Source of the DNA: an uncultured Erythrobacter sp.
GTDB taxonomy: Bacteria; Pseudomonadota; Alphaproteobacteria; Sphingomonadales; Sphingomonadaceae
Length of the DNA stretch: 64,000 bases
Reading direction: 5' to 3'
Assembly (NCBI GenBank): GCA_947494705.1
Contig: CANLVN010000002.1
Coordinates: 916,508 to 980,507, forward strand
Shown here: positions 1-64,000 of the stretch, in pieces
Position numbering within the stretch: position 1 is the stretch's first letter
How the letters are laid out: each line of letters opens with the position of its first letter
Position numbers and translations under genes: made by a program
The notes under the pieces: model-generated
Databases searched by the model: none
Told to the model about the DNA's origin: nothing
What the model saw: the letters and a program-made list of their open reading frames with translations, nothing else

Positions 1-428
1 AGGATATTGGCTGCGGCGTTGTCGGAGTATTTCTGCGTGAATTCGGCCAGTTCGCGCAAAGTCGCGCCTTCCTTCAGCCGCCTTGTGGTGAAGGGAGAGA
101 CGGCCATCAGGTCGTCCTTCGTCCACGTCACCCGCCGGTCGGCGTCGATTTTGCCGCTCGCATCGCGCGCCAGCACCATCGCGGCCAGCGACATCTTGAA
201 AGAGGAACAATGGCCAAAGCGCATGTCGCGATTGTGGCCGATTGCCATGCCGCTGCCGGTATCGAACAGCTCCGCGCCCAGTGTTCCGCCTGCCTGCACC
301 TCGATCAGGCGCAAGCTCGCGGCGAGACGGCCCGGCATGGTCCGGTCGATCGGCACGCAGGCGGCCGTTGCCATGGCCAGCGCACCGCCGACGAAGCTGC
401 GCCTATCCACGCTTCCTCGCCTGCTCAT
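1..428 (-). CDS. class A beta-lactamase, N-terminal part (continues beyond left edge)
   Basis: Minus-strand reading from ATG at 428: MSRRGSVDRRSFVGGALAMATAACVP... (Tat-like RRSF signal), GHCSSFKMSL (SxxK), KYSDNAAANIL (SDN). Overlaps the end of pheA. Confidence 0.85.
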   Translation of the reverse strand, partial: MSRRGSVDRRSFVGGALAMATAACVPIDRTMPGRLAASLRLIEVQAGGTLGAELFDTGSGMAIGHNRDMRFGHCSSFKMSLAAMVLARDASGKIDADRRVTWTKDDLMAVSPFTTRRLKEGATLRELAEFTQKYSDNAAANI

Positions 429-1308
429 AGGTGCCCAGAATACGCAATTCCTTGGAATGGAAGGCGCATTCCTCGAGCGCGCGGTCGACCGCCGGATCGC
501 CCGGCACGCCGATGATGTCGGCATAGAACTGCGTCGCGGAAAAGCTCGTGCCCAACTGGTAGCTTTCCAGCTTGGTCATGTTGACGCCGTTCGTCGCGAA
601 CCCGCCGAGCACCTTATAAAGCGCGGCGGGGATATTCTTCACCTCGAACACGAAAGTCGTCATCAACGGTTTGTCGCCACCCGTCTCATGCAAGACCGGT
701 TCGCGCGACAGGATAACGAAGCGGGTCATGTTGTCCGCCGCATCCTCGACATGTGTCTCGATGATCTCGAGACCATAAAGCTCCGCCGATATGGCTGGAG
801 AAATCGCGCCGATGGCCGGATCGCCAAGCTCGGCGACATGCGCCGCCGCACCGGCGGTGTCGATATAGCTGAGCGGCACGATCCCACGCTCGCGCAGGAA
901 CCGGCGTGACTGTCCGAGCGCCTGCGGGTGGCTATAGGCGGCGGTAATGGCGACGTCCCCGATATTGGATGCCGGGGCCATCAGCGCATGATGGATAGGC
1001 ATGAAATATTCGCCGACGATCGACAGGCCGCTTTCGGGCAGCAGGAAATGGATATCGGCCACGCGGCCGTGCTGCGAATTTTCGATCGGGATGATCGCGT
1101 GTCCTGCGCGACCGTCGGTCACCGCGTCGAGCGCATCCTCGAATCCGAAACACGGCAGCGGCGCCATTTCAGGCCTCGCCTCCATCGCGGCGCGGTGCGA
1201 ATTTGCTCCGGGCGAACCCTGGAAAGCGATTGCGCGGGCGGGATCGGTCTCGGCCTTGGCTCGAAGGCGCTCGACGATAGGCATCGCAAGATCGGGAAAA
1301 CTCGACAT
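403..1308 (-). CDS. pheA: prephenate dehydratase
   Basis: AFQGSPGANSHRAA..., IPIENSQHGRVADIHFLL, C-terminal ACT-like region with ESYQLGTSFSATQFYADI. Confidence 0.92.
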   Translation of the reverse strand: MSSFPDLAMPIVERLRAKAETDPARAIAFQGSPGANSHRAAMEARPEMAPLPCFGFEDALDAVTDGRAGHAIIPIENSQHGRVADIHFLLPESGLSIVGEYFMPIHHALMAPASNIGDVAITAAYSHPQALGQSRRFLRERGIVPLSYIDTAGAAAHVAELGDPAIGAISPAISAELYGLEIIETHVEDAADNMTRFVILSREPVLHETGGDKPLMTTFVFEVKNIPAALYKVLGGFATNGVNMTKLESYQLGTSFSATQFYADIIGVPGDPAVDRALEECAFHSKELRILGTYEQARKRG

Positions 1309-1439
1309 CTTGACAGCCTGCTAGAACCGGGGCGGCGGGGAGGCAAGCGGCGTAGGCAAACCGGGTTGCAATTCATGCACCAATTGTCGATGGGTTTCGC
1401 CTTGCCTAGGCCCGAGGGGGTCATTATGGGAACCCCGCG

Positions 1440-2141
1440 ATGACACAAGACAACTCTTCTGACGCGACGCCTTCCACCGAATCGGGTTCGGGCGATCTGT
1501 TCAACACCGCCGCCGGGTGGGTGCTGTTTGCTGCGGGTCTGGGCCTTGGCCTGTCGATCCTGAGCGGCAAGTATTTCCACGCCAACGATCCTGAGCGGCC
1601 CGAGCAGCTCGGTTACGTGATCGAAGGTGTCGAGGAAGAAGGCGGCGGGGCCGCCGAAATCAGCATCGAGGAAGCGCTTGCTTCGGTCACACCGGCCGAT
1701 GGCGAACGCGTCTTTGCCAAGTGCCAGGCCTGCCACTCGATTGAGCAGGGCGGCGCGAACGGCATCGGTCCGAACCTCTACGGTACGATGGGCGCGAACA
1801 AGGCGAGCCATGCAGGCTTCGCTTACTCCAGCGCGCTGAGCAGCTTTGGTGGCCAGTGGGGCTGGGACGAGATGAACCAGTGGCTGGCAAATCCGCGTGG
1901 TTATATCGACGGTACGTCAATGGGCTTTGCGGGACTCTCCAGCATCGAGGATCGCGCGGCGGTTGCTCTGTATCTGAACGAGATGGGCGGCAATCTGACA
2001 GTGCCCGAATTCACGCCGGCCGAGGAAACCGAAGCTGAGGAAGCAGAGGCCGAAGCGGACATGGAAGCCGAGGTCGAGGCCGAGCAGAACGCGGCGGAAA
2101 GCACTTCGGAGTCGACCGAAGCAGCCGCATCTGGCGAATAA
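1440..2141 (+). CDS. membrane-anchored c-type cytochrome (cytochrome c family)
   Basis: N-terminal TM segment, one CQACHS heme motif, GPNLYGTMG, Glu/Ala-rich C-terminal tail. Confidence 0.85.
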   Translation: MTQDNSSDATPSTESGSGDLFNTAAGWVLFAAGLGLGLSILSGKYFHANDPERPEQLGYVIEGVEEEGGGAAEISIEEALASVTPADGERVFAKCQACHSIEQGGANGIGPNLYGTMGANKASHAGFAYSSALSSFGGQWGWDEMNQWLANPRGYIDGTSMGFAGLSSIEDRAAVALYLNEMGGNLTVPEFTPAEETEAEEAEAEADMEAEVEAEQNAAESTSESTEAAASGE

Positions 2142-2149
2142 ACGCTGAC

Positions 2150-2168
2150 GGGGCGCGAGAGGCGCCCC
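2150..2168. terminator. hairpin between convergent genes (weak T tract)
   Basis: GGGGCGC gagag GCGCCCC followed by TT. Confidence 0.45.
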
Positions 2169-2186
2169 TTCATTGGCGATGGTCGG

Positions 2187-2855
2187 CTAGTCCGGTCGCC
2201 CCTTGAACCCCTGAGCCACGACATACCATTCCGATGAGCCCTTGCGGCTTGCGGGTGGCTTGGCGTGCTTCACGGTCTTGAAGTGTTGCTTGAGCAGCTT
2301 GAGCAGGTCGGCGTCGGTGCCTCCGGCCAGCACCTTTGCAACGAAGGCTCCGCCTTCCTCCAACGTTTCCACTGCGAACCACGCGCCCGCTTCGACCAGT
2401 CCCATCGTTCGAAGGTGGTCGGTCTGCTTGTGGCCCACCGTATTCGCCGCCATGTCGGACAGGACGAGGTCGGGCGGCCCGCCCAGCGCGTCCTCCAGCG
2501 CGGCAGGCGCGTCGTCATCCATGAAATCCATCTGGAAGATCGTGACCCCGTCGATCGGTTCGACTTCGAGCAGGTCGATGCCGACCACTTCTGCCTTCGG
2601 AGCCTTGGCCCGCACGACCTGGCTCCACCCGCCCGGCGCGATGCCGAGATCGACGACGCGTTTCGCGCCTCGGATCAGACCGAATTTCTCGTCCAGCTCG
2701 ATCAGCTTGTAGGCCGCGCGGCTGCGATAGCCATCGGCCTTGGCCTGCTTGACGTAAGGGTCGTTCAACTGCCGCTGGAGCCAGCGGGTCGAGCTTTCGG
2801 ATCGTTTCTTCGCTGTCCTGACGCGCTTGTCGGGATCGCGGCCTGAGCGAGCCAC
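2187..2855 (-). CDS. rlmE: 23S rRNA (uridine-2'-O-)-methyltransferase RlmE/FtsJ
   Basis: RSRAAYKLIELDEKFGLIRGAKRVVDLGIAPGGWSQV; VLSDMAANTVGHKQTDHLR. Confidence 0.93.
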   Translation of the reverse strand: MARSGRDPDKRVRTAKKRSESSTRWLQRQLNDPYVKQAKADGYRSRAAYKLIELDEKFGLIRGAKRVVDLGIAPGGWSQVVRAKAPKAEVVGIDLLEVEPIDGVTIFQMDFMDDDAPAALEDALGGPPDLVLSDMAANTVGHKQTDHLRTMGLVEAGAWFAVETLEEGGAFVAKVLAGGTDADLLKLLKQHFKTVKHAKPPASRKGSSEWYVVAQGFKGRPD

Positions 2856-2858
2856 GGC

Positions 2859-4118
2859 TCAGGCCCCCCGCGCGCGCAGTTCGTGCAGCGCCTGGAGGCT
2901 GCGTTCGGACTGTCGTTCGGAGGCCATGAGGCTGCGCAGTATACCTTCGCGAATGCCGCGATCGGCAACGCCCAGCCGCTGTGCAGGCCAAAGATCGAGG
3001 ATCGATTCAAGTATCGCGCATCCCGCAACGACGAGGTCGGCGCGATCCTGTCCGATACAGGGCAATTTGCTGCGTTCGGCCGGCGACATGCCCGAAAGCC
3101 GCGTGCTGATGGTGCGCATCGCCTCCGACGGCACGATCAGCCCATCGACCGCCTTGCGATCGTAGTGTGGCAATTCCAGATGCAGGCTTGCGAGCGTTGT
3201 CACCGTTCCGCTTGTCCCCAGCAGACGAATGTCGTCGCTCGCCGCCGCCTTGGAAACGCGCTCGGCAAAGGGCGCGAAGCTCTCCGTCACCAATCGCCGC
3301 ATTTCGCGATAGCGCGCCAACCGTCCTTCCGGTCCGGGCCGGAATACCGCATCGGGTCGCCGTACCGTATCGGTCAGCGAGACCACGCCCCACGGCACGC
3401 TCTGCCAGTCGATGATGCGCGGAATTTTCTCGCCCGCCTCGACCAGCACCAGTTCGGTCGAACCGCCGCCAATATCGAAGATCACCGCGGGGCCATCGCC
3501 TTCCTCGAGGAGGATGTGGCAGCCAAGCACCGCGAGCCGCGCCTCTTCCTCGGCGCTGATGATGTCGAGCACTATGCCGGTTTCACGCCGCACCCGCTCG
3601 ATGAATGCCTCGCCATTGACTGCCCGGCGGCAGGCCTCTGTCGCGACCGAGCGCGCCAGGCGAACCTTGCGGCGGCGCAATTTCTCGGCACAGATCGCAA
3701 GTGCCCCGACCGCCCGGTCCATTGCTTCGTCAGAGAGTCGTCCGGTCGTGGCCAGATCCTCGCCCAGCTTTACCACCCGGCTGAACGCGTCGATCACCGT
3801 AAAGTCGCGGCCCGAGGGGCGCGCGATCAACAAACGGCAATTGTTGGTGCCAAGGTCGAGAGCGGCATAGGCCTCGTTACCTTTCGGGCCATGACGGGGA
3901 GCGGACTGATGAGCCGGTTTGCTCGCGCCATCGCAGTGAGTGTCGCGTCGGGCAGGCTGCGAAACACGCGCCTCGCCATTTTTCGTCTGACGACTCTTGG
4001 GTCTGCCTCTCACTTGCTGACTGGGGCGCTTGTAGCGAAAATCGGCTACCTTGCCGGACCTGTCGCCCCGTTTCCTGTCAGCATTCCTGTTCTCGTCCGG
4101 CGGAAGCGGATCCGCCAT
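2859..4118 (-). CDS. Ppx/GppA phosphatase family protein
   Basis: YAALDLGTNNCRLLIARP, IFDIGGGSTELVLV, GTSGTVTTLA. Start moved to MADPLPPDEN inside the longer ORF. Confidence 0.88.
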   Translation of the reverse strand: MADPLPPDENRNADRKRGDRSGKVADFRYKRPSQQVRGRPKSRQTKNGEARVSQPARRDTHCDGASKPAHQSAPRHGPKGNEAYAALDLGTNNCRLLIARPSGRDFTVIDAFSRVVKLGEDLATTGRLSDEAMDRAVGALAICAEKLRRRKVRLARSVATEACRRAVNGEAFIERVRRETGIVLDIISAEEEARLAVLGCHILLEEGDGPAVIFDIGGGSTELVLVEAGEKIPRIIDWQSVPWGVVSLTDTVRRPDAVFRPGPEGRLARYREMRRLVTESFAPFAERVSKAAASDDIRLLGTSGTVTTLASLHLELPHYDRKAVDGLIVPSEAMRTISTRLSGMSPAERSKLPCIGQDRADLVVAGCAILESILDLWPAQRLGVADRGIREGILRSLMASERQSERSLQALHELRARGA

Positions 4119-4300
4119 AATTACATCTTTCCAAATCACTGAAGCCAAATCGGCATCAGCACCTGAAGACGAGGCTAACCCAAGCCGGTGATGCGTGCAA
4201 GCAAGCTCGGTATTGACCGCAGCGACGAGCAAAACTAGGAGGCGCGTCTCGCGAGGGCGTGGGGCCGATTCTGATCGCCCGCTTTACCGCCCCGCCGTGA

Positions 4301-4374
4301 TGCCCCGTCGTCTAATGGTAAGACTACGGACTCTGACTCCGTCAATTGAGGTTCGAATCCTCACGGGGCATCCA
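4301..4374 (+). tRNA. tRNA-Gln (anticodon CTG)
   Basis: Cloverleaf: TGCCCCG/CGGGGCA acceptor, anticodon stem ACGGA/TCCGT with loop CTCTGAC, GGTTCGAATCC T arm, encoded CCA. Confidence 0.95.
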
Positions 4375-4379
4375 TTTCC

Positions 4380-5126
4380 TCACACAATCATCGGTTTGGC
4401 GAGCATCCATAGGCCCATGCCGATCATGAACAGGTTCTCGGTCAGCGAGACGAAGCCGAGGGGCACGTCGCTGTCGCCGCCGACGCAGGCGCATTTGAGT
4501 TCGCGTTTGTCGATATAAACCGCCTTGAACACGCTTGCCGCGCCTATTGTGCCTATGAACAATGCCACCGGAATGGAGATAAAGTCGAGTACATGGGCGG
4601 TCATCAGCACGCCCGCCAGTCCCTCGGCATAGGGGTAGATGTAGCCGTAGGGGACCCATCTGCGGGCCAGCAGGTCGTAATTGAGAAACATGGTCGAAAA
4701 GCTCTCGACATCGCGCAGCTTGAGATAGGCAAGGCCGCACATCGAGAAGCTGACGAACCATTCCGCGGTGAGAATCGACAACCACTCGCCGGTCGCCACC
4801 CATCCTGCGCCGATAGCCATCAGGGCCATCATTGCGAACAGCACCATGACAGGGCGGTATGTCGTCCCCTGTTTGTCGACCGGGTTTCCGAAATGGGCGG
4901 CCAGTTCGCTGTAGCCGCCGATCCGCTCACCACCGATCCACACCTGCGGCGTGGTCTTGACGCCGTGCTTTTCCTTGAACGCGTCGGTTTCCTCGCGGGT
5001 GGTAAGGTGATGGTCTTCGATCTGGTAGCCGTTGCGCTCCAGCAGCCAGAGTGCCTTCTGGCCATAGGGGCACAGGTGATCGGGCATCACCATGCGATAA
5101 AGGGTGGCTGTCTTGGGTTGTTTCAT
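4380..5126 (-). CDS. glutaredoxin domain fused to MauE/DoxX-like membrane domain
   Basis: N-terminal glutaredoxin fold with CPYGQKA and TTPQVWIGGERIGGYSEL, then several hydrophobic helices. Confidence 0.75.
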   Translation of the reverse strand: MKQPKTATLYRMVMPDHLCPYGQKALWLLERNGYQIEDHHLTTREETDAFKEKHGVKTTPQVWIGGERIGGYSELAAHFGNPVDKQGTTYRPVMVLFAMMALMAIGAGWVATGEWLSILTAEWFVSFSMCGLAYLKLRDVESFSTMFLNYDLLARRWVPYGYIYPYAEGLAGVLMTAHVLDFISIPVALFIGTIGAASVFKAVYIDKRELKCACVGGDSDVPLGFVSLTENLFMIGMGLWMLAKPMIV

Positions 5127-5221
5127 ACTGAATTAAGCGACCTGCACGGAGATGGTTCCATGCGCGGATATGGGCACAAGCTGTCTTGCCCACGCCGAAC
5201 GGCGCGCCTAACGCGATCGCC

Positions 5222-6094
5222 ATGACAGACAAAGACCTCACCGATCATAAATTCTATCACGCGAACGAAGAAAGCCAATTCGCCGAATCCGCGCCGGAGA
5301 AGACTCCGCAAACCGAGCACCCGGCCTACAAGCTGGCGTTCCGCGATACCGATTTCCTTCTGCGTGACGAATTGCGCCCGGTGCGCTTCCAGCTGGAGCT
5401 GCTCAAGCCCGAGATGTTGCTGGACGAAGCGCGGGTCGGATCGACCATGGTGATGTACGGATCTGCGCGCATCCCCTCGCCCGAACAGGCGCAGGCAACG
5501 ATCGACGCGGCGAAGGATGGCAGCGAGTGGGACCAGAAGGTCGCGGCGAACCTCGCGAAGAAGGCGAAATATTACGACGAGGCGCACAAGCTCGCAAAGA
5601 TGGTCTCCGACAAGGCGATCATCGAGGATGGCAAGCGGCAGTTCGTGGTGTGCTCGGGCGGTGGCCCGTCGATCATGGAAGCCGCCAATCGCGGCGCGAG
5701 CGATGCAGGCAGCGAAAGCATTGGTCTCAACATAATCCTGCCTCATGAGCAGGCGCCCAATTCGTATGTGACGCCCTACCTGTCGCTGAACTTCCACTAT
5801 TTCGCGCTGCGCAAGATGCACTTCCTGCTACGCGCGCGGGCGGTCGCCGTGTTCCCGGGCGGGTTCGGCACGTTCGACGAGTTCTTCGAGCTGCTGACGC
5901 TGGTCCAGACAGGCAAGATGAAGCCGCTGCCGATCCTGCTGTTCGGCAAGGAATTCTGGACGCGCGTCGTCGATTTCGAGGCGATTGCCGAGGAAGGGAC
6001 GATTTCGAAGAAGGACCTCGACCTGTTCAAGTGGTGCGAGACCGCCGAGGATGCATGGAAATGCATCGCCGACTTTTACGATCTCGAAGCCTAG
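5222..6094 (+). CDS. LOG family (TIGR00730-type) nucleotide 5'-monophosphate nucleosidase
   Basis: CSGGGPSIMEAANRGA and PGGFGTFDEFFELLTLVQTGK. Confidence 0.85.
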   Translation: MTDKDLTDHKFYHANEESQFAESAPEKTPQTEHPAYKLAFRDTDFLLRDELRPVRFQLELLKPEMLLDEARVGSTMVMYGSARIPSPEQAQATIDAAKDGSEWDQKVAANLAKKAKYYDEAHKLAKMVSDKAIIEDGKRQFVVCSGGGPSIMEAANRGASDAGSESIGLNIILPHEQAPNSYVTPYLSLNFHYFALRKMHFLLRARAVAVFPGGFGTFDEFFELLTLVQTGKMKPLPILLFGKEFWTRVVDFEAIAEEGTISKKDLDLFKWCETAEDAWKCIADFYDLEA

Positions 6095-6897
6095 TCCAGC
6101 TTCCTCACCGCATGATGGCCCAGCGGGCCGTTCCCCTCGCCGAATCCCGGCGCGGCCTCTATCGCGGCGCGCACGAAGTTGCGGCTTAGTCGCACGGCGT
6201 GTTCGAGCGGCTGACCGTGGCCCAGCAACGTCGCGATGGCAGACGATAGCGTGCAGCCGGTGCCGTGGGTATGCGGGGTGTCGATCCGGGCATGATCGAA
6301 CTGCACCGCGCGTTCGTTGGGCGCGGGCTCGTACAGGATGTCGATTATCCGACTGTCGCCGGTATGTCCGCCCTTGGCCAGCACCGCCGCGCCGGTCTTT
6401 TGAGAAAGCTCTTCCGCCGCCTCGGCCATCTGGGAGCTGTCGGTAAGGCTGCGTTCGAGCAGGTGCGCAAGCTCGGGCAGGTTGGGGGTGATGAGCGTCG
6501 CGGCCGGGAACAGCCGCTCGCGCAAGACCGAGATCGCCTCCGGATCGATCAGCGCCGCTCCGGTTGTTGCGATCATTACGGGGTCGAGAACGATGGGCGC
6601 TTGCACGCCCTCAAGCGCATCGGCCACCGCGTTGATGATTTCCGCATCGTGGAGCATCCCGATCTTTATCGCGTCGACACCGATATCGTCGAGGCAGCTG
6701 GAAATCTGCTGCGCCACCACGCTGCCCGACATTGGCGCGATGGCCTGCACGCCTACCGTGTTCTGCGCAGTGATCGTGGTGATCGCGGTCATGGCATAAC
6801 CGCCGAGCATCGAGATGGTCTTGATATCGGCCTGAATGCCAGCGCCTCCGGAGGAGTCGGAACCGGCGATTGAGAGGATGCGGGGAGGGGTGGTCAC
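6091..6897 (-). CDS. thiD: hydroxymethylpyrimidine/phosphomethylpyrimidine kinase
   Basis: RILSIAGSDSSGGAGIQADIKTISMLGGYAMTAITTITAQNT; THGTGCTLSSAIA. GTG start chosen. Confidence 0.92.
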   Translation of the reverse strand: MTTPPRILSIAGSDSSGGAGIQADIKTISMLGGYAMTAITTITAQNTVGVQAIAPMSGSVVAQQISSCLDDIGVDAIKIGMLHDAEIINAVADALEGVQAPIVLDPVMIATTGAALIDPEAISVLRERLFPAATLITPNLPELAHLLERSLTDSSQMAEAAEELSQKTGAAVLAKGGHTGDSRIIDILYEPAPNERAVQFDHARIDTPHTHGTGCTLSSAIATLLGHGQPLEHAVRLSRNFVRAAIEAAPGFGEGNGPLGHHAVRKLD

Positions 6898-7118
6898 GAT
6901 TTGAACCTGCGTTCGCGGCTGGGTGGATACTTTTCCTGCAACGCCGCCGTCCGTGTGGGGCGGTCCATCAATTCGCCGCCGCAATTAGGGCAAATGTCGT
7001 CCAGCGTCTCGGCGCATTCGGCGCAGAAGGAGCATTCGAAAGAGCAGATGAACGCGCCGGGTGCCTCGGCAGGCAGGTCGGTCCCGCAGCGTTCGCAATC
7101 GGGGCGCATTTCCAGCAT
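6894..7118 (-). CDS. DUF1272 family small Cys-rich protein
   Basis: [16 protein letters not shown]...CSFECSFCAECAETLDDICPNCGGEL. Confidence 0.8.
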   Translation of the reverse strand: MLEMRPDCERCGTDLPAEAPGAFICSFECSFCAECAETLDDICPNCGGELMDRPTRTAALQEKYPPSRERRFKS

Positions 7119-8455
7119 CAGGCGGCCGACCTGACAGCGTCGCACACCCTGTCGACCACGTTTTCGACTTGGCTCGCATCGTCCCCTTCGGCCATGACGC
7201 GGATCACCGGCTCGGTGCCTGACGGGCGGATGACGAGGCGTCCCCTGCCTTCAAGCTCGCTTTCGACCGCCGCGATCACCGCCTGGACTTCTCCATTTTC
7301 GAGCGGGGCGCCCCCCTCGTAGCGCACATTCTTGAGCAGTTGCGGGACCGGGTCGAACAGATGCAGGATCTCGCTCGCCGGTTTGCCGGAGCGAACCAGT
7401 GAGGTCAGCACCCGCATTGCGGCGACCGTCCCGTCCCCGGTTGTCGCGTGGTCAAGCAGGATCATGTGCCCCGACTGTTCGCCGCCGACATTGAACCCGC
7501 CTTCTTTCATCCGCTCAAGCACATAGCGGTCGCCGACCTTGGTGCGTTCGAGCGAGAGGCCGATGCCATCCAGGTAACGCTCCAGCCCGAGATTGGACAT
7601 CACCGTTGCAACCACGCCGCCGCCGGTCAGTGCGCCTTTCTCATGCATACGGGTCGCGATGAGCGCCATGATCTGGTCGCCATCGACCTTGCGCCCCTTT
7701 TCGTCGACCACGATCAGGCGGTCGGCATCGCCATCCAACGCTATGCCGATATCGGCGCTCTCGGCCACCACCTTCGCCTGCAGCGCCTCGATGGAGGTCG
7801 AACCGACGCCGTCATTGATATTGGTCCCGTTGGGGGTGACACCCAGCGTGACGACCTCCGCACCCAGCTCCCAGATCGCCGAAGGGGCTACCTGGTAGGC
7901 GGCACCGTGCGCGCAATCGACCACGACCTTGAGGTCGTCGAAGCGGATTTCGTCCGACACCGACTGCTTGACCGCGTGGATATACCGCCCGCGCGCATCC
8001 TCGATACGGCGTGCGCGGCCGATATTCTCGGCATCGGCGAGCGTCGGTTCGACGTCGAGCAGCGCCTCGATCTCGGCCTCGGCTTCGTCGGAGAGCTTGA
8101 AGCCATCGGGTCCGAACAGCTTGATGCCGTTATCGGGAAACAGGTTGTGGCTGGCCGAAATCATGACCCCTAGGTCGGCGCGCATTTCTCGGGTCAGAAG
8201 CGCAATGGCGGGCGTGGGAAGCGGGCCGGTCATGATCACGTCCATCCCCACGCTGGTGAACCCCGCGACCAGCGCGCTTTCCATCATGTAGCCCGAAAGC
8301 CGCGTATCCTTGCCGATCACGACGCGGTGCCGATGTCCTCCGCGCACGAAGTAATTGCCGGCGGCCTGCCCCACGCGCATCGCGGTTGCAGCCGTCATGA
8401 CGCCGGCATTCGTGCGCCCCCTGATCCCGTCCGTGCCGAAAAACTTGCGTGCCAT
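7118..8455 (-). CDS. glmM: phosphoglucosamine mutase
   Basis: [49 protein letters not shown]. Confidence 0.96.
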
Positions 8456-8584
8456 ATCTGCCGTAACGCCCCGGTGTTGCCTTTGAAGTTGCCTGCGAGA
8501 GTTTGTCAGCGCGTTCTGGCGCGGTTATCGCGCGAATGGAAGGGCAGCCCCCGAAAATTAGGGCCACAATATGGGACCGGATTG

Positions 8585-9865
8585 TTGAGCACTGAAGCAA
8601 GAGACGGCGAGGGCGGGGCACCCACTCTCGAAAGCGGGTTCGAACTGGTGACAATCCGCCTGCCGGTGGTCGCGACGTTTGCCGCGCTGATCGGCGGTCT
8701 GGCGCTGGGCGTGGCACTGTCCGGTGCCGAGCTTGCGCAATGGCTGACCGAGGCGGTGGCGCTGGTCGGCACCTTGTGGCTGCGTGCCCTGCAGATGACG
8801 ATCATCCCGCTGGTTGCCGCGCTACTGGTGCTCGGTCTGTCGCAGATGGTGCGCGCGGCGAGCGCGGGCAAGGCAGCGCGTCTGTTCCTTGGGTTGGTGC
8901 TGGGCGTGGCGATTGTGGGTGGGCTGTTCACTGCGCTCGTCCTGCCTGTCTTGCTGGCAGCCTTTCCCGTTCCCACCGATGCGGCGGGTTTTCTCGCCGA
9001 TGGCGTCGGGGAGGGGCAGGAAGTGCCCGAAGTGCTCGAATTCCTCAAAAGCCTGATCGCGCCGAACATCATCGCCGCAGCGGCAGAGACGAACATGCTG
9101 CCGCTGACCATTTTCTTTGCGCTGTTCGCCGTAGCGATCACCCGCCTGCCGGATGCGCAAGGAACGACGCTGCTGAAGTTCTTCCACGCGCTCGCCAACG
9201 CCATGCTGCTGATCATCGGCTGGGTGCTGTGGGTGGCGCCCCTGGGCGTGGCGGCGCTGGCTTTCGGAGTGGGCCTCAGGAGCGGGGACGGGGCCTTCGC
9301 CGTGCTGGGCCACTATATCCTCGTGGTTTCGGCCATGGGCGGATTTATCTGGCTGCTCGCCTACGTCCTTGCGGCGACATGGGGTCGGGTCGGGTTGCTG
9401 AATTTTGCCCGTGCGATTCTGCCTGCACAGGCGGTGGCGCTTTCGACGCAAAGCTCGCTCGCAAGCCTGCCCGCCATGCTCGACAGCGCCTCGCGGCTCG
9501 GATTAAGATCGACCACGAGCGAATTCGTGCTGCCGCTTGCTGTCGCGATCTTCCGCGCGACCAGCGTCGCGATGAACCTTGCCGTGGCTCTTTATGTCGC
9601 ACAATTGTCGGGTGTCGACGTGCCGTTCTCGCTGATGATGATCGGCATCCTCGTGGGTGTGATCATTTCCATCGGCTCGGTAAGCCTGCCTGGGTCAATC
9701 AGCTTCGTCATCTCCATCGGCCCCATCGCGCTCGCCATGGGCGTGCCCATCGAACCTTTGGTGCTGCTGGTCGCGGTTGAGATGCTGCCCGATATCATGC
9801 GGACCTTGGGCAACGTGACCATGAATGTCGCGGTGACGAGCGTGGTCGACCGCAGTCGCGATTAG
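8585..9865 (+). CDS. dicarboxylate/amino acid:cation symporter (DAACS family)
   Basis: Hydrophobic transporter; LSTQSSLASLPAMLDSA and ATSVAMNLAVALYVAQLSGV. Start uncertain (TTG); the upstream ORF part overlaps glmM. Confidence 0.85.
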   Translation: MSTEARDGEGGAPTLESGFELVTIRLPVVATFAALIGGLALGVALSGAELAQWLTEAVALVGTLWLRALQMTIIPLVAALLVLGLSQMVRAASAGKAARLFLGLVLGVAIVGGLFTALVLPVLLAAFPVPTDAAGFLADGVGEGQEVPEVLEFLKSLIAPNIIAAAAETNMLPLTIFFALFAVAITRLPDAQGTTLLKFFHALANAMLLIIGWVLWVAPLGVAALAFGVGLRSGDGAFAVLGHYILVVSAMGGFIWLLAYVLAATWGRVGLLNFARAILPAQAVALSTQSSLASLPAMLDSASRLGLRSTTSEFVLPLAVAIFRATSVAMNLAVALYVAQLSGVDVPFSLMMIGILVGVIISIGSVSLPGSISFVISIGPIALAMGVPIEPLVLLVAVEMLPDIMRTLGNVTMNVAVTSVVDRSRD

Positions 9866-9874
9866 GTGTGAGTC

Positions 9875-11083
9875 TTAGCCACGAGGCGGCGCCCCGGCCT
9901 GCTCGTCCTCCAGCCCGCGATTTAGAGCCTCTCCGCGGAAAAGCGGTTCTCCGAACACGAAGCCGACAAGGTTCGGGCTTCCGATATGCTCGAAAAGGGC
10001 GGTCAGCGTTATCAGGATAGGCACCGACAAAAGCGCGCCGGGCACGCCCCATATCCAGGTGAAGTACGATAGCGCGATTAGGATCATCACCGGGCTCATG
10101 GTGAAACGTGCGCCCAGGATAGATGGGGTAACGACATTGGCCTCCACCGTATGCAAGCCGATATAGGCCGCTGCCGGGATCAGGCCGAGCACCACCGTAT
10201 CCGCCGTGCCAAGCCCGAACAGGGCGAGCAGGCCGAACATCGCAATAGGCCCTACGTAAGGAATGAAATTGAGGATCGCGGCAAGGCCGCCCCACATGAT
10301 CGGCGCATCGACCCCCAGCGCCCATGCGCCGGCCGCTACGACCAGTCCGACGCCCGCATTAATGAGACCTACGGTGATGATATAGGCACCGACCCGGTCC
10401 TGAACCTCACGCATGACCCGCGCCGCCTTGACGCTCGACCCGAAACTGGCCCTGTCAAACAGCAGGTGCCTTCGCATTCGAACGCGTGCCTCGATCATGA
10501 AGAACGCCATCAGGAACATGATGAGCACTTCCACCACGACGCTGGGCGTGGCGAAGGCAATCTCTTCGAGAAAGCTTGGCGTGGCGAGCACGACTTCGCG
10601 CCCATCGGGGTCGCCCATCAGGCGGGCCAGTTCCTCGTTCGCCATGGCAACCCAAGCAAATTCGTCGCGCAGTTCGGAAAAGCGCTCACCCACTTGGCCG
10701 GCAATCTGCGGAATTTCGTCAAACAGCGTTACAGCCGGCTGGAGGATGAGAGCGAGAGCGGCGATGAGGATACCGAGAAACACAGCGAGCGCGCCGAGTG
10801 ACGCGAGAACGTTGGGCAGACCGAGCGCGGCAAGCCTGTCGGCCAGCGGCGACAGAAGGATCGTCAGTAAGAGTGCGGATACCAGCGGCAGGAAGACGAC
10901 CGAGCCAATCGACAGAACGAAAGGCAACGCGAGGAACAGCCCAAACCCGATGAGCAGCACGAGCGCACTCATCAACCGCAATTCCTGCTCGGCGAGCATC
11001 ATGCGCCGCTGGTTGCGCGCCCTTGCGGTGTCCGACTGCGCCGGGCTGGCGGTTTGATCGTTCTTTTGCACCGGCTTGTTCAT
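9875..11083 (-). CDS. AI-2E family transporter (PerM-like)
   Basis: Multi-TM protein ending PYVGPIAMFGLLAL...NVVTPSILGARFTMSPVMILIALSYFTWIWGVPGALLSVPI. Confidence 0.88.
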   Translation of the reverse strand: MNKPVQKNDQTASPAQSDTARARNQRRMMLAEQELRLMSALVLLIGFGLFLALPFVLSIGSVVFLPLVSALLLTILLSPLADRLAALGLPNVLASLGALAVFLGILIAALALILQPAVTLFDEIPQIAGQVGERFSELRDEFAWVAMANEELARLMGDPDGREVVLATPSFLEEIAFATPSVVVEVLIMFLMAFFMIEARVRMRRHLLFDRASFGSSVKAARVMREVQDRVGAYIITVGLINAGVGLVVAAGAWALGVDAPIMWGGLAAILNFIPYVGPIAMFGLLALFGLGTADTVVLGLIPAAAYIGLHTVEANVVTPSILGARFTMSPVMILIALSYFTWIWGVPGALLSVPILITLTALFEHIGSPNLVGFVFGEPLFRGEALNRGLEDEQAGAPPRG

Positions 11084-11150
11084 GGACGGATGTCACCTTC
11101 GCGAAACCGCCCTATGCCAGCGCTTCGCACCCGCGCCAAGTCGGCCTTGC

Positions 11151-11774
11151 TCAGTCGTCGTCTCCGCCATCTGACCCGGAGGCCACGACGCCATCGAGTT
11201 CTTCGAGGATGGCGCGGTGCGCGGTATCGTCGTCGATCGAGCGTTGCGGGATGGTGCCTTCGTTGAGCATGTCGGTCAGCGCTGCGCGGGCGCGGCCCAC
11301 GCGGCTCTTGATCGTGCCGACTGCACATCCGCAGATGTTCGCTGCTTCTTCGTATGAGAAGCCGCCTGCGCCCACCAGCAACAGCGCCTCGCGCCGCTCG
11401 GGCGGAAGGGTCAGGAGCGCGCGATGAAGGTCGGAAAGGTGGATTGGCTCCTCCTGCCCCGCCGGAGCGGTCAGGATGCGTTCCGCCACGCCTTCATCGT
11501 AGTCGCCGCGAAAGCGATTGCGCCTCATGTCAGTGAGATAGGCGTTGCGCAGGATCACGAAGGTCCAGGCGCGCATCGAAGTGCCGGGATTGAACCGCTC
11601 CTGTGCGGCCCATGCCTTGAGCATGGTTTCCTGCACGAGGTCGTCGGCCATGTCCGGCCGCCCGCACAGACCGCGCGCGAATGCGCGCAGGTGGGGCACA
11701 ACCTCGGTAAGCTCACGCTTGAAATCAGCCTTGTCGGCAGCCGTCCGTTTTGGACGCGTCTTTTCGTCCGCCAT
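11151..11774 (-). CDS. ecfG: ECF sigma factor, EcfG type (general stress response)
   Basis: HLRAFARGLCGRPDMADDLVQETMLKAWAAQERFNPGTSMRAWTFVILRN; adjacent to nepR. Confidence 0.92.
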   Translation of the reverse strand: MADEKTRPKRTAADKADFKRELTEVVPHLRAFARGLCGRPDMADDLVQETMLKAWAAQERFNPGTSMRAWTFVILRNAYLTDMRRNRFRGDYDEGVAERILTAPAGQEEPIHLSDLHRALLTLPPERREALLLVGAGGFSYEEAANICGCAVGTIKSRVGRARAALTDMLNEGTIPQRSIDDDTAHRAILEELDGVVASGSDGGDDD

Positions 11775-12028
11775 CAGGCTTTCTTCCCCATATCGGATGG
11801 TTTTTTGCCTGTCGGATCACTTGCTGAACCCGCTTCCGGGTTGCTGTCGGTTTCGTCGAGTTGGGCGAGGAGATCCTTGAACTGGTCAGGCAAGGGTTCG
11901 TCGACCACAGAATCGTAAAGCTGTTTCAATCCGCTGGTCCATGCAGGCGTCTCCGCGGGGTTCGTCCCCTTGTCGTTGGAAGACTCGCACTTCTTCCCGC
12001 TCTCGGGACTGTCGTCAGATGAAGGCAT
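11774..12028 (-). CDS. nepR: NepR family anti-sigma factor
   Basis: Small acidic protein with LKQLYDSVVDEPLPDQFKDLLAQLD core; overlaps ecfG start. Confidence 0.88.
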   Translation of the reverse strand: MPSSDDSPESGKKCESSNDKGTNPAETPAWTSGLKQLYDSVVDEPLPDQFKDLLAQLDETDSNPEAGSASDPTGKKPSDMGKKA

Positions 12029-12139
12029 GATCAGAATTTCTCAAATTGCGCTCGCTTGTTTGATGATGAGCATTTCCACCCCCGGTATGGGCAATTTGCT
12101 CGGCGCCGCACCGAAATGGCGTGGCGACTAATATTAGGG

Positions 12140-12164
12140 GGAACGACAGCGGCTGGATTTTGTT
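12140..12164 (+). promoter_or_regulatory. candidate EcfG-dependent promoter for the histidine kinase
   Basis: GGAAC-N17-GTT (GGAACgacagcggctggattttGTT), inside the 5' part of the ORF as called. Confidence 0.6.
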
Positions 12165-12213
12165 CCGTCAAGGCAATGCCCAAAAAGTGCGGGCTATTGA
12201 AAACGACTTTGCC

Positions 12214-13893
12214 GTGGAGACAACGATCAAATCGCGCCCTGTAATATCAAGTGAACCAGCGCAGCAAAATGCGCCTGAAATCAGGAGGACAGGGCCGTCG
12301 GCGCGCGTTCACGCCTTCCTGCTGAGCTATCCGCGTGCATTTCCGGCGTTCATTTTCCTTGCGATTGTCGCGGCGACCCTGATCGGGGTGGCCAGTACCG
12401 AGATCGAAGAGGACCGCTTGGCGCAAACCGAAGCGAGCGTGGATGCCGATGCGGTCGCCGGCGCAATCGAGCGGCGCGGAGAGAGGTTCGCTTCGCTGCT
12501 CGAAATGAACCGGACGCTGTTCTCTGCCATCGGTTCGGTTTCGGATGAAAGGTTCGGCATCCTGATCGCCGAAGTGGCGCGCGACATGGAGGTTCGTGGG
12601 GCAAGCAGTTTCGGCTGGATCGAGGTTGTCGACAGCACTGACGCGCAAGGAGAGCCGATCGCGTCTCTCGCCTTTCTGGCACCGAACCGACCCTCCAATG
12701 AGGCCATCGTCGGCACCGACTTGAACACAGATCCCATTTATGCCGATGCGCTGCGCGAAGCGGCGCGCACGAATGTGGCGACCCTATCCGGAATCAGGCG
12801 CACAGGTTCGGGCGACGAGGGACAGGCAAGCAGCTTTGCCATGATCCTGCCGGTCTACGCGGAAAGGACTGGCGGCGGCGTCGAACAGGGCGATCTTACC
12901 GGGTATTTCTACACCGGTTTCGACACGCGCCGGTTCCTCGCGGATTCTATCGCTCCACTCGACCAGTCCTCCCTTCCTATCGCGCTCTATGACGGCGAGA
13001 TCGCGCCCGAGAACCTGCTCGCGGGCAACGCTTCACAATCGGAATCAGCGCGGCAGGAGGAGCGAACTATCACGCTGGGCGGTCGCAGCATGACTCTGGT
13101 GGTCGAAACCCCTTTCCAAAGTTCGCTGACCCAGGTTTCCATGGCCTTGTTGTTGTTCGGTCTCACGCTGGCGTGCCTGCTGATGCTCGCCGCCCAATGG
13201 CTCGCCGATCGGGCGGGCGACGACCAGAGGCGTCTCGCTTTCCTCGAAGAACAGCACTCGATCCGCAATTCGCTAAGCCGTGAACTTAATCACCGGGTAC
13301 GCAACACGCTGGCTAGCGTGCTTTCGATCCACGCACTTACGCGGCGTCGGTCGAAGACCATGGATGAGTTCGCGGACAGCCTCGAACGGCGCATCCGCTC
13401 TCTGTCGAACACCCACGATTTGCTCGCCGATGTGGAGTGGGGGACCACGCCGATCCGGGACGTGCTGTCGACCGAACTGGCGCATTACGTCGAAGAAGGA
13501 CAGACCGTCGTGCTCGAAGGGCCGGGATTAGAACTGGCACCGGCAGAGGCGCTGTCCTTCGGTCTGGCCATTCACGAGCTGACCACGAACGCCGCGAAAT
13601 TCGGTGCGCTGAGCGTCCCCGAAGGCCGGGTTGAGGTTAAGTGGTACCTTGACGAAAACGTGGCGTCGGACACAAAAATCGCGGTGGTCGAATGGATCGA
13701 GAAGGGCGGACCTCGTGTCGCGGAAGAAAGAACCCGCGGGTTCGGTTCCGACCTGATCGAACGCCTCGTGCCCTCGCAGCTCAACCATCAGGTCGAGCTC
13801 GACTTTCGGGCCGAGGGCGTTCGCTGCAAGTTCGGCGTGCCCGTGCGAAAGGTTAGCGACTTCACCCTGCGAAAGACGCCGCTGCGGTCCTGA
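12214..13893 (+). CDS. CHASE-domain sensor histidine kinase, HWE/HisKA_2 type
   Basis: Two TM segments flank a periplasmic region; LNHRVRNTLASVLSIHALTRRRSKTMDEF H-box. GTG start chosen downstream of the predicted promoter; track start is 12121. Confidence 0.85.
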   Translation: METTIKSRPVISSEPAQQNAPEIRRTGPSARVHAFLLSYPRAFPAFIFLAIVAATLIGVASTEIEEDRLAQTEASVDADAVAGAIERRGERFASLLEMNRTLFSAIGSVSDERFGILIAEVARDMEVRGASSFGWIEVVDSTDAQGEPIASLAFLAPNRPSNEAIVGTDLNTDPIYADALREAARTNVATLSGIRRTGSGDEGQASSFAMILPVYAERTGGGVEQGDLTGYFYTGFDTRRFLADSIAPLDQSSLPIALYDGEIAPENLLAGNASQSESARQEERTITLGGRSMTLVVETPFQSSLTQVSMALLLFGLTLACLLMLAAQWLADRAGDDQRRLAFLEEQHSIRNSLSRELNHRVRNTLASVLSIHALTRRRSKTMDEFADSLERRIRSLSNTHDLLADVEWGTTPIRDVLSTELAHYVEEGQTVVLEGPGLELAPAEALSFGLAIHELTTNAAKFGALSVPEGRVEVKWYLDENVASDTKIAVVEWIEKGGPRVAEERTRGFGSDLIERLVPSQLNHQVELDFRAEGVRCKFGVPVRKVSDFTLRKTPLRS

Positions 13894-13921
13894 TTCCGTG
13901 CGCGAAAGCCAGTTGGTGCGG

Positions 13922-14713
13922 TCAGACGGCCTTGGCCGGCGACCCGAAGAACAAGGCCTGACTGATCGCTGCGCTCACCGATTGCTCGCGGAACGGCTTG
14001 GTCACGAGGTAGGTCGGCTCGGGCCGGTCGCCGGTCAGCAGTCGTTCGGGATAGGCGGTGATGAAGATGATCGGCACCTTCCCGATGGCGAGGATGTCAT
14101 CGACTGCATCGAGACCTGATGAGCCGTCGGCCAGTTGAATGTCGGCCAGCACCAGACCAGGCCGCGTTTCCGCGACTGCGGCAACGGCTTCCGATCGCGT
14201 CGTGGCAGTGCCACTGACCCTGTGGCCCAGCGACACGACGAGGTCTTCAAGCTGCATCGAGATCAGCGGTTCGTCCTCGATGACGAGCACGGAGGTCTTC
14301 TGCTCTTCCTCGATCTCGCGGATTGCCGTGGCCACCAGTTCCTCGATCCGGCTGGCGTCCGTGTCCATGATCTGCGCGGCCTGTCCGAACGTAAAGCCTT
14401 CGAGCGAGGTCAGCAGCAATGCCTGGCGGTTGGTCGGAGTGACGAGGCCGAGTCGCTTCTGCGCGTTACCTTCGGGAGACGACTCGTCGAGCGATCCCTC
14501 TTCGGCGACCGCATCGGTCCAAAGCGAATGAAAGGCACGATAGAGCGCCACCCGCCCACCATCCTGCAGGTCGGCCTGCAGCGCGCGGTCGGCGACAACG
14601 GCTTCGAGGGTCTTTGCAACCCACTGGTCCCCCTTGTCCTGAGACCCGCAAAGGGCCCGCGCATAGCGGCGGAGGAAAGGCAGGCTGTCTGCAATTTGCT
14701 GACCAAGGCTCAT
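13922..14713 (-). CDS. phyR: PhyR: sigma-like domain plus receiver, anti-anti-sigma factor
   Basis: N-terminal sigma-factor-like region, then receiver VLVIEDEPLISMQLEDLV...GLVLADIQLADGSSGLDAV...FITAYPE...VTKPF. Confidence 0.93.
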   Translation of the reverse strand: MSLGQQIADSLPFLRRYARALCGSQDKGDQWVAKTLEAVVADRALQADLQDGGRVALYRAFHSLWTDAVAEEGSLDESSPEGNAQKRLGLVTPTNRQALLLTSLEGFTFGQAAQIMDTDASRIEELVATAIREIEEEQKTSVLVIEDEPLISMQLEDLVVSLGHRVSGTATTRSEAVAAVAETRPGLVLADIQLADGSSGLDAVDDILAIGKVPIIFITAYPERLLTGDRPEPTYLVTKPFREQSVSAAISQALFFGSPAKAV

Positions 14714-14887
14714 CGTCGTCTCCAGAAATCAATATCGGTGCCCATGACACAAGCGGACAATCACGCCAAGCTGGAAGCGTCGCGGACGGTCCGAAGGCCC
14801 AATTAGCGGTCAAAAAGCACAGGGCAGTGCTCGCCGACACAAAAATTTTTGGGCTCCCGGGAACCCAACCAAAGGCTCCCGCATTAC

Positions 14888-14980
14888 CCTTTTGTCACCG
14901 CCGACCCCCCTCCCGTCCAAATGGCTGGTGATACGATCCCGGAAGGCCTTCACTCGCGACAGTGGAGGCCTTCCTTTTTC
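14888..14980 (+). ncRNA. candidate GsrN-like stress sRNA
   Basis: GGAAC at 14860 plus N17 plus CATT; stem TCACCGCC/GGCTGGTGA enclosing a 20-nt loop GACCCCCCTCCCGTCCAAAT; 3' terminator hairpin. Confidence 0.6.
14941..14979 (+). terminator. rho-independent terminator
   Basis: GGAAGGCCT t CACT cgcgac AGTG g AGGCCTTCC TTTTT. Confidence 0.9.
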
Positions 14981-15001
14981 CGGCGATCAATCCTCGCGCG
15001 A

Positions 15002-16195
15002 TCAGTTTGTGCCCAGCGATTTGCGGTAGATGGCATATTCCCGGTTGATCGAGCTTCCGATCGCATCGGCGATTGCGACCATCCCCTGATTGTCTTCGAG
15101 AATCCAGCCGATTTCAGCGCGCTTCGACTTGAAGTTGCCGACTGAATTTTCGCGGATCTGGCTGATCATCGAAAAAGCAAGCTGGCTTGCGAGCCGCGAA
15201 CCCTGAAATTCTTTGAGCACGCCCATCAAGGGCACACGCATCTCGGAGCCGACCGGTTTGCGGACCCACCGCAGCAGGCGCAGCCACCCGAAGGGCAGCA
15301 TCCTGCCCTTGTTCTTGAGCAGCACGTGATTGATGTCGGGGAAGGTCAGCATGAACGCCACAGGGCGACCATCGAGCTCCGCGATCATGTTGAGCTCTTC
15401 GTGGATGATCGTTTTCAGCTTCTTGCCGGTATGTTTCACTTCCTCGGGCGTCAGCGGTACGAAGCCCCAATTGCCCGACCAGGCGTCGTTGAGGATGGAA
15501 AGTATGATCTCGGCGTCTTCGTCCCAATGGTCCTTGCGGACATAGCGCACCTTGATCCGATCGTTCCGTGTCGTCGACTTTACGATCCGCTGCACGATTG
15601 GCGGGAAGTCTACGGTGATGTCGAGGTCGTAGGTGTAAAGCGTCTTGGCGCGTTCGTAGCCGCAGGCCTCGATCCAGCCCGCATAATGCTCGGGATGGTG
15701 TCCCATCATGATAAGCGGGGGGTGATCGTGGCCACGCACCAGCAGACCCGGCTCTTCCCAGATCGACATCGAGATCGGGCCAACCACCCGGTTCATACCC
15801 TGATCGCGCAGCCAGTCTTCGGCGGTGCGCAGCAGGACCGTGGCGACTTCGGAATCCTCGGCATCGAAATAGCCGAACATTCCCGTGCCCGGCCCGAAGC
15901 CCTGTTCGGGCGGCATATCCAGCGCAAGTTCGTCGATATGCGCAGAAATCCGCCCTACTGCGCGGCCATTGCGATGTGCGATGAACAGTTGCGCGCGTGC
16001 GTGCCGAAAGAAAGGGTTCTTGTCCGGATCGACCAGTTCGAGCTGTTCGCCGCGTAATTGCGGGACCGCGTTCTCGACCTCTGCCGAAAAGGCGCGGCCC
16101 AGGTCCACGAAACGCGCGCGCCCCTTCTTGTCGGTGATAGGTTCAATTCTTATCTGCGCATCCGTCACGCCCGAAACCTCGTAATTTCCGCTCAC
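15002..16195 (-). CDS. GNAT-like N-acetyltransferase family protein (~397 aa)
   Basis: AQLFIAHRNGRAVGRISAHIDELAL...GMFGYFDAEDSEVATVLLRTAEDWLRDQGMNRVVGPISMS. Confidence 0.7.
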   Translation of the reverse strand: MSGNYEVSGVTDAQIRIEPITDKKGRARFVDLGRAFSAEVENAVPQLRGEQLELVDPDKNPFFRHARAQLFIAHRNGRAVGRISAHIDELALDMPPEQGFGPGTGMFGYFDAEDSEVATVLLRTAEDWLRDQGMNRVVGPISMSIWEEPGLLVRGHDHPPLIMMGHHPEHYAGWIEACGYERAKTLYTYDLDITVDFPPIVQRIVKSTTRNDRIKVRYVRKDHWDEDAEIILSILNDAWSGNWGFVPLTPEEVKHTGKKLKTIIHEELNMIAELDGRPVAFMLTFPDINHVLLKNKGRMLPFGWLRLLRWVRKPVGSEMRVPLMGVLKEFQGSRLASQLAFSMISQIRENSVGNFKSKRAEIGWILEDNQGMVAIADAIGSSINREYAIYRKSLGTN

Positions 16196-16334
16196 GTCGT
16201 TTGTCTAAAGTCAAAGCGTCTGTGTCGCGCATTGGCTACCGGCGCAAGCCACTCGATCACTCTTATCATCACAGCGCGTTTGCCCCGACCGCTTCACATG
16301 CGGTAAAGCGGCGCACGACTATCGTACCCGAACC

Positions 16335-17432
16335 ATGACCATGCACCAGCCAATCACCGATCCTGCCTCCAACGCGACCGCCCCAAAGCGGGCGACCCGT
16401 GTCGACTTCCTGAGCGAAGACGACAAGGACATGCTGCGCGCCGCCCGTGACCTGACAAGGGACCTCGGCGAAGCGAAGGGGCGCATCTACTGGACCGACA
16501 TGCTGATCTCGGCCGGGCTGGGATATGGTGGGATCGCGCTGGCGATCCTGACAGAAAGCCTCGCGGTGGCGATAATCGCCGGTCTGGTCGCATCGCTCGC
16601 CTTTTACCGGGCGCTCATGTTCATTCACGAGCTGACGCATATTCACAAGAATGCTCTGCCCGGCTTTCGCACCGGGTGGAACCTGATGGTCGGCATCCCG
16701 CTTCTGACGCCGAGCTTCATGTACGAAGGCGTGCACGTCATCCACCACAAGCGCACGCAATACGGGACGATCGAGGATCCGGAATACCTGCCGCTTGCTT
16801 TGATGAAGCCTTGGAGCCTGCCGCTATTCGTGATCGTTGCACTGCTCGCGCCACTGGCGCTGATCGTGCGCGCAGCAGTGCTCGTGCCGCTGGGCGCTGT
16901 GATCCCGGCAGTCCGCAAATTCACCTGGGAACGCTTTTCGTCGCTCTCGATCAATCCCGACTTTCGCCGCAAGCCACCGGAGGGCACTTTCGCCGGGCGT
17001 GTGCGATGGCAGGAATTGGGCGTATTCGTTTGGTCGTGGCTGCTGATCGGCAGCATCTTCGTTTTCGGCTGGAAGCCGTTGCTCGTGGCCCTGGCGATCC
17101 TCTCGCTCACCGCTTTGCTCAATCAGCTGCGCACATTGGTGGCGCATCTTTGGGAAAATGAAGGCGAGCCGATGACGGTGACCGCGCAGTTCCTCGACAG
17201 CGTCAACGTGCCGCCTCCGGGTTTCGCCGCCGAAGTCTGGGCTCCGGTGGGTCTGCGATATCACGCTTTGCATCACCTGATGCCCTCCATGCCTTATCAC
17301 GACCTGCCTGAAGCACATCGTCGCCTCGCGCGCGAGCTGGGCGTCGGTTCGACCTATGCCGGGGCGAACCATCCGGGCATGGTGGTGCTGGTGGGCAAGA
17401 TCGCGCGCAGCACGATGATCCCGCGCCCGTAA
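16335..17432 (+). CDS. fatty acid desaturase
   Basis: Histidine boxes HELTHIHK, EGVHVIHHKRTQYG, LRYHALHHLMPSMPYHDL. Confidence 0.9.
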   Translation: MTMHQPITDPASNATAPKRATRVDFLSEDDKDMLRAARDLTRDLGEAKGRIYWTDMLISAGLGYGGIALAILTESLAVAIIAGLVASLAFYRALMFIHELTHIHKNALPGFRTGWNLMVGIPLLTPSFMYEGVHVIHHKRTQYGTIEDPEYLPLALMKPWSLPLFVIVALLAPLALIVRAAVLVPLGAVIPAVRKFTWERFSSLSINPDFRRKPPEGTFAGRVRWQELGVFVWSWLLIGSIFVFGWKPLLVALAILSLTALLNQLRTLVAHLWENEGEPMTVTAQFLDSVNVPPPGFAAEVWAPVGLRYHALHHLMPSMPYHDLPEAHRRLARELGVGSTYAGANHPGMVVLVGKIARSTMIPRP

Positions 17433-17437
17433 CCGGA

Positions 17438-17713
17438 TCAGTCGGCGGGCTGCACTTTGGAGCCTTTCGGCGGAGCGGTCATGCCGGGCGGGTTGCTGCC
17501 ACTTTCCATCGTCGATGGCATTTCGGAAGGCTCCGTCTGCGGCTCCGGGTTCGTTTCGGGCGTTGCCTCGGGCTCTTGCTCGGGGTCGGCCTGCGCTTCG
17601 GCATCGACCGGTATCGTCTCTTCGATGTCCGGCGCTTCCTCAGGCTCGTTCTGGCAGCCGGCAAGCGCCAGCGGCAGGGCTAACCCAACGACAATCGCAG
17701 TAGCTTTGATCAC
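17438..17713 (-). CDS. small Pro/Glu-rich lipoprotein
   Basis: VIKATAIVVGLALPLALAGC lipobox then acidic tail; GTG start. Confidence 0.6.
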   Translation of the reverse strand: MIKATAIVVGLALPLALAGCQNEPEEAPDIEETIPVDAEAQADPEQEPEATPETNPEPQTEPSEMPSTMESGSNPPGMTAPPKGSKVQPAD

Positions 17714-17756
17714 TCGGTGTCTCCTCGATGAAAGGCACCATAGCGTCTCGCAGCGG

Positions 17757-18272
17757 TCAGAGGAAACGCACCATCGCGCAGCGCCGCTCGATCGGCAGGC
17801 CATCGTCGGCCTCGTTCGCCAATTCGCCTGCGAGCCGCGGATGCGCATCGAGCGCCACGACTTCTTCGAAACCGAGCCGTGCATAGAAGGGCGCATTCCA
17901 CCCCACATCGCGAAAGGTCGTCAACGTCACTGCCGAAAAGCCGGAATTGCCCGCATCGATCAGGCAGGCGCGAACGAGGCCGGAGCCGATGCCGCGGCCC
18001 TGAAAGTCGGGCAGGACATCCATCTCCCAGATATGCAGCTCACGCCGAAAGGGTTCGCAGGCGAGAAACCCGACCATCTGCTCGCCGACATGGCTGACGA
18101 GGCAATGTCCCTTGCGGATCAGGCGCTGCAGTTCGGGCACTTCCCACGTATCGTCGGGGTCAAGCGCTTCAAGCCCCGGTTCCTCGGCAAATCTGCGCGC
18201 CGCAGCGGCTTCGATTGCAGGCATGAAGTCGGCATCGGCGGGCTGGGCGAGCCGCAGGCTCCAGTCGCTCAT
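17757..18272 (-). CDS. GNAT family N-acetyltransferase
   Basis: LHIWEMDVLPDFQGRGIGSGLVRACLIDAGNSGFSAVTLTTFRDVGWNAPFYARLGFEEV. Confidence 0.88.
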   Translation of the reverse strand: MSDWSLRLAQPADADFMPAIEAAAARRFAEEPGLEALDPDDTWEVPELQRLIRKGHCLVSHVGEQMVGFLACEPFRRELHIWEMDVLPDFQGRGIGSGLVRACLIDAGNSGFSAVTLTTFRDVGWNAPFYARLGFEEVVALDAHPRLAGELANEADDGLPIERRCAMVRFL

Positions 18273-19366
18273 TCCTCGGTCCTGATGAGAACCGTCTCGC
18301 CCACCAGCAGGAACAGCAGGAAAGGCGCCCAGGCGGCAAGGAAGGGCGGATAGCCGCCGAAACTGCCCATGGCGAGTGCCGCATTGTCGACCACGAAGTA
18401 GGTGAAGCCGAGCGCCATCCCGATCACCGCGCGCACGAACAGCTGCCCTGAACGCGCAAGGCCGAAAGCGGCAACCGATCCCAGGAGCGGCATCAGCACA
18501 GCCGACAATGGCCCTGATATCCTGTGCCACCACTTTGCGCGCATCTCCGTCGTGCGTCGTCCCGCTTCCTCGAACGTGTCGATCGTCTCGCCCAGTTCCC
18601 AGAAGCTGAGCGCATCAGGGTCGACCGATTGCAGGTCGATCTGTTCGGGTGTGAGGGTATCGCCGACCACCAGGTCGCCCGCATCTTCGGATATTGCGCG
18701 ACCGACATCGAACCGCGTGGCGTTCTCTAGCCGCCAGCCCGGCGCTGCATATGTCGCAGATGGCGCCTTGATCGTCTGGGCAATGATTCCGCCGGGCGCG
18801 CGCTCATACCATGTCACGCCCGTCAGCTGGGTCGCTTCGCCCGATCCCGCCAGCGATGTTGCGGTCAGGATATTGTCGCCATCGGTAAGATAGACGTTGG
18901 AGCGCAAGCCGCTGACTTCGGGGATCGGTCCGTAATCGGCCGCCGACCACGCCTTTAGCGAGGCGGTGGCGCGCGTCACGACCCGTTCGTTGAAGCCGAA
19001 GCTGAGCACAGACACGATGAGCGCAGTCAGGAGCAGGGGCGAGAGCACCTGGTGCGCAGACAGCCCAGCCGCCTTCATCGCAATCACCTCGCTGTTCTGG
19101 TTCAGCGCTACCAGCATGATCAGCGTCGCCAGAAGCACCGAATACGGCAGAAACTGCGCGATCAGTTGTGGTACTCGCAGTCCGGCATAGCGCAGGATCT
19201 CTGCCTGGCCGTTGCCTGCGGGAGCAAGGATGTCGCCCGTCTCGCCCAGCAGGTCGAGTGCCAGCAAGACCACGACCAGCATCACCAGCACGGCGAGGAT
19301 CCGTGAGATGAACATCTTCGCGAGGTAAAGCGTGAGCGTGCGCGAGGGGAAGAAATCGAACTGCAT
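18269..19366 (-). CDS. lptG: LPS export permease LptG
   Basis: YjgQ-type permease: TLTLYLAKMFISRILAVLVMLVVVLLALDLLGETGDIL; paired with lptF. Confidence 0.9.
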   Translation of the reverse strand: MQFDFFPSRTLTLYLAKMFISRILAVLVMLVVVLLALDLLGETGDILAPAGNGQAEILRYAGLRVPQLIAQFLPYSVLLATLIMLVALNQNSEVIAMKAAGLSAHQVLSPLLLTALIVSVLSFGFNERVVTRATASLKAWSAADYGPIPEVSGLRSNVYLTDGDNILTATSLAGSGEATQLTGVTWYERAPGGIIAQTIKAPSATYAAPGWRLENATRFDVGRAISEDAGDLVVGDTLTPEQIDLQSVDPDALSFWELGETIDTFEEAGRRTTEMRAKWWHRISGPLSAVLMPLLGSVAAFGLARSGQLFVRAVIGMALGFTYFVVDNAALAMGSFGGYPPFLAAWAPFLLFLLVGETVLIRTEE

Positions 19367-19383
19367 GGTAAAACGCGCCTGCC

Positions 19384-20652
19384 TTATTGAGCCGGAGCCA
19401 TTTGGCCCGGTCCCATCGGGTCCTGCTCGCCATCATCGACCAGTGCAGGACCACGTTTGCGGCCGAGCAGCTTACCCACCTTCTTCGAAAGCTTGGCGAA
19501 GCCGGTTTCGAGCGCGCCGAGCGCCTGCCCGCCGGGAACGTGAGCGGTGCGATAGTACATCCACAAGATCAGCGCGGCAAAGATCACGAACGGAAGCCAC
19601 AGCCCGATCACCGGATCGATCCGGCCCAGCGACGCGACGCTCAGCGCATATTGGTTGATCTTGTGATAGGAGACGACAAGCACGATGGAGACGAAAACGC
19701 CCAATGCACTGGTCGAACGTTTGGGCGGGATTGCAAGCGCTACCGCCAGAAGTGGCATCAGCAGCATCATGACGACCTCGACCAACCGGTAATGGAAAGT
19801 CGCCTGCACGGTGGCGCGGTCGGTTTCCCCGTCGGGTACCGGATCGTCGCTCCACCCCACGCGCAGCAATTCTGGCAGGATGTATTCGCGCGTACCGTCG
19901 CCGCGCGCGCGGAATTCCTCGATTGCAGGCAGGTCGATGGGCAGATCGTGGCGGCTGAAGGAGAGGACGCGTGGCGTGTCGCTGCCGGTGTCCTGCACGA
20001 TGGTTCCCTCGTTCAGACGCAGGATAATCGTGTTGGGGTCGTCAGTGGTCGCCAGGAAGGCGCCTTCGCGTGCGCTGATCGAGAGTACCTGGTCGCGATC
20101 GTTCGCAACGCGGGCGAAGATGCCCATCATGCGCTGACCACCATCCTCGCTCGCCTCGATGCGCAGCGCCATGCGGTCGGCAAGGGTGGTGAACTCGCCC
20201 ACCTTGATCGAGGCCCCAAGCGCGCCGGAGCGCAGATCGTATTCCATCTGGTTGTAATAATAGCGGCTGATCGGCTGGATATAGAAAACCAGCGCGATGT
20301 TGATCGCGATCAACACAGCCGTGATCGCGTAGGGCACGCGCAACAGCCGCCAGTAGGACAGGCCCACCGCGCGCATCGTGTCGAGCTCGCTCGATGTCGC
20401 CAGCTTGCGAAACGCGAGAAGCACGCCGAGCAGCAGGCCCAGCGGGATCGCGAGGCTCGCATATTCGGGGATCAGAGCGCCCAGCATCTTGAACACGACG
20501 CCTACCGGCCCGCCTTCGACCGCGACGAAATCGAACAGGCGAAGCATCTTTTCCAGTGTCAGCAGCGAAGCGGCGAGGGCAAACACGCCCAGCATCGGCA
20601 CGATCACCAATCGGAAGATGTAGCGGTCGATACTGGGAAGAAAGTTCAGCAC
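19384..20652 (-). CDS. lptF: LPS export permease LptF
   Basis: IDRYIFRLVIVPMLGVFALAASLLTLEKMLRLFDFV; FRKLATSSELDTMRAVGLSYWRLL. Confidence 0.9.
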   Translation of the reverse strand: MLNFLPSIDRYIFRLVIVPMLGVFALAASLLTLEKMLRLFDFVAVEGGPVGVVFKMLGALIPEYASLAIPLGLLLGVLLAFRKLATSSELDTMRAVGLSYWRLLRVPYAITAVLIAINIALVFYIQPISRYYYNQMEYDLRSGALGASIKVGEFTTLADRMALRIEASEDGGQRMMGIFARVANDRDQVLSISAREGAFLATTDDPNTIILRLNEGTIVQDTGSDTPRVLSFSRHDLPIDLPAIEEFRARGDGTREYILPELLRVGWSDDPVPDGETDRATVQATFHYRLVEVVMMLLMPLLAVALAIPPKRSTSALGVFVSIVLVVSYHKINQYALSVASLGRIDPVIGLWLPFVIFAALILWMYYRTAHVPGGQALGALETGFAKLSKKVGKLLGRKRGPALVDDGEQDPMGPGQMAPAQ

Positions 20653-20767
20653 ATCTCGTCCGTTGGTTTCGCGCGAAAGGTTGCGCCGGATATGCCCCTA
20701 GCGTCAATTCGCGGGCGCGTCATGCCCGAATGCTGGAGCAGCAAGGAGAGCGTGAGCGGGGGAGGCT

Positions 20768-21064
20768 TTACCAGAACTGACTGCCCGGCCCGCCCTTGAA
20801 GGGCTCTGCTTCGTACTGGCTGATCCACCCGCCATAGAACTGGCTGGGCTGGGAGATGATGACCTCGCCATCGACCAAGGATTTGTCGAGCGGATAAGGA
20901 TAGAAAGCGAGATGGCCGGTGATCCCGCGGAATGACTGCATCGGGTCGGCATAGCTCCATGCGCCAGCCTCGATCCGGTTGTCGCCAGTTACGATGTCGT
21001 AATAGCGCGCCTGCCCGCTTTCCTGTCCGGTTCTGATCGGATCAGGGTCGGGGCGCGGTTTCAA
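20768..21064 (-). CDS. DUF427-like protein, apparently missing its middle part
   Basis: RYYDIVTGDNRIEAGAWSYADPMQSFRGITGHLAFYP...PSQFYGGWISQYEAEPFKGGPGSQFW. Confidence 0.7.
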   Translation of the reverse strand: MKPRPDPDPIRTGQESGQARYYDIVTGDNRIEAGAWSYADPMQSFRGITGHLAFYPYPLDKSLVDGEVIISQPSQFYGGWISQYEAEPFKGGPGSQFW

Positions 21065-21077
21065 GCCTTCGCGCTTC

Positions 21078-21464
21078 TTACGCCTTTTCCAGCGTGCATT
21101 GGAGCGGGTGCTGATTCTGACGCGCGAAATCCATGACCTGATTCACCTTGGTCTCAGCGACTTCGTAGGGGAATATCCCGCAGACGCCGACACCCTTCTG
21201 GTGAACGTGGAGCATGACGCGTGTCGCTGCCTCCAGATCCATCCCGAAGAAGCGCTTCAGCACCATTACGACGAATTCCATCGGAGTGTAATCGTCGTTG
21301 AGCATCAGTACCTTGTACTGGCTCGGCTTCTTGGGCTTGGTGCGGGTCTTGGTCGCGACGCCGGTCTGACCGTCTCCGTCATCGTCCTTGCCTCCCTTGT
21401 CGCCGTCATCACCGGCCATCACTGCCGCATCCAGCGAGAGCTGGAGCACAGGGGCGTCGGCCAT
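21078..21464 (-). CDS. clpS: ATP-dependent Clp protease adaptor ClpS
   Basis: [58 protein letters not shown]. Start uncertain. Confidence 0.93.
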
Positions 21465-21654
21465 TTCGGCGAGCGAGGGGAGATTGCAGGGCATCGGCTT
21501 CCATTATGGGATTCGTTTGCGGGGACGCAAGGCAGGAGTCTTGCGCTGCGTTTCTTGGCGAAAGATTAAACGCCTCAGATGCCTGCGGCAGGTCGCGCAG
21601 TATTTGCGTTCGCGGGCCCGATTTCCCGGGTAGGGCTGGCGCGATGCTGGCAAG

Positions 21655-21706
21655 CGCCCAGAAAACAGAAAAGGGCCGGACAGACCATTCGGTCCATCCG
21701 GCCCTC
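21655..21706 (-). terminator. terminator downstream of the phasin gene
   Basis: Minus strand AGGGCCGGA...TCCGGCCCT followed by TTTTCTGTTTTCT. Confidence 0.8.
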
Positions 21707-21780
21707 GCGCGTTCGCGCGCTTTCGTAAGCCGGGTTTGGGAGAGAGAGGAGAGGCCCGGCCTAGAAATTCGTGTTTTCGC

Positions 21781-22626
21781 TTACGCGGCCTTCGAGAACT
21801 TCTCGGTGGCGACGCTGACGCGGTTCGAAATCGGTGCGAAGGCGTCGTTGTAAAGCTTCATGATGGCTTCGGTGCGCTGCGAGCCGAACGAGACGGCAGC
21901 GTCGAAGTTGCGACGAGCGATCTCGCCCTGAAGTTCGAACAGTTCGCTGGCCGACTTGACCGAAGTAACCTTCTTGGCGTCTTCCTGCACGGTTTCGAGC
22001 ACGGTCTTGCCGTTTTCGACGTCGGTCTTCACCATTTCCTGTGCGCCGTTGAGGAAGATCTTGCCGCTTTCCACGACAGCTTCGAGGTTGGCCTTGCTGA
22101 ACTCGCCAGCGTCGGCTGCGAATTCGGTAGCCTTGCCATAAGCGCCCTTCATGCGGGTCTGGACTTCGGCGGCCATTTCCTTGGCCTGGGCGGTCATGTC
22201 GTTTTTCTTTGCAGTAGCCATGATGGTTTCCTTGAGTTTTGTAACGGTGTTGGTGTCAGTGCTGGTTTTGGCGGCTGGCTTCGCAGCGGTCTTGCGCGCT
22301 GCCGTTGCCGGGGCCTTCTTTTTCGCGGCGGTCTTGCGGGCCGGCGTTTTCTTGGCCGGAGCCTTCTTCGCAGCAGGCTTGCGTGCGGTTGTTTTAGCCG
22401 CAGTCTTCTTCGCCGCAGTTTTCTTTGCCGGAGCCTTTTTGGCTGGCGTTTTCTTCGCCGGAGCGTCGACCGCTTCCTTCACGGAACTCACGCTCGCCTC
22501 TTCCTTGGGGGCATCGGCTTCGACGGCTTTCGCAACCTTCTCGGCAGTCGAGCCCTTTGCGGCCGCGTCGGCATACGCCTTCTCGGCAGCGGCATCGATC
22601 TTCGATTGTGTTTTCACTTCAGCCAT
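21781..22626 (-). CDS. phasin family protein with N-terminal Lys/Ala/Pro-rich (histone H1-like) region
   Basis: PAKKTPAKKAPAKKTAAKK... repeats, then phasin domain (ARRNFDAAVSFGSQRTEAIMKLYNDAFAPISNRV). Confidence 0.85.
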   Translation of the reverse strand: MAEVKTQSKIDAAAEKAYADAAAKGSTAEKVAKAVEADAPKEEASVSSVKEAVDAPAKKTPAKKAPAKKTAAKKTAAKTTARKPAAKKAPAKKTPARKTAAKKKAPATAARKTAAKPAAKTSTDTNTVTKLKETIMATAKKNDMTAQAKEMAAEVQTRMKGAYGKATEFAADAGEFSKANLEAVVESGKIFLNGAQEMVKTDVENGKTVLETVQEDAKKVTSVKSASELFELQGEIARRNFDAAVSFGSQRTEAIMKLYNDAFAPISNRVSVATEKFSKAA

Positions 22627-22684
22627 TGCGTCCTCGTTTATGTTGCAGTGCACAAAATAGGCATCTGAGCAACAAAGTCAAGGA

Positions 22685-22705
22685 TTTTTGTGCAGTGCAC
22701 AAAAA
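22685..22705. promoter_or_regulatory. perfect 21-bp palindrome upstream of the phasin gene, candidate PhaR operator
   Basis: TTTTTGTGCA G TGCACAAAAA; second partial copy TTGCAGTGCACAAAA at 22643-22657. Confidence 0.6.
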
Positions 22706-22775
22706 CAGGCTAAGCCTTTGATATCATGAGTGGTTGAGCACGAGACGGGCCCAACTGACGCAGAAATTTCGCAGG

Positions 22776-24749
22776 TTACCGCGTCATTACATAGCTGCCC
22801 GGGGCATCGCCAAGAACCCGATCCCCGCGACCGCCCGGCTTGCGCTTGCCAGTTGCAGGGACCTTGTCATTGCCCTGATTTTCCAGCCATTCGAGCCAGT
22901 GAGGCCACCAGCTGCCAGGATGCTCGTTCGCGCTTTCGATAAAGTCGTCGAGCGATGCCGCCGCGCTGTCGCCGAGCCAGTACTGGTACTTACCGGCATC
23001 GGGATGGTTGACCACACCCGCGATGTGGCCCGATCCCGCGAGCACGAATTCAAGCGGCCCCTTAAAATGTTCGGTCAGGCGCCACACGCTGGCAGCGGGT
23101 GCGATATGATCCTCGCGACCTGCCTGTATGAAGGTCGGGGTGTCGACCTGCGTCAGGTCGATCGGCGTCCCGTCAGCTTCGAGTGCGTCCGGTACGACCA
23201 GCTTGTTGTCGCGATAGAGGTCGCGCAGGTAATCGCTGTGCCACTTGGACGGCAGGTTCGTTACGTCGCCGTTCCAGTGAAGGAGATCGAAGGCGGGATA
23301 GTCCTCCCCCAATAGGTAATTGTTGACCACGTAATTCCAGATCAGGTCCTTGCTGCGCAGTGCGTTGAACGTCGCGGCAAGGTATCGTCCGTCAAGATAG
23401 CCTTCGCTCGAAAGGTTGCCGATCAATTCCAACTGCCCGTCGTCGATGAAGTGCTTCAGGTCGCCGCTACGCTCAAAGTCGACCTGTGCGGTGAAGAACG
23501 TCGCGCTGTTCACCTTGTCCGCTTCGCCGCGCCGGGCAAGGATCGCCAGTGTCGCGGCCAATGTGGTGCCGGCGACGCAATAACCGATTGTGTTGACGCT
23601 CGGCACGTCCAGACGGTCGCGAATGATGTCGATCGCTTCGACCTGCGCGCGGATGTAGTCGTCCCATACCACATCGGCGAGGCTTTCATCGGCCGACTTC
23701 CAGCTTACTACGAAGACCGTGATCCCCTGGTCGACCGCCCATTTGATGAAGCTTTTCTTCTCGTTGAGGTCGAGGATGTAGAACCGGTTGATCCACGGTG
23801 GGAAGATCACCAGCGGCACTTTGTAGACGTCCTTGGTGGTCGGGGTGTACTGCAGCAGCTGGAACAGCGGTGTTTCGTGAACGACCTTGCCGGGCGTCGC
23901 CGCGAGATTCTCTCCGAGCTTGAACGCGTCGGGGTCGGTGTGGGTCAACTGACCGCGCTCCAGATCGTTGATCAGGTGGCGCATCCCGCGGACCAGATTC
24001 TGTCCGCGCGTTTCCATCGTTCGCTTGAGGACGACCGGGTTCGTGAGCAGGAAATTGTCCGGGCTCAGCGCTTCGGTCAGCGAAGAAACCGCGAACTTGA
24101 GCTGGCGCTTCTTTTCCGGATCGAGCCCCTCCATGGAGGAGGCCGCCTGCTGAAAATACTCCGCCAGCATCAGGTAGGTCTGGTGAAGCAGGGCAAAGGC
24201 GGGGTGTTCGCGCCATGCCGGATCGCGGAAGCGCTTGTCGCTGCGCGGCAATTCATCGGGTTTGTCAGTCTCGTCGGCCGCGCCCAGCGGGTTCGTCATG
24301 TAGCGACCCATCACCCCCTGCCACAATTGTAGCGAATCCTTCGCCAGTTGCGCCTGTGCCTCGAATACGCCCGTCGGCATTTGTTTGGCCATGCTTTGCG
24401 CGATCATCATGAACTGCGCAGGGTCCAGGGGGTTTCGTCCGCTGCTGGCATCTCGCGCGGTTTTCTGCGCCTGGCTGGTGACGAAGCCCAGCCACATGGT
24501 CTGCAATTCGCCCCCGGCCTTGGCCCAGTCGGCGATATCGCCGGCCTCCAGGCCATTGGCGAACATAGCGCCTAGCGGGCTGGCTTGAGACTCGCCATCA
24601 TTTGCGCTTGTCGGCATGGCAGAGGCGAACAACGTGCGCATCGCCTCTCCCTGCATATCGAAAAAGGCATTGAAGGGCGCCATCGCATCAAACATGCCCG
24701 CTCCACCCTCTTCGGTTCCTTTTCCGCCGTTTTCGTCCTTGCCCGCCAT
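22776..24749 (-). CDS. phaC: class I poly(3-hydroxyalkanoate) synthase
   Basis: TIGYCVAGTTLAATLAILA lipase-like box, FPPWINRFYILDLNEKKSFIKWAVDQGITVFVVSWKS, GREDHIAPAASVWR. Confidence 0.95.
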   Translation of the reverse strand: MAGKDENGGKGTEEGGAGMFDAMAPFNAFFDMQGEAMRTLFASAMPTSANDGESQASPLGAMFANGLEAGDIADWAKAGGELQTMWLGFVTSQAQKTARDASSGRNPLDPAQFMMIAQSMAKQMPTGVFEAQAQLAKDSLQLWQGVMGRYMTNPLGAADETDKPDELPRSDKRFRDPAWREHPAFALLHQTYLMLAEYFQQAASSMEGLDPEKKRQLKFAVSSLTEALSPDNFLLTNPVVLKRTMETRGQNLVRGMRHLINDLERGQLTHTDPDAFKLGENLAATPGKVVHETPLFQLLQYTPTTKDVYKVPLVIFPPWINRFYILDLNEKKSFIKWAVDQGITVFVVSWKSADESLADVVWDDYIRAQVEAIDIIRDRLDVPSVNTIGYCVAGTTLAATLAILARRGEADKVNSATFFTAQVDFERSGDLKHFIDDGQLELIGNLSSEGYLDGRYLAATFNALRSKDLIWNYVVNNYLLGEDYPAFDLLHWNGDVTNLPSKWHSDYLRDLYRDNKLVVPDALEADGTPIDLTQVDTPTFIQAGREDHIAPAASVWRLTEHFKGPLEFVLAGSGHIAGVVNHPDAGKYQYWLGDSAAASLDDFIESANEHPGSWWPHWLEWLENQGNDKVPATGKRKPGGRGDRVLGDAPGSYVMTR

Positions 24750-24905
24750 GTCGCTTCGCTCCTCGCGCATTTGTTGAGTGTTGCTCTAGCGCAAAGCATC
24801 AACCACTTCGACCGCAAATGGGTTCTGGACTTCAATGGGCTTATGGGTGGCCTTTGTGCCGCTGCTCGCTCATAATGCGACCAAAGCACGTATTAGAGGC
24901 ATTCG

Positions 24906-26105
24906 ATGGACGAACAATTTTACCGCATGAAGCGGCTGCCGCCCTATGTCATCGCAGAAGTCAACGCGATGCGCCACGCGGCGCGACAAGCGGGGCAGGA
25001 CATTATCGATCTTGGCATGGGCAATCCCGACCAGCCCCCGCCGCAGCACGTGATCGACAAGCTTTGCGAAGTCGCGGCCAAGCCCGACGCCCATGGCTAT
25101 TCGCAGTCAAAGGGCATTCCCGGACTGCGCCGCGCTCAGGCGAATTACTATGAACGGCGTTTCGGTGTGGATCTCGATCCCGAGAACGAGATCGTCGTGA
25201 CGATGGGCTCGAAGGAAGGGCTGGGCAGTCTTGCCACTGCGATCACCGCACCGGGTGACGTGGTGCTGGCTCCCAATCCGTCCTATCCGATTCACACATT
25301 CGGCTTCATTATCGCCGGGGCGACGATCCGCTCCATCCCGACGACGCCGGACGAGGAATACTGGCGCGCGCTGGAAAGCGCGATGAACTTTACCGTTCCA
25401 CGCCCCAGCGTGTTGGTCGTGAGTTATCCGTCGAACCCGACATCCGAGGTCGTCGATCTCGCTTTCTACGAACGCCTTGTCGACTGGGCGCGCGACAATC
25501 AGGTCTGGATCCTTTCCGATCTTGCCTATTCGGAACTTTATTATGGGGACGAGCCCACCCCATCGATCATGCAGGTCGAAGGCGCGAAGGATGTCGCTGT
25601 AGAATTTACCAGCATGAGCAAGACCTACTCTATGGCGGGATGGCGCATGGGGTTTGCCGTCGGCAACAAGCAGCTCATCGCCGCTCTCACGCGGGTCAAA
25701 TCCTATCTCGACTACGGAGCCTTCACCCCGATCCAGGCGGCAGCCTGTGCCGCGCTGAACGGGCCGCAGGACATCATCGAGAAAAACCGCGAGCTCTACC
25801 GCAAACGCCGCGATGTCATGGTCGAGGCATTCGGCAGGGCCGGTTGGGACATCCCGCCGCCACCGGCTTCCATGTTCGCCTGGGCCCCCCTGCCTCCGGC
25901 CCTGAAGGAAATGGGAAGCCTGGAATTTTCGAAGCAATTGCTGACCGAAGCGCAAGTCGCCGTCGCGCCGGGCGTGGGTTACGGGGAAAAGGGCGAAGGT
26001 TATGTGCGTATCGCAATGGTCGAAAACGAGCAGAGACTCCGGCAGGCTGCCAGGAACGTGAAGCGATACTTGTCCTCACTGGGGATCAATAGCTCCGCCG
26101 CGTGA
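24906..26105 (+). CDS. class I/II aminotransferase (alanine / LL-diaminopimelate aminotransferase-like)
   Basis: DIIDLGMGNPDQPPPQHVIDKL; SMSKTYSMAGWRMGFAVGN (PLP lysine). Confidence 0.88.
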   Translation: MDEQFYRMKRLPPYVIAEVNAMRHAARQAGQDIIDLGMGNPDQPPPQHVIDKLCEVAAKPDAHGYSQSKGIPGLRRAQANYYERRFGVDLDPENEIVVTMGSKEGLGSLATAITAPGDVVLAPNPSYPIHTFGFIIAGATIRSIPTTPDEEYWRALESAMNFTVPRPSVLVVSYPSNPTSEVVDLAFYERLVDWARDNQVWILSDLAYSELYYGDEPTPSIMQVEGAKDVAVEFTSMSKTYSMAGWRMGFAVGNKQLIAALTRVKSYLDYGAFTPIQAAACAALNGPQDIIEKNRELYRKRRDVMVEAFGRAGWDIPPPPASMFAWAPLPPALKEMGSLEFSKQLLTEAQVAVAPGVGYGEKGEGYVRIAMVENEQRLRQAARNVKRYLSSLGINSSAA

Positions 26106-26217
26106 CCATGCATGAGAACGGGTTGGCTGGGCCCGCTTTCCGTTGCGTAACTTTCATGCAATGATGGCTTGTTGCGTCACGCCTTTGTTTTTCACTTGAT
26201 GTGAGGGGAATGGATCC

Positions 26218-26820
26218 ATGTCGTCCGAAGCCACGCGGCCGCTTACAGAGCGACAGCAGGCTGTCATGGAACGTATTGACCGGCGCATGCCCATAAAGGT
26301 GATTGCGCAAGAGCTTGGCGTTTCCGAAACGCGGATCAACCAGCATATCCGAGCCCTCAAGGACATTTTTGGAGTCGGAAATCTCGGCGACTTGGTGGAG
26401 GCTTATCGCGCAAGTCTGCCGCCCGAACCCGATACGGTCGCTCAGGCATCGGAACCGTCACAAGGCGGCGCTGCCGAACCTCAACTGAAGGACTTGAGCG
26501 AACCTGTATACAGCAAAAAGCAGCTCCCTGAAGGAACGCTGGTAGGCCACATCTCCGAGGGCAACGACCCGGGCGAACTCGTATTGAGCGATGTTCTTCC
26601 GCTGATGGAGCAGGCTCCTTGGCTGGACGCTGGAGAGCCTCGGGTCGTAGCCCGGGTGCTCGACGGCGAGCACGCTGTCTGGTTTCGCCTCGCGGCTATC
26701 GTCGGGATCGCATTTGGCTTTCTCTCGGCGATCGTTCTGACCGTGACTGCTGCAGTCACGATCAGCGAGGCGCTGGACGGTCGCGCTAGTGTCCCGGTTG
26801 ACGAACAAGGCTTCTCCTGA
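26218..26820 (+). CDS. LuxR-like HTH protein with C-terminal transmembrane helix
   Basis: LTERQQAVMERIDRRMPIKVIAQELGVSETRINQHIRALKDIFGV; TM AAIVGIAFGFLSAIVLTVTAAVTI near C terminus. Confidence 0.75.
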   Translation: MSSEATRPLTERQQAVMERIDRRMPIKVIAQELGVSETRINQHIRALKDIFGVGNLGDLVEAYRASLPPEPDTVAQASEPSQGGAAEPQLKDLSEPVYSKKQLPEGTLVGHISEGNDPGELVLSDVLPLMEQAPWLDAGEPRVVARVLDGEHAVWFRLAAIVGIAFGFLSAIVLTVTAAVTISEALDGRASVPVDEQGFS

Positions 26821-26852
26821 CGAGCCAGGCGAAGCTCTCGGAGACCAATTCC

Positions 26853-27194
26853 ATGAACGACCGTATCACGAGCGACGCCAACAACCTCAAGAAGCTGATG
26901 CGCGAAGCCGAAGCGCTTGCCGACGAATCGATGATTGCATTCGCCCGCCTGAAGCAGGCAATGCTCGCCGCGCGCCAGAATCCCGGCGTCGAAGTCCACA
27001 CCGGCCAGCGCGCGCTGATGCGTCTCAACCAGGCCGAATCTCAGGCGATGGCCATGTCGACCAACCTCCTGCGTGTCCATGAAGAGCTTAGCAGCATTGC
27101 GCGCGAAACGATGGGCCCGGACACCGGCGTTCCCACCGAATTCCCCGAACAGGCGCTGGCGACTGTCGAAAATCCGGTTTCCGAGGACGCGTAA
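26853..27194 (+). CDS. conserved hypothetical, helical, 113 aa
   Basis: Good ORF co-directional in the operon. Confidence 0.7.
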   Translation: MNDRITSDANNLKKLMREAEALADESMIAFARLKQAMLAARQNPGVEVHTGQRALMRLNQAESQAMAMSTNLLRVHEELSSIARETMGPDTGVPTEFPEQALATVENPVSEDA

Positions 27195-27206
27195 GGCCGC
27201 TGATTG

Positions 27207-27773
27207 ATGCTGGAACTGCTGGCTTCGGAAAACAGAGCTTTTGTTCAGGACCTGCTCGCCTGGAGCGTTTGCATTGCGGCGCTGATCTGGGGAGCAGGTC
27301 CGGAACGGGCCGTTGCAGCGATCTGGCTGATCTTCTTCGAAGTCCTGACGGACTGGCTCTGGGCCGACTCGGTCGCGTACCGCTATTACGATATCGACGT
27401 TTTCCTGGCATCCATCGACCTGCTCGCGGGATGCGCCTGGATCACCGTGGCCCTCTATGCCAACCGCAATTACCCGTTGTGCATTGCGGCCATGCAATTG
27501 CTTTCCATGACGGCGCATCTGGCCAAGGGTCTGGTCGAAACGATCTCCACCATCGCCTACGCTTTCATGGTGGTTGCGCCCGGTTGGTTTCAACTCCTGT
27601 TCCTGGCTGTCGGTTTGAGCCGCCACATCCTCAGGAAACGGCGTTTCGGCCCCTACCGCGAATGGCGCAGGGTCAAATCGCCGCAGGGATCATTTTCGAA
27701 GGCGTTCGGGGCAGAAACCAGCAAAGACTGGCTGTCGAAGGGAAGCGCAAGCTGGAGAGATACTTTCAAATGA
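27207..27773 (+). CDS. hypothetical membrane protein
   Basis: Several hydrophobic segments; stop overlaps next start (ATGA). Confidence 0.7.
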   Translation: MLELLASENRAFVQDLLAWSVCIAALIWGAGPERAVAAIWLIFFEVLTDWLWADSVAYRYYDIDVFLASIDLLAGCAWITVALYANRNYPLCIAAMQLLSMTAHLAKGLVETISTIAYAFMVVAPGWFQLLFLAVGLSRHILRKRRFGPYREWRRVKSPQGSFSKAFGAETSKDWLSKGSASWRDTFK

Positions 27774-28189
27774 ACGCTCCATTTCAACGAGTGGTGCCGG
27801 CCCCGAAGCCTTCGGGCCAGCGCCAACAAGCTGTTATCGATTTCTTGCGCGCCATGGTGGTGGGTGAACATGGCACGATCGAACGGCTCCACTCGCTCTT
27901 TCTCGACGAGAGTGGCAATTACGTCGGCGACGCGTCTCTGGGTCATGGAGCCCGCAGTGCTTTATCGCTGCGCATGAGGGAATTGTTCGGCAGGGCGCTC
28001 AGCATGAATGCCAAAGGCATGGTCATTGCGCATAACCATCCGTCGGGCTTTTGCCGACCCAGCCAGAGCGATATAATTGCGACGCACCGCATCCGCTCCA
28101 TCGCCGAAACTCTCGACGTCGAACTCGTCGACCATCTTATTTTCACGCGCGACACGGTCTATTCGATGCGCGCAGGGGGCAATCTTTGA
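27770..28189 (+). CDS. RadC-like JAB/MPN (JAMM) domain protein
   Basis: GRALSMNAKGMVIAHNHPSGFCRPSQSDIIATHRI...VDHLIFTRDTVYSM. Confidence 0.88.
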   Translation: MNAPFQRVVPAPKPSGQRQQAVIDFLRAMVVGEHGTIERLHSLFLDESGNYVGDASLGHGARSALSLRMRELFGRALSMNAKGMVIAHNHPSGFCRPSQSDIIATHRIRSIAETLDVELVDHLIFTRDTVYSMRAGGNL

Positions 28190-28569
28190 TGCCTGGTCGC
28201 AAATCCCCTCTCTTTCCCGACAGCGACACGATGATCCCCAGGTTCCGGGAGGCGGGCGACCTGACGCTCGACCTGCTTCATCGAGATGGCCGGGTCGACG
28301 ATCGGTGGCTGGGCTTTCATCCACGCGAGTTCGAGTTGCTCTGGCGCCTTGCTGAACAACCTGGCCAGCGCATGACCCGCCGTGAGCTCTTGCGCGATGT
28401 CTTGCGGATCGAACACGAACCGGAAACGAACAGCGTCGCCGTGCACGTTGCGCGCGTGCGTTCCAAGCTGGAGCCTTTCGGGCTTTCGACGATCCTGGCG
28501 ACACATCCCGATGGCGGGTACTATCTCAATCCTCCCTCGACCAACCTGCACTTCCTTCAGAACCACTAG
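28189..28569 (+). CDS. winged-helix (OmpR/PhoB-type) DNA-binding protein without receiver domain
   Basis: FHPREFELLWRLAEQPGQRMTRRELLRDVLRIEHEPETNSVAVHVARVRSKLEPFGLSTILATHPDGGYYL; TGATG overlap with JAB gene. Confidence 0.85.
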   Translation: MPGRKSPLFPDSDTMIPRFREAGDLTLDLLHRDGRVDDRWLGFHPREFELLWRLAEQPGQRMTRRELLRDVLRIEHEPETNSVAVHVARVRSKLEPFGLSTILATHPDGGYYLNPPSTNLHFLQNH

Positions 28570-28634
28570 CGTCTGGACAGGCGTGCGGCCATCGGCCACC
28601 TTTGGGAAGAAAACAGATCCAGGGGAAGATATTC

Positions 28635-29453
28635 ATGTCGCAGAACCAGCTCATGTCAGACAACCAGCGCCTTTCGATCGAACTCGGCGAAGATGGCGTC
28701 GCACAAGTGCGTCTGACACGCGCGGACAAGATGAATGCGCTTGATCCGCAGATGTTCGAGGCGATCATCGAGGCAGGCAGCGTGCTCGGGGATGCGAAGG
28801 GCTTGCGCGCAGTAGTCTTGTCAGGCGAGGGACGATCCTTTTGCGCCGGGCTCGACACGTCCAGTTTCGGGCGACAGCCCAGCTCCGCAGAGCCGGATCT
28901 CACCGAGCGCACCTATGGCAATTCAAACAAGTTCCAGCAGGTCGCGACACAGTGGCGAAAACTGCCAGTGCCGGTGATCGCGGCGGTGCACGGCGTGTGT
29001 TTCGGCGGCGGCCTGCAGATCGCCAGCGGAGCGGATATCCGCATCGTCCATCCCGAAGCGCGCATGGCGATCATGGAGCTCAAATGGGGCCTTGTGCCGG
29101 ATATGGGCGGATATGCGCTGTGGCGCGGGCTGGTGCGCGACGATGTGCTGCGCGAACTGATCTACACGAATCGTGAATTCTCGGGCGAGGAAGCCGAGAA
29201 GCTGGGCCTTGCGACCTATCTCGACGAAGACCCGCTCACCCGCGCGACCGCGATCGCCACCGAAATTGCCAATCGCAATCCCCATGCCATCCGCGCTGCC
29301 AAGCGTCTTCAGGCGGGCATGATGGACCGCGACACCGACGCGATCCTGCTCGAGGAAAGCATCGAACAGCACGCGATCATGCGCACCAAGAACCAGATGG
29401 AAGCGGTCATGGCAGGCATGCAAAAGCGCGCGCCCAAGTTCGAGGACGTATAG
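28635..29453 (+). CDS. crotonase/enoyl-CoA hydratase family protein
   Basis: RAVVLSGEGRSFCAGLDTSSF; AVHGVCFGGGLQIASGADIRIVHPEARMAIMELKWGLVPDMGG. Confidence 0.92.
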   Translation: MSQNQLMSDNQRLSIELGEDGVAQVRLTRADKMNALDPQMFEAIIEAGSVLGDAKGLRAVVLSGEGRSFCAGLDTSSFGRQPSSAEPDLTERTYGNSNKFQQVATQWRKLPVPVIAAVHGVCFGGGLQIASGADIRIVHPEARMAIMELKWGLVPDMGGYALWRGLVRDDVLRELIYTNREFSGEEAEKLGLATYLDEDPLTRATAIATEIANRNPHAIRAAKRLQAGMMDRDTDAILLEESIEQHAIMRTKNQMEAVMAGMQKRAPKFEDV

Positions 29454-29455
29454 GC

Positions 29456-30235
29456 CTAGCCGAACACCGCGACGCATTGCAGGCCGTCGAGCACCTGGCG
29501 TCCCTCGACATCCCACATCCGCAGACGCTCCGAAGACAGGCCGTGATCTGCGTGCTGGCTGGAATTCTCTGCCAGATACCACCCGCCATCCGACTGCGAT
29601 GCGGGCTCCAGTACGTTGAAGGACCAGTTGATTGAACTGATCGGTCCTACGCGATCCATGATCCGCATCGCGCCCGGCGGCATGACGTCTCCCATGAGAA
29701 CTAGCTTGCTGACCGGATCGAGCGCGTGGTCCTCAGTGAGGCGTGCCCAGCGGCGCACGGTTGCACCGTGGTCCTCGCCTTTCTCCTGGCCATGACGAAG
29801 CTCGAAATTGTTCTGGATGAAGCTGGGCCCCTGGCCTTTCATCGCCGCCGCGCATTCTTCGGGAGGTCCCGGCCATTCCTCCGGAGGAGACGAAGCGCGC
29901 ACGGCATTGGGCTCGCGCTCCGCAGCGAAAAGCCAGAACGCGGTCAGCGCGACGCCCTTCTCGTTATGGATCTCGCTGCGCACCTGGGTCACGTTGCGCC
30001 CCTGGCGTACGATCTCGGCAGAGAGAGTGACCTGCTCACCAACCGGTGCGACGAAGCCGATTTGCGCGGCGCGCAAAGGGGGCAGGTCGGGAAAGGCGCG
30101 CATCGCCATCGTGTACGCGATCAGCGAGGAGGCGCCACCATACATGGTGCGGCCCTGCATCCAGTCTGAGGCATGGTCGAGCCGGACGGTGGCCGGTTCG
30201 CCCGTAATGGGTTCGATAAGGCTGGCAATGGTCAT
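29456..30235 (-). CDS. acyl-CoA thioesterase family protein
   Basis: Hot-dog fold: MQGRTMYGGASSLIAYTMAMRAFPDLPPLRAAQIGFVAPVGEQVTLSAEIVRQGRNVTQVRSEI. Confidence 0.8.
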   Translation of the reverse strand: MTIASLIEPITGEPATVRLDHASDWMQGRTMYGGASSLIAYTMAMRAFPDLPPLRAAQIGFVAPVGEQVTLSAEIVRQGRNVTQVRSEIHNEKGVALTAFWLFAAEREPNAVRASSPPEEWPGPPEECAAAMKGQGPSFIQNNFELRHGQEKGEDHGATVRRWARLTEDHALDPVSKLVLMGDVMPPGAMRIMDRVGPISSINWSFNVLEPASQSDGGWYLAENSSQHADHGLSSERLRMWDVEGRQVLDGLQCVAVFG

Positions 30236-30412
30236 GGAATGGCTGTGTGCCGACTTGAGCACGTCCGGTCCAGAGTGACGTTGCGTAAGGCTGCGCCACT
30301 GCTGTGTGCTTTCGCAAAAATGCGCGATTGTCGTGTGGGCAGCGAAAGCTGCATTGCCTTTGAGCCGACGAATCGCTAGTGCCCCGCTTCCTCCCGTTGA
30401 AACGGGCGGCTC

Positions 30413-30486
30413 GGCCCGATGGCGGAGTGGTTACGCAGAGGACTGCAAATCCTTGCACGCCGGTTCGATTCCGGCTCGGGCCTCCA
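30413..30486 (+). tRNA. tRNA-Cys (anticodon GCA)
   Basis: GGCCCGA/TCGGGCC acceptor, loop CTGCAAA, GGTTCGATTCC, CCA. Confidence 0.95.
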
Positions 30487-30519
30487 CACTGCCTGCACGA
30501 TCGCGTGCAGAACATGAGT

Positions 30520-30595
30520 GCCGCTTTAGCTCAGTTGGTAGAGCACATCATTCGTAATGATGGGGTCAGAGGTTCGAATCCTCTAAGCGGCACCA
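30520..30595 (+). tRNA. tRNA-Thr (anticodon CGT)
   Basis: GCCGCTT/AAGCGGC acceptor, loop TTCGTAA, T stem AGAGG/CCTCT, CCA. Left attachment site of the island. Confidence 0.96.
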
Positions 30596-30835
30596 CCTCT
30601 TTCAGAAGCATCGAAGAGCGCATTGAAGCGAAAGGCCCTTTGGCTGGTCCCGGCTTTGGGTCCTGTTTGGGGCGCGTTCGGTGGGAAACCGGGCCACGCC
30701 CACGCAGCGACTGATCCAGTAGGCTAGGCCCTAATGACCGAAACTGGGCCGGAAGCGGGCTGTCCGCTCTTGAATTCACCTTCGGCAAAATAGACATTCG
30801 CGGGGCCATAAGCCGGTGTGAGGCGTTGCTATAAT

Positions 30836-31627
30836 ATGACCATGCACCATACGCGCACGGGGCGCGGAAAACCCCTTCTCCTTGTCCACGGGCTGGGGGC
30901 TACCTCTCGTTCGTGGGACACGATCTCGCCTGCGCTTTCTCAAGCCAGGGAGGTTATTGCCGTAGATCTGCCTGGTCATGGGCAGACGCCCGAAGAGAAC
31001 GACAGCGGCACGTTTGCAGGACTCGCGCGCAGTCTGGATGACTGGCTTAGCGCGGAAAGTCTCACAGGTATCGACATGGTTGGAAGCTCCTTGGGAGCTC
31101 GCCTGGTGCTCGAGATGGCGCGGCGCGGCCACTCGGGCGCGGTTGTCGCACTGGACCCGGGCGGTTTTTGGCAGGGGTGGGAGCGGACTTTCTTCAAGAC
31201 CACGATAACGCCTTCGGTTGCACTGGTTCGCGCACTGCGACCGGCGCTTGCTGCCATCACCGGAAATGTCGCAGGACGGACCGCACTCATGGCCCAGCTT
31301 TCTGCAAGGCCGTGGGCGCTCGATCCGGCATTCGTCGCACGTGAACTGAAGTCGTTGGCGAATACGCGCACCGTCAATTCGCTTGTGAAGGACCTCGCCA
31401 ATGGCGCAATGCAAGAGGGCCCTGCGGCGACGGATGCGCCCGTTGTCATCGGCTGGGGACGCAAGGATCGGCTGTGTTTACCGCAGCAGGCGGACCGCGC
31501 GATGAAAGCCTTCCCTCAAGCAACGCTGCACTGGTTCGAACGTAGCGGACACTTCCCGATGTGGGATCGGCCAGACGAGACCGTTCGCGTGATACTGGCT
31601 GCAACGAGCACCGCGGCACCGGAATAA
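30836..31627 (+). CDS. alpha/beta hydrolase
   Basis: LLLVHGLGATSRSWDTI; DMVGSSLGARLVLEMA (nucleophile elbow); RSGHFPMWDRPDE. Confidence 0.88.
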   Translation: MTMHHTRTGRGKPLLLVHGLGATSRSWDTISPALSQAREVIAVDLPGHGQTPEENDSGTFAGLARSLDDWLSAESLTGIDMVGSSLGARLVLEMARRGHSGAVVALDPGGFWQGWERTFFKTTITPSVALVRALRPALAAITGNVAGRTALMAQLSARPWALDPAFVARELKSLANTRTVNSLVKDLANGAMQEGPAATDAPVVIGWGRKDRLCLPQQADRAMKAFPQATLHWFERSGHFPMWDRPDETVRVILAATSTAAPE

Positions 31628-31982
31628 AGCTACAATTGGGCGATTAGCAAGACGAGAGCTGACGCAGGGCTTGCGGCCCCATTGTAACGTCCTTCGTTGG
31701 GCCGGGAGCCGATGGTCCGCTCTTGGCCAGCTTACCGCTGCAAGCTGCCTTTTGCGGAGCACCGGAGCACCCCCATTCTGCAGACTTTGTAAGCCACAAA
31801 TCGCTGGGATGAACCGCAAAGCCGGTCTGAAATGTACACCGCGCGGCGATCATCAAAAAGCTGCGACGCGTTCGAGGATGCGCACTTGCTCGAGCTTGCT
31901 CAGAGGCTGTCATGCATCCTCGGGCCTGGCCGCCACCTTTTCGGTTGCAAGATGATGCGCGCCGTGCAACGTATTATCCTGT

Positions 31983-32000
31983 TGACACTTTGTTGTGTCA
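31983..32000. promoter_or_regulatory. inverted repeat overlapping a TTGACA -35-like box upstream of pufL
   Basis: TGACAC tttgtt GTGTCA. Confidence 0.4.
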
Positions 32001-32034
32001 TGTATGTTTGACGACCAGAGGGAGCCCGGCCACC

Positions 32035-32883
32035 GTGTCGATGCTCAGTTTCGAACGGAAGTACCGTGTGGCCGGCGGCACGCTGGTCGGCGGAGACCTA
32101 TTCGATTTCTGGGTCGGCCCGTTTTATGTGGGCTTCTTCGGCGTCACCACCGCGATCTTCGCCACGCTGGGCACCGCGCTGATCGTCTACGGCGCGGCGA
32201 TCGGCGATACGTGGAACATCTGGCAGATCGACATCGCCCCGCCCGCGATCGAATACGGCCTCGGCCTCGCCCCGCTTCGCGAGGGCGGCCTGTGGCAGAT
32301 CATCACGGTCTGCGCGATCGGAGCATTCGTTTCATGGGCGCTGCGGCAGGTCGAGATCGCGCGCAAGCTGGGCATGGGGTTTCACATCCCGATTGCGTTT
32401 TCCTTCGCGATCTTCGCCTATCTTAGCCTCGAGGTTTTCCGCCCGATCATGCTCGGGGCATGGGGGCACGCCTTCCCCTACGGCATTTTCAGTCACCTCG
32501 ATTGGGTCTCCAACGTCGGCTACCAGGGGCTGCATTTCCACTACAACCCGGCGCACATGCTGGCGGTGACGTGTTTCTTCGGCACCACGCTGATGCTTGC
32601 GATGCATGGCGGCGTCATCCTTTCGGCGGTCAACCCGCCCGAGGGGGAGGAGGTCAAGCACGGCCAGCACGAAAACCAGTATTTCCGCGACACCATCGTC
32701 TATTCGATCGGCCCGCTCGGCATCCACCGGCTGGGCTGGTTCGCCGCAATGAATGCGGGGCTGTGGAGCGCTGTCTGCATCCTGATCAGCGGGCCCTTCT
32801 GGGTCGGCGGCTGGCCTTACTGGTACGACTGGTATCTGCAGCTGCCCTTCTGGAACGACATGGGCCTGGGAGGGCTGGGCTGA
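32035..32883 (+). CDS. pufL: photosynthetic reaction centre L subunit
   Basis: [65 protein letters not shown]. Confidence 0.96.
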
Positions 32884-33944
32884 TGGCCTCTTTCCATAGC
32901 CTCTATTCGCAAATCCAGATCCACGGACCCTACGACGAAGGCATTCCACTGGAAGGCAACGATTCGCCGCGCGTGCTCTCGCCGGTGCTCAGCCGATGGA
33001 TCGGCAAGATCGGCGATCCGCAGATCGGGCCGACCTATCTGGGTGCGTGCGGCATCGCATCGCTGATTTGCGGCTTCATCGCGATCGAGATCATCGGCTT
33101 GAATTTCTGGGCCTCGGTTCACTGGAACCCGGTTGCCTTCATCGAAGGCATGGCATGGCACCGGCTCGATCCGCCGGAAGCGAAATGGGGATTCACGCCT
33201 TTCGTCCCGCTGACCGAAGGGGGCTGGTGGATCTGGGCTGGCTTCTTCCTCACTGCCTCGATCCTGCTGTGGTGGTGCCGCATGTATCTGCGGGCCAAGG
33301 CGCTGGGGATGAGCACGCATGTGGCTTGGGCCTTCGCCAGCGCGATCTTCCTCTACCTCAGCCTCGGCTTCATCCGCCCGATGCTGATGGGATCGTGGCA
33401 CGAAGCGCCGCCCTTCGGCATCATCCCGCATCTCAACTGGACCGCCAGCTTTTCGGTCCTCTACGGCAATTTCTACTATAACCCGTTCCACTGCTTCTCG
33501 ATCGTGTTTCTCTACGGATCGGTGCTGCTGTTCGCGATGCATGGGGGGACGATCCTCGCGGTTTCCCGCTTCGGCGGTGAACGTGAGACCGAGGAGATCG
33601 TCGACCGCGGCACGGCGGCGGAGCGCGGCGCGCTGTTCTGGCGCTGGACCATGGGCTTCAACGCCACCTTCGAGTCTGTCCACCGCTGGGCCTACTGGTT
33701 TGCGATCCTCACGACCTTCACCGGCGCGATCGGGATCCTCCTAACGGGAACGGTGGTCGACAACTGGTACCTGTGGGGCGTGAAATGGGGGCTCGCGCCC
33801 GAATATCCCGCGACCTACCCCGACATGACCCTCCCCCCCGAGATTGCCGAACAGGTGCGGGCGGCAAGTTCGGCGGCGAACCCCTCAACAGGTCCCGATG
33901 CTTCGCTAGAGATGCCACCCCCGGCAGGCGAGGCTGCACGATGA
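32883..33944 (+). CDS. pufM: photosynthetic reaction centre M subunit
   Basis: [54 protein letters not shown] overlap with pufL stop. Confidence 0.96.
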
Positions 33945-35089
33945 AACCGCTGGAACAGCGCCCCCGCTCGAGCCTGTTGGGAATCTTTGTGCTCGCGGCA
34001 GCAGTGGCGACGCTGCTGTTTGTCCTGCTCGTTCCCAAATACGATCATCCGTGGGACCCGATCGAATCGCGCGAATGGGGTTGGCGCGGGATTGCGATGA
34101 ACACCTTCACTTCCGAGCGGACCCGCAACGATCCGCTCAACATCGTGCCCGCCGCAATCGAGCCCTTCGAGCCGACCGGTGTCGCTGCGGGCGAGGTGTA
34201 CGAGAACGTCCAGGTGCTTGGCGATCTCGACGCGGCGCAGTTCGATCACATGATGCTCTCGATCACCGAGTGGGTCGCGCCCGACGAAGGCTGCAGTTAC
34301 TGCCACAAGCCCAACGCGAGTTTCGCTGCCGACGATCTCTATACCAAGCAGGTCGCGCGGCGGATGCTGGGGATGGTGCGCGACATCAATACGAATGCCC
34401 GCCATGTCGGCCAGACCGGCGTCACCTGCTACACCTGCCACCGCGGCCAGGCCGTGCCGCCCAAACACTGGTTCAAGGCTGCGGAACCCACGCCGCCCCT
34501 GGGCGGGATCGTCGGCAAGCCGCCGCCATGGAACCGGACGGCGAAGACCATGCGCGACTTCTTCCCGCGCCGGCCTTTCGAGGACTACCTGCTCGACGAC
34601 AAACCGATCACCGGGGCGCAGGCGCGCTCGGTCTCGGGAGAGGTCGCCGATCTCGCCAAGCTGGAAGACATCTATATCCTGATGATGCAGATGTCCGACG
34701 GGATGGGGGTCAACTGTACCTTCTGCCATAACAGCCGGGCATTTGCCGACTGGTCGCAGAGCACGCCCAAGCGGATCAACGCCTGGTACGGCATCCGCAT
34801 GACGCAGCGGATCAACCAGGATTACCTGACCGACATGCAGAGCCTGTTTCCGCCCGCAAGGCTGGGGCTGCTGGGCGATGTCGCCAAGGTCGATTGCGCC
34901 ACCTGCCACAACGGCATGTCGCGCCCGCTGGGCGGGGCGCCAATGGCGGCCATCTACGAGGGCCTGCACGGTCCCGACGGCGTTCGACCCATCCAGCGCG
35001 AAACCGCGTTCGAAACGCGCAAGGCTCGTCAGGCGACGATCAGCGCGCCGCCACCCGATCCGGCGGGTCTCGAACAAAACAGCAAGTAG
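33941..35089 (+). CDS. pufC: photosynthetic reaction centre tetraheme cytochrome c subunit
   Basis: Four heme motifs CSYCH, CYTCH, CTFCH, CATCH; ATGA overlap with pufM. Confidence 0.96.
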
Positions 35090-35095
35090 GAGGGG

Positions 35096-35533
35096 CTAGC
35101 CCGTGGTGGTGTCGAGATAGCGGGCGAAGGCCCTCGCGCTCGCCTGTCCGAAGCCCTGAAGCTTGACCGTGCGCCCGGTGTCGGGATCGGCCAGCTCGAT
35201 GTGCCCGGCATCGTCGCGCTGGACCAGCAGGCGAAACTCTTGCGCCACTTCCCGGTCGTCGCGCTGCATGGCGAGAGCACGCACCGCGGCCATTGTGAAA
35301 GTGTCCCCCTCGATAACGAGGTGCGCGATGGGCTCGCGCTGCGCGCTCAGCACCATCATTTCGCCGTCGGGAAGCGGTTCGAAGATCAGCATGCGGCGGT
35401 CCTGCGCCTGCGCGGTCTCGACGGTCAGGCGGCCGACATCGTAGTGGCGCGCGGTGGTGATCGCGGTCATGGTAAGACTGATCAGGATCGCTGCACCGAC
35501 CAGCGCGCCGCGCGGGACGGTAATGTCAGACAT
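35096..35533 (-). CDS. puhC: photosynthetic complex assembly protein PuhC
   Basis: One N-terminal TM helix, then RRMLIFEPLPDGEMMVL...; adjacent to puhB/puhA. Confidence 0.85.
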   Translation of the reverse strand: MSDITVPRGALVGAAILISLTMTAITTARHYDVGRLTVETAQAQDRRMLIFEPLPDGEMMVLSAQREPIAHLVIEGDTFTMAAVRALAMQRDDREVAQEFRLLVQRDDAGHIELADPDTGRTVKLQGFGQASARAFARYLDTTTG

Positions 35534-36188
35534 GCTGCTGTGTCCGGCCGTTCGCAGGAACGCTCGCGACTGCAGCCTCTTCTTCACGCGTCGGCTTGTA
35601 CCGGATACCGGGTGCTGCTTGCATGATCGCATCAACCAGGATCCCTCCAACCGGGCTGTCGATCGGGAGGCCGCGCATCATGGGGACCGGATGGGCGAAC
35701 TGCAGGCCGCGTGCGTGGGGCCAGAGGGCAAACCAGGCAATCTTATTCGGACGGCGAAGCTTTAGCGCAATGTCCAGAGCGCGTGCGCGCTCGCGCGCGG
35801 ACACGTCTGCAATCAGGGCCAACGGGATGTTGACGGTGCGGGTGAAAGCAACCCCCACCTGCAAGACCACGCGCCTGTCGGTGACGATATAGGTCGATGT
35901 CCGCGCGAGCAGCACCGCGCTCGCAAACACCGCGAGCGCCACCGGCAACGCCAAGGGCAGGAGCAGGAGCGGGCTGAACACGACTTGCGCGAGGCTCCCC
36001 CCCGCCCGCGCGGTCGCGAGGATCGGGAGTAGCGCAAATACCGCGAAATAGGCGCTCAGCAACGGCCAGCGGAACAGGTAGCGCAGCAGCGCGGCGCGTT
36101 GCGGGTTGCCATGCCAAAGCACGCGCTCGCCATCGGGCAGTGGGCCGGGCAGGCCGAGCGCAATGGCGATGGGTTCCTCGCTCGTCAC
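35526..36188 (-). CDS. puhB: photosynthetic complex assembly protein PuhB (PH domain)
   Basis: LPDGERVLWHGNPQRAALLRYLFR..., TYIVTDRRVVLQVGVAFTRTVNIPLALI. Confidence 0.88.
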   Translation of the reverse strand: MTSEEPIAIALGLPGPLPDGERVLWHGNPQRAALLRYLFRWPLLSAYFAVFALLPILATARAGGSLAQVVFSPLLLLPLALPVALAVFASAVLLARTSTYIVTDRRVVLQVGVAFTRTVNIPLALIADVSARERARALDIALKLRRPNKIAWFALWPHARGLQFAHPVPMMRGLPIDSPVGGILVDAIMQAAPGIRYKPTREEEAAVASVPANGRTQQHV

Positions 36189-36201
36189 GCCGGCCCGCTG
36201 G

Positions 36202-36981
36202 TCATGCTGGATCGTGGATCTGACCGCCGCGACCCGAGAAGCGCAGGCCGCCGGCGTAGAAGCCATTGAGGCGATCTTCCTCGCGCATCGTGATGCAGCT
36301 GTCGTCGGCGCGCACGGGCGTGCGGCGCATGTCTTCCGCCACCAGCGTCGTCGCCCTCACCGCACGGTCGCGAGGCAAGGCCTCGGCGAAGAAGGCGGGC
36401 ACCAGGCGGCGGCCATCCGCCCCTTCGATCGAGACCTCGTAATAGCGCAAAAAGAACTCGGCGCGGTTGAACCAGAGGTCATGGACCGTCCCGACCCGCT
36501 TCTCGTCCGCTGACAGGAGCACCCAGCCGCGCGGGTCGGGGTCGCCGTCAGGAATATAATAGTCGGAATGGTCGTTGAGCGAGATCAGCTTGGGTTCGCC
36601 ATTCACGTCGAGATCGGGCAGCTCTTCCCGAATGCGGGTATAGGCCGCCGCGCCCACGCCTTCATTGAGGGGATCGGGCCCGGGATCGAGCGGGTAGGCC
36701 ATAGGCGGCAGGTCCTGACCCGGGCGGACCGGCTCGGGCGTTTCGATGCGCGGTGCCTGCGCAACGCCGCGATCGTGCGGACGATAGAACAGCTTGGGTT
36801 TGGGAGTGGCGGGAAAGCCCTGCGCGCTCTGCGTCCTGCCGAACACCCCGGCGACCTCTACCGGATAGCCCTCGCGCTTGTCCTCGCGCCGGAGATGCAC
36901 GAGCAGCCCGGCAAAGAAAATGACGAACGCGATCACGCACAGGATCGCCACATCGAGGTTTCCAACGACGTCATGAGCCAT
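36202..36981 (-). CDS. puhA: photosynthetic reaction centre H subunit
   Basis: DVAILCVIAFVIFFAGLLVHLRREDKREGYPVEV; KLFYRPHDRG; DLWFNRAEFFLRYYEVSI. Start moved to MAHDVVGNLD. Confidence 0.95.
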   Translation of the reverse strand: MAHDVVGNLDVAILCVIAFVIFFAGLLVHLRREDKREGYPVEVAGVFGRTQSAQGFPATPKPKLFYRPHDRGVAQAPRIETPEPVRPGQDLPPMAYPLDPGPDPLNEGVGAAAYTRIREELPDLDVNGEPKLISLNDHSDYYIPDGDPDPRGWVLLSADEKRVGTVHDLWFNRAEFFLRYYEVSIEGADGRRLVPAFFAEALPRDRAVRATTLVAEDMRRTPVRADDSCITMREEDRLNGFYAGGLRFSGRGGQIHDPA

Positions 36982-37346
36982 GTCCGATCGATAGTCGGGA
37001 TGGGCACGGTTGTAAACCGTATTAGACACTTTCGATTGTAAACGAGACAGGCGTTTTTCGTGGTCTCGGAAAAGGCTGATGGCTGCTTTTTTGGCGCACC
37101 CCTCGATCGAGAATCCTCTGTCCCAGCCCTCAAATCCTGGTGGCAATTGCTGTTGGGACCGCTTCATTGACTTCGGGATTGGTCAGGCATGCGTATGCGA
37201 TACCGCTTGGCGCACCGCGATCGCCGACCGATTTCAGGCAAGATTCGCGAACGCCTCTACGGCCGAAACTGGGGCGCAAACCAGCCGCGCAAAACCGGGT
37301 ATCTTATATGAGGAGGCCAAATCTGCTGCCCCCTCCCCACCCACGA

Positions 37347-37375
37347 AGCCCTCGGATGATCTCCGGGGGCTTTTT
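37347..37375 (+). terminator. terminator-like hairpin in the leader of a small ORF
   Basis: AGCCC t CGGA tgatc TCCG g GGGCT TTTT, ~17 nt before the GTG start. Confidence 0.65.
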
Positions 37376-37391
37376 CTTTGGAGAGATACCC

Positions 37392-37712
37392 GTGCTCATA
37401 CTGACCTCGGCGAGGGCGATCCGCCACGCCACGACTTACTGCGCACAAAGCGTGCCTGTTCACAGGCTCAACCACTACGCCGTGTTGCTGGACACCGAGC
37501 CGATCGGCTGGCTGTTCATCATCCAACCCGGCGACACGTTGGCCTTGCTCGATGCCTTGAGAGGGCGTCCCCTTGAAGGAGCTGAGTTCATCGACTTGGA
37601 GAGCGGCTGGTACGAGGCCGTGTTCATCCTGAGCGACGATGGGTTCGGTCACATAGTTTTCGCGCCGGACCAGCCGGACATCGATCCCGAGCTGCGCGAT
37701 CTTCTGACCTAA
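37392..37712 (+). CDS. hypothetical protein of mobile-element type, paralog of the next ORF
   Basis: GGAGAG before GTG; ESGWYEAVFILSDDGFGHIVFAPD motif. Confidence 0.6.
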   Translation: MLILTSARAIRHATTYCAQSVPVHRLNHYAVLLDTEPIGWLFIIQPGDTLALLDALRGRPLEGAEFIDLESGWYEAVFILSDDGFGHIVFAPDQPDIDPELRDLLT

Positions 37713-37737
37713 CAACCGACCCACCAACAGACACCAA

Positions 37738-37770
37738 GCGTCCAGGCGATCCGCCTCGGGCGCATTTTTT
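37738..37770 (+). terminator. terminator-like hairpin in the leader of the second small ORF
   Basis: GCG t CC AGGCG atc CGCCT c GG g CGC ATTTTTT. Confidence 0.65.
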
Positions 37771-37791
37771 ATGTCCGAAAGGAATTACTCC

Positions 37792-38163
37792 ATGATCGAT
37801 CTACCCAATACCGAGGCTTTGCGTTGTGCGCTCGACCAGCCGCTCGGTCCCATCCTCAAGACCCTGCTGGGCGATCGCCTCGCTGACACGCTCGAGTGCG
37901 GCTTACAGGATCTCACGCACGTGCTTGTCGTCCAAGCTGATGATGACGAGCGCTCGATCGTCAATGCGGTGGGGTTCTCCCCGCTGCGCTCTCGAATTGA
38001 AAACCAACCGAACTCACCCGACTGGGACTGGCTGGAGCGCCACGACGGCTGGTGGGAGGCGCTCTATTGCATCGGTGTCAGCGGGTTCGCCTACATTCTC
38101 CTCATCGAGGACGCGGACCGTTCGCCCTTTGCCAAGCTTTGCCGAAAGGGGAAGAGCGCATGA
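37792..38163 (+). CDS. hypothetical protein, paralog of the 37392 ORF
   Basis: AAAGGAA SD before ATG; HDGWWEALYCIGVSGFAYILLIEDAD. Confidence 0.6.
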   Translation: MIDLPNTEALRCALDQPLGPILKTLLGDRLADTLECGLQDLTHVLVVQADDDERSIVNAVGFSPLRSRIENQPNSPDWDWLERHDGWWEALYCIGVSGFAYILLIEDADRSPFAKLCRKGKSA

Positions 38164-38420
38164 GGGCGGTTGGCTTTATCCTGGGGGCGGCCATGGCTTT
38201 GGCTGCCCTCAAGGTCGCTGTGCAGCTCAGCCTTGCGATCCTTGCGATCATGCTGGTGGCTGCGCTTATCCTCGATCCCATAGAAACGCTGATCCGACTG
38301 GGGGCGCTGGCGTTGCTTGCTGCCTTTTTGTCCAGTCGGGCGGCTGCACTGTTGCTTCTGATTGCGTACTTGCTGGCGGGACTGCTGGCAGCGCACGTGA
38401 GCGACCATCGCTCGGATTAG
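38160..38420 (+). CDS. small hydrophobic membrane protein
   Basis: ATGA overlap with preceding gene; mostly hydrophobic helices. Confidence 0.6.
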   Translation: MRAVGFILGAAMALAALKVAVQLSLAILAIMLVAALILDPIETLIRLGALALLAAFLSSRAAALLLLIAYLLAGLLAAHVSDHRSD

Positions 38421-38551
38421 ATCAAGATGTCTCTCGCAGACGGCTTCGTTAGGGATGAGCCTGTGGGGACGGCAGCACGGCGTACTCACCTCGGATTCGT
38501 CTGCAGTGTTGAGGGCATGAAGGGTCGCAAGAACGGCGCGGAGCTTACCCC

Positions 38552-38827
38552 CCTCTTAAGATGAAAGATGGGCCTCAAAGTTGAATTTTTAAGAGGCAAC
38601 TAAAACAAATAAATACAGTGACTTATGAAGTCATTTTTGTATTATATGGGCAGCGATGCAGCAAACGTCGTGAACCAGCCTCGATCCCGCTGAGAGTGGA
38701 TCGCCGAAACCTCAGGCGAAGGTTTCGGGTTCTTTGAAGGCCGGATCAGCCGCGGCCACATGAATAAAAACAGGAGAAAAATATGACCCAAAATGCGTGA
38801 AAAATCCCTGCTCAGTTCAAGAGCAGG
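38552..38827 (+). promoter_or_regulatory. densely structured non-coding region upstream of vapE
   Basis: CCTCTTAA/TTAAGAGG (38552-38596), TGACTT atg AAGTCA TTTTT, CCGAAACCT/AGGTTTCGG, CCTGCTC/GAGCAGG (38807-38827). Confidence 0.5.
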
Positions 38828-38865
38828 AGCCACAATCCAAAACCTAAGAATGAGAAAGGCAGAAA

Positions 38866-40146
38866 ATGTCTCAGAAAATACAAAACAATACCTTGCACCA
38901 AGAGAAACTCGATCGGGATGGTTTCCCAGACCAGCCGAACTCCCCAGCGAAGTCCCTCCCGGCGACCGTCGAGAACTTCGCTCATCTGCTCAATGAGCAC
39001 GACATAAAGGTTCGCTTCAACAATCTTAAGAAGCGCGTCGATGTCCAGATTCCTGGATTTGAGCCTAGCATGCAAAACCGGGATGAGGCCATCGTCGGTC
39101 ACCTAGAAAGCCTTTTCGCACGCAACGATATGTCGCACAAAATGATCCAGCGATATCTGTTGTTGATCGCGGACAAGGATCCCTACGATCCCTTTGCTGA
39201 GTGGATCGACAGTAAGCCTTGGGATGGCCAAAGCCGGTTAGCTGAGATCGTTGCGACGCTGACACCCGCTGAAGACTACCCCGCTGAACTGGCGAGGGTG
39301 CTCATCGAGAAGTGGCTGCTCAGCATCGTGGCCGCCACCTTCAAAAAGGGCGGTTTCAGAGCGCGCGGTGTTCTGACGCTCCAAGGACCTCAGGGTCTCG
39401 GCAAAACAACTTGGATCGGCAAGCTTGTGACACCTCACGGCCTTCGTGAAGAGATTGTCTTGCTGGGCTTCAGTTGGGATCGCGGACGCAAGGATGCCAG
39501 GCTCAATGCCATCCGGCACAGGATCGTCGAACTGGGGGAGCTGGATGGCTCGTTCCGCAGCGCGATCGCCGGCCTCAAAGCCTTCATCACCGAGACAGTC
39601 GACAAGATTAGACCACCGTACGGGCGGCTCGAAGCCGAGTATCCGAGGTCGACAATCTTCGCGGCCTCAGTGAACGATCCGCAGTTCCTTACCGATCGAA
39701 CCGGAAATAGCAGATTCTGGACCATCGCGGTCAAGGAGATCGACTATGACCATTGCATCGACATGCAACAGGTGTTCGCGGAACTGAAGGTGCGGTTCGA
39801 GGCCGGTGCAGAGTGGTGGCTCACGCCAAGCGAAGAAATGCAGCTTGCGGAGGTCAACCACCAGCATCAGTCTCTGACGGCGATTGAGGCCAAGATCGAA
39901 GAGGGCCTCGATCTCGGGCGGAAAGGTGAGTTTGGCCTGCCCCGACTTACCGCCAACCAAGTGCTGGAACGGCTAGGCTATCACAAGCCGACCAATCCTC
40001 AGTCCAAGGAAGCCAACTGGGCCCTGCGGCACCACTTGGGAGAGCCCAAGCGGATCAAGGGCCAGAATAAGTGGTTCGTGCCCTGGAAGAAGCAAGAACC
40101 GAATGGGACCGAGTACCGCGACGACCCCGCAACTGAAATCTACTAA
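38866..40146 (+). CDS. VapE-family P-loop ATPase/helicase
   Basis: GVLTLQGPQGLGKTTWIGKL; SAIAGLKAFITETVDKIRPPYGR; TIFAASVNDPQFLTDRTGNSRFWTI. Confidence 0.88.
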   Translation: MSQKIQNNTLHQEKLDRDGFPDQPNSPAKSLPATVENFAHLLNEHDIKVRFNNLKKRVDVQIPGFEPSMQNRDEAIVGHLESLFARNDMSHKMIQRYLLLIADKDPYDPFAEWIDSKPWDGQSRLAEIVATLTPAEDYPAELARVLIEKWLLSIVAATFKKGGFRARGVLTLQGPQGLGKTTWIGKLVTPHGLREEIVLLGFSWDRGRKDARLNAIRHRIVELGELDGSFRSAIAGLKAFITETVDKIRPPYGRLEAEYPRSTIFAASVNDPQFLTDRTGNSRFWTIAVKEIDYDHCIDMQQVFAELKVRFEAGAEWWLTPSEEMQLAEVNHQHQSLTAIEAKIEEGLDLGRKGEFGLPRLTANQVLERLGYHKPTNPQSKEANWALRHHLGEPKRIKGQNKWFVPWKKQEPNGTEYRDDPATEIY

Positions 40147-40305
40147 CTCGGTTTAGCGCTCCCCCTCCCTCCACCCGCTGTCCGGCGTGCCTCACTAGGC
40201 GCTCGCAGGGTGGGGAGGGGGTAGCAAATTTAGCGAAGCTCGGACGCACAGGAGCCATCTCTTGCTCGCCCGAGCTTCGCCCCTCATCAAATATGGAGAA
40301 ATCCT

Positions 40306-41466
40306 ATGCCAACACAGAAGTTGGATGCGGCTTTCTGTCTTGCAGCCACCTGTCGCCCCGGCAGGAAAAAGACAGACTACTACGACACCGTCACCACAGG
40401 CTTCGTGCTCGAAGTCCGAGCGAGTGGCGGAAAAACCTACTGTTTGCGTTACTCCGATCCCAACGGTCGGCAGCGTCAACTCAAGATCGCTGGCTTTGAA
40501 GACGTCACCTTCGCACAGGCTCAGAAAAAGGCCAAAAAGCTGCGGTCGGAAGTGGTCATGGAGGGCGATCCAGCCGCACGCAAAGAACGCAAGAAGGCTG
40601 TGCCCACTTACGCCGAACTGGCCAAACGGCACATCGACCACGCCAAGACCTACCTTAAGCGTCCAGAGAACACCGAGGCTGTCATCAACAACCATCTGGT
40701 GGCGCGATGGGGCAAGCTTCGGCTCGACGAGATCACCGAGGAGGACATCTCGAAGTGGCTCGGGGAGAAGCGCCAGACCCTCGCCCCGGCGACGGTCGAG
40801 AAGCTGCGTGTTACGCTCGGGAGGTCGTTCGAGCTGGGGCGGCGCTGGAAGATCCCAGGAGCCGAACTCAACCCGGCGAGGGGTGTGCCCCGGTTCCGGT
40901 TCGACAACGCGCGGGAGCGCTACCTGTCGGCCTCTGAGGCCCAACGGCTGGTCGCGGCCTGTGAGAGCTCCAGCAACCCGCAGCTAAAACCGATCGTGCA
41001 GCTCCTGCTTTACACCGGAGCTCGCAAGACCGAGCTCCTCACCGCGAAGTGGGCGCACGTGAACCTGGAGCAGCGGTTCTGGCTGATCCCTGACAGTAAG
41101 ACGGGCAAGGCGAGGAGGGTGCCGTTGTCAGGTCCGGCGGTTGCAGTGATCGAAGGGCTGGTCGAAATCGATGGGTGCCCTTGGCTGTTGCCCAACCCGC
41201 TCACCCTGAAGCCCTACAGTTGCATCAAGCGGGCGTTCGCCACAGCACGAAAGGAGGCCAAGCTATCGGGCGTTCGTATTCACGACCTACGGCACTCAGC
41301 GGCTTCGGCCATGATCAACGCCGGGGTCGATCTGTTCGCCGTTGGGCGCATCCTCGGCCACGCCGATCACCAGTCGACCATGCGGTACGCTCACCTTGCT
41401 AACGACACGCTGATGAAGGCGGTTGAAGCCGGGGCGGCTGGCATCCTTCAGGGAGAGGCAGCATGA
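40306..41466 (+). CDS. tyrosine recombinase/integrase (Arm-DNA-binding, P4-like)
   Basis: FVLEVRASGGKTYCLRYSDPNGRQRQLKIAG arm domain; LYTGARKTELLTAKW; HDLRHSAAS; LGHADHQSTMRYAH. Confidence 0.92.
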   Translation: MPTQKLDAAFCLAATCRPGRKKTDYYDTVTTGFVLEVRASGGKTYCLRYSDPNGRQRQLKIAGFEDVTFAQAQKKAKKLRSEVVMEGDPAARKERKKAVPTYAELAKRHIDHAKTYLKRPENTEAVINNHLVARWGKLRLDEITEEDISKWLGEKRQTLAPATVEKLRVTLGRSFELGRRWKIPGAELNPARGVPRFRFDNARERYLSASEAQRLVAACESSSNPQLKPIVQLLLYTGARKTELLTAKWAHVNLEQRFWLIPDSKTGKARRVPLSGPAVAVIEGLVEIDGCPWLLPNPLTLKPYSCIKRAFATARKEAKLSGVRIHDLRHSAASAMINAGVDLFAVGRILGHADHQSTMRYAHLANDTLMKAVEAGAAGILQGEAA

Positions 41467-41711
41467 CCTTGGGGGAACTCGACGCTGGCATGCGCGCCGC
41501 CGGGGACACGACCCAGTTCGATCGGGTTCTAATTCTGATCGAAGCTACTATCGAAAGTGGCATCACCAAAGGCGCTGAGATTGTGAAGACGGTTTCGGCT
41601 TTTGGCTACAATGCACGGTATGTCGGCATCCAGCTCGAAACGAATGCTGGCGCAAATCCAGAGAAACACCGCTGGTTTAAGAATGCGGAGGGCCACTACC
41701 GCCTGCACTAA
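41463..41711 (+). CDS. hypothetical protein coupled to the integrase
   Basis: ATGA overlap with int; 82 aa. Confidence 0.55.
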   Translation: MTLGELDAGMRAAGDTTQFDRVLILIEATIESGITKGAEIVKTVSAFGYNARYVGIQLETNAGANPEKHRWFKNAEGHYRLH

Positions 41712-41720
41712 TGAAACTCG

Positions 41721-41766
41721 CCCCAGTCTTGTTCGGTTCGCGCCGGGCAGGGCTGGGGCATTTTTC
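41721..41766 (+). terminator. terminator after int operon
   Basis: GCCCCAG ... CTGGGGC ATTTTTCGTTTTTTT. Confidence 0.75.
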
Positions 41767-41867
41767 GTTTTTTTGCCGAAAGCGGACAGTCGCCTATCGA
41801 CCCGCGTGCAGAAATTCTCTGTTGGTGGCGCGCTGCTCTCTCCTCGTCCTAGATAGAAATCCTCAGC

Positions 41868-42209
41868 TTAGTTGGCGCCGTCTGCAGCGACGCCATAAGC
41901 CGCCAAGAGATGTTCGATCACATAAGACGAAATTGGGTTGATGAACTTGAAACCAACTTCACCTGACTTGGACCAGCTGGCAATTCCCGCTTGCACTTCG
42001 AGCCCGCCAAATTTGATGCAGTAGGCGCGACTGGTTTCCAGCCTGGTCCAGTTGCTCAACTCAACACCGCACCCACTCTCGGAGAGGTTGATCACTCTCG
42101 AGCGTATACGTGTGCCATAAGAATCCAAGACAGTGGCTTCCATGCTTACAGAATGGCGACACCCGTCCCGCCTTGCTGGGCAAAGGGATGATGCTCTTTC
42201 AGTGCTCAT
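41868..42209 (-). CDS. PilZ domain protein
   Basis: SVSMEATVLDSYGTRIRSRVINLSESGCGVEL...VGFKFINPIS. Confidence 0.75.
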   Translation of the reverse strand: MSTERASSLCPARRDGCRHSVSMEATVLDSYGTRIRSRVINLSESGCGVELSNWTRLETSRAYCIKFGGLEVQAGIASWSKSGEVGFKFINPISSYVIEHLLAAYGVAADGAN

Positions 42210-42210
42210 G

Positions 42211-42543
42211 CTACTCACCGGAACTAGAAGTGCTCTTGGCGATATGATCGATCACGTAGGATGCGAATGGTGACACGAACTTCAGTCCGGCATTCTTTTG
42301 ATCGGACCAGATAGCTTTCGTCGCCTGCGTCTCGAAACCGCCAATCTTGATGCAGTAGAAGTCCGTTTCCGAAAGGATGACATCGCTTTCCAACGAAACT
42401 GCGCATCCTTCTTCCGACAAGTCGGTAATTGTTACTGGAAACTTGGAACCCGAAGCGTGGCTTAGCTGGGTCTCGATTTTCACTACGCGCCTGGATGTTC
42501 TGCGCTTCTCGGTCCGCTTTTCAGCGTTTGCAAACTCCGCCAT
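42211..42543 (-). CDS. PilZ domain protein (paralog)
   Basis: RRTSRRVVKIETQLSHASGSKFPVTITDLSEEGCAVSLESD...AGLKFVSPFASYVIDHI. Confidence 0.8.
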   Translation of the reverse strand: MAEFANAEKRTEKRRTSRRVVKIETQLSHASGSKFPVTITDLSEEGCAVSLESDVILSETDFYCIKIGGFETQATKAIWSDQKNAGLKFVSPFASYVIDHIAKSTSSSGE

Positions 42544-42544
42544 G

Positions 42545-42733
42545 TCACTTGATCCTGTTCAAGTCATCACGCGGTTGATCGACGATAGCCCTGTCGGACC
42601 CTCGGCGATCCGAACCGGAGCGCCTTTGCCCTTTACGCCGATCCGGGCCTTGAAAATGGAGGTCCGCAGTTCTGCGTCCGGCTTTCCGCCTGTCTTCGAC
42701 CCTCGCCGATTCATCAGTCCGTTGTATAGTCAT
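42545..42733 (-). CDS. small highly basic protein, DRRK/RR-rich
   Basis: EDRRKAGRRTADLHFQGPDRRKGQRRSGSDRRGSD; immediately upstream of the PilZ pair. Confidence 0.5.
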   Translation of the reverse strand: MTIQRTDESARVEDRRKAGRRTADLHFQGPDRRKGQRRSGSDRRGSDRAIVDQPRDDLNRIK

Positions 42734-43192
42734 GTTGGTCCCCCTGCTATTGAGAGACTAGGGTGGACTCCTGAATAAATACTTGCTCGAGAATAAATAG
42801 TTTGTAATCGTTATTTTCCGGGTAGTTAGATCAAACGCCGCCTAGCGATACAGCAATTGGTTGTACGGGCATGGCAAGATCATCGCACAATCAGAAAGCT
42901 GCCTGAGCATAGAGCCAAGGCCAAGGGGGCGCTGGGGAGCGGTAACAGCTAGAGAGGCGATGATCGCCGTCACGGCAGAGAAGAGCGGGCTCGCAAACGC
43001 CCGATAATAACGGCGGCCTGCCAACGTCTGCTCTGCACCCCAATAGCTCTCCTTAATCGCTCGCAGGTGCTATATCCTGTAGGCGGTCTGGCATCTGCGC
43101 CACGCTACCAGCCAAAACCAGGCTGGCATCTGACGACGCTAGTTGCGGACAAATTTCTTTTCGATTCATTTGGCCGCGGATATACGCGATCG

Positions 43193-44521
43193 GTGTCGAC
43201 GTTACGTGATCCCATCCGATTGATTCCGCTCTTATTCTCGGGTGCGATCCTTGTTGGCACCTTTTTCCTGTGGTTACCCTTCTCGACTGCGGACGGATCG
43301 CGGACTGATCTGCTGACGGCTTTCTTCACGGCGACTTCTGCAGTTGCTGTCACAGGACTCATCACCGTGGACACTGCAACTCATTGGTCAGGCTTTGGCC
43401 AAGGCGTAATCCTCTTGCTGTTTCAGATCGGCGGCTTCGGAATCATGACGGCCGCAACTTTGTTCGGCTTGATGGCCGGTCGCGGCTTCGGATTGCGCGA
43501 AAGGATGGCCACGAATGTGGAGCGGAGTCGTCTCGAAGTGGGCGACGCGAAATCAGTTCTGAAACTAGTATTTCTGATCACTGTCTGGGTCGAGATTGTC
43601 GTCGCCGTGATCCTAGCTGCCCGACTTATGCTCGCTTACAATCATTCCTTCGGTGAGGCGCTGTGGCATGGCCTCTTTCACGCGGTCAGCGCTTTCAACA
43701 ATGCCGGATTTTCCAGCTATTCCGACAGTGTGATGGGCTTCCAGTCCGATCCGTTTATTCTCGTTCCGATAATGTTCGCCGTCATTCTGACCGCGCTCGG
43801 CTTTCCGGTCATGCAGGACCTGAAGCGCCACGGCTTCACATGGAAATTATGGACCCTGCATACGAAACTGACCGTGACTGGGACCATCCTGCTGCTCGTC
43901 GGCGGCTTCATCGGGGTGCTCGCGATGGAATGGGACAATCCGGATACCCTAGGACCAATGGGAATCTCTGCAAAGTTCCTCAATGCCGCCTTCCACTCGG
44001 TCATGCCTCGAACCGCCGGTTTTAACAGCCTCGACGTGGGAGCTTTTCACGACGAAACGCTCATAACGAATTACTTCCTGATGTTTATCGGCGGCGGTAG
44101 CGCTGGCACTGCGGGTGGTATCAAGATCACGACATTTGCAGTCCTGATTGCGGTTGTGATTTCCGAGGTCCTGCGACGTCGAGACGCCAATGTTTTCAAT
44201 CGCCGCTTCAGCCACGAAATCGAACGACAGGCGCTGACAGTCATCTTGCTCGCGGGAATTCTGATATTCGCAGCCACGACCTATCTTTCGATTATCACAC
44301 CGCTCGAATTCGAGGACCTTTTGTTTGAGACGATCTCGGCGTTCTCGACGGTCGGACTTTCGACCGGCGTGACTGCAGAACTACCTCCAGCGGGGCAATT
44401 GGTGATCATCATGCTGATGTTCGTCGGCCGAGTTGGAACCATCACCGTCGCGACTGCGCTTGCTCTTGGCGGTGAACCACGCCCCTATCGCTACCCTGAG
44501 GAGAATCCCATTGTCGGCTGA
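43193..44521 (+). CDS. TrkH/KtrB-type potassium uptake membrane subunit
   Basis: TATSAVAVTGLITVDTATHW, AVSAFNNAGFSSYSD, PRTAGFNSLD, SAFSTVGLSTGVT selectivity-filter regions. Confidence 0.92.
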   Translation: MSTLRDPIRLIPLLFSGAILVGTFFLWLPFSTADGSRTDLLTAFFTATSAVAVTGLITVDTATHWSGFGQGVILLLFQIGGFGIMTAATLFGLMAGRGFGLRERMATNVERSRLEVGDAKSVLKLVFLITVWVEIVVAVILAARLMLAYNHSFGEALWHGLFHAVSAFNNAGFSSYSDSVMGFQSDPFILVPIMFAVILTALGFPVMQDLKRHGFTWKLWTLHTKLTVTGTILLLVGGFIGVLAMEWDNPDTLGPMGISAKFLNAAFHSVMPRTAGFNSLDVGAFHDETLITNYFLMFIGGGSAGTAGGIKITTFAVLIAVVISEVLRRRDANVFNRRFSHEIERQALTVILLAGILIFAATTYLSIITPLEFEDLLFETISAFSTVGLSTGVTAELPPAGQLVIIMLMFVGRVGTITVATALALGGEPRPYRYPEENPIVG

Positions 44522-45179
44522 TACACGCAATCCAGTTCTCGTTATCGGGCTGGGGCGCTTCGGTGGCTCGGTTGCCCGGACTTTGCAGCGCATGGGGCAC
44601 GAGGTGCTTGGAGCGGACATCGATGAAGCGAGAGTGCAGCAGTACGCGAGCGAGTTAACGCAAGTCGTCGAAGCTGACTGCACTGATTTTCGCTGTCTGG
44701 AGAAGTTGGGGGCCAAGAGCTTCACATCGGCAGTCGTCGGCATCGGAAACGGTATCGAGGCGAGTGTGCTTACAGTCCTTGCGCTATCAGATCTCGGCGT
44801 CCCGAACATCTGGGCCAAGGCAACCAATCACAAGCATGGAAGGATTCTCGAACGGACTGGCGCTCACCATATCGTTTTTCCCGAGGAGCGAATGGGTGAA
44901 CGTGTCGCGCGGCTTCTTAATGAACGTCTGCTCGATTTCATCAGCTTCGGAGACGAATTCTCGATAGCCAAGCTTGTCGCACCCGAGCCAATCATCGGCC
45001 TTCCGCTCGTGACCAGCGAATGTCGCAAGAAGTTCGACGTGACAGTCATCGGAGTAAAACGAGAGGGCGAGGACTTTATTCACGCCGTTCCGGACACCCT
45101 GATCATGCCAGGGGATGTCCTCGTTGTCTCGGGCCAAACCGACAAGATCGAAGCGTTCGCATCGCTGCACGCCAAGTAA
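44511..45179 (+). CDS. TrkA/KtrA-type NAD-binding potassium channel regulator
   Basis: PVLVIGLGRFGGSVARTLQRMGHEVLGADID; C-terminal TrkA_C. TTG start with GGAG SD, overlaps ktrB. Confidence 0.9.
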   Translation: MSADTRNPVLVIGLGRFGGSVARTLQRMGHEVLGADIDEARVQQYASELTQVVEADCTDFRCLEKLGAKSFTSAVVGIGNGIEASVLTVLALSDLGVPNIWAKATNHKHGRILERTGAHHIVFPEERMGERVARLLNERLLDFISFGDEFSIAKLVAPEPIIGLPLVTSECRKKFDVTVIGVKREGEDFIHAVPDTLIMPGDVLVVSGQTDKIEAFASLHAK

Positions 45180-45607
45180 GCCGCGGATTCCTATCCTATT
45201 AGCATCCGGGACTCCGGAACAAACGTCCGCTTCCCATCCCGACAGCCGCCTTTGGCCATGCCCTGCTGAGAACCTGAAAGCCGTCAAACAGACAGGTGGG
45301 GCGGGTAAATCTCTAGGTCGAGTGCATCGGACACCGGCGGCGATCGTCCGCGTAGTTGCTAACCCAGTTTTCCGCCCACGCGTGAAGCGACGGCGCGCTA
45401 TCGGTATGCGATAGGGGCGCATGCCGAATCTTTTTGGTGCAAAGAGCATAAGCTGCTTGGTGTCGAGGAGAGCAGTGAGTTCTAGTCATTGCAGGACTTA
45501 CTTCGTCTTCTTTGTTTGTGGAAATTAACTAATAAATTGATGTGTTGTTAACCATAGTCCTGCAAGTGGCTGGTTGCTCAATTCAGAGCAACTTGAAAGG
45601 ACATCAA

Positions 45608-46228
45608 ATGAAGACACCGATTTTCTTGGTGGCGGTCGCAGCTAGCGCATTTGCTACCCCCGCTTTCGCACAGGATGATGACACAGTAGGCGGAAAGCTC
45701 GTTGCTGGCGCAATTATTGGCGTGGACAGCGTCGAACTCGAATTCGACGGTATTTCCGATAGCGAGGAGGACCTGTTGGTTGGTCTGACTGTTGGCTACG
45801 ACTATGAGACCACTAGCGGCCTCGTTTTTGGTGTCGAGGGCGAATATACAGACTCCAGCGTTGGCGTTTCGGCGACCGACGTGATCGATGTTGGCGACTC
45901 GATTTCCGTCAATGCAGGCCGTGATTTTTATGTAGGTGCTCGCCTCGGGTTTCGCCCCGCTCGCAATGGTATTCTATATGTAAAGGGCGGATACACGGAT
46001 GCTTCGATTGAGGGTGAGTATGACGACGGCACTGGCGCGCTTTCAGATGAAATTTCCTTCGGCGGCGTCCGCGTAGGCGTCGGCGGGGAAATCGACTTTG
46101 GCTCCAACTATGCGATTCGGGTTGAGTATCGATATTCAGATTACGGGAGCATCGAAGCTTTCGGTGTCGATTCTGGTCTCGATGCCAGCCGTAATCAGGG
46201 CGTCCTAACGCTTCTCGGAAAATTCTGA
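45608..46228 (+). CDS. outer-membrane beta-barrel protein (OmpA/opacity-type)
   Basis: Signal peptide ...ASAFATPAFAQ; alternating beta strands; terminal Phe (TLLGKF). Confidence 0.82.
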   Translation: MKTPIFLVAVAASAFATPAFAQDDDTVGGKLVAGAIIGVDSVELEFDGISDSEEDLLVGLTVGYDYETTSGLVFGVEGEYTDSSVGVSATDVIDVGDSISVNAGRDFYVGARLGFRPARNGILYVKGGYTDASIEGEYDDGTGALSDEISFGGVRVGVGGEIDFGSNYAIRVEYRYSDYGSIEAFGVDSGLDASRNQGVLTLLGKF

Positions 46229-46253
46229 TTCGCCTCAGCGATTAGTGATTGAG

Positions 46254-46286
46254 CGGGCCTTGCTATCAGTTTTGGTGCAAGGCCCG
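46254..46286 (+). terminator. hairpin downstream of the OMP gene
   Basis: CGGGCCTTGC ... GCAAGGCCCG. Confidence 0.6.
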
Positions 46287-46462
46287 TTCGTAATTGGGGC
46301 GCGGATTTGCGACTATCTGTGATCAAGGACGCAAGAAAACGGTTGATTGCTTTCGGAAAGCAATGGGGCGCAAAAAAGCTTTAGCCAGAATATTAATTAA
46401 AATGACCGATTTCTTCGGTTACTAAGATACTGGTCACTCGACCAATTTAAGAGGGGCAATTC

Positions 46463-47134
46463 ATGAAAACTGTATTTTTCGCGGCAGGAGTCGCGCTTTT
46501 GGTGTCTCCGGCATATGCGCAGGACGCGATGCCGCTTCCAGTCCAGCGGGTAGATGAGGCACCAACCGGCAATGCCGTGCTTCCGGCAAACACTGAAATC
46601 ATTCTGGAAATGAATCAGGAAGTCACGACCAAAGGCAGAACCTGGGCTGAGGGTGACCAATTCAAGCTGACGGTCGCAGATGACGTGACGCTCGGTGATT
46701 ACGTTGTAATCCCCGAAGGAACGCCAGCTTACGGGCGCATCACTTGGCTGACTAACAAGGGAGCGTTCGGCAAGTCGGGCAAAATGGATGTCGAACTCGA
46801 GTATCTCGAGCTGGCTGGGCGGCGTATCAAACTTGATGGGACATATCGGCAAGAGGGTGAAGGCAATACGCTCGCAACCGTTGGGGGCGTTGTCGCGGCT
46901 GGTGTTTTTGCCGCCTTCATCACTGGTAAGTCTGGTCGCATTCCAGCCGGTCGCGAATTGACCGCCACGCTCGAAGAGGGCTTGGAATTAGCAATTCCTG
47001 CTAGTGCTGTTTCTCAGCCGCGCGAAGTTGCGCCTATTGCTCGACCCGGGACAGTCACCACGGTCGCGGCTGAGGCTTCAGTCGAAGCGGACGCTGTTCC
47101 GCAAGAGGAAGCAACCGAAACCGAAAGCCAGTAG
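46463..47134 (+). CDS. secreted hypothetical protein
   Basis: Signal peptide MKTVFFAAGVALLVSPAYAQ; long ORF with SD (GAGGGGC). Confidence 0.7.
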   Translation: MKTVFFAAGVALLVSPAYAQDAMPLPVQRVDEAPTGNAVLPANTEIILEMNQEVTTKGRTWAEGDQFKLTVADDVTLGDYVVIPEGTPAYGRITWLTNKGAFGKSGKMDVELEYLELAGRRIKLDGTYRQEGEGNTLATVGGVVAAGVFAAFITGKSGRIPAGRELTATLEEGLELAIPASAVSQPREVAPIARPGTVTTVAAEASVEADAVPQEEATETESQ

Positions 47135-47523
47135 GCGCTACTAGGGAGGGGGGAGGTGCAACTCCTTCCTCTCTCGCCTTGCACACCGGCGGCAATCGCC
47201 CGTTTTATTGCAAAGTCAGTTTTCGTCGCGCGTGTGCGCGAGGTTGTTGCCGTTGAGCGGGGGTTGATGGCGCGGAAACCGGCGGGCAGGTCATCGGAAA
47301 ACGCTGGGGCGCACACAGAGTTTGGGCTGGCAAGCCAATATCACAGCCCGAAAGCTGACTGTCGGCTAGCGGCCGGATTGGGACCGAAAGGGCTACCCGC
47401 TGATGACCCGATCGCTCAGCGTACTTTCTCTGAGCTTCGATCTGCGCAAGCGATAGCACCATATCTAACTAGAAATCGCTCGCAGACTGGATTTTCGGCT
47501 CTAGGAGCGAAACCTTAGATGAA

Positions 47524-47748
47524 ATGACACTTGTCGACGATTTGGAGGATTCCGATGAGCAAAGAGATAATCGGGGACTAGACGCTGACGAAATATTTGC
47601 AGTGCGCGACAATCTCGAGGCCGCACTGAAGCTAAAGAGTGGGCCTCCAGCACGAAGGATCCCAGAGAGCCTATGCATGGAAATCCACCAGTTACTTTAT
47701 CTGCTGGAACTGGCCGTGCGGCGACAGCAAGAAATCGAGATTGACTGA
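47524..47748 (+). CDS. small hypothetical protein (74 aa)
   Basis: ORF MTLVDDLEDSDEQRDNRGLDADEIFAVRDNLEAALKLKSG... Confidence 0.4.
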   Translation: MTLVDDLEDSDEQRDNRGLDADEIFAVRDNLEAALKLKSGPPARRIPESLCMEIHQLLYLLELAVRRQQEIEID

Positions 47749-48059
47749 GGCGAAAGAGATTTAGAGTTATCGGTCAGCATCCGACCGGGATTGGGTTTGA
47801 GTTGATGACTCCCAATTTCCGTCTGCCCACCGATCTCTGACGACTGGTGTCCTTCGGTTTCTCGCCATTACCTGCCGGTCAAGTAGGTCTGGCTGAGGTC
47901 GTGTTGCCACGCTGGACCGAAGCAAGGTGTTTTCACTAGGAAACGAGCATCGGAAGACGTGAGCGGACTTTGGGTCGTCTATGGGTCGGGACAAGTCTGA
48001 TGCTTTCAAGGGCAATTAAGACTTTGACAAATAACGCTTAGTCGCAAACCTTTCCCTAA

Positions 48060-48105
48060 ATTCGTAATGATGGGGTCACAGGTTCGGATCCTGTAAGCGG
48101 CACCA
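48060..48105 (+). repeat. diverged copy of the tRNA-Thr 3' half (right attachment site)
   Basis: ATTCGTAATGATGGGGTCA identical to 30550-30568; ACAGG/CCTGT T stem; AAGCGGCACCA 3' end; no 5' half upstream. Confidence 0.88.
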
Positions 48106-48465
48106 TTTCTTTCCGTAAAGAGATCCGAGATTTGTTGCGTTGGGCTCTTCCAGCTTGGGGCCTTGGTCCAGGCTTGGTGGCGTCTGCGGAAGAAACCGTT
48201 CCCTGCCACGCGGAGGCTGGTCCAGTTGGCCAGGCGATACGGTCGAAACTGGGCCGAATGCTCACGTTTAGCGAGGCGCTCATGACGTCCTCATTGCGCC
48301 CCATATATCTGTCATCGAGCGACTCGATACACGAACCCCAACGCAGCCATTCGCAATACTGGACGATCATTCGACAACCTTTTGTCAGCTGCGTTTTTGG
48401 GTATCGCGCTCGTTCACTGAAGAGCGCCGTTTGACGCGAACTCGTCGTCCCAGCGATCAAGTATT

Positions 48466-48840
48466 TCAACCCAGCTTGGCGAAGTTGGCTACCCCGGGTG
48501 CTGGCGTCCGCGACTGGCGCGTCGGCATGGCGGAGAGCGCGGCAAACTCTCCCGTCGCGCTGGCGACTTGCGTGAGTTTGCTGTCGTCGATGCGATAATA
48601 GACGAGCTTGGCGTCCTTGCGGGTCTTCACCAAACCCGCCTTGCGAAGGACCGCCAGCTGCTGTGAAAGCGTTGGCTGGCCGATTTCCGCTGCTTCGTCG
48701 ATCTCACCCACGTTCAGCTCCGTGCCGGTCAGGGCCTGCATGATCCGAAGACGCACCGGATGAGCCAACGCCTTCAGCGAATCCACCAGCTCATCATCCG
48801 TCACTTCTTCGACCCCTGCCTGGCTTCCTTCATGAACCAA
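48466..48840 (-). CDS. ArsR/SmtB-family regulator lacking cysteines
   Basis: DSLKALAHPVRLRIMQALTGTELNVGEIDEAAEIGQPTLSQQLAVLRKAGLVKTRKDAKLVYYRI. Confidence 0.88.
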   Translation of the reverse strand: MVHEGSQAGVEEVTDDELVDSLKALAHPVRLRIMQALTGTELNVGEIDEAAEIGQPTLSQQLAVLRKAGLVKTRKDAKLVYYRIDDSKLTQVASATGEFAALSAMPTRQSRTPAPGVANFAKLG

Positions 48841-49469
48841 TCGGTCTGGCCCTTCGCCGAGAACACCGTGTCGAGCAAGGCATCGGGCTGAGCCAGCAAG
48901 GCCTCACCCGGCTGCCAATTCGCGGGCGCGAGGACGGGGCCTTCATCGACCGCCTTCAACGCATCGAGAGTACGAAGCATTTCTGGTGTCGAGCGGCCCA
49001 CGCTGGCGGGATAGCAGGTCATCGCGCGGATGACCCCCTGCGGGTCGATAAAGAACGTCGTTCGCACGGTCGCGCTGTCGTTATCGTGTGGCGAAACCAT
49101 GCCGTAAGCGCGCCCGATCACGAGCGTCGGATCTTCCACGATCGGAAAGCGCACTTCGATATCGTAGCGATCTCGGATCAGGCGCAGCCACGCGAAATGC
49201 GAGAACAGGCTGTCTACGGAAAGCGCCATCAAGGCGCAGTCGCGTTTTTCGAACTCATCCGCAGAACCGGCCAGAGCCACGAACTCGGTGGTGCAGACCG
49301 GTGTGAAGTCGGCGGGATGAGAGAACAGGATAAGCCATCGCCCACGGTATTCGGAAAGGCGAACATTCCCGGTCGTGCTGCGCGCTGTGAAGTCGGGTGC
49401 CTCGTCCCCGATGCGAAGTCCGCCACAAGGCGCTTCTCGCCCGGCATCTTCGTTGTTTGTCTCTGTCAT
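48801..49469 (-). CDS. peroxiredoxin (Prx6/1-Cys type)
   Basis: LRIGDEAPDFTARSTTGNVRLSEYRGRWLILFSHPADFTPVCTTEF. Confidence 0.92.
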   Translation of the reverse strand: MTETNNEDAGREAPCGGLRIGDEAPDFTARSTTGNVRLSEYRGRWLILFSHPADFTPVCTTEFVALAGSADEFEKRDCALMALSVDSLFSHFAWLRLIRDRYDIEVRFPIVEDPTLVIGRAYGMVSPHDNDSATVRTTFFIDPQGVIRAMTCYPASVGRSTPEMLRTLDALKAVDEGPVLAPANWQPGEALLAQPDALLDTVFSAKGQTDWFMKEARQGSKK

Positions 49470-49503
49470 TGCACCTTCATACCACTTGACATTCCAATGG
49501 CAA

Positions 49504-49524
49504 TACATATACACGATTTATGTA
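49504..49524. promoter_or_regulatory. inverted repeat in divergent promoter region, candidate ArsR operator
   Basis: TACATA tacacgatt TATGTA. Confidence 0.45.
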
Positions 49525-49543
49525 AATAAATGGAGATAAAGCC

Positions 49544-50473
49544 ATGGCTGGCGATCAGAGCCTCAATCGCGCTGCCGCACAGATCCAGCGCGCCCAGGAA
49601 GATAAGTGCCTGCGCCCCTCGATTGCGGGATTTTTCGATGAAGCGACCAACACTGTATCGTACGTGGTCCACGATCCCAAGACGGGCGAAGCGGCGATCA
49701 TCGATTCGGTGCTGGACTTCGAAGCGGCTTCTGGCCGCACTTCGAACGGATCAGCCGATCGTGTTGTTGAATACGTCACTTCGAATAAGTTGAAAGTGAC
49801 ATGGCTTATCGAGACCCATGCGCACGCCGATCATATTTCCGCAGCGCCCTACTTGCAGGAAAAGCTCGGCGGAAAGCTGGCTATCGGCCGCGACATCGTG
49901 CGCGTGCAGGAGGTGTTCGGGAAACTCTTCAATGCGGGCACCGATTTCGAGCGCGACGGATCGCAGTTCGACAAGCTGTTCGAGGATGGCGAAACCTTCA
50001 GGATCGGCGAACTGGAAGGCATCGCCCTCCACGTTCCCGGCCACACGCCAGCCGACATGGCATTCATCATCGGTGATGCCGCTTTCGTGGGCGACACGAT
50101 CTTCATGCCCGACTTCGGGACTGCGCGTGCCGATTTTCCGGGTGGGGACGCCGGCCAGCTCTATCGTTCGATCCGACGCCTGCTTTCGCTTCCGGAGGAA
50201 ACAAGACTGTTCCTCTGCCATGATTACAAGGCACCGGGCCGGGACGAGTACGCCTGGGAAACCACCGTCAAGCAGCAACGCGAGCAGAACGTCCATGTGA
50301 AGGATGGTGTGAGCGAAGAAGAATTCGTGGAGATGCGCACCACTCGCGACAAGACGCTCGCCATGCCGAACCTGATCATGCCTTCGGTCCAAGTGAATAT
50401 TCGAGGCGGGCGCCTGCCCGACCCGGAAACCAACGGCGTCAGCTACATCAAGATCCCGGTGAACGCGGTATGA
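49544..50473 (+). CDS. MBL-fold hydrolase, Blh/ETHE1-like persulfide dioxygenase
   Basis: WLIETHAHADHISAAPYLQEKLGGK; HVPGHTPADMAF; FVGDTIFMPDFGTARADFPGGD. Confidence 0.9.
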   Translation: MAGDQSLNRAAAQIQRAQEDKCLRPSIAGFFDEATNTVSYVVHDPKTGEAAIIDSVLDFEAASGRTSNGSADRVVEYVTSNKLKVTWLIETHAHADHISAAPYLQEKLGGKLAIGRDIVRVQEVFGKLFNAGTDFERDGSQFDKLFEDGETFRIGELEGIALHVPGHTPADMAFIIGDAAFVGDTIFMPDFGTARADFPGGDAGQLYRSIRRLLSLPEETRLFLCHDYKAPGRDEYAWETTVKQQREQNVHVKDGVSEEEFVEMRTTRDKTLAMPNLIMPSVQVNIRGGRLPDPETNGVSYIKIPVNAV

Positions 50474-50916
50474 GCTTGCCAGGTTTTCCAGAAGCCGCAC
50501 CGGTCGCCGGACTGGCAGGCGGTGTGCTGATCGGCCTTGCCGCAGCAGTGATGCTGCTCGGCCTCGGGAGGATCGCCGGTGTCTCCGGGCTGTCCGCCAA
50601 GGCGGTCGGCCTCGGCGGAAGCGGAATTGCCCGCAGCGGTGCGTGGATGTTCGTCATCGGGCTCCCTCTCGGAGCGTTCGTAGTCATGCTGGCGACGGGC
50701 GGTATTCAGGCTAGTTTCGCGGACCCGATCACACTTGCCATTGCCGGACTGGTGGTCGGGATCGGCACGCGGCTCGGCAGCGGCTGCACCAGCGGGCACG
50801 GGGTCTGCGGCGTAAGCCGTCTTTCCGCCCGTTCGATTGTCGCCACCTTGACGTTCATGGCCACCGGCATTGCGACGGTCGCCATCATGAATGCACTCGG
50901 GCTGGAGGTGCTGTGA
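50470..50916 (+). CDS. YeeE/YedE (PmpA-like) sulfur-compound transporter half
   Basis: GIGTRLGSGCTSGHGVCGVSRLSARS. Confidence 0.88.
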   Translation: MSLPGFPEAAPVAGLAGGVLIGLAAAVMLLGLGRIAGVSGLSAKAVGLGGSGIARSGAWMFVIGLPLGAFVVMLATGGIQASFADPITLAIAGLVVGIGTRLGSGCTSGHGVCGVSRLSARSIVATLTFMATGIATVAIMNALGLEVL

Positions 50917-51335
50917 TGCGGACCGCGCTCATTTCTCTGGTATCCGGCACTCTTTTCGGCGCAGGCCTTGCCCTTGGTGGCATGACCGATCCCGCGCGTG
51001 TGCGAGGGTTCCTCGACGTCTTCGGCGACTGGGACCCCACGCTTGCCTTCGTCATGGGCGGTGCTGTCATTGTCATGGCGGTCGCGTGGCGGATCGTGCC
51101 TCGCATGGCCGAACCTATCATTGCGGGGAAGTTCCACCTGCCGACCAAATCCGATCTCACACCGCGCCTCGTTGGCGGCGCGGCTTTGTTCGGTATCGGC
51201 TGGGGCATTGCGGGGCTTTGTCCGGGACCCGGCATCGCCGCGCTCGTGATCGAACCTGCGGCTGCCGCGATCTTCGTCGTCGCCATGATCGCCGGGATGG
51301 CTGTCGTGCGGCTTGTGGAAGGCACCTTGTCATGA
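50913..51335 (+). CDS. YeeE/YedE (PmpB-like) transporter half
   Basis: LGGMTDPARVRGFLDVFGDWDPTLAFVMGGA; GWGIAGLCPGPGIAALV. Confidence 0.88.
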   Translation: MMRTALISLVSGTLFGAGLALGGMTDPARVRGFLDVFGDWDPTLAFVMGGAVIVMAVAWRIVPRMAEPIIAGKFHLPTKSDLTPRLVGGAALFGIGWGIAGLCPGPGIAALVIEPAAAAIFVVAMIAGMAVVRLVEGTLS

Positions 51336-51748
51336 GGCTCGCAGAAGTGAGCGAGACATTCGCTGTCTCGCCCCAGATCGAGCCCGGCGACGTGCCAAGG
51401 CTGGCCGAAGCAGGATACCGAACGGTGATCTGCAACAGGCCCGATGGCGAGGAACCTGGTCAACCGACTGTGGCATCGGTGCGTACAGTTGCTGAAGCCT
51501 CTGGCATCGCCTTCCATCATCTCCCGGTATCGGGAGGTGAATTTCCCGCAGCCACGATCAGGTCTTTCGCCAAGATCCGCGAAGAGGCGGACGGCAAGGT
51601 GCTTGCCTTTTGTCGCACCGGGACGCGATCCATCACGCTCGATGCGCTTGCCAACATCGAGAACATGACCGCCGATGAGCGCATCGAACGCGCCAGGCGC
51701 GCAGGCTACGATCTTGCCGGCCTGCGAGAGCAGCTCGGCCAGGAATAA
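51332..51748 (+). CDS. DUF442/TIGR01244-type protein-tyrosine-phosphatase-like protein
   Basis: FAVSPQIEPGDVPRLAEAGYRTVICNRPDGEEPGQP; LAFCRTGTRS. Confidence 0.85.
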   Translation: MRLAEVSETFAVSPQIEPGDVPRLAEAGYRTVICNRPDGEEPGQPTVASVRTVAEASGIAFHHLPVSGGEFPAATIRSFAKIREEADGKVLAFCRTGTRSITLDALANIENMTADERIERARRAGYDLAGLREQLGQE

Positions 51749-51770
51749 TAAACACACGGGAGAGTTTTCC

Positions 51771-53003
51771 ATGGCCCAGACGCTAAACCACGAAGTCGTC
51801 ATCATAGGCGGGGGATCGGCCGGGATCGCGACCGCCTCCTCGATGCTGAAGCGGCGACCGTCGCTCGACATCGCGATCGTCGAGCCTAGCGGGGATCACT
51901 ACTACCAGCCCGGCTGGACCATGGTTGGCGGCGGAATATTCGAAGCGCCTGTCACCCGGCGACCGATGGCAAGCGTGATTCCGGAAACAGCCACCTGGCT
52001 GCGTCAGGCGGCCGCTTCCTTCCAGCCCGACAGCAAACAGGTGACCCTCGCGGATGGCACGACGATCACCTACAGCGTCCTGATCGTCGCTCCCGGCATC
52101 CGGCTCGCGTGGGAAAAGATCGAAGGGCTGGAGGACGCCCTCGGCAAGAACGGGGTGACATCCAACTATCGCTACGATCTTGCGCCCTACACCTGGGACC
52201 TCGTGCGCAATCTGAAATCGGGGCGCGCGATCTTCAGCCAGCCGCCGATGCCCATCAAATGCGCTGGCGCACCGCAAAAGGCGATGTACCTGTCCTGCGA
52301 CGCCTGGATGGAGCGCGATGTGCTGGACGACATCGATGTCGAGTTTCGCAATGCCGGCGGGGTGCTCTTCGGAGTGAAGGAATATGTCCCTGCCCTGATG
52401 GAATATGTCGAGAGATACGGCATCGACCTGAAGCTCAACCAAACGCTGATCGCAGTGGATGGGACGGCGCGCAAAGCCGTGTTCAAGACCGAGGCGGGCG
52501 AGGAAACCGTGGAGTTCGACATGCTCCATGCGGTTCCGCCGCAGGTCGCGCCGCAGTTCATCGCCGACAGTCCGCTCGCGAACGCGGAAAGCGGCTTTGT
52601 CGATATCGACAAGTTCACGCTGCAGCATGTGCGCTACCCCAATATCTACGGGGTCGGCGATGCCGGCGGCACGCCCAATGCGAAGACTGCGGCCGCGGCG
52701 CGCAAACAGGCGCCGATCGTTGCGGTCAATGCACTTGCAACGCTGGACGCGAAGCAGCCCGTTGCGGACTACGATGGCTATGGCTCGTGTCCCCTGACGG
52801 TCGAGCGCGGCAAGATCGTGCTTGCCGAATTCGGATATGACGGAAAGCTGCTGCCCAGTTTCCCGAAATGGGTGATCGACGGCACGCGACCGCGCAAGCT
52901 CAGCTGGCTCCTGAAGTCCGAGGCGCTGCCCTGGATTTACTGGAACGGAATGCTCAAGGGTCATGAATGGCTCGTCAAACCGCAGGTCAAGAAGGCAGCT
53001 TGA
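51771..53003 (+). CDS. FAD-dependent oxidoreductase, sulfide:quinone oxidoreductase-like
   Basis: VVIIGGGSAGIATASSML; QPPMPIKCAGAPQKAMYLS; YGVGDAGGTPNAKTAAAARKQAPIV. Confidence 0.88.
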   Translation: MAQTLNHEVVIIGGGSAGIATASSMLKRRPSLDIAIVEPSGDHYYQPGWTMVGGGIFEAPVTRRPMASVIPETATWLRQAAASFQPDSKQVTLADGTTITYSVLIVAPGIRLAWEKIEGLEDALGKNGVTSNYRYDLAPYTWDLVRNLKSGRAIFSQPPMPIKCAGAPQKAMYLSCDAWMERDVLDDIDVEFRNAGGVLFGVKEYVPALMEYVERYGIDLKLNQTLIAVDGTARKAVFKTEAGEETVEFDMLHAVPPQVAPQFIADSPLANAESGFVDIDKFTLQHVRYPNIYGVGDAGGTPNAKTAAAARKQAPIVAVNALATLDAKQPVADYDGYGSCPLTVERGKIVLAEFGYDGKLLPSFPKWVIDGTRPRKLSWLLKSEALPWIYWNGMLKGHEWLVKPQVKKAA

Positions 53004-53005
53004 AC

Positions 53006-54826
53006 GTGAGCGACAGCACCGAAGACGCGGCAGGCGAGCCGTCGGGCTTACCGCGCCAGCGAAAGCCCGGGCTGCTCGCGCAATACCTGCCGATCCTCGA
53101 CTGGGGCCGGACCTATAACGGCTCGGTCCTGACCAACGATCTCGTTGCGGCGATCATCGTGACGATCATGCTGATCCCGCAAAGCCTCGCCTATGCGCTG
53201 CTTGCCGGACTGCCTCCGGTCGTCGGCCTCTACGCCTCGATCCTGCCGCTGGTCGCCTATGCGATCTTCGGCACCAGCCGGACGCTCGCGGTGGGCCCGG
53301 TCGCGGTCGTGTCGCTCATGACGGCGAGTGCCGCCGGTGCGGTGGCAGCGCAGGGAACTGCGCTCTACCTCGAGGCCGCTATCACGCTGGCGGCCCTGTC
53401 CGGCGTGATGCTGGCGGTGCTCGGGGTCCTGCGTATGGGCTTCCTCGCGAACCTCCTTTCGCATCCGGTCATCAGCGGGTTCATTACCGCCAGCGGGATC
53501 CTGATCGCGACGAGCCAGGTGAAGCACATCCTGGGCGTATCGGCAGGGGGCGACAACTGGCCCGAAATGCTCGGCGGTCTCGCTGCGGCCATCGATACGA
53601 TCAATCCGTGGACGCTCGCCATCGGCATCCCGGCAACGCTGTTCCTGTTCTGGGTGCGCAAGGGCCTGAAGCCTGCCTTGGTCAAAGTGGGGCTTACCCC
53701 ACGCGCTGCCGACATCGCGGCGAAGGCGGGGCCGGTGATCGCGGTGATCGCCACGATTCTTACTGCCATCGGTCTCGATCTGGAAAATCGCGGCGTGAAC
53801 CTCGTGGGTGCGATCCCGCAGGGCCTTCCTCCCTTTGCCCTGCCGTCGACCGACCTTGGACTGATCGGACAATTGTGGGTTCCGGCGCTGCTGATCTCGA
53901 TCATAGGCTTTGTCGAAAGCGTATCGGTCGCGCAGACCCTCGCGGCAAAGCGCCGCCAGCGGATCGCGCCCAACCAGGAATTGATCGGTCTTGGTGCTTC
54001 GAACATCGCGAGTGCGTTTTCCGGCGGCTACCCGGTCACCGGCGGCTTTGCCCGGTCGGTCGTCAATTTCGATGCCGGGGCGGAAACACCGGCGGCGGGT
54101 GCTTACACCGCTGTCGGTATTGCGCTTGCCGGAATGTTCCTCACCCCGCTTCTCTACAGCCTGCCGATCGCAACGCTGGCAGCGACGATCATTGTAGCGG
54201 TGCTCAGCCTCGTCGATCTGAAAACGCCGGGCCAGCTTTGGAATTACTCCAAGGCCGATTTTGCCGCGCATATGGCGACCATCACCATCACCTTGCTTGC
54301 AGGCGTCGAGATGGGCGTCATCGCGGGCGTCGGCGTCGGCCTGCTGCTCTATCTGTGGCGGGCGAGCCGACCCCATGCAGCCATCGTCGGGCGCGTTCCC
54401 GAAACCGAGCATTTCCGCAATATCGACCGGCATCGGGTCTTCACGGTCCCGCACGTCCTGTCGATCCGGATCGATGAAAGCCTTACCTATCTCAACGCGC
54501 GGTGGCTGGAGGAGTATGTGCTGGAAGAGATCGCCGATCGCGCCGAAGTGCGCCACGTCATTCTGATGTGCAGCGCCATAAACGAAATCGACGCTTCCGG
54601 CCTCGAAAGCCTCGAAGCGATCAATCACCGCATGATCGATGCAGGTATCGGCCTTCACCTCTCCGAAGTGAAAGGACCGGTGATGGATCGCCTCAAACGC
54701 ACCCATTTCGTCAAGGACCTCAACGGAACGGTATACCTGTCGCAGAACCGCGCTTTCCGAGAGCTCGCGGCCAATGGCGGCCCGCCCGAGGAACCGATTG
54801 CCGATGCGGCGAGAGGGATGATCTGA
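53006..54826 (+). CDS. SulP family anion transporter with STAS domain
   Basis: IVTIMLIPQSLAYALLAGLPPVVGLYASILPLVAYAIFGTSRTLAVGPVAVVSLM; C-terminal STAS. Confidence 0.93.
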   Translation: MSDSTEDAAGEPSGLPRQRKPGLLAQYLPILDWGRTYNGSVLTNDLVAAIIVTIMLIPQSLAYALLAGLPPVVGLYASILPLVAYAIFGTSRTLAVGPVAVVSLMTASAAGAVAAQGTALYLEAAITLAALSGVMLAVLGVLRMGFLANLLSHPVISGFITASGILIATSQVKHILGVSAGGDNWPEMLGGLAAAIDTINPWTLAIGIPATLFLFWVRKGLKPALVKVGLTPRAADIAAKAGPVIAVIATILTAIGLDLENRGVNLVGAIPQGLPPFALPSTDLGLIGQLWVPALLISIIGFVESVSVAQTLAAKRRQRIAPNQELIGLGASNIASAFSGGYPVTGGFARSVVNFDAGAETPAAGAYTAVGIALAGMFLTPLLYSLPIATLAATIIVAVLSLVDLKTPGQLWNYSKADFAAHMATITITLLAGVEMGVIAGVGVGLLLYLWRASRPHAAIVGRVPETEHFRNIDRHRVFTVPHVLSIRIDESLTYLNARWLEEYVLEEIADRAEVRHVILMCSAINEIDASGLESLEAINHRMIDAGIGLHLSEVKGPVMDRLKRTHFVKDLNGTVYLSQNRAFRELAANGGPPEEPIADAARGMI

Positions 54827-54874
54827 TCCCTGCCATCTCGCACCGGCCCCACATCTACTAGTATAGGAGGCACC

Positions 54875-56227
54875 ATGCTTCTCGAAAAAATCAAGACACC
54901 CGGCCTGTCCCACCTTTCCTACCTTGTCGGCTCTGGCGGCAAGGCAGCGGTCATCGATCCGCGCCGCGACTGCGAATGCTATGTCGAAATGGCTCGTGCC
55001 GAAGGGCTGGAGATCACCCATATCTTCGAAACCCATCGCAACGAGGATCTGGTGTCGGGCGGGCCGATCCTGAAGGAACTGACGGGAGCGCGCGTAATTC
55101 ACGGCCCCAACGCGGCGGGAACGGTCGAATATGCCGAGACAGCGCGTGAAGGCGATGAATTCGAGATCGGACAGTTGAAAATCGGCGTGCTGGAGACACC
55201 GGGCCACACGGACGACCACCTCGCCTTCGTGTTGCACGACACGGCCTATCCCGATGGCCCGGTGGGGGTGTTCACAGGGGATGCGCTGTTCGTCGGCGAT
55301 GTCGGTCGCACCGACTTCTATCCCGACCGCAAGCGCGAGGTTGCCGGTCTGCTCTACGATTCCCTGCAGAAATTGCTGGGGTTGGGCGATCAGGTCATCC
55401 TCTATCCTGCACATGGGGCGGGTTCCGTATGCGGATCGGGTATGGCGGAGCGCGAATTCTCGACGCTCGGCCATGAACGCGCCAACAATCCACGTCTTCA
55501 GTTCGAAAGCCGGGACGCCTTCATCGACTTCAAGGTGGACGAGAACCACTATCAACCGCCCTACTTTCGCCTGATGGAGCGGCTCAACCTGGAAGGCGGC
55601 GACGCCGCGCCTCGCGTGATGCGACCCGAGCGCCTGTCACTCGCCGCCCTCGACAATCTGAACGTCGATCATCTGGTCGATGTGCGCGAACCGCTTGCTT
55701 TCGCTTCAGGTCATCTGCCCAGATCCATGAACCTGCCGGTCGGTATGATTTCCGCATTTGCGGGATGGTTCATTCGCGAAGGTGAGAGCGTTGCTCTCGT
55801 GGCTTCCGACGAAGATCAACTCAAAGCCGCCATGACGCATCTCGTCCGGATCGCTCTCGACAATATCGAGGGTGGCTATGTCGGCGTTGTGCCCGCTGCT
55901 GCTCAGGGCAGGACGATGCGGACCATCCCGATGATCGGAACCGAGGAGATCGAGCGCCGCCTTGCGGACGGCAAAGAGGGCTGGACGCTGCTCGATGTAA
56001 GGGACGCGGACGAGAGGGCGCAAGCGTCCATCGAGCAGTCCCGGCACATTTACGTCGGCGAACTCAACGAACGTTATCGCGATCTCGATCCGGCTGCGCA
56101 TTACACGCTGATGTGCGCCAGCGGGATGCGGGCCACGGTCGCTGCGGGATGGCTTGCGAGCCGCGGTTTCGACAATCTGGAGATCTATCTCGGCTCGATG
56201 GGAGCCTGGAAAGCGTCTCATGGCTGA
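54875..56227 (+). CDS. MBL-fold protein with two C-terminal rhodanese domains
   Basis: THIFETHRNEDLVSGG...; GHTDDHLAF; GDALFVGDVGRTDF; second rhodanese loop LMCASGMRATVAAG. Confidence 0.88.
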   Translation: MLLEKIKTPGLSHLSYLVGSGGKAAVIDPRRDCECYVEMARAEGLEITHIFETHRNEDLVSGGPILKELTGARVIHGPNAAGTVEYAETAREGDEFEIGQLKIGVLETPGHTDDHLAFVLHDTAYPDGPVGVFTGDALFVGDVGRTDFYPDRKREVAGLLYDSLQKLLGLGDQVILYPAHGAGSVCGSGMAEREFSTLGHERANNPRLQFESRDAFIDFKVDENHYQPPYFRLMERLNLEGGDAAPRVMRPERLSLAALDNLNVDHLVDVREPLAFASGHLPRSMNLPVGMISAFAGWFIREGESVALVASDEDQLKAAMTHLVRIALDNIEGGYVGVVPAAAQGRTMRTIPMIGTEEIERRLADGKEGWTLLDVRDADERAQASIEQSRHIYVGELNERYRDLDPAAHYTLMCASGMRATVAAGWLASRGFDNLEIYLGSMGAWKASHG

Positions 56228-56276
56228 ACCGGGTCAAGCCGGATTCCGGGACGAGCGTAACGTGCGGACTGCTAGT

Positions 56277-58541
56277 CTACTCAGCTATCGTTATCGTATC
56301 ACCTTGGCGATGTGCTTCGACTTCATCAGGTGTGAAGGGCAGGCGATGCCACTTCTTTTCTGAGTACAGTTCCGTCTGGTCCGAATAATGCTCCGAGGCC
56401 GGATCGGTCGATTGCGAATAGCTCAGGATAGCGTCAGCCACCGGGCCATCCTCGTCAAAGCCGACAATCTGGATGTAGCTCGAACCATGGACGGGCACCA
56501 TTCCATCCTCGACGAGGCGGCCGCGCTGCATGTTAAGAACGCCGGCCACGCCGGGCCCACCATGCAGCCCGATACGCCGCTCGCCATGACGTCGCGTCAA
56601 AAACTCCCCCCACGGCGTATCCAACGCAATCCCGGCCTCATCGAGATCATTGGCCGCCTCAGCGAGCGCATCAAGCAAGGCTTCGCCGCGGTCGCCTTCG
56701 GTCGCGAGCGTATTCGGTGTGTTCACCGGATCGCTTGCATCGAATGGCACTTCCCACAGCCCGTCGGAGCGCCGCACCTTTTCCCAGAACGCCTCGAACA
56801 GATATGCGCCCCGGCTCGTTTTCTCGAATTCGCGATCCCATCCGCCAATTGCTTCGCAGGCGTCAGCGACCTCTTCTCGGTCCACGCATAATTCAAGTAG
56901 CGGCTCGACCACCATGTCAGCGGCAAGGCTTTTGTTGCCGAACACCAATGCCTTGGCAGCCTTGTGGTCCATCTCAACTTCTTTGAGTAACGCTTCGGTT
57001 TCGGTGAAATTCGAGCGCGTGCGCAATGACAGCGCTTCTTCGAAGTCGCCGAGGATCGGTGAAAGTTCACGATAAGGCTCGCGCGGATTGCTGATCCAAT
57101 AGCTGTCATTGCTGTTGGTGACGTAATCGCGCCGGATGCGCGATGCCTGATCGGTTGCGGGCAGAAGACCCGCTGAAGAACTATTGGCCCCCCTACGCCA
57201 ATCACATTGCTCGCGTGTGCCATCAAGCAACGTCAATTGGCTGGCAACCAGCCCGGAAAACGGTGTCTTGCACGACTGCGCCATCTCGACCGAGACGCCT
57301 GGAACCGCCGTAATGTCGGCGTGCAATGCATCTCCGTAGCGGTCAGCCGCAATCGTGTTGACCCAGGGGATGCCGAGTGTTTCGGACACAGCCGCTTCGA
57401 TCTCACGGACATTCTTTGCCATCCCGATCTGAAGCCACGTGTCGATTGCACGCTGATTGCCGGAGTTGGCATCGCGGATGGCGAATGCCGTTCTCTCGCT
57501 CCAGTTCAGTGGCGATCCTGGCAGTGTGACAATGGGACCGAAACGCGTCGAATAAGTTTTGCGAACGACCGGATCGGCACCGTCGGGCATGGGGATGGTG
57601 ACGTCGGTCGACGTCATTCTGACGGGCTGACCGTCAACGAGATAGACGGTGGGGTCTTCTGGCGAGAGAGCAAGCATGTAGACCGTGAAATGACGCGCGG
57701 CAGTGACCGTGTGCGTCCATGCCACGTCCTTGTTGAAGCCGAGAGTGGGTATCGGTGTTCCGGCAATACCAACGCCCATCACGTCATAGTCATCCGGCCC
57801 CGAGACATGCATCTGCCAGAACCGCGCCGGCCCTTCCCAAGGGAAATGGGGGTTTCCGATCAGCAATCCCCGGCCATCGGCTGTTTCTTCTCCGCCAAAG
57901 GCCCAGCCATTGCTGGCGGGCACTTCGTCTTCATGGGGGCGGAAATTGAAGTGAACACTCGCCGTCTCGACCGGTCCGGGAGGAGCAGCGGTTGCGATGC
58001 CTGGAGCCAGTGCAAGCGAACTCGCCAGCAGCATCTGTTTCTGGTTGAGGCGAAGGAGGTCGTCGCGGTCAATTTCGCGAACCCAGTCCTCGCCTGCGCA
58101 AGCTTCCGGCAGGTTTTCAATCCCCGTATCGCGCAAGAAACGATTGTATCCTGCGATATAGCCATCAAGCAATTCGCGTGCGGCGTCGCTTTGATCGTGC
58201 CAGCCCGGGCGGAGCGCTTCGAGATCGATCTGGCTGCGAAAGAAAACGTCAGAGGTGACGTTATCAACCTCACTGAAGCCAAGCACAGAGGAGTTTTCCG
58301 GCCCGAAATAGAGCGAGCGCGTACCGGCCACGGTCGCGAATTCCTCCGCCATCAGACAGATATTGTCCTGCGCGTATGCATAAGCGACCCCGTAGCCCAC
58401 GCCGCCCCAGCTATCGGACTTGATATGAGGTATATTGTAATCGGTGCGCGTGATGTCCGCGCTGTAGTCGGTTTGCGCTGACAGCGTCTGCCCTACGGTG
58501 CCGATTGCCAAAGCCGCGACTACGGTTGAAAGCCTGATCAT
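56277..58541 (-). CDS. penicillin acylase family protein (Ntn hydrolase)
   Basis: Signal peptide; ASNGWAFGGEETADGRGLLIGNPHFPW; NDSYWISNPREPY. Confidence 0.88.
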   Translation of the reverse strand: MIRLSTVVAALAIGTVGQTLSAQTDYSADITRTDYNIPHIKSDSWGGVGYGVAYAYAQDNICLMAEEFATVAGTRSLYFGPENSSVLGFSEVDNVTSDVFFRSQIDLEALRPGWHDQSDAARELLDGYIAGYNRFLRDTGIENLPEACAGEDWVREIDRDDLLRLNQKQMLLASSLALAPGIATAAPPGPVETASVHFNFRPHEDEVPASNGWAFGGEETADGRGLLIGNPHFPWEGPARFWQMHVSGPDDYDVMGVGIAGTPIPTLGFNKDVAWTHTVTAARHFTVYMLALSPEDPTVYLVDGQPVRMTSTDVTIPMPDGADPVVRKTYSTRFGPIVTLPGSPLNWSERTAFAIRDANSGNQRAIDTWLQIGMAKNVREIEAAVSETLGIPWVNTIAADRYGDALHADITAVPGVSVEMAQSCKTPFSGLVASQLTLLDGTREQCDWRRGANSSSAGLLPATDQASRIRRDYVTNSNDSYWISNPREPYRELSPILGDFEEALSLRTRSNFTETEALLKEVEMDHKAAKALVFGNKSLAADMVVEPLLELCVDREEVADACEAIGGWDREFEKTSRGAYLFEAFWEKVRRSDGLWEVPFDASDPVNTPNTLATEGDRGEALLDALAEAANDLDEAGIALDTPWGEFLTRRHGERRIGLHGGPGVAGVLNMQRGRLVEDGMVPVHGSSYIQIVGFDEDGPVADAILSYSQSTDPASEHYSDQTELYSEKKWHRLPFTPDEVEAHRQGDTITIAE

Positions 58542-58825
58542 TTTATCCTCATCCCACTCTAGCTTTGCATCCAGTGCCTATGTGTATCGGGAAACGGTGG
58601 CAAGCTGAGTCATGTATTAGCTGGAGGGTTTGGCAAGCAGGGGGCTCTTATCCTTCATGTGCAGGCCCCGGGCGGATCGTCAGGCTCTGCTGGCTGCGGT
58701 CTTACCCGACTGTCACGCCTCTGCTGGAAACCGGTGGCAGCCTCCCTCTCGTCCGCTTCCCACCCAGAGTGTGATATTCTCCATTGATCGGGAAGCTAAC
58801 AATAACCGACAGGATGCTCTCGCTT

Positions 58826-61267
58826 TCAATCCAATCCGGTCCGGGCTGTCGGCTCAGGCTCTTCAGACCATTGCAGGTTGCCTTTGTAGCGCTGCGATAG
58901 CCTGCCGTGCTCATCGATCACGAACAGATGGAGCCAACAATTGTCGAATAGCTCGCGGACCTGAGGATGGCTTTCGAGAATTGCGGTAACGGCTTCGACC
59001 GGGGCTTCGACACAGACCGACAGGCGAAGCGGTTCATGGATCAGCTTATCGCCGTCATGGAGCGATTGCCAGGACAGGCCGGCGCGCATGTTTCCGCCAT
59101 TGCCCTCCAGCACGCCAACCCCGCCGACGACATTGTGCAGCAGCTTGTTGCCTGCGCCGAACGCCGCTGGCGCAACGGTCGAACCGTAATATTGCAGGCT
59201 GATCCAGCTGGCGACGACCACCGGTGCGGTCATGATCAGTTCGAGCACCGAAAAACCGTTCGCCTCATCCTGGCGCCAGTCATAGTCGTGAAGGAAGGCG
59301 CGGCCTTCAAGCGCGCGTCCGCTCGTCCGATGGCGCGGCGCGGCGATGAACGCCGTGCATCCCGCAAGTGCCCATTCTGGCCGAACCTCCGCCCAATCGC
59401 GCGCGCGCCGGGCGATACGGGATGCGTCGGAAGCGTGCGGCAAGCGCGGTGCACGCTCAGCCCTGGCAAGCGAACCTGCGACATCGAGCCAGAGGCGGAC
59501 CTGCTCAAGTCCTGCAGGAGAGGGGGCGTCAAGATCGCCGTCGTAAATCTTCACTTGGTCGGTGGTCGTGTCATGAAGCGCTCCGACGAAGACCGTGTCC
59601 TCGGGTATCGCAATGCCGCGATGCGCAAGCGCCGTGCGAACCTCGTCATCGTTGAGCAGACCCGCGAGCAGCCGCGCATTCACTTCACCCGAATACCCGC
59701 CGCAAGCGCCGCAATGCAGTCCGCTGGCGTGGGGATTGTTGGTGACTTTCGCGCCGTGGCCGGCAATCAGCACGACGGGTGCGAAGTTCGCGGTCAGCGA
59801 CATGGCCTTGAGGATCGTCTCCGCCGCGTCGGTGCGTGCATCGAGCGGCAGGGCGGGCGCAAGGCGCGGTGTGGGTTCGTCGGGCAGTTCGGCCTTGCCG
59901 AGACCCAGCGCATCGCGCAGCAGCTTCATTACATAGAGTGGCCCGGTTGCCTCGACGAAGGCGAAGGAGGAGACGGCAGCGAACTTGAAGCGTCCCCATG
60001 CGCGCTTTGCGCGAAGGGTGAAGCGGGTCTGGCGATCCTCTTCTGCGTCCGCCTCTTCACCTGACACCGAGGTCACCGACGGATTGAGCAGGACCGGCAG
60101 GCGCCGTTCGGCGATGTCGGAGGCGAAACCGCGATGCTCGGCGGCAACGCCGAAGAAACCAGCGAAGCCGAGCGTCTGAACAGAGGGGTCGGCGCTTTCG
60201 AGAGCGCGGCGGAAGACCTCCGAGCGCACGTCGATGCAGAACGCGGCCTGAAGCGCCGGGCGATCCCCGTGAGCGGGAGTTCCGGGGAGGGCCAGCGTTG
60301 CGCCAAGTTGGCGCTGCGCGGCGCGTTCGGCGGCTTCCTGAAGAATTTCATCGACGACATCCGACGGCGTCGCGGCGGTTCCGCTGGCATGTGCCGCGCG
60401 GACCTGCTCCCACCGCGCGTCGATTGCGTCGCAGTGCTGGAGATAAAGTGCCTCTTCCCAGAGCAATCGGATTGCGAGCAGGTCGGACAATATTGCACTC
60501 GTCCCGCCGACGAGTTCTGCCTGCCAAAGCTTGTAGCGTGCGAATTGCGCCCAACCGCCAAGCGAAAACAGCATCTGATGAAAGAAGTCGGGCAGCGCCT
60601 CTGGCTGCAGGCCCAGCGTTTCGACCGCGCGCGCGATTAGGCTGTGCGGGTCCTGTGGTGCGTCGGCGACGAAACGGGCAAAACCTCCAAGGCCCATAAT
60701 TTCCGGAGTCAGATCATGCGTTGCATGCGTGCACCAGGCTTCCCATGCCGATCGTGCAGAGATGGCGGGCCACAACGCCTGTCCTTGATCGAAATAGCTG
60801 CTCGCCCAAGAACCGAACCGGTCCGACAGGATACCGGGCCAATCGATCCCGCTAGCCTCTGCCGCCAGTGTCGCAACGTCGGGCAGGGCCGTGGCTGTCG
60901 GGCGCTCACCCTCAAGTGCCTTCAACAGCGCATCGAGGCTCTCGGGTCTGTCCTGATGAGGCGAGGCAGAGAGGGCTGCAGCGAGATCGCTGGATGTGAT
61001 CTCGCCGCTTGCGATCTGCTGGCGATACCACTCGCGCGGCATCGTCACCGGCGTCCCGGCAATGGAGCGCAGCTTTGCAGCGGTTTCAGCGAGCGTCTGG
61101 CCGGTCTGGCCCAGGAAAGGGTTGACCGCGACCGAGGAAGCCAGAGGCCAGACGGGCGGAATCTGGAGCACCGCGTGTTCGACTGCGGCCTTGACCGCTT
61201 CGGCGGAGATCGTCGCATCGAACTGGGTTGCGTGGGGCCGGGCGTTCATCTCAATGGATCCTTGCAT
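58826..61267 (-). CDS. dabA: DUF2309/UPF0753 protein, DabA-like inorganic carbon uptake subunit
   Basis: [70 protein letters not shown]. Confidence 0.92.
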
Positions 61268-61274
61268 CTGGAAA

Positions 61275-62834
61275 TCACCGGGGTGTGCGGGCCGACCAAT
61301 TGCCCACGAGGCGGTCGAACACAGCGTTGGCGTAAAGGCCATTGGAGAGGTGGACGCGTAGTCCGGCGGTGGACGGGTGCACGGCCCAGCGCGGAAAAAA
61401 TGCCTGTGCCACCGCGACGAGGCCGAAGCTTGCGACCGCGAGCGCGATCAGCGTCCACTCGAGCGGGCCAGGAGCCGGAGTATCGGGAAGCGTTCCGGCA
61501 GTCAGCCATTCAGATCCTCGCTGCAAGCCGAAATAGCCAAGCGAAGCGAGCACGGAATAGAATGCGGTCTGGCGGGTTAGCTGGCGCGGTGCCTTGTCGG
61601 CGAGACCCTGTGCGAGCAGATAAGCTACGCCGAAGACCAGGATCGCACCCAGCGCGATAGCCTGCGGGCTCTTGTCCGCCAATCCGAACAGCGCACCGAT
61701 CACGGCGTAGATTGCAATCGCAAGGCCAAAGGCGAGTGCGACATTCGCGCCGCTGGGGACCGCAATCGGCCCCGGCCTGCGTATCGAGGTGACCACGTCC
61801 ACCGCCGAGCCAGAGGAAAGGAAAGCGTGGGCCTTGTAGAAGGAGTGAGCGACGATGTGCAGCAGCGCGAGCGGAAAGAGCGCAAGGCCGCACTGCATGA
61901 TCATGAAACCCATTTGCGCGATGGTCGACCAGGCGAGCGAGTTCTTGACCGCCGACTGGCTGAGCATGGCGAGTCCGCCTAGCAACGCGCTGAATCCGCC
62001 TACCATCACCAGGGCCGCAAGCACTCCGGGCGAGAGCAGCATGACATCGGCAAAGCGCACCAGCAGAAACCCGCCGCCATTTACCACCCCCGCGTGAAGC
62101 AGTGCGGATACCGGCGTCGGAGTGTCGACGACTTCGGTCAGCCAGCCATGCATAGGAAACTGGACCGACTTGAGCACGGCAGCGAAGGCGAGCAACATGG
62201 CAGCGCCGACCACTGCGTCTGAGCCTATTCCCGCCCGGGCATCGTCGAGGATCGTGGCTAGATCGGGCGTGCCATAAGCGATCCAGAGCAACGCGACCGC
62301 GCCGATCAGCGCGACATCGCCCAGCCTGGCGACGATGAACTTCTTGCGCGCACCGCGGATCGCCTGAAGCCGCTCGGGATAGAACAGCAGCAGGCGGTGG
62401 AGGCAAAGGCTCGTCCCGATCCACGCGAGTGTGAGATGGACGAGGTTGCCAGCAAGCACGAACAACAGCACAGCTGCGAGCGTCGCCGACATCCATCCAA
62501 TGAACGCGCCTTGCCGCGCTTCTCCGTCAAGATAGGTCGCACAATAGCGCAGCACCACCCAGCCGATTACCGCAATCATCGCGAGCATCGTGACGCTGAC
62601 TGCGTCGAGCCGGGCCGAGATACCGATCTCACCAAGGCCCAGGACGGTGGACGTGGCCGGGCCTGTGAGCGCCAGTTGCACGATGCTGGCGATAGAGACC
62701 GCGATTGCCCCAAGCGACGCAGACTCTGCCATGCGAGTGAGCCAGACCGGGCGTCGACCGGAACTGAAGATGGCCATAAAGGCGACCAAGGCGAACAGCA
62801 GGGGCGCTGCAAGTGGCAGGAGGGGGTGGATCAT
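61275..62834 (-). CDS. dabB: NuoL-like proton-conducting membrane subunit (DabB)
   Basis: Proton-antiporter TM protein with [33 protein letters not shown]; adjacent to dabA. Confidence 0.92.
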
Positions 62835-62942
62835 GGCGCCTTCCGATGTCTTGCGAGTGACGATTGGCCAGCCTGTTAGGCTGAGCCCAAAGTTAATAAA
62901 AATACACTGTTCGTTACGTTACGTTCTGTTTTAAAGAACGGT

Positions 62943-63806
62943 GTGTCCGAGCTGAACTATCATCACCTGCGCTATTTTCAGGCTGTCGCGATCGAGGGTA
63001 ACCTCACCCGCGCTGCGGTCAGTCTCAACGTATCGCAATCCGCCGTCTCGACCCAGATCCGCGCGTTGGAAGACCGGCTGGGGCAACAATTGTTCGAGCG
63101 ACGCGGGCGCGCGCTCCTTTTGACCGAGGCGGGCCGGATAGCGCTCGACTATGCCAATTCGATATTTGCAAGCGGCGATGAACTGGTCGCCACGTTGCAG
63201 GCAAGCGGGCGACAAAGGCGGGCGCTGCGCGTCGGCTCGCTGGCAACGTTGTCGCGCAATTTCCAGCTGAAGTTCCTTCGTCCCTTGCTGGGTCGTAGCG
63301 ATGTCGAGGTGATCCTGCGTTCGGGCAGCGCGGGTGAGCTGTTTGCCGCTCTCGCGGACCTGCATCTGGATGTGGTGCTGACCAATCAGGACCCGCCGAC
63401 CGACACGCTGACTCACTTCGTGGTGAGGAAATTGGATGAACAGCCGGTCAGCCTGATCGCTACCCCTGAGCTTGCCGAAGGCGACCTCACGCTCGAAGAA
63501 CGAGTTTCGCTTCATCCGATGATCCTTGCGACGTCTGGCACCGCTCTCAGGATGGGCTTCGATGCGTTTGCCGATCGGGCAGGCATCAGGCCGCAAATCG
63601 CCGCGGAAGTCGATGATATGGCAATGATGCGCCTTCTGGCGCGCGAAGGGGTCGGTCTCGCTGCGCTCCCACCGATTGTCGTTCGTGACGAGCTTGCGAC
63701 CGGAGAGCTTATTGAATGCGGGGCGTTGCCCGGCTTTGTCGAGAATTTCTACGGTGCCACGGTCGAGCGGAAATTTCCCAGCCCTCTGCTCGGTCTTCTC
63801 ATGTGA
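62943..63806 (+). CDS. LysR family regulator
   Basis: LNYHHLRYFQAVAIEGNLTRAAVSLNVSQSAVSTQIRALEDRLGQQLFERRGRALLLTEAG; divergent from dabBA. Confidence 0.93.
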   Translation: MSELNYHHLRYFQAVAIEGNLTRAAVSLNVSQSAVSTQIRALEDRLGQQLFERRGRALLLTEAGRIALDYANSIFASGDELVATLQASGRQRRALRVGSLATLSRNFQLKFLRPLLGRSDVEVILRSGSAGELFAALADLHLDVVLTNQDPPTDTLTHFVVRKLDEQPVSLIATPELAEGDLTLEERVSLHPMILATSGTALRMGFDAFADRAGIRPQIAAEVDDMAMMRLLAREGVGLAALPPIVVRDELATGELIECGALPGFVENFYGATVERKFPSPLLGLLM

Positions 63807-63923
63807 CTTGTGGCGGCTTTCTTGCCCAGAATGGCGATTGCCGCTTTCCCACCTGCGAATTTGGCTAGTGTCTGCCTTCGACCTGTATGGAATAGGGAGG
63901 CACGATAGCAGGACAGGATAATT

Positions 63924-64000
63924 ATGCGACAGGTCGATCATTTCATTGTTGGGGCGAGCCCCGAAGCCACGCGCACTCACGAGATCTGGAACCCTTCGAC
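63924..64000 (+). CDS. mmsA: methylmalonate-semialdehyde dehydrogenase, N-terminal fragment (continues beyond right edge)
   Basis: MRQVDHFIVGASPEATRTHEIWNPST at the window edge. Confidence 0.6.
   Translation, partial: MRQVDHFIVGASPEATRTHEIWNPS

Follow-up and report, generated by a model that had tools for sequence, protein, structure and literature searches.

The window analysed here, a stretch of 64,000 nucleotides from an uncultured Erythrobacter sp. (assembly GCA_947494705.1, contig CANLVN010000002.1), carries a photosynthetic reaction-centre (RC) cassette at positions 32041-36981. Within it, pufL-pufM-pufC is convergent with puhC-puhB-puhA, and the six genes are contiguous and all intact. 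Their names were assigned by NCBIfam equivalog models, all scoring above cut-off. The features of the locus, in window positions, are as follows.

30520..30595, + strand: tRNA-Thr(CGT), whose 3' 46 bp (30550-30595) are the island attL
30818..31627, + strand: alpha/beta hydrolase (Pfam PF12697), island cargo, missing beside the cassettes of other species
31996..32013, no strand assigned: PpsR-like operator upstream of pufL, TGTCATGTATGTTTGACG, one mismatch
32041..32883, + strand: pufL, RC L subunit, 280 aa (TIGR01157, 393.8 bits), ligands all there, L213 Asn
32883..33944, + strand: pufM, RC M subunit, 353 aa (TIGR01115, 477.8 bits), M44 Asp, M197 Tyr
33941..35089, + strand: pufC, tetrahaem RC cytochrome, 382 aa (NF040706, 358.9 bits), four CxxCH
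35096..35533, - strand: puhC, photosynthetic complex assembly protein (TIGR03054, 88.1 bits)
~35526..36266, - strand: puhB, RC assembly protein, start codon uncertain (NF040894, 136 bits)
36202..36981, - strand: puhA, RC H subunit, 259 aa (TIGR01150, 250.3 bits)
37011..37028, no strand assigned: PpsR-type operator upstream of puhA, TGTCTAATACGGTTTACA on the puhA strand, starting at -47
38866..40146, + strand: VapE-like helicase/primase (PF05272; PHROG 1313), island gene
40306..41466, + strand: tyrosine integrase (PF00589 and PF13356; PHROG 1), island gene
48060..48105, + strand: attR, a copy of the tRNA-Thr 3' end, 43/46 identical

One common base (TGATG) joins pufL to pufM, pufM and pufC overlap in ATGA, and the longest puhB ORF runs 65 bp into puhA. 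The original prediction of translationally coupled pufLMC facing puhCBA is thus borne out by six intact genes with NCBIfam matches; the pufL gene itself stood, but its start, placed at 32035, is corrected to 32041. The RC ligands, predicted to be intact together with the four CxxCH of PufC, proved so on residue inspection, both in PufL (H153, H168, H173, H190 and H230) and in PufM (H182, H202, H219, E234 and H266). By family models and cofactor ligands alike, the cassette PufLM, PuhA and PufC are those of a type-II purple bacterial RC. The neighbours were also named correctly, being an alpha/beta hydrolase, VapE and a tyrosine integrase, and neighbouring ORFs, Pfam and a genome-wide LHC search agree with the earlier claim that pufBA, bch and crt are absent beside the cassette.

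An RC-H complex encoded in this way had been proposed to rely on pigments, and perhaps LH1, made elsewhere, and the suggested search for bch, crt, pufBA and a second pufLM found a complete photosynthesis cluster (PGC; bch/crt/pufBALM) in the same genome, on contig C3, apart from the cassette contig. A single pufB and a single pufA, both in this main PGC, are the only LHC genes of the genome, which supports the proposed dependence and rules out an LH1 gene hidden near the cassette. The main PGC includes a PpsR gene (TIGR02040, 363 bits) and lacks pufC; the genome's only pufC-family gene is the cassette copy. Cassette PufM and PufL are only ~61-64% identical to those of the host.

Beyond Citromicrobium/Alteriqipengyuania, relatives of the cassette were found in the window's own genus, in Aurantiacibacter zhengii and in a Porphyrobacter MAG. 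All six genes are present in every cassette locus covered in full, and no contiguous pufBA or bch gene, the outcome named in advance as refuting, was seen at the cassette loci examined. Each complete genome with a cassette also has a full second pufLM, with exactly one pufB and one pufA where searched, while a Photo_RC gene above cut-off occurs in only 49 of 270 genomes sampled from the family. In a PufLM tree (FastTree support values), the cassettes form one clade that includes the Citromicrobium copy (support 1.0) and is sister to a Fulvimarina-like lineage (support 0.99). This tree implies transfer between genera, and together with the low identity it rules out the cassette as a duplicate of the host's own genes. 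The cassette is horizontally acquired and belongs to a lineage distinct from that of the host's own RC.

The cassette is part of a 17.5 kb island at the tRNA-Thr gene, which has a 46 bp att repeat and encodes an integrase as well as a VapE-type helicase. The second-best ungapped att match within the window reaches 25/46, and genus-wide synteny ends at the tRNA-Thr 3' end in nine relatives. No conjugation gene was recognised on reading through the list of island ORFs, and defence-system families gave no match to the island ORFs tested. Viral or plasmid carriage is rejected, since no relative was found in IMG/VR, the matches on plasmids span under half of the cassette and no plasmid record reaches 80% coverage. 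Other cassettes lie in differing contexts, with no flanking genes found in common. For the tRNAs beside them (Thr-TGT in RI_32, Val in NP26 and CG, Gln in A. zhengii), no att repeats were present in the stretches examined; thus, tRNA integration is shown for the window cassette only.

Regulation was assessed from the promoter sequences. Of the 14 cassette promoters, 12 have an exact TGT-N12-ACA between -30 and -65, where ~0.003 would be expected per promoter. The site is exact at pufL in all six cassettes compared with that of the window, whose own site has one mismatch, and at puhA in 6/7; like sites are borne by the bchC and crt promoters of the main PGC. Sequence features of a PpsR regulon are therefore present, as the genome encodes PpsR and operators stand at the promoters (with one mismatch in the window pufL site), and the cassette is apparently under the host's photosynthesis switch.

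The dN/dS comparison recommended with the original prediction yielded strong purifying selection rather than decay. Across cassettes, dN/dS is 0.04-0.08 for pufL, 0.07-0.16 for pufM and 0.12-0.44 for the remaining genes, making pufL and pufM the best conserved of the cassette; the host's own pufL is looser, at 0.13-0.25. This selection is long-lasting, because pairwise dS among cassettes is mostly 0.5-1.5. A decaying relic, meaning a transferred PGC fragment that is disappearing after the loss of its pufBA, bch and crt, would fit the presence of just six of ~40 PGC genes, the complete PGC elsewhere in the genome, and an island shared with an integrase and VapE. Yet all six genes are kept wherever a locus is fully covered, dN/dS falls below that of the host's own RC genes, the ligands are invariant, and the promoters retain their operators while their surroundings diverge. 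A relic is rejected on dN/dS, intact ligands and retained operators; it appears largely refuted by selection already, and we regard it as highly improbable. As far as sequence can tell, selection and operators show that the cassette is in use, but they do not indicate which use.

Residues near the cofactors differ between the two RCs. Across 83 sequences, the residue at L213 varies strictly with that at M44, the pair being Asn/Asp in 21 and Asp/non-Asp in 62; all cassettes have Asn/Asp and all host copies Asp/Gln. At M197, cassettes have Tyr and host copies Phe. Taken with the intact genes, the purifying selection, the single clade, the presence beside a full PGC, the att-flanked island and the operator-like sites, these residues suggest, with a probability of roughly 70%, that the six genes specify a second type-II RC that is both complete and functional (L, M, H, tetrahaem C and the assembly proteins PuhB and PuhC) and of a lineage unlike the host's. 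Such a working second RC, which is the likely product, would draw on the host PGC for bacteriochlorophyll, bacteriophaeophytin and carotenoid; no pigment genes would be needed in the cassette, because recipients already have them. Host PpsR would repress and release it together with the main PGC, electrons would enter via PufC, and ubiquinone would be reduced at a QB site that has a proton route of its own, L213-Asn/M44-Asp. The six-gene unit may thereby spread as an add-on among already phototrophic Erythrobacteraceae.

How this second RC would operate beside the host complex can be framed in several ways. One is an antenna-free, transferable second core beside the host RC-LH1, using recipient pigments and the PpsR switch but differing from the host complex in the surroundings of the special pair, the QB proton path and the electron donor; we put this forward tentatively, as a doubtful proposal. 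PuhC homologues serve RC-LH1 assembly, and because puhC is kept, we slightly prefer host LH1 enclosing the cassette RC over antenna-less working. Lacking an LH1 of its own, such an RC has to share that of the host or go without. Host LH1 beta is clearly diverged between hosts and cassette RCs are nearly invariant, and therefore an LH1-cassette RC interaction is not obvious. The retained puhC, together with the differing QB residues, M197 and PufC, would also suit an RC used in place of the host RC under particular conditions (e.g. redox, oxygen or light) and always within the host LH1 ring. This is unlikely, as operators matching the main PGC promoter type suggest joint, not alternative, expression.

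Alternatively, the cassette might act as a subunit donor, with its PufC (and H) joining host L/M to give a faster re-reduced host RC. That pufC is missing from the main PGC in the window genome, and likewise in most cassette hosts, speaks for such a role. However, pufL and pufM are what selection guards most closely, the A. zhengii main operon (L097) also has its own pufC, and donation of PufC needs neither puhA, puhB and puhC nor a coupled QB pair, making a donor quite unlikely.

The usual view has photosynthesis genes moving as entire clusters or not moving. If the reading of a functional second RC is true, a core-only module present in several genera, under tighter constraint than the host RC and with operators for the host repressor, would mean that RCs can be added as upgrades. 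C. bathyomarinum and A. zhengii are living strains in which two different RCs could be compared within one cell and an RC without its own antenna approached experimentally.

The RC-only gene arrangement itself is already known from Citromicrobium (2010-2012). The 'two different photosynthetic operons' of JL354 were reportedly first announced in 2010. The Citromicrobium precedent mentioned in the original prediction is real: the 'incomplete PGC' of Citromicrobium bathyomarinum JL354 is pufLMC-puhCBA and was described inside an ICE (PMC3338782). It has the identical six genes, order and orientation, without pufBA, bch or crt, in a genome that also has a complete PGC without pufC, and the window PufC shares 79% identity with its counterpart in a C. 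bathyomarinum strain. The published accounts of such cassettes consulted here are at the level of sequence. In contrast, the window host is of another genus, and its cassette lies in a tRNA-Thr island with VapE and an integrase. The complete PGC of Erythrobacter/Citromicrobium (pufBALM, bchFNBHLM-lhaA-puhABC) shares subunit families and operator type with the cassette and carries the PpsR gene, but contains pufBA and all pigment genes and, in the window genome, is missing pufC. The closest relative outside the cassette clade is a Fulvimarina-like pufBALMC (genome G1183; F. pelagi counterpart in PMC3338782), with PufM 70% identical and the same L213 Asn/M44 Asp; unlike the cassettes, it has pufBA directly upstream, an adjoining bch gene (by eye) and no puhCBA within 40 kb around it. 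Plasmid-borne full PGCs (Roseobacter, Sulfitobacter, Novosphingobium) likewise make RC genes horizontally mobile, although as ordinary puf operons inside PGCs (annotation, Novosphingobium). New here are the wider host range, the tRNA-Thr island, the single clade, the selection, the operators and the L213/M44 QB pair.

Six reaction-centre (RC) genes are found at 32041-36981, where pufL-pufM-pufC faces puhC-puhB-puhA, and all six pass their NCBIfam equivalog cut-offs (pufL, pufM, PufC, PuhC, PuhB, puhA). The positions in the original prediction needed only small corrections, and the coupling it described was confirmed: pufM begins on the last base of pufL (TGATG) and itself overlaps pufC (ATGA). 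The two transcription units of this cassette converge, with a pufC-puhC gap of 6 bp. Between puhA and the VapE-like gene, at 37140-38420, lie small ORFs of 190, 130 and 122 aa, the first two alike by eye, for which no Pfam, PADLOC or PHROG match was obtained.

The cassette had been proposed to depend on pigments, and perhaps LH1, made elsewhere. A genome-wide check for bch, crt, pufBA and a second pufLM (3.39 Mb assembly, ten contigs; window at C2:916508-980507) revealed a complete second photosynthesis gene cluster, in which genes besides puf, puh, LHC and PpsR were named by eye:

Contig C3, ~70-109 kb: main cluster, with puhABC, a bch row, PpsR, pufB, pufA, pufL, pufM, bchXYZ, bchC and crt

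Its pufB and pufA are the only LHC family members in the genome, which leaves this cluster as the only possible source of pigments and LH1 for the cassette. The single pufC of the genome lies within the cassette. About 15-20 kb from the main cluster, consecutive ORFs resemble VirB4/6/9/10/11 by eye (C3:123488-130221, locus L008).

Among 399 family genomes, a PufC search gave six genomes at 78-80%, all in genus g7, and the next were below 50%. A scan of named genomes picked out Alteriqipengyuania abyssalis, Citromicrobium bathyomarinum IOP_28, Citromicrobium sp. NP26, two more MAGs, Aurantiacibacter zhengii V18 (75%) and Porphyrobacter sp. RI_32 (65%; genome G444), the last from the same genus as the window. 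Every complete cassette-bearing genome has two pufLM pairs, and those searched for LH1 have one pufB and one pufA each; the sole exception is a 2.7 Mb MAG, where the cassette is the only pufLM. Photo_RC genes exceeded the cut-off in 49 of 270 genomes sampled from the family, where all five two-pair genomes are cassette carriers, and an intact second pair occurs in 2 of 61 sampled genomes of the window's genus. A. zhengii has a pufC in its main puf operon (L097) as well, giving that strain two. In contrast to the intact cassettes, pufL and pufM of another member of the window's genus are in four pieces (G405:C63:49597-51206), reflecting either a decaying cluster or an assembly error.

Cofactor ligands are identical throughout ten cassettes. 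In the QB site every cassette pairs Asn at L213 with Asp at M44, and all nine host copies have Asp and Gln there. Covariation is perfect over 83 sequences (21 Asn/Asp, 62 Asp/non-Asp), in keeping with the compensating proton route known for RCs of the Asn/Asp type. M197 is Tyr in cassettes versus Phe in host copies. From these differences, one expects two RCs in the same cell with distinct special-pair environments, QB protonation and electron donors.

Nei-Gojobori dN/dS between the window cassette and other cassettes was 0.04-0.08 for pufL, 0.07-0.16 for pufM, 0.14-0.33 for pufC and 0.12-0.34 for puhA, versus 0.13-0.25 (pufL) and 0.16-0.30 (pufM) for the main clusters of the same genomes, although these ratios are approximate since dS is ~1 or above in several pairs. 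This shows stronger purifying selection on the cassette than on the host RC, and protein identity by itself agrees (PufL between hosts: cassette 90-95%, main 70-84%).

An exact PpsR/CrtJ consensus (TGT-N12-ACA) lies at -30 to -65 of pufL in 6/7 cassettes and of puhA in 6/7, and the two remaining promoters have a one-mismatch site at the corresponding place; ~0.003 sites per promoter are expected by chance. Cassette promoters are partly non-independent through kinship, but the four deep lineages alone retain an exact site in 7/8, and the DNA surrounding the sites differs between genera. Like sites occur upstream of main-cluster bchC and in the crt promoter region, and a PpsR gene is encoded in the main cluster (TIGR02040, 363 bits). 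The sequence thus gives good support to a predicted PpsR control of the cassette.

A tree built on PufL+PufM from 83 sequences places all ten cassettes in a single clade (support 1.0) neighbouring G1183 (0.99), a genome with an ordinary pufBALMC operon, and main-cluster copies group with their hosts. The window cassette groups with Citromicrobium/Alteriqipengyuania (0.98), apart from that of same-genus RI_32, which implies that it was transferred between genera. An order relative (G1209; L211, 7473-16923) carries convergent pufLMC and puhCBA ~4.4 kb apart, possibly the ancestral arrangement.

Nine relatives from the window's genus lose synteny with it at the tRNA-Thr(CGT) 3' end. Of the 46 bp at 48060-48105 (attR), 43 positions match this end (runner-up ungapped match in the 64 kb: 25), two relatives also carry a second copy, and the stretch up to ~58.9 kb is variable. 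These observations mark the tRNA as an integration hotspot. The cassette occupies part of a 17.5 kb island that also encodes a VapE-like helicase and a tyrosine integrase, and this integrase may have moved it. Other cassettes have different gene contexts, and no att copy was found within their fetched stretches. The island also contains two tandem short PilZ-like ORFs (41868-42543, minus strand; an apparent duplication with a 55 bp repeat 73% identical) and, between integrase and attR, a TrkH/TrkA-like potassium uptake pair (43067-45179, by eye). Directly right of attR, 48466-56227 encodes an ArsR-type regulator, a peroxiredoxin, persulfide dioxygenase-like and sulfide:quinone reductase-like proteins and a SulP transporter (by eye); a similar block near the same tRNA in relative G042 (L150) raises the possibility that the hotspot carries it as a further cargo.

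Two readings of the cassette RC's relation to LH1 can be weighed. Between the window genome and Citromicrobium, host LH1 beta has diverged by eye, yet the cassette PufL proteins of these hosts are 95% identical, which leans toward an RC that would be independent of host LH1. Retention of puhC leans the other way, toward an RC that would be ringed by it.

In line with the original prediction, which pointed to Citromicrobium, a cassette of this kind was first described there, as the 'incomplete PGC' of C. bathyomarinum JL354 (PMC3338782); the term pufLMC-puhCBA occurs in a single paper of the literature searched. A Fulvimarina-related origin was proposed for JL354 (PMC3338782), with which our tree agrees and which it extends. 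In a 2025 review, JL354 is still presented as the sole case, and no function is offered (PMC12654162). The present analysis broadens the host range and adds the tRNA island, the finding that purifying selection exceeds that on the host RC, the operators at both promoters and the coupled QB pair.
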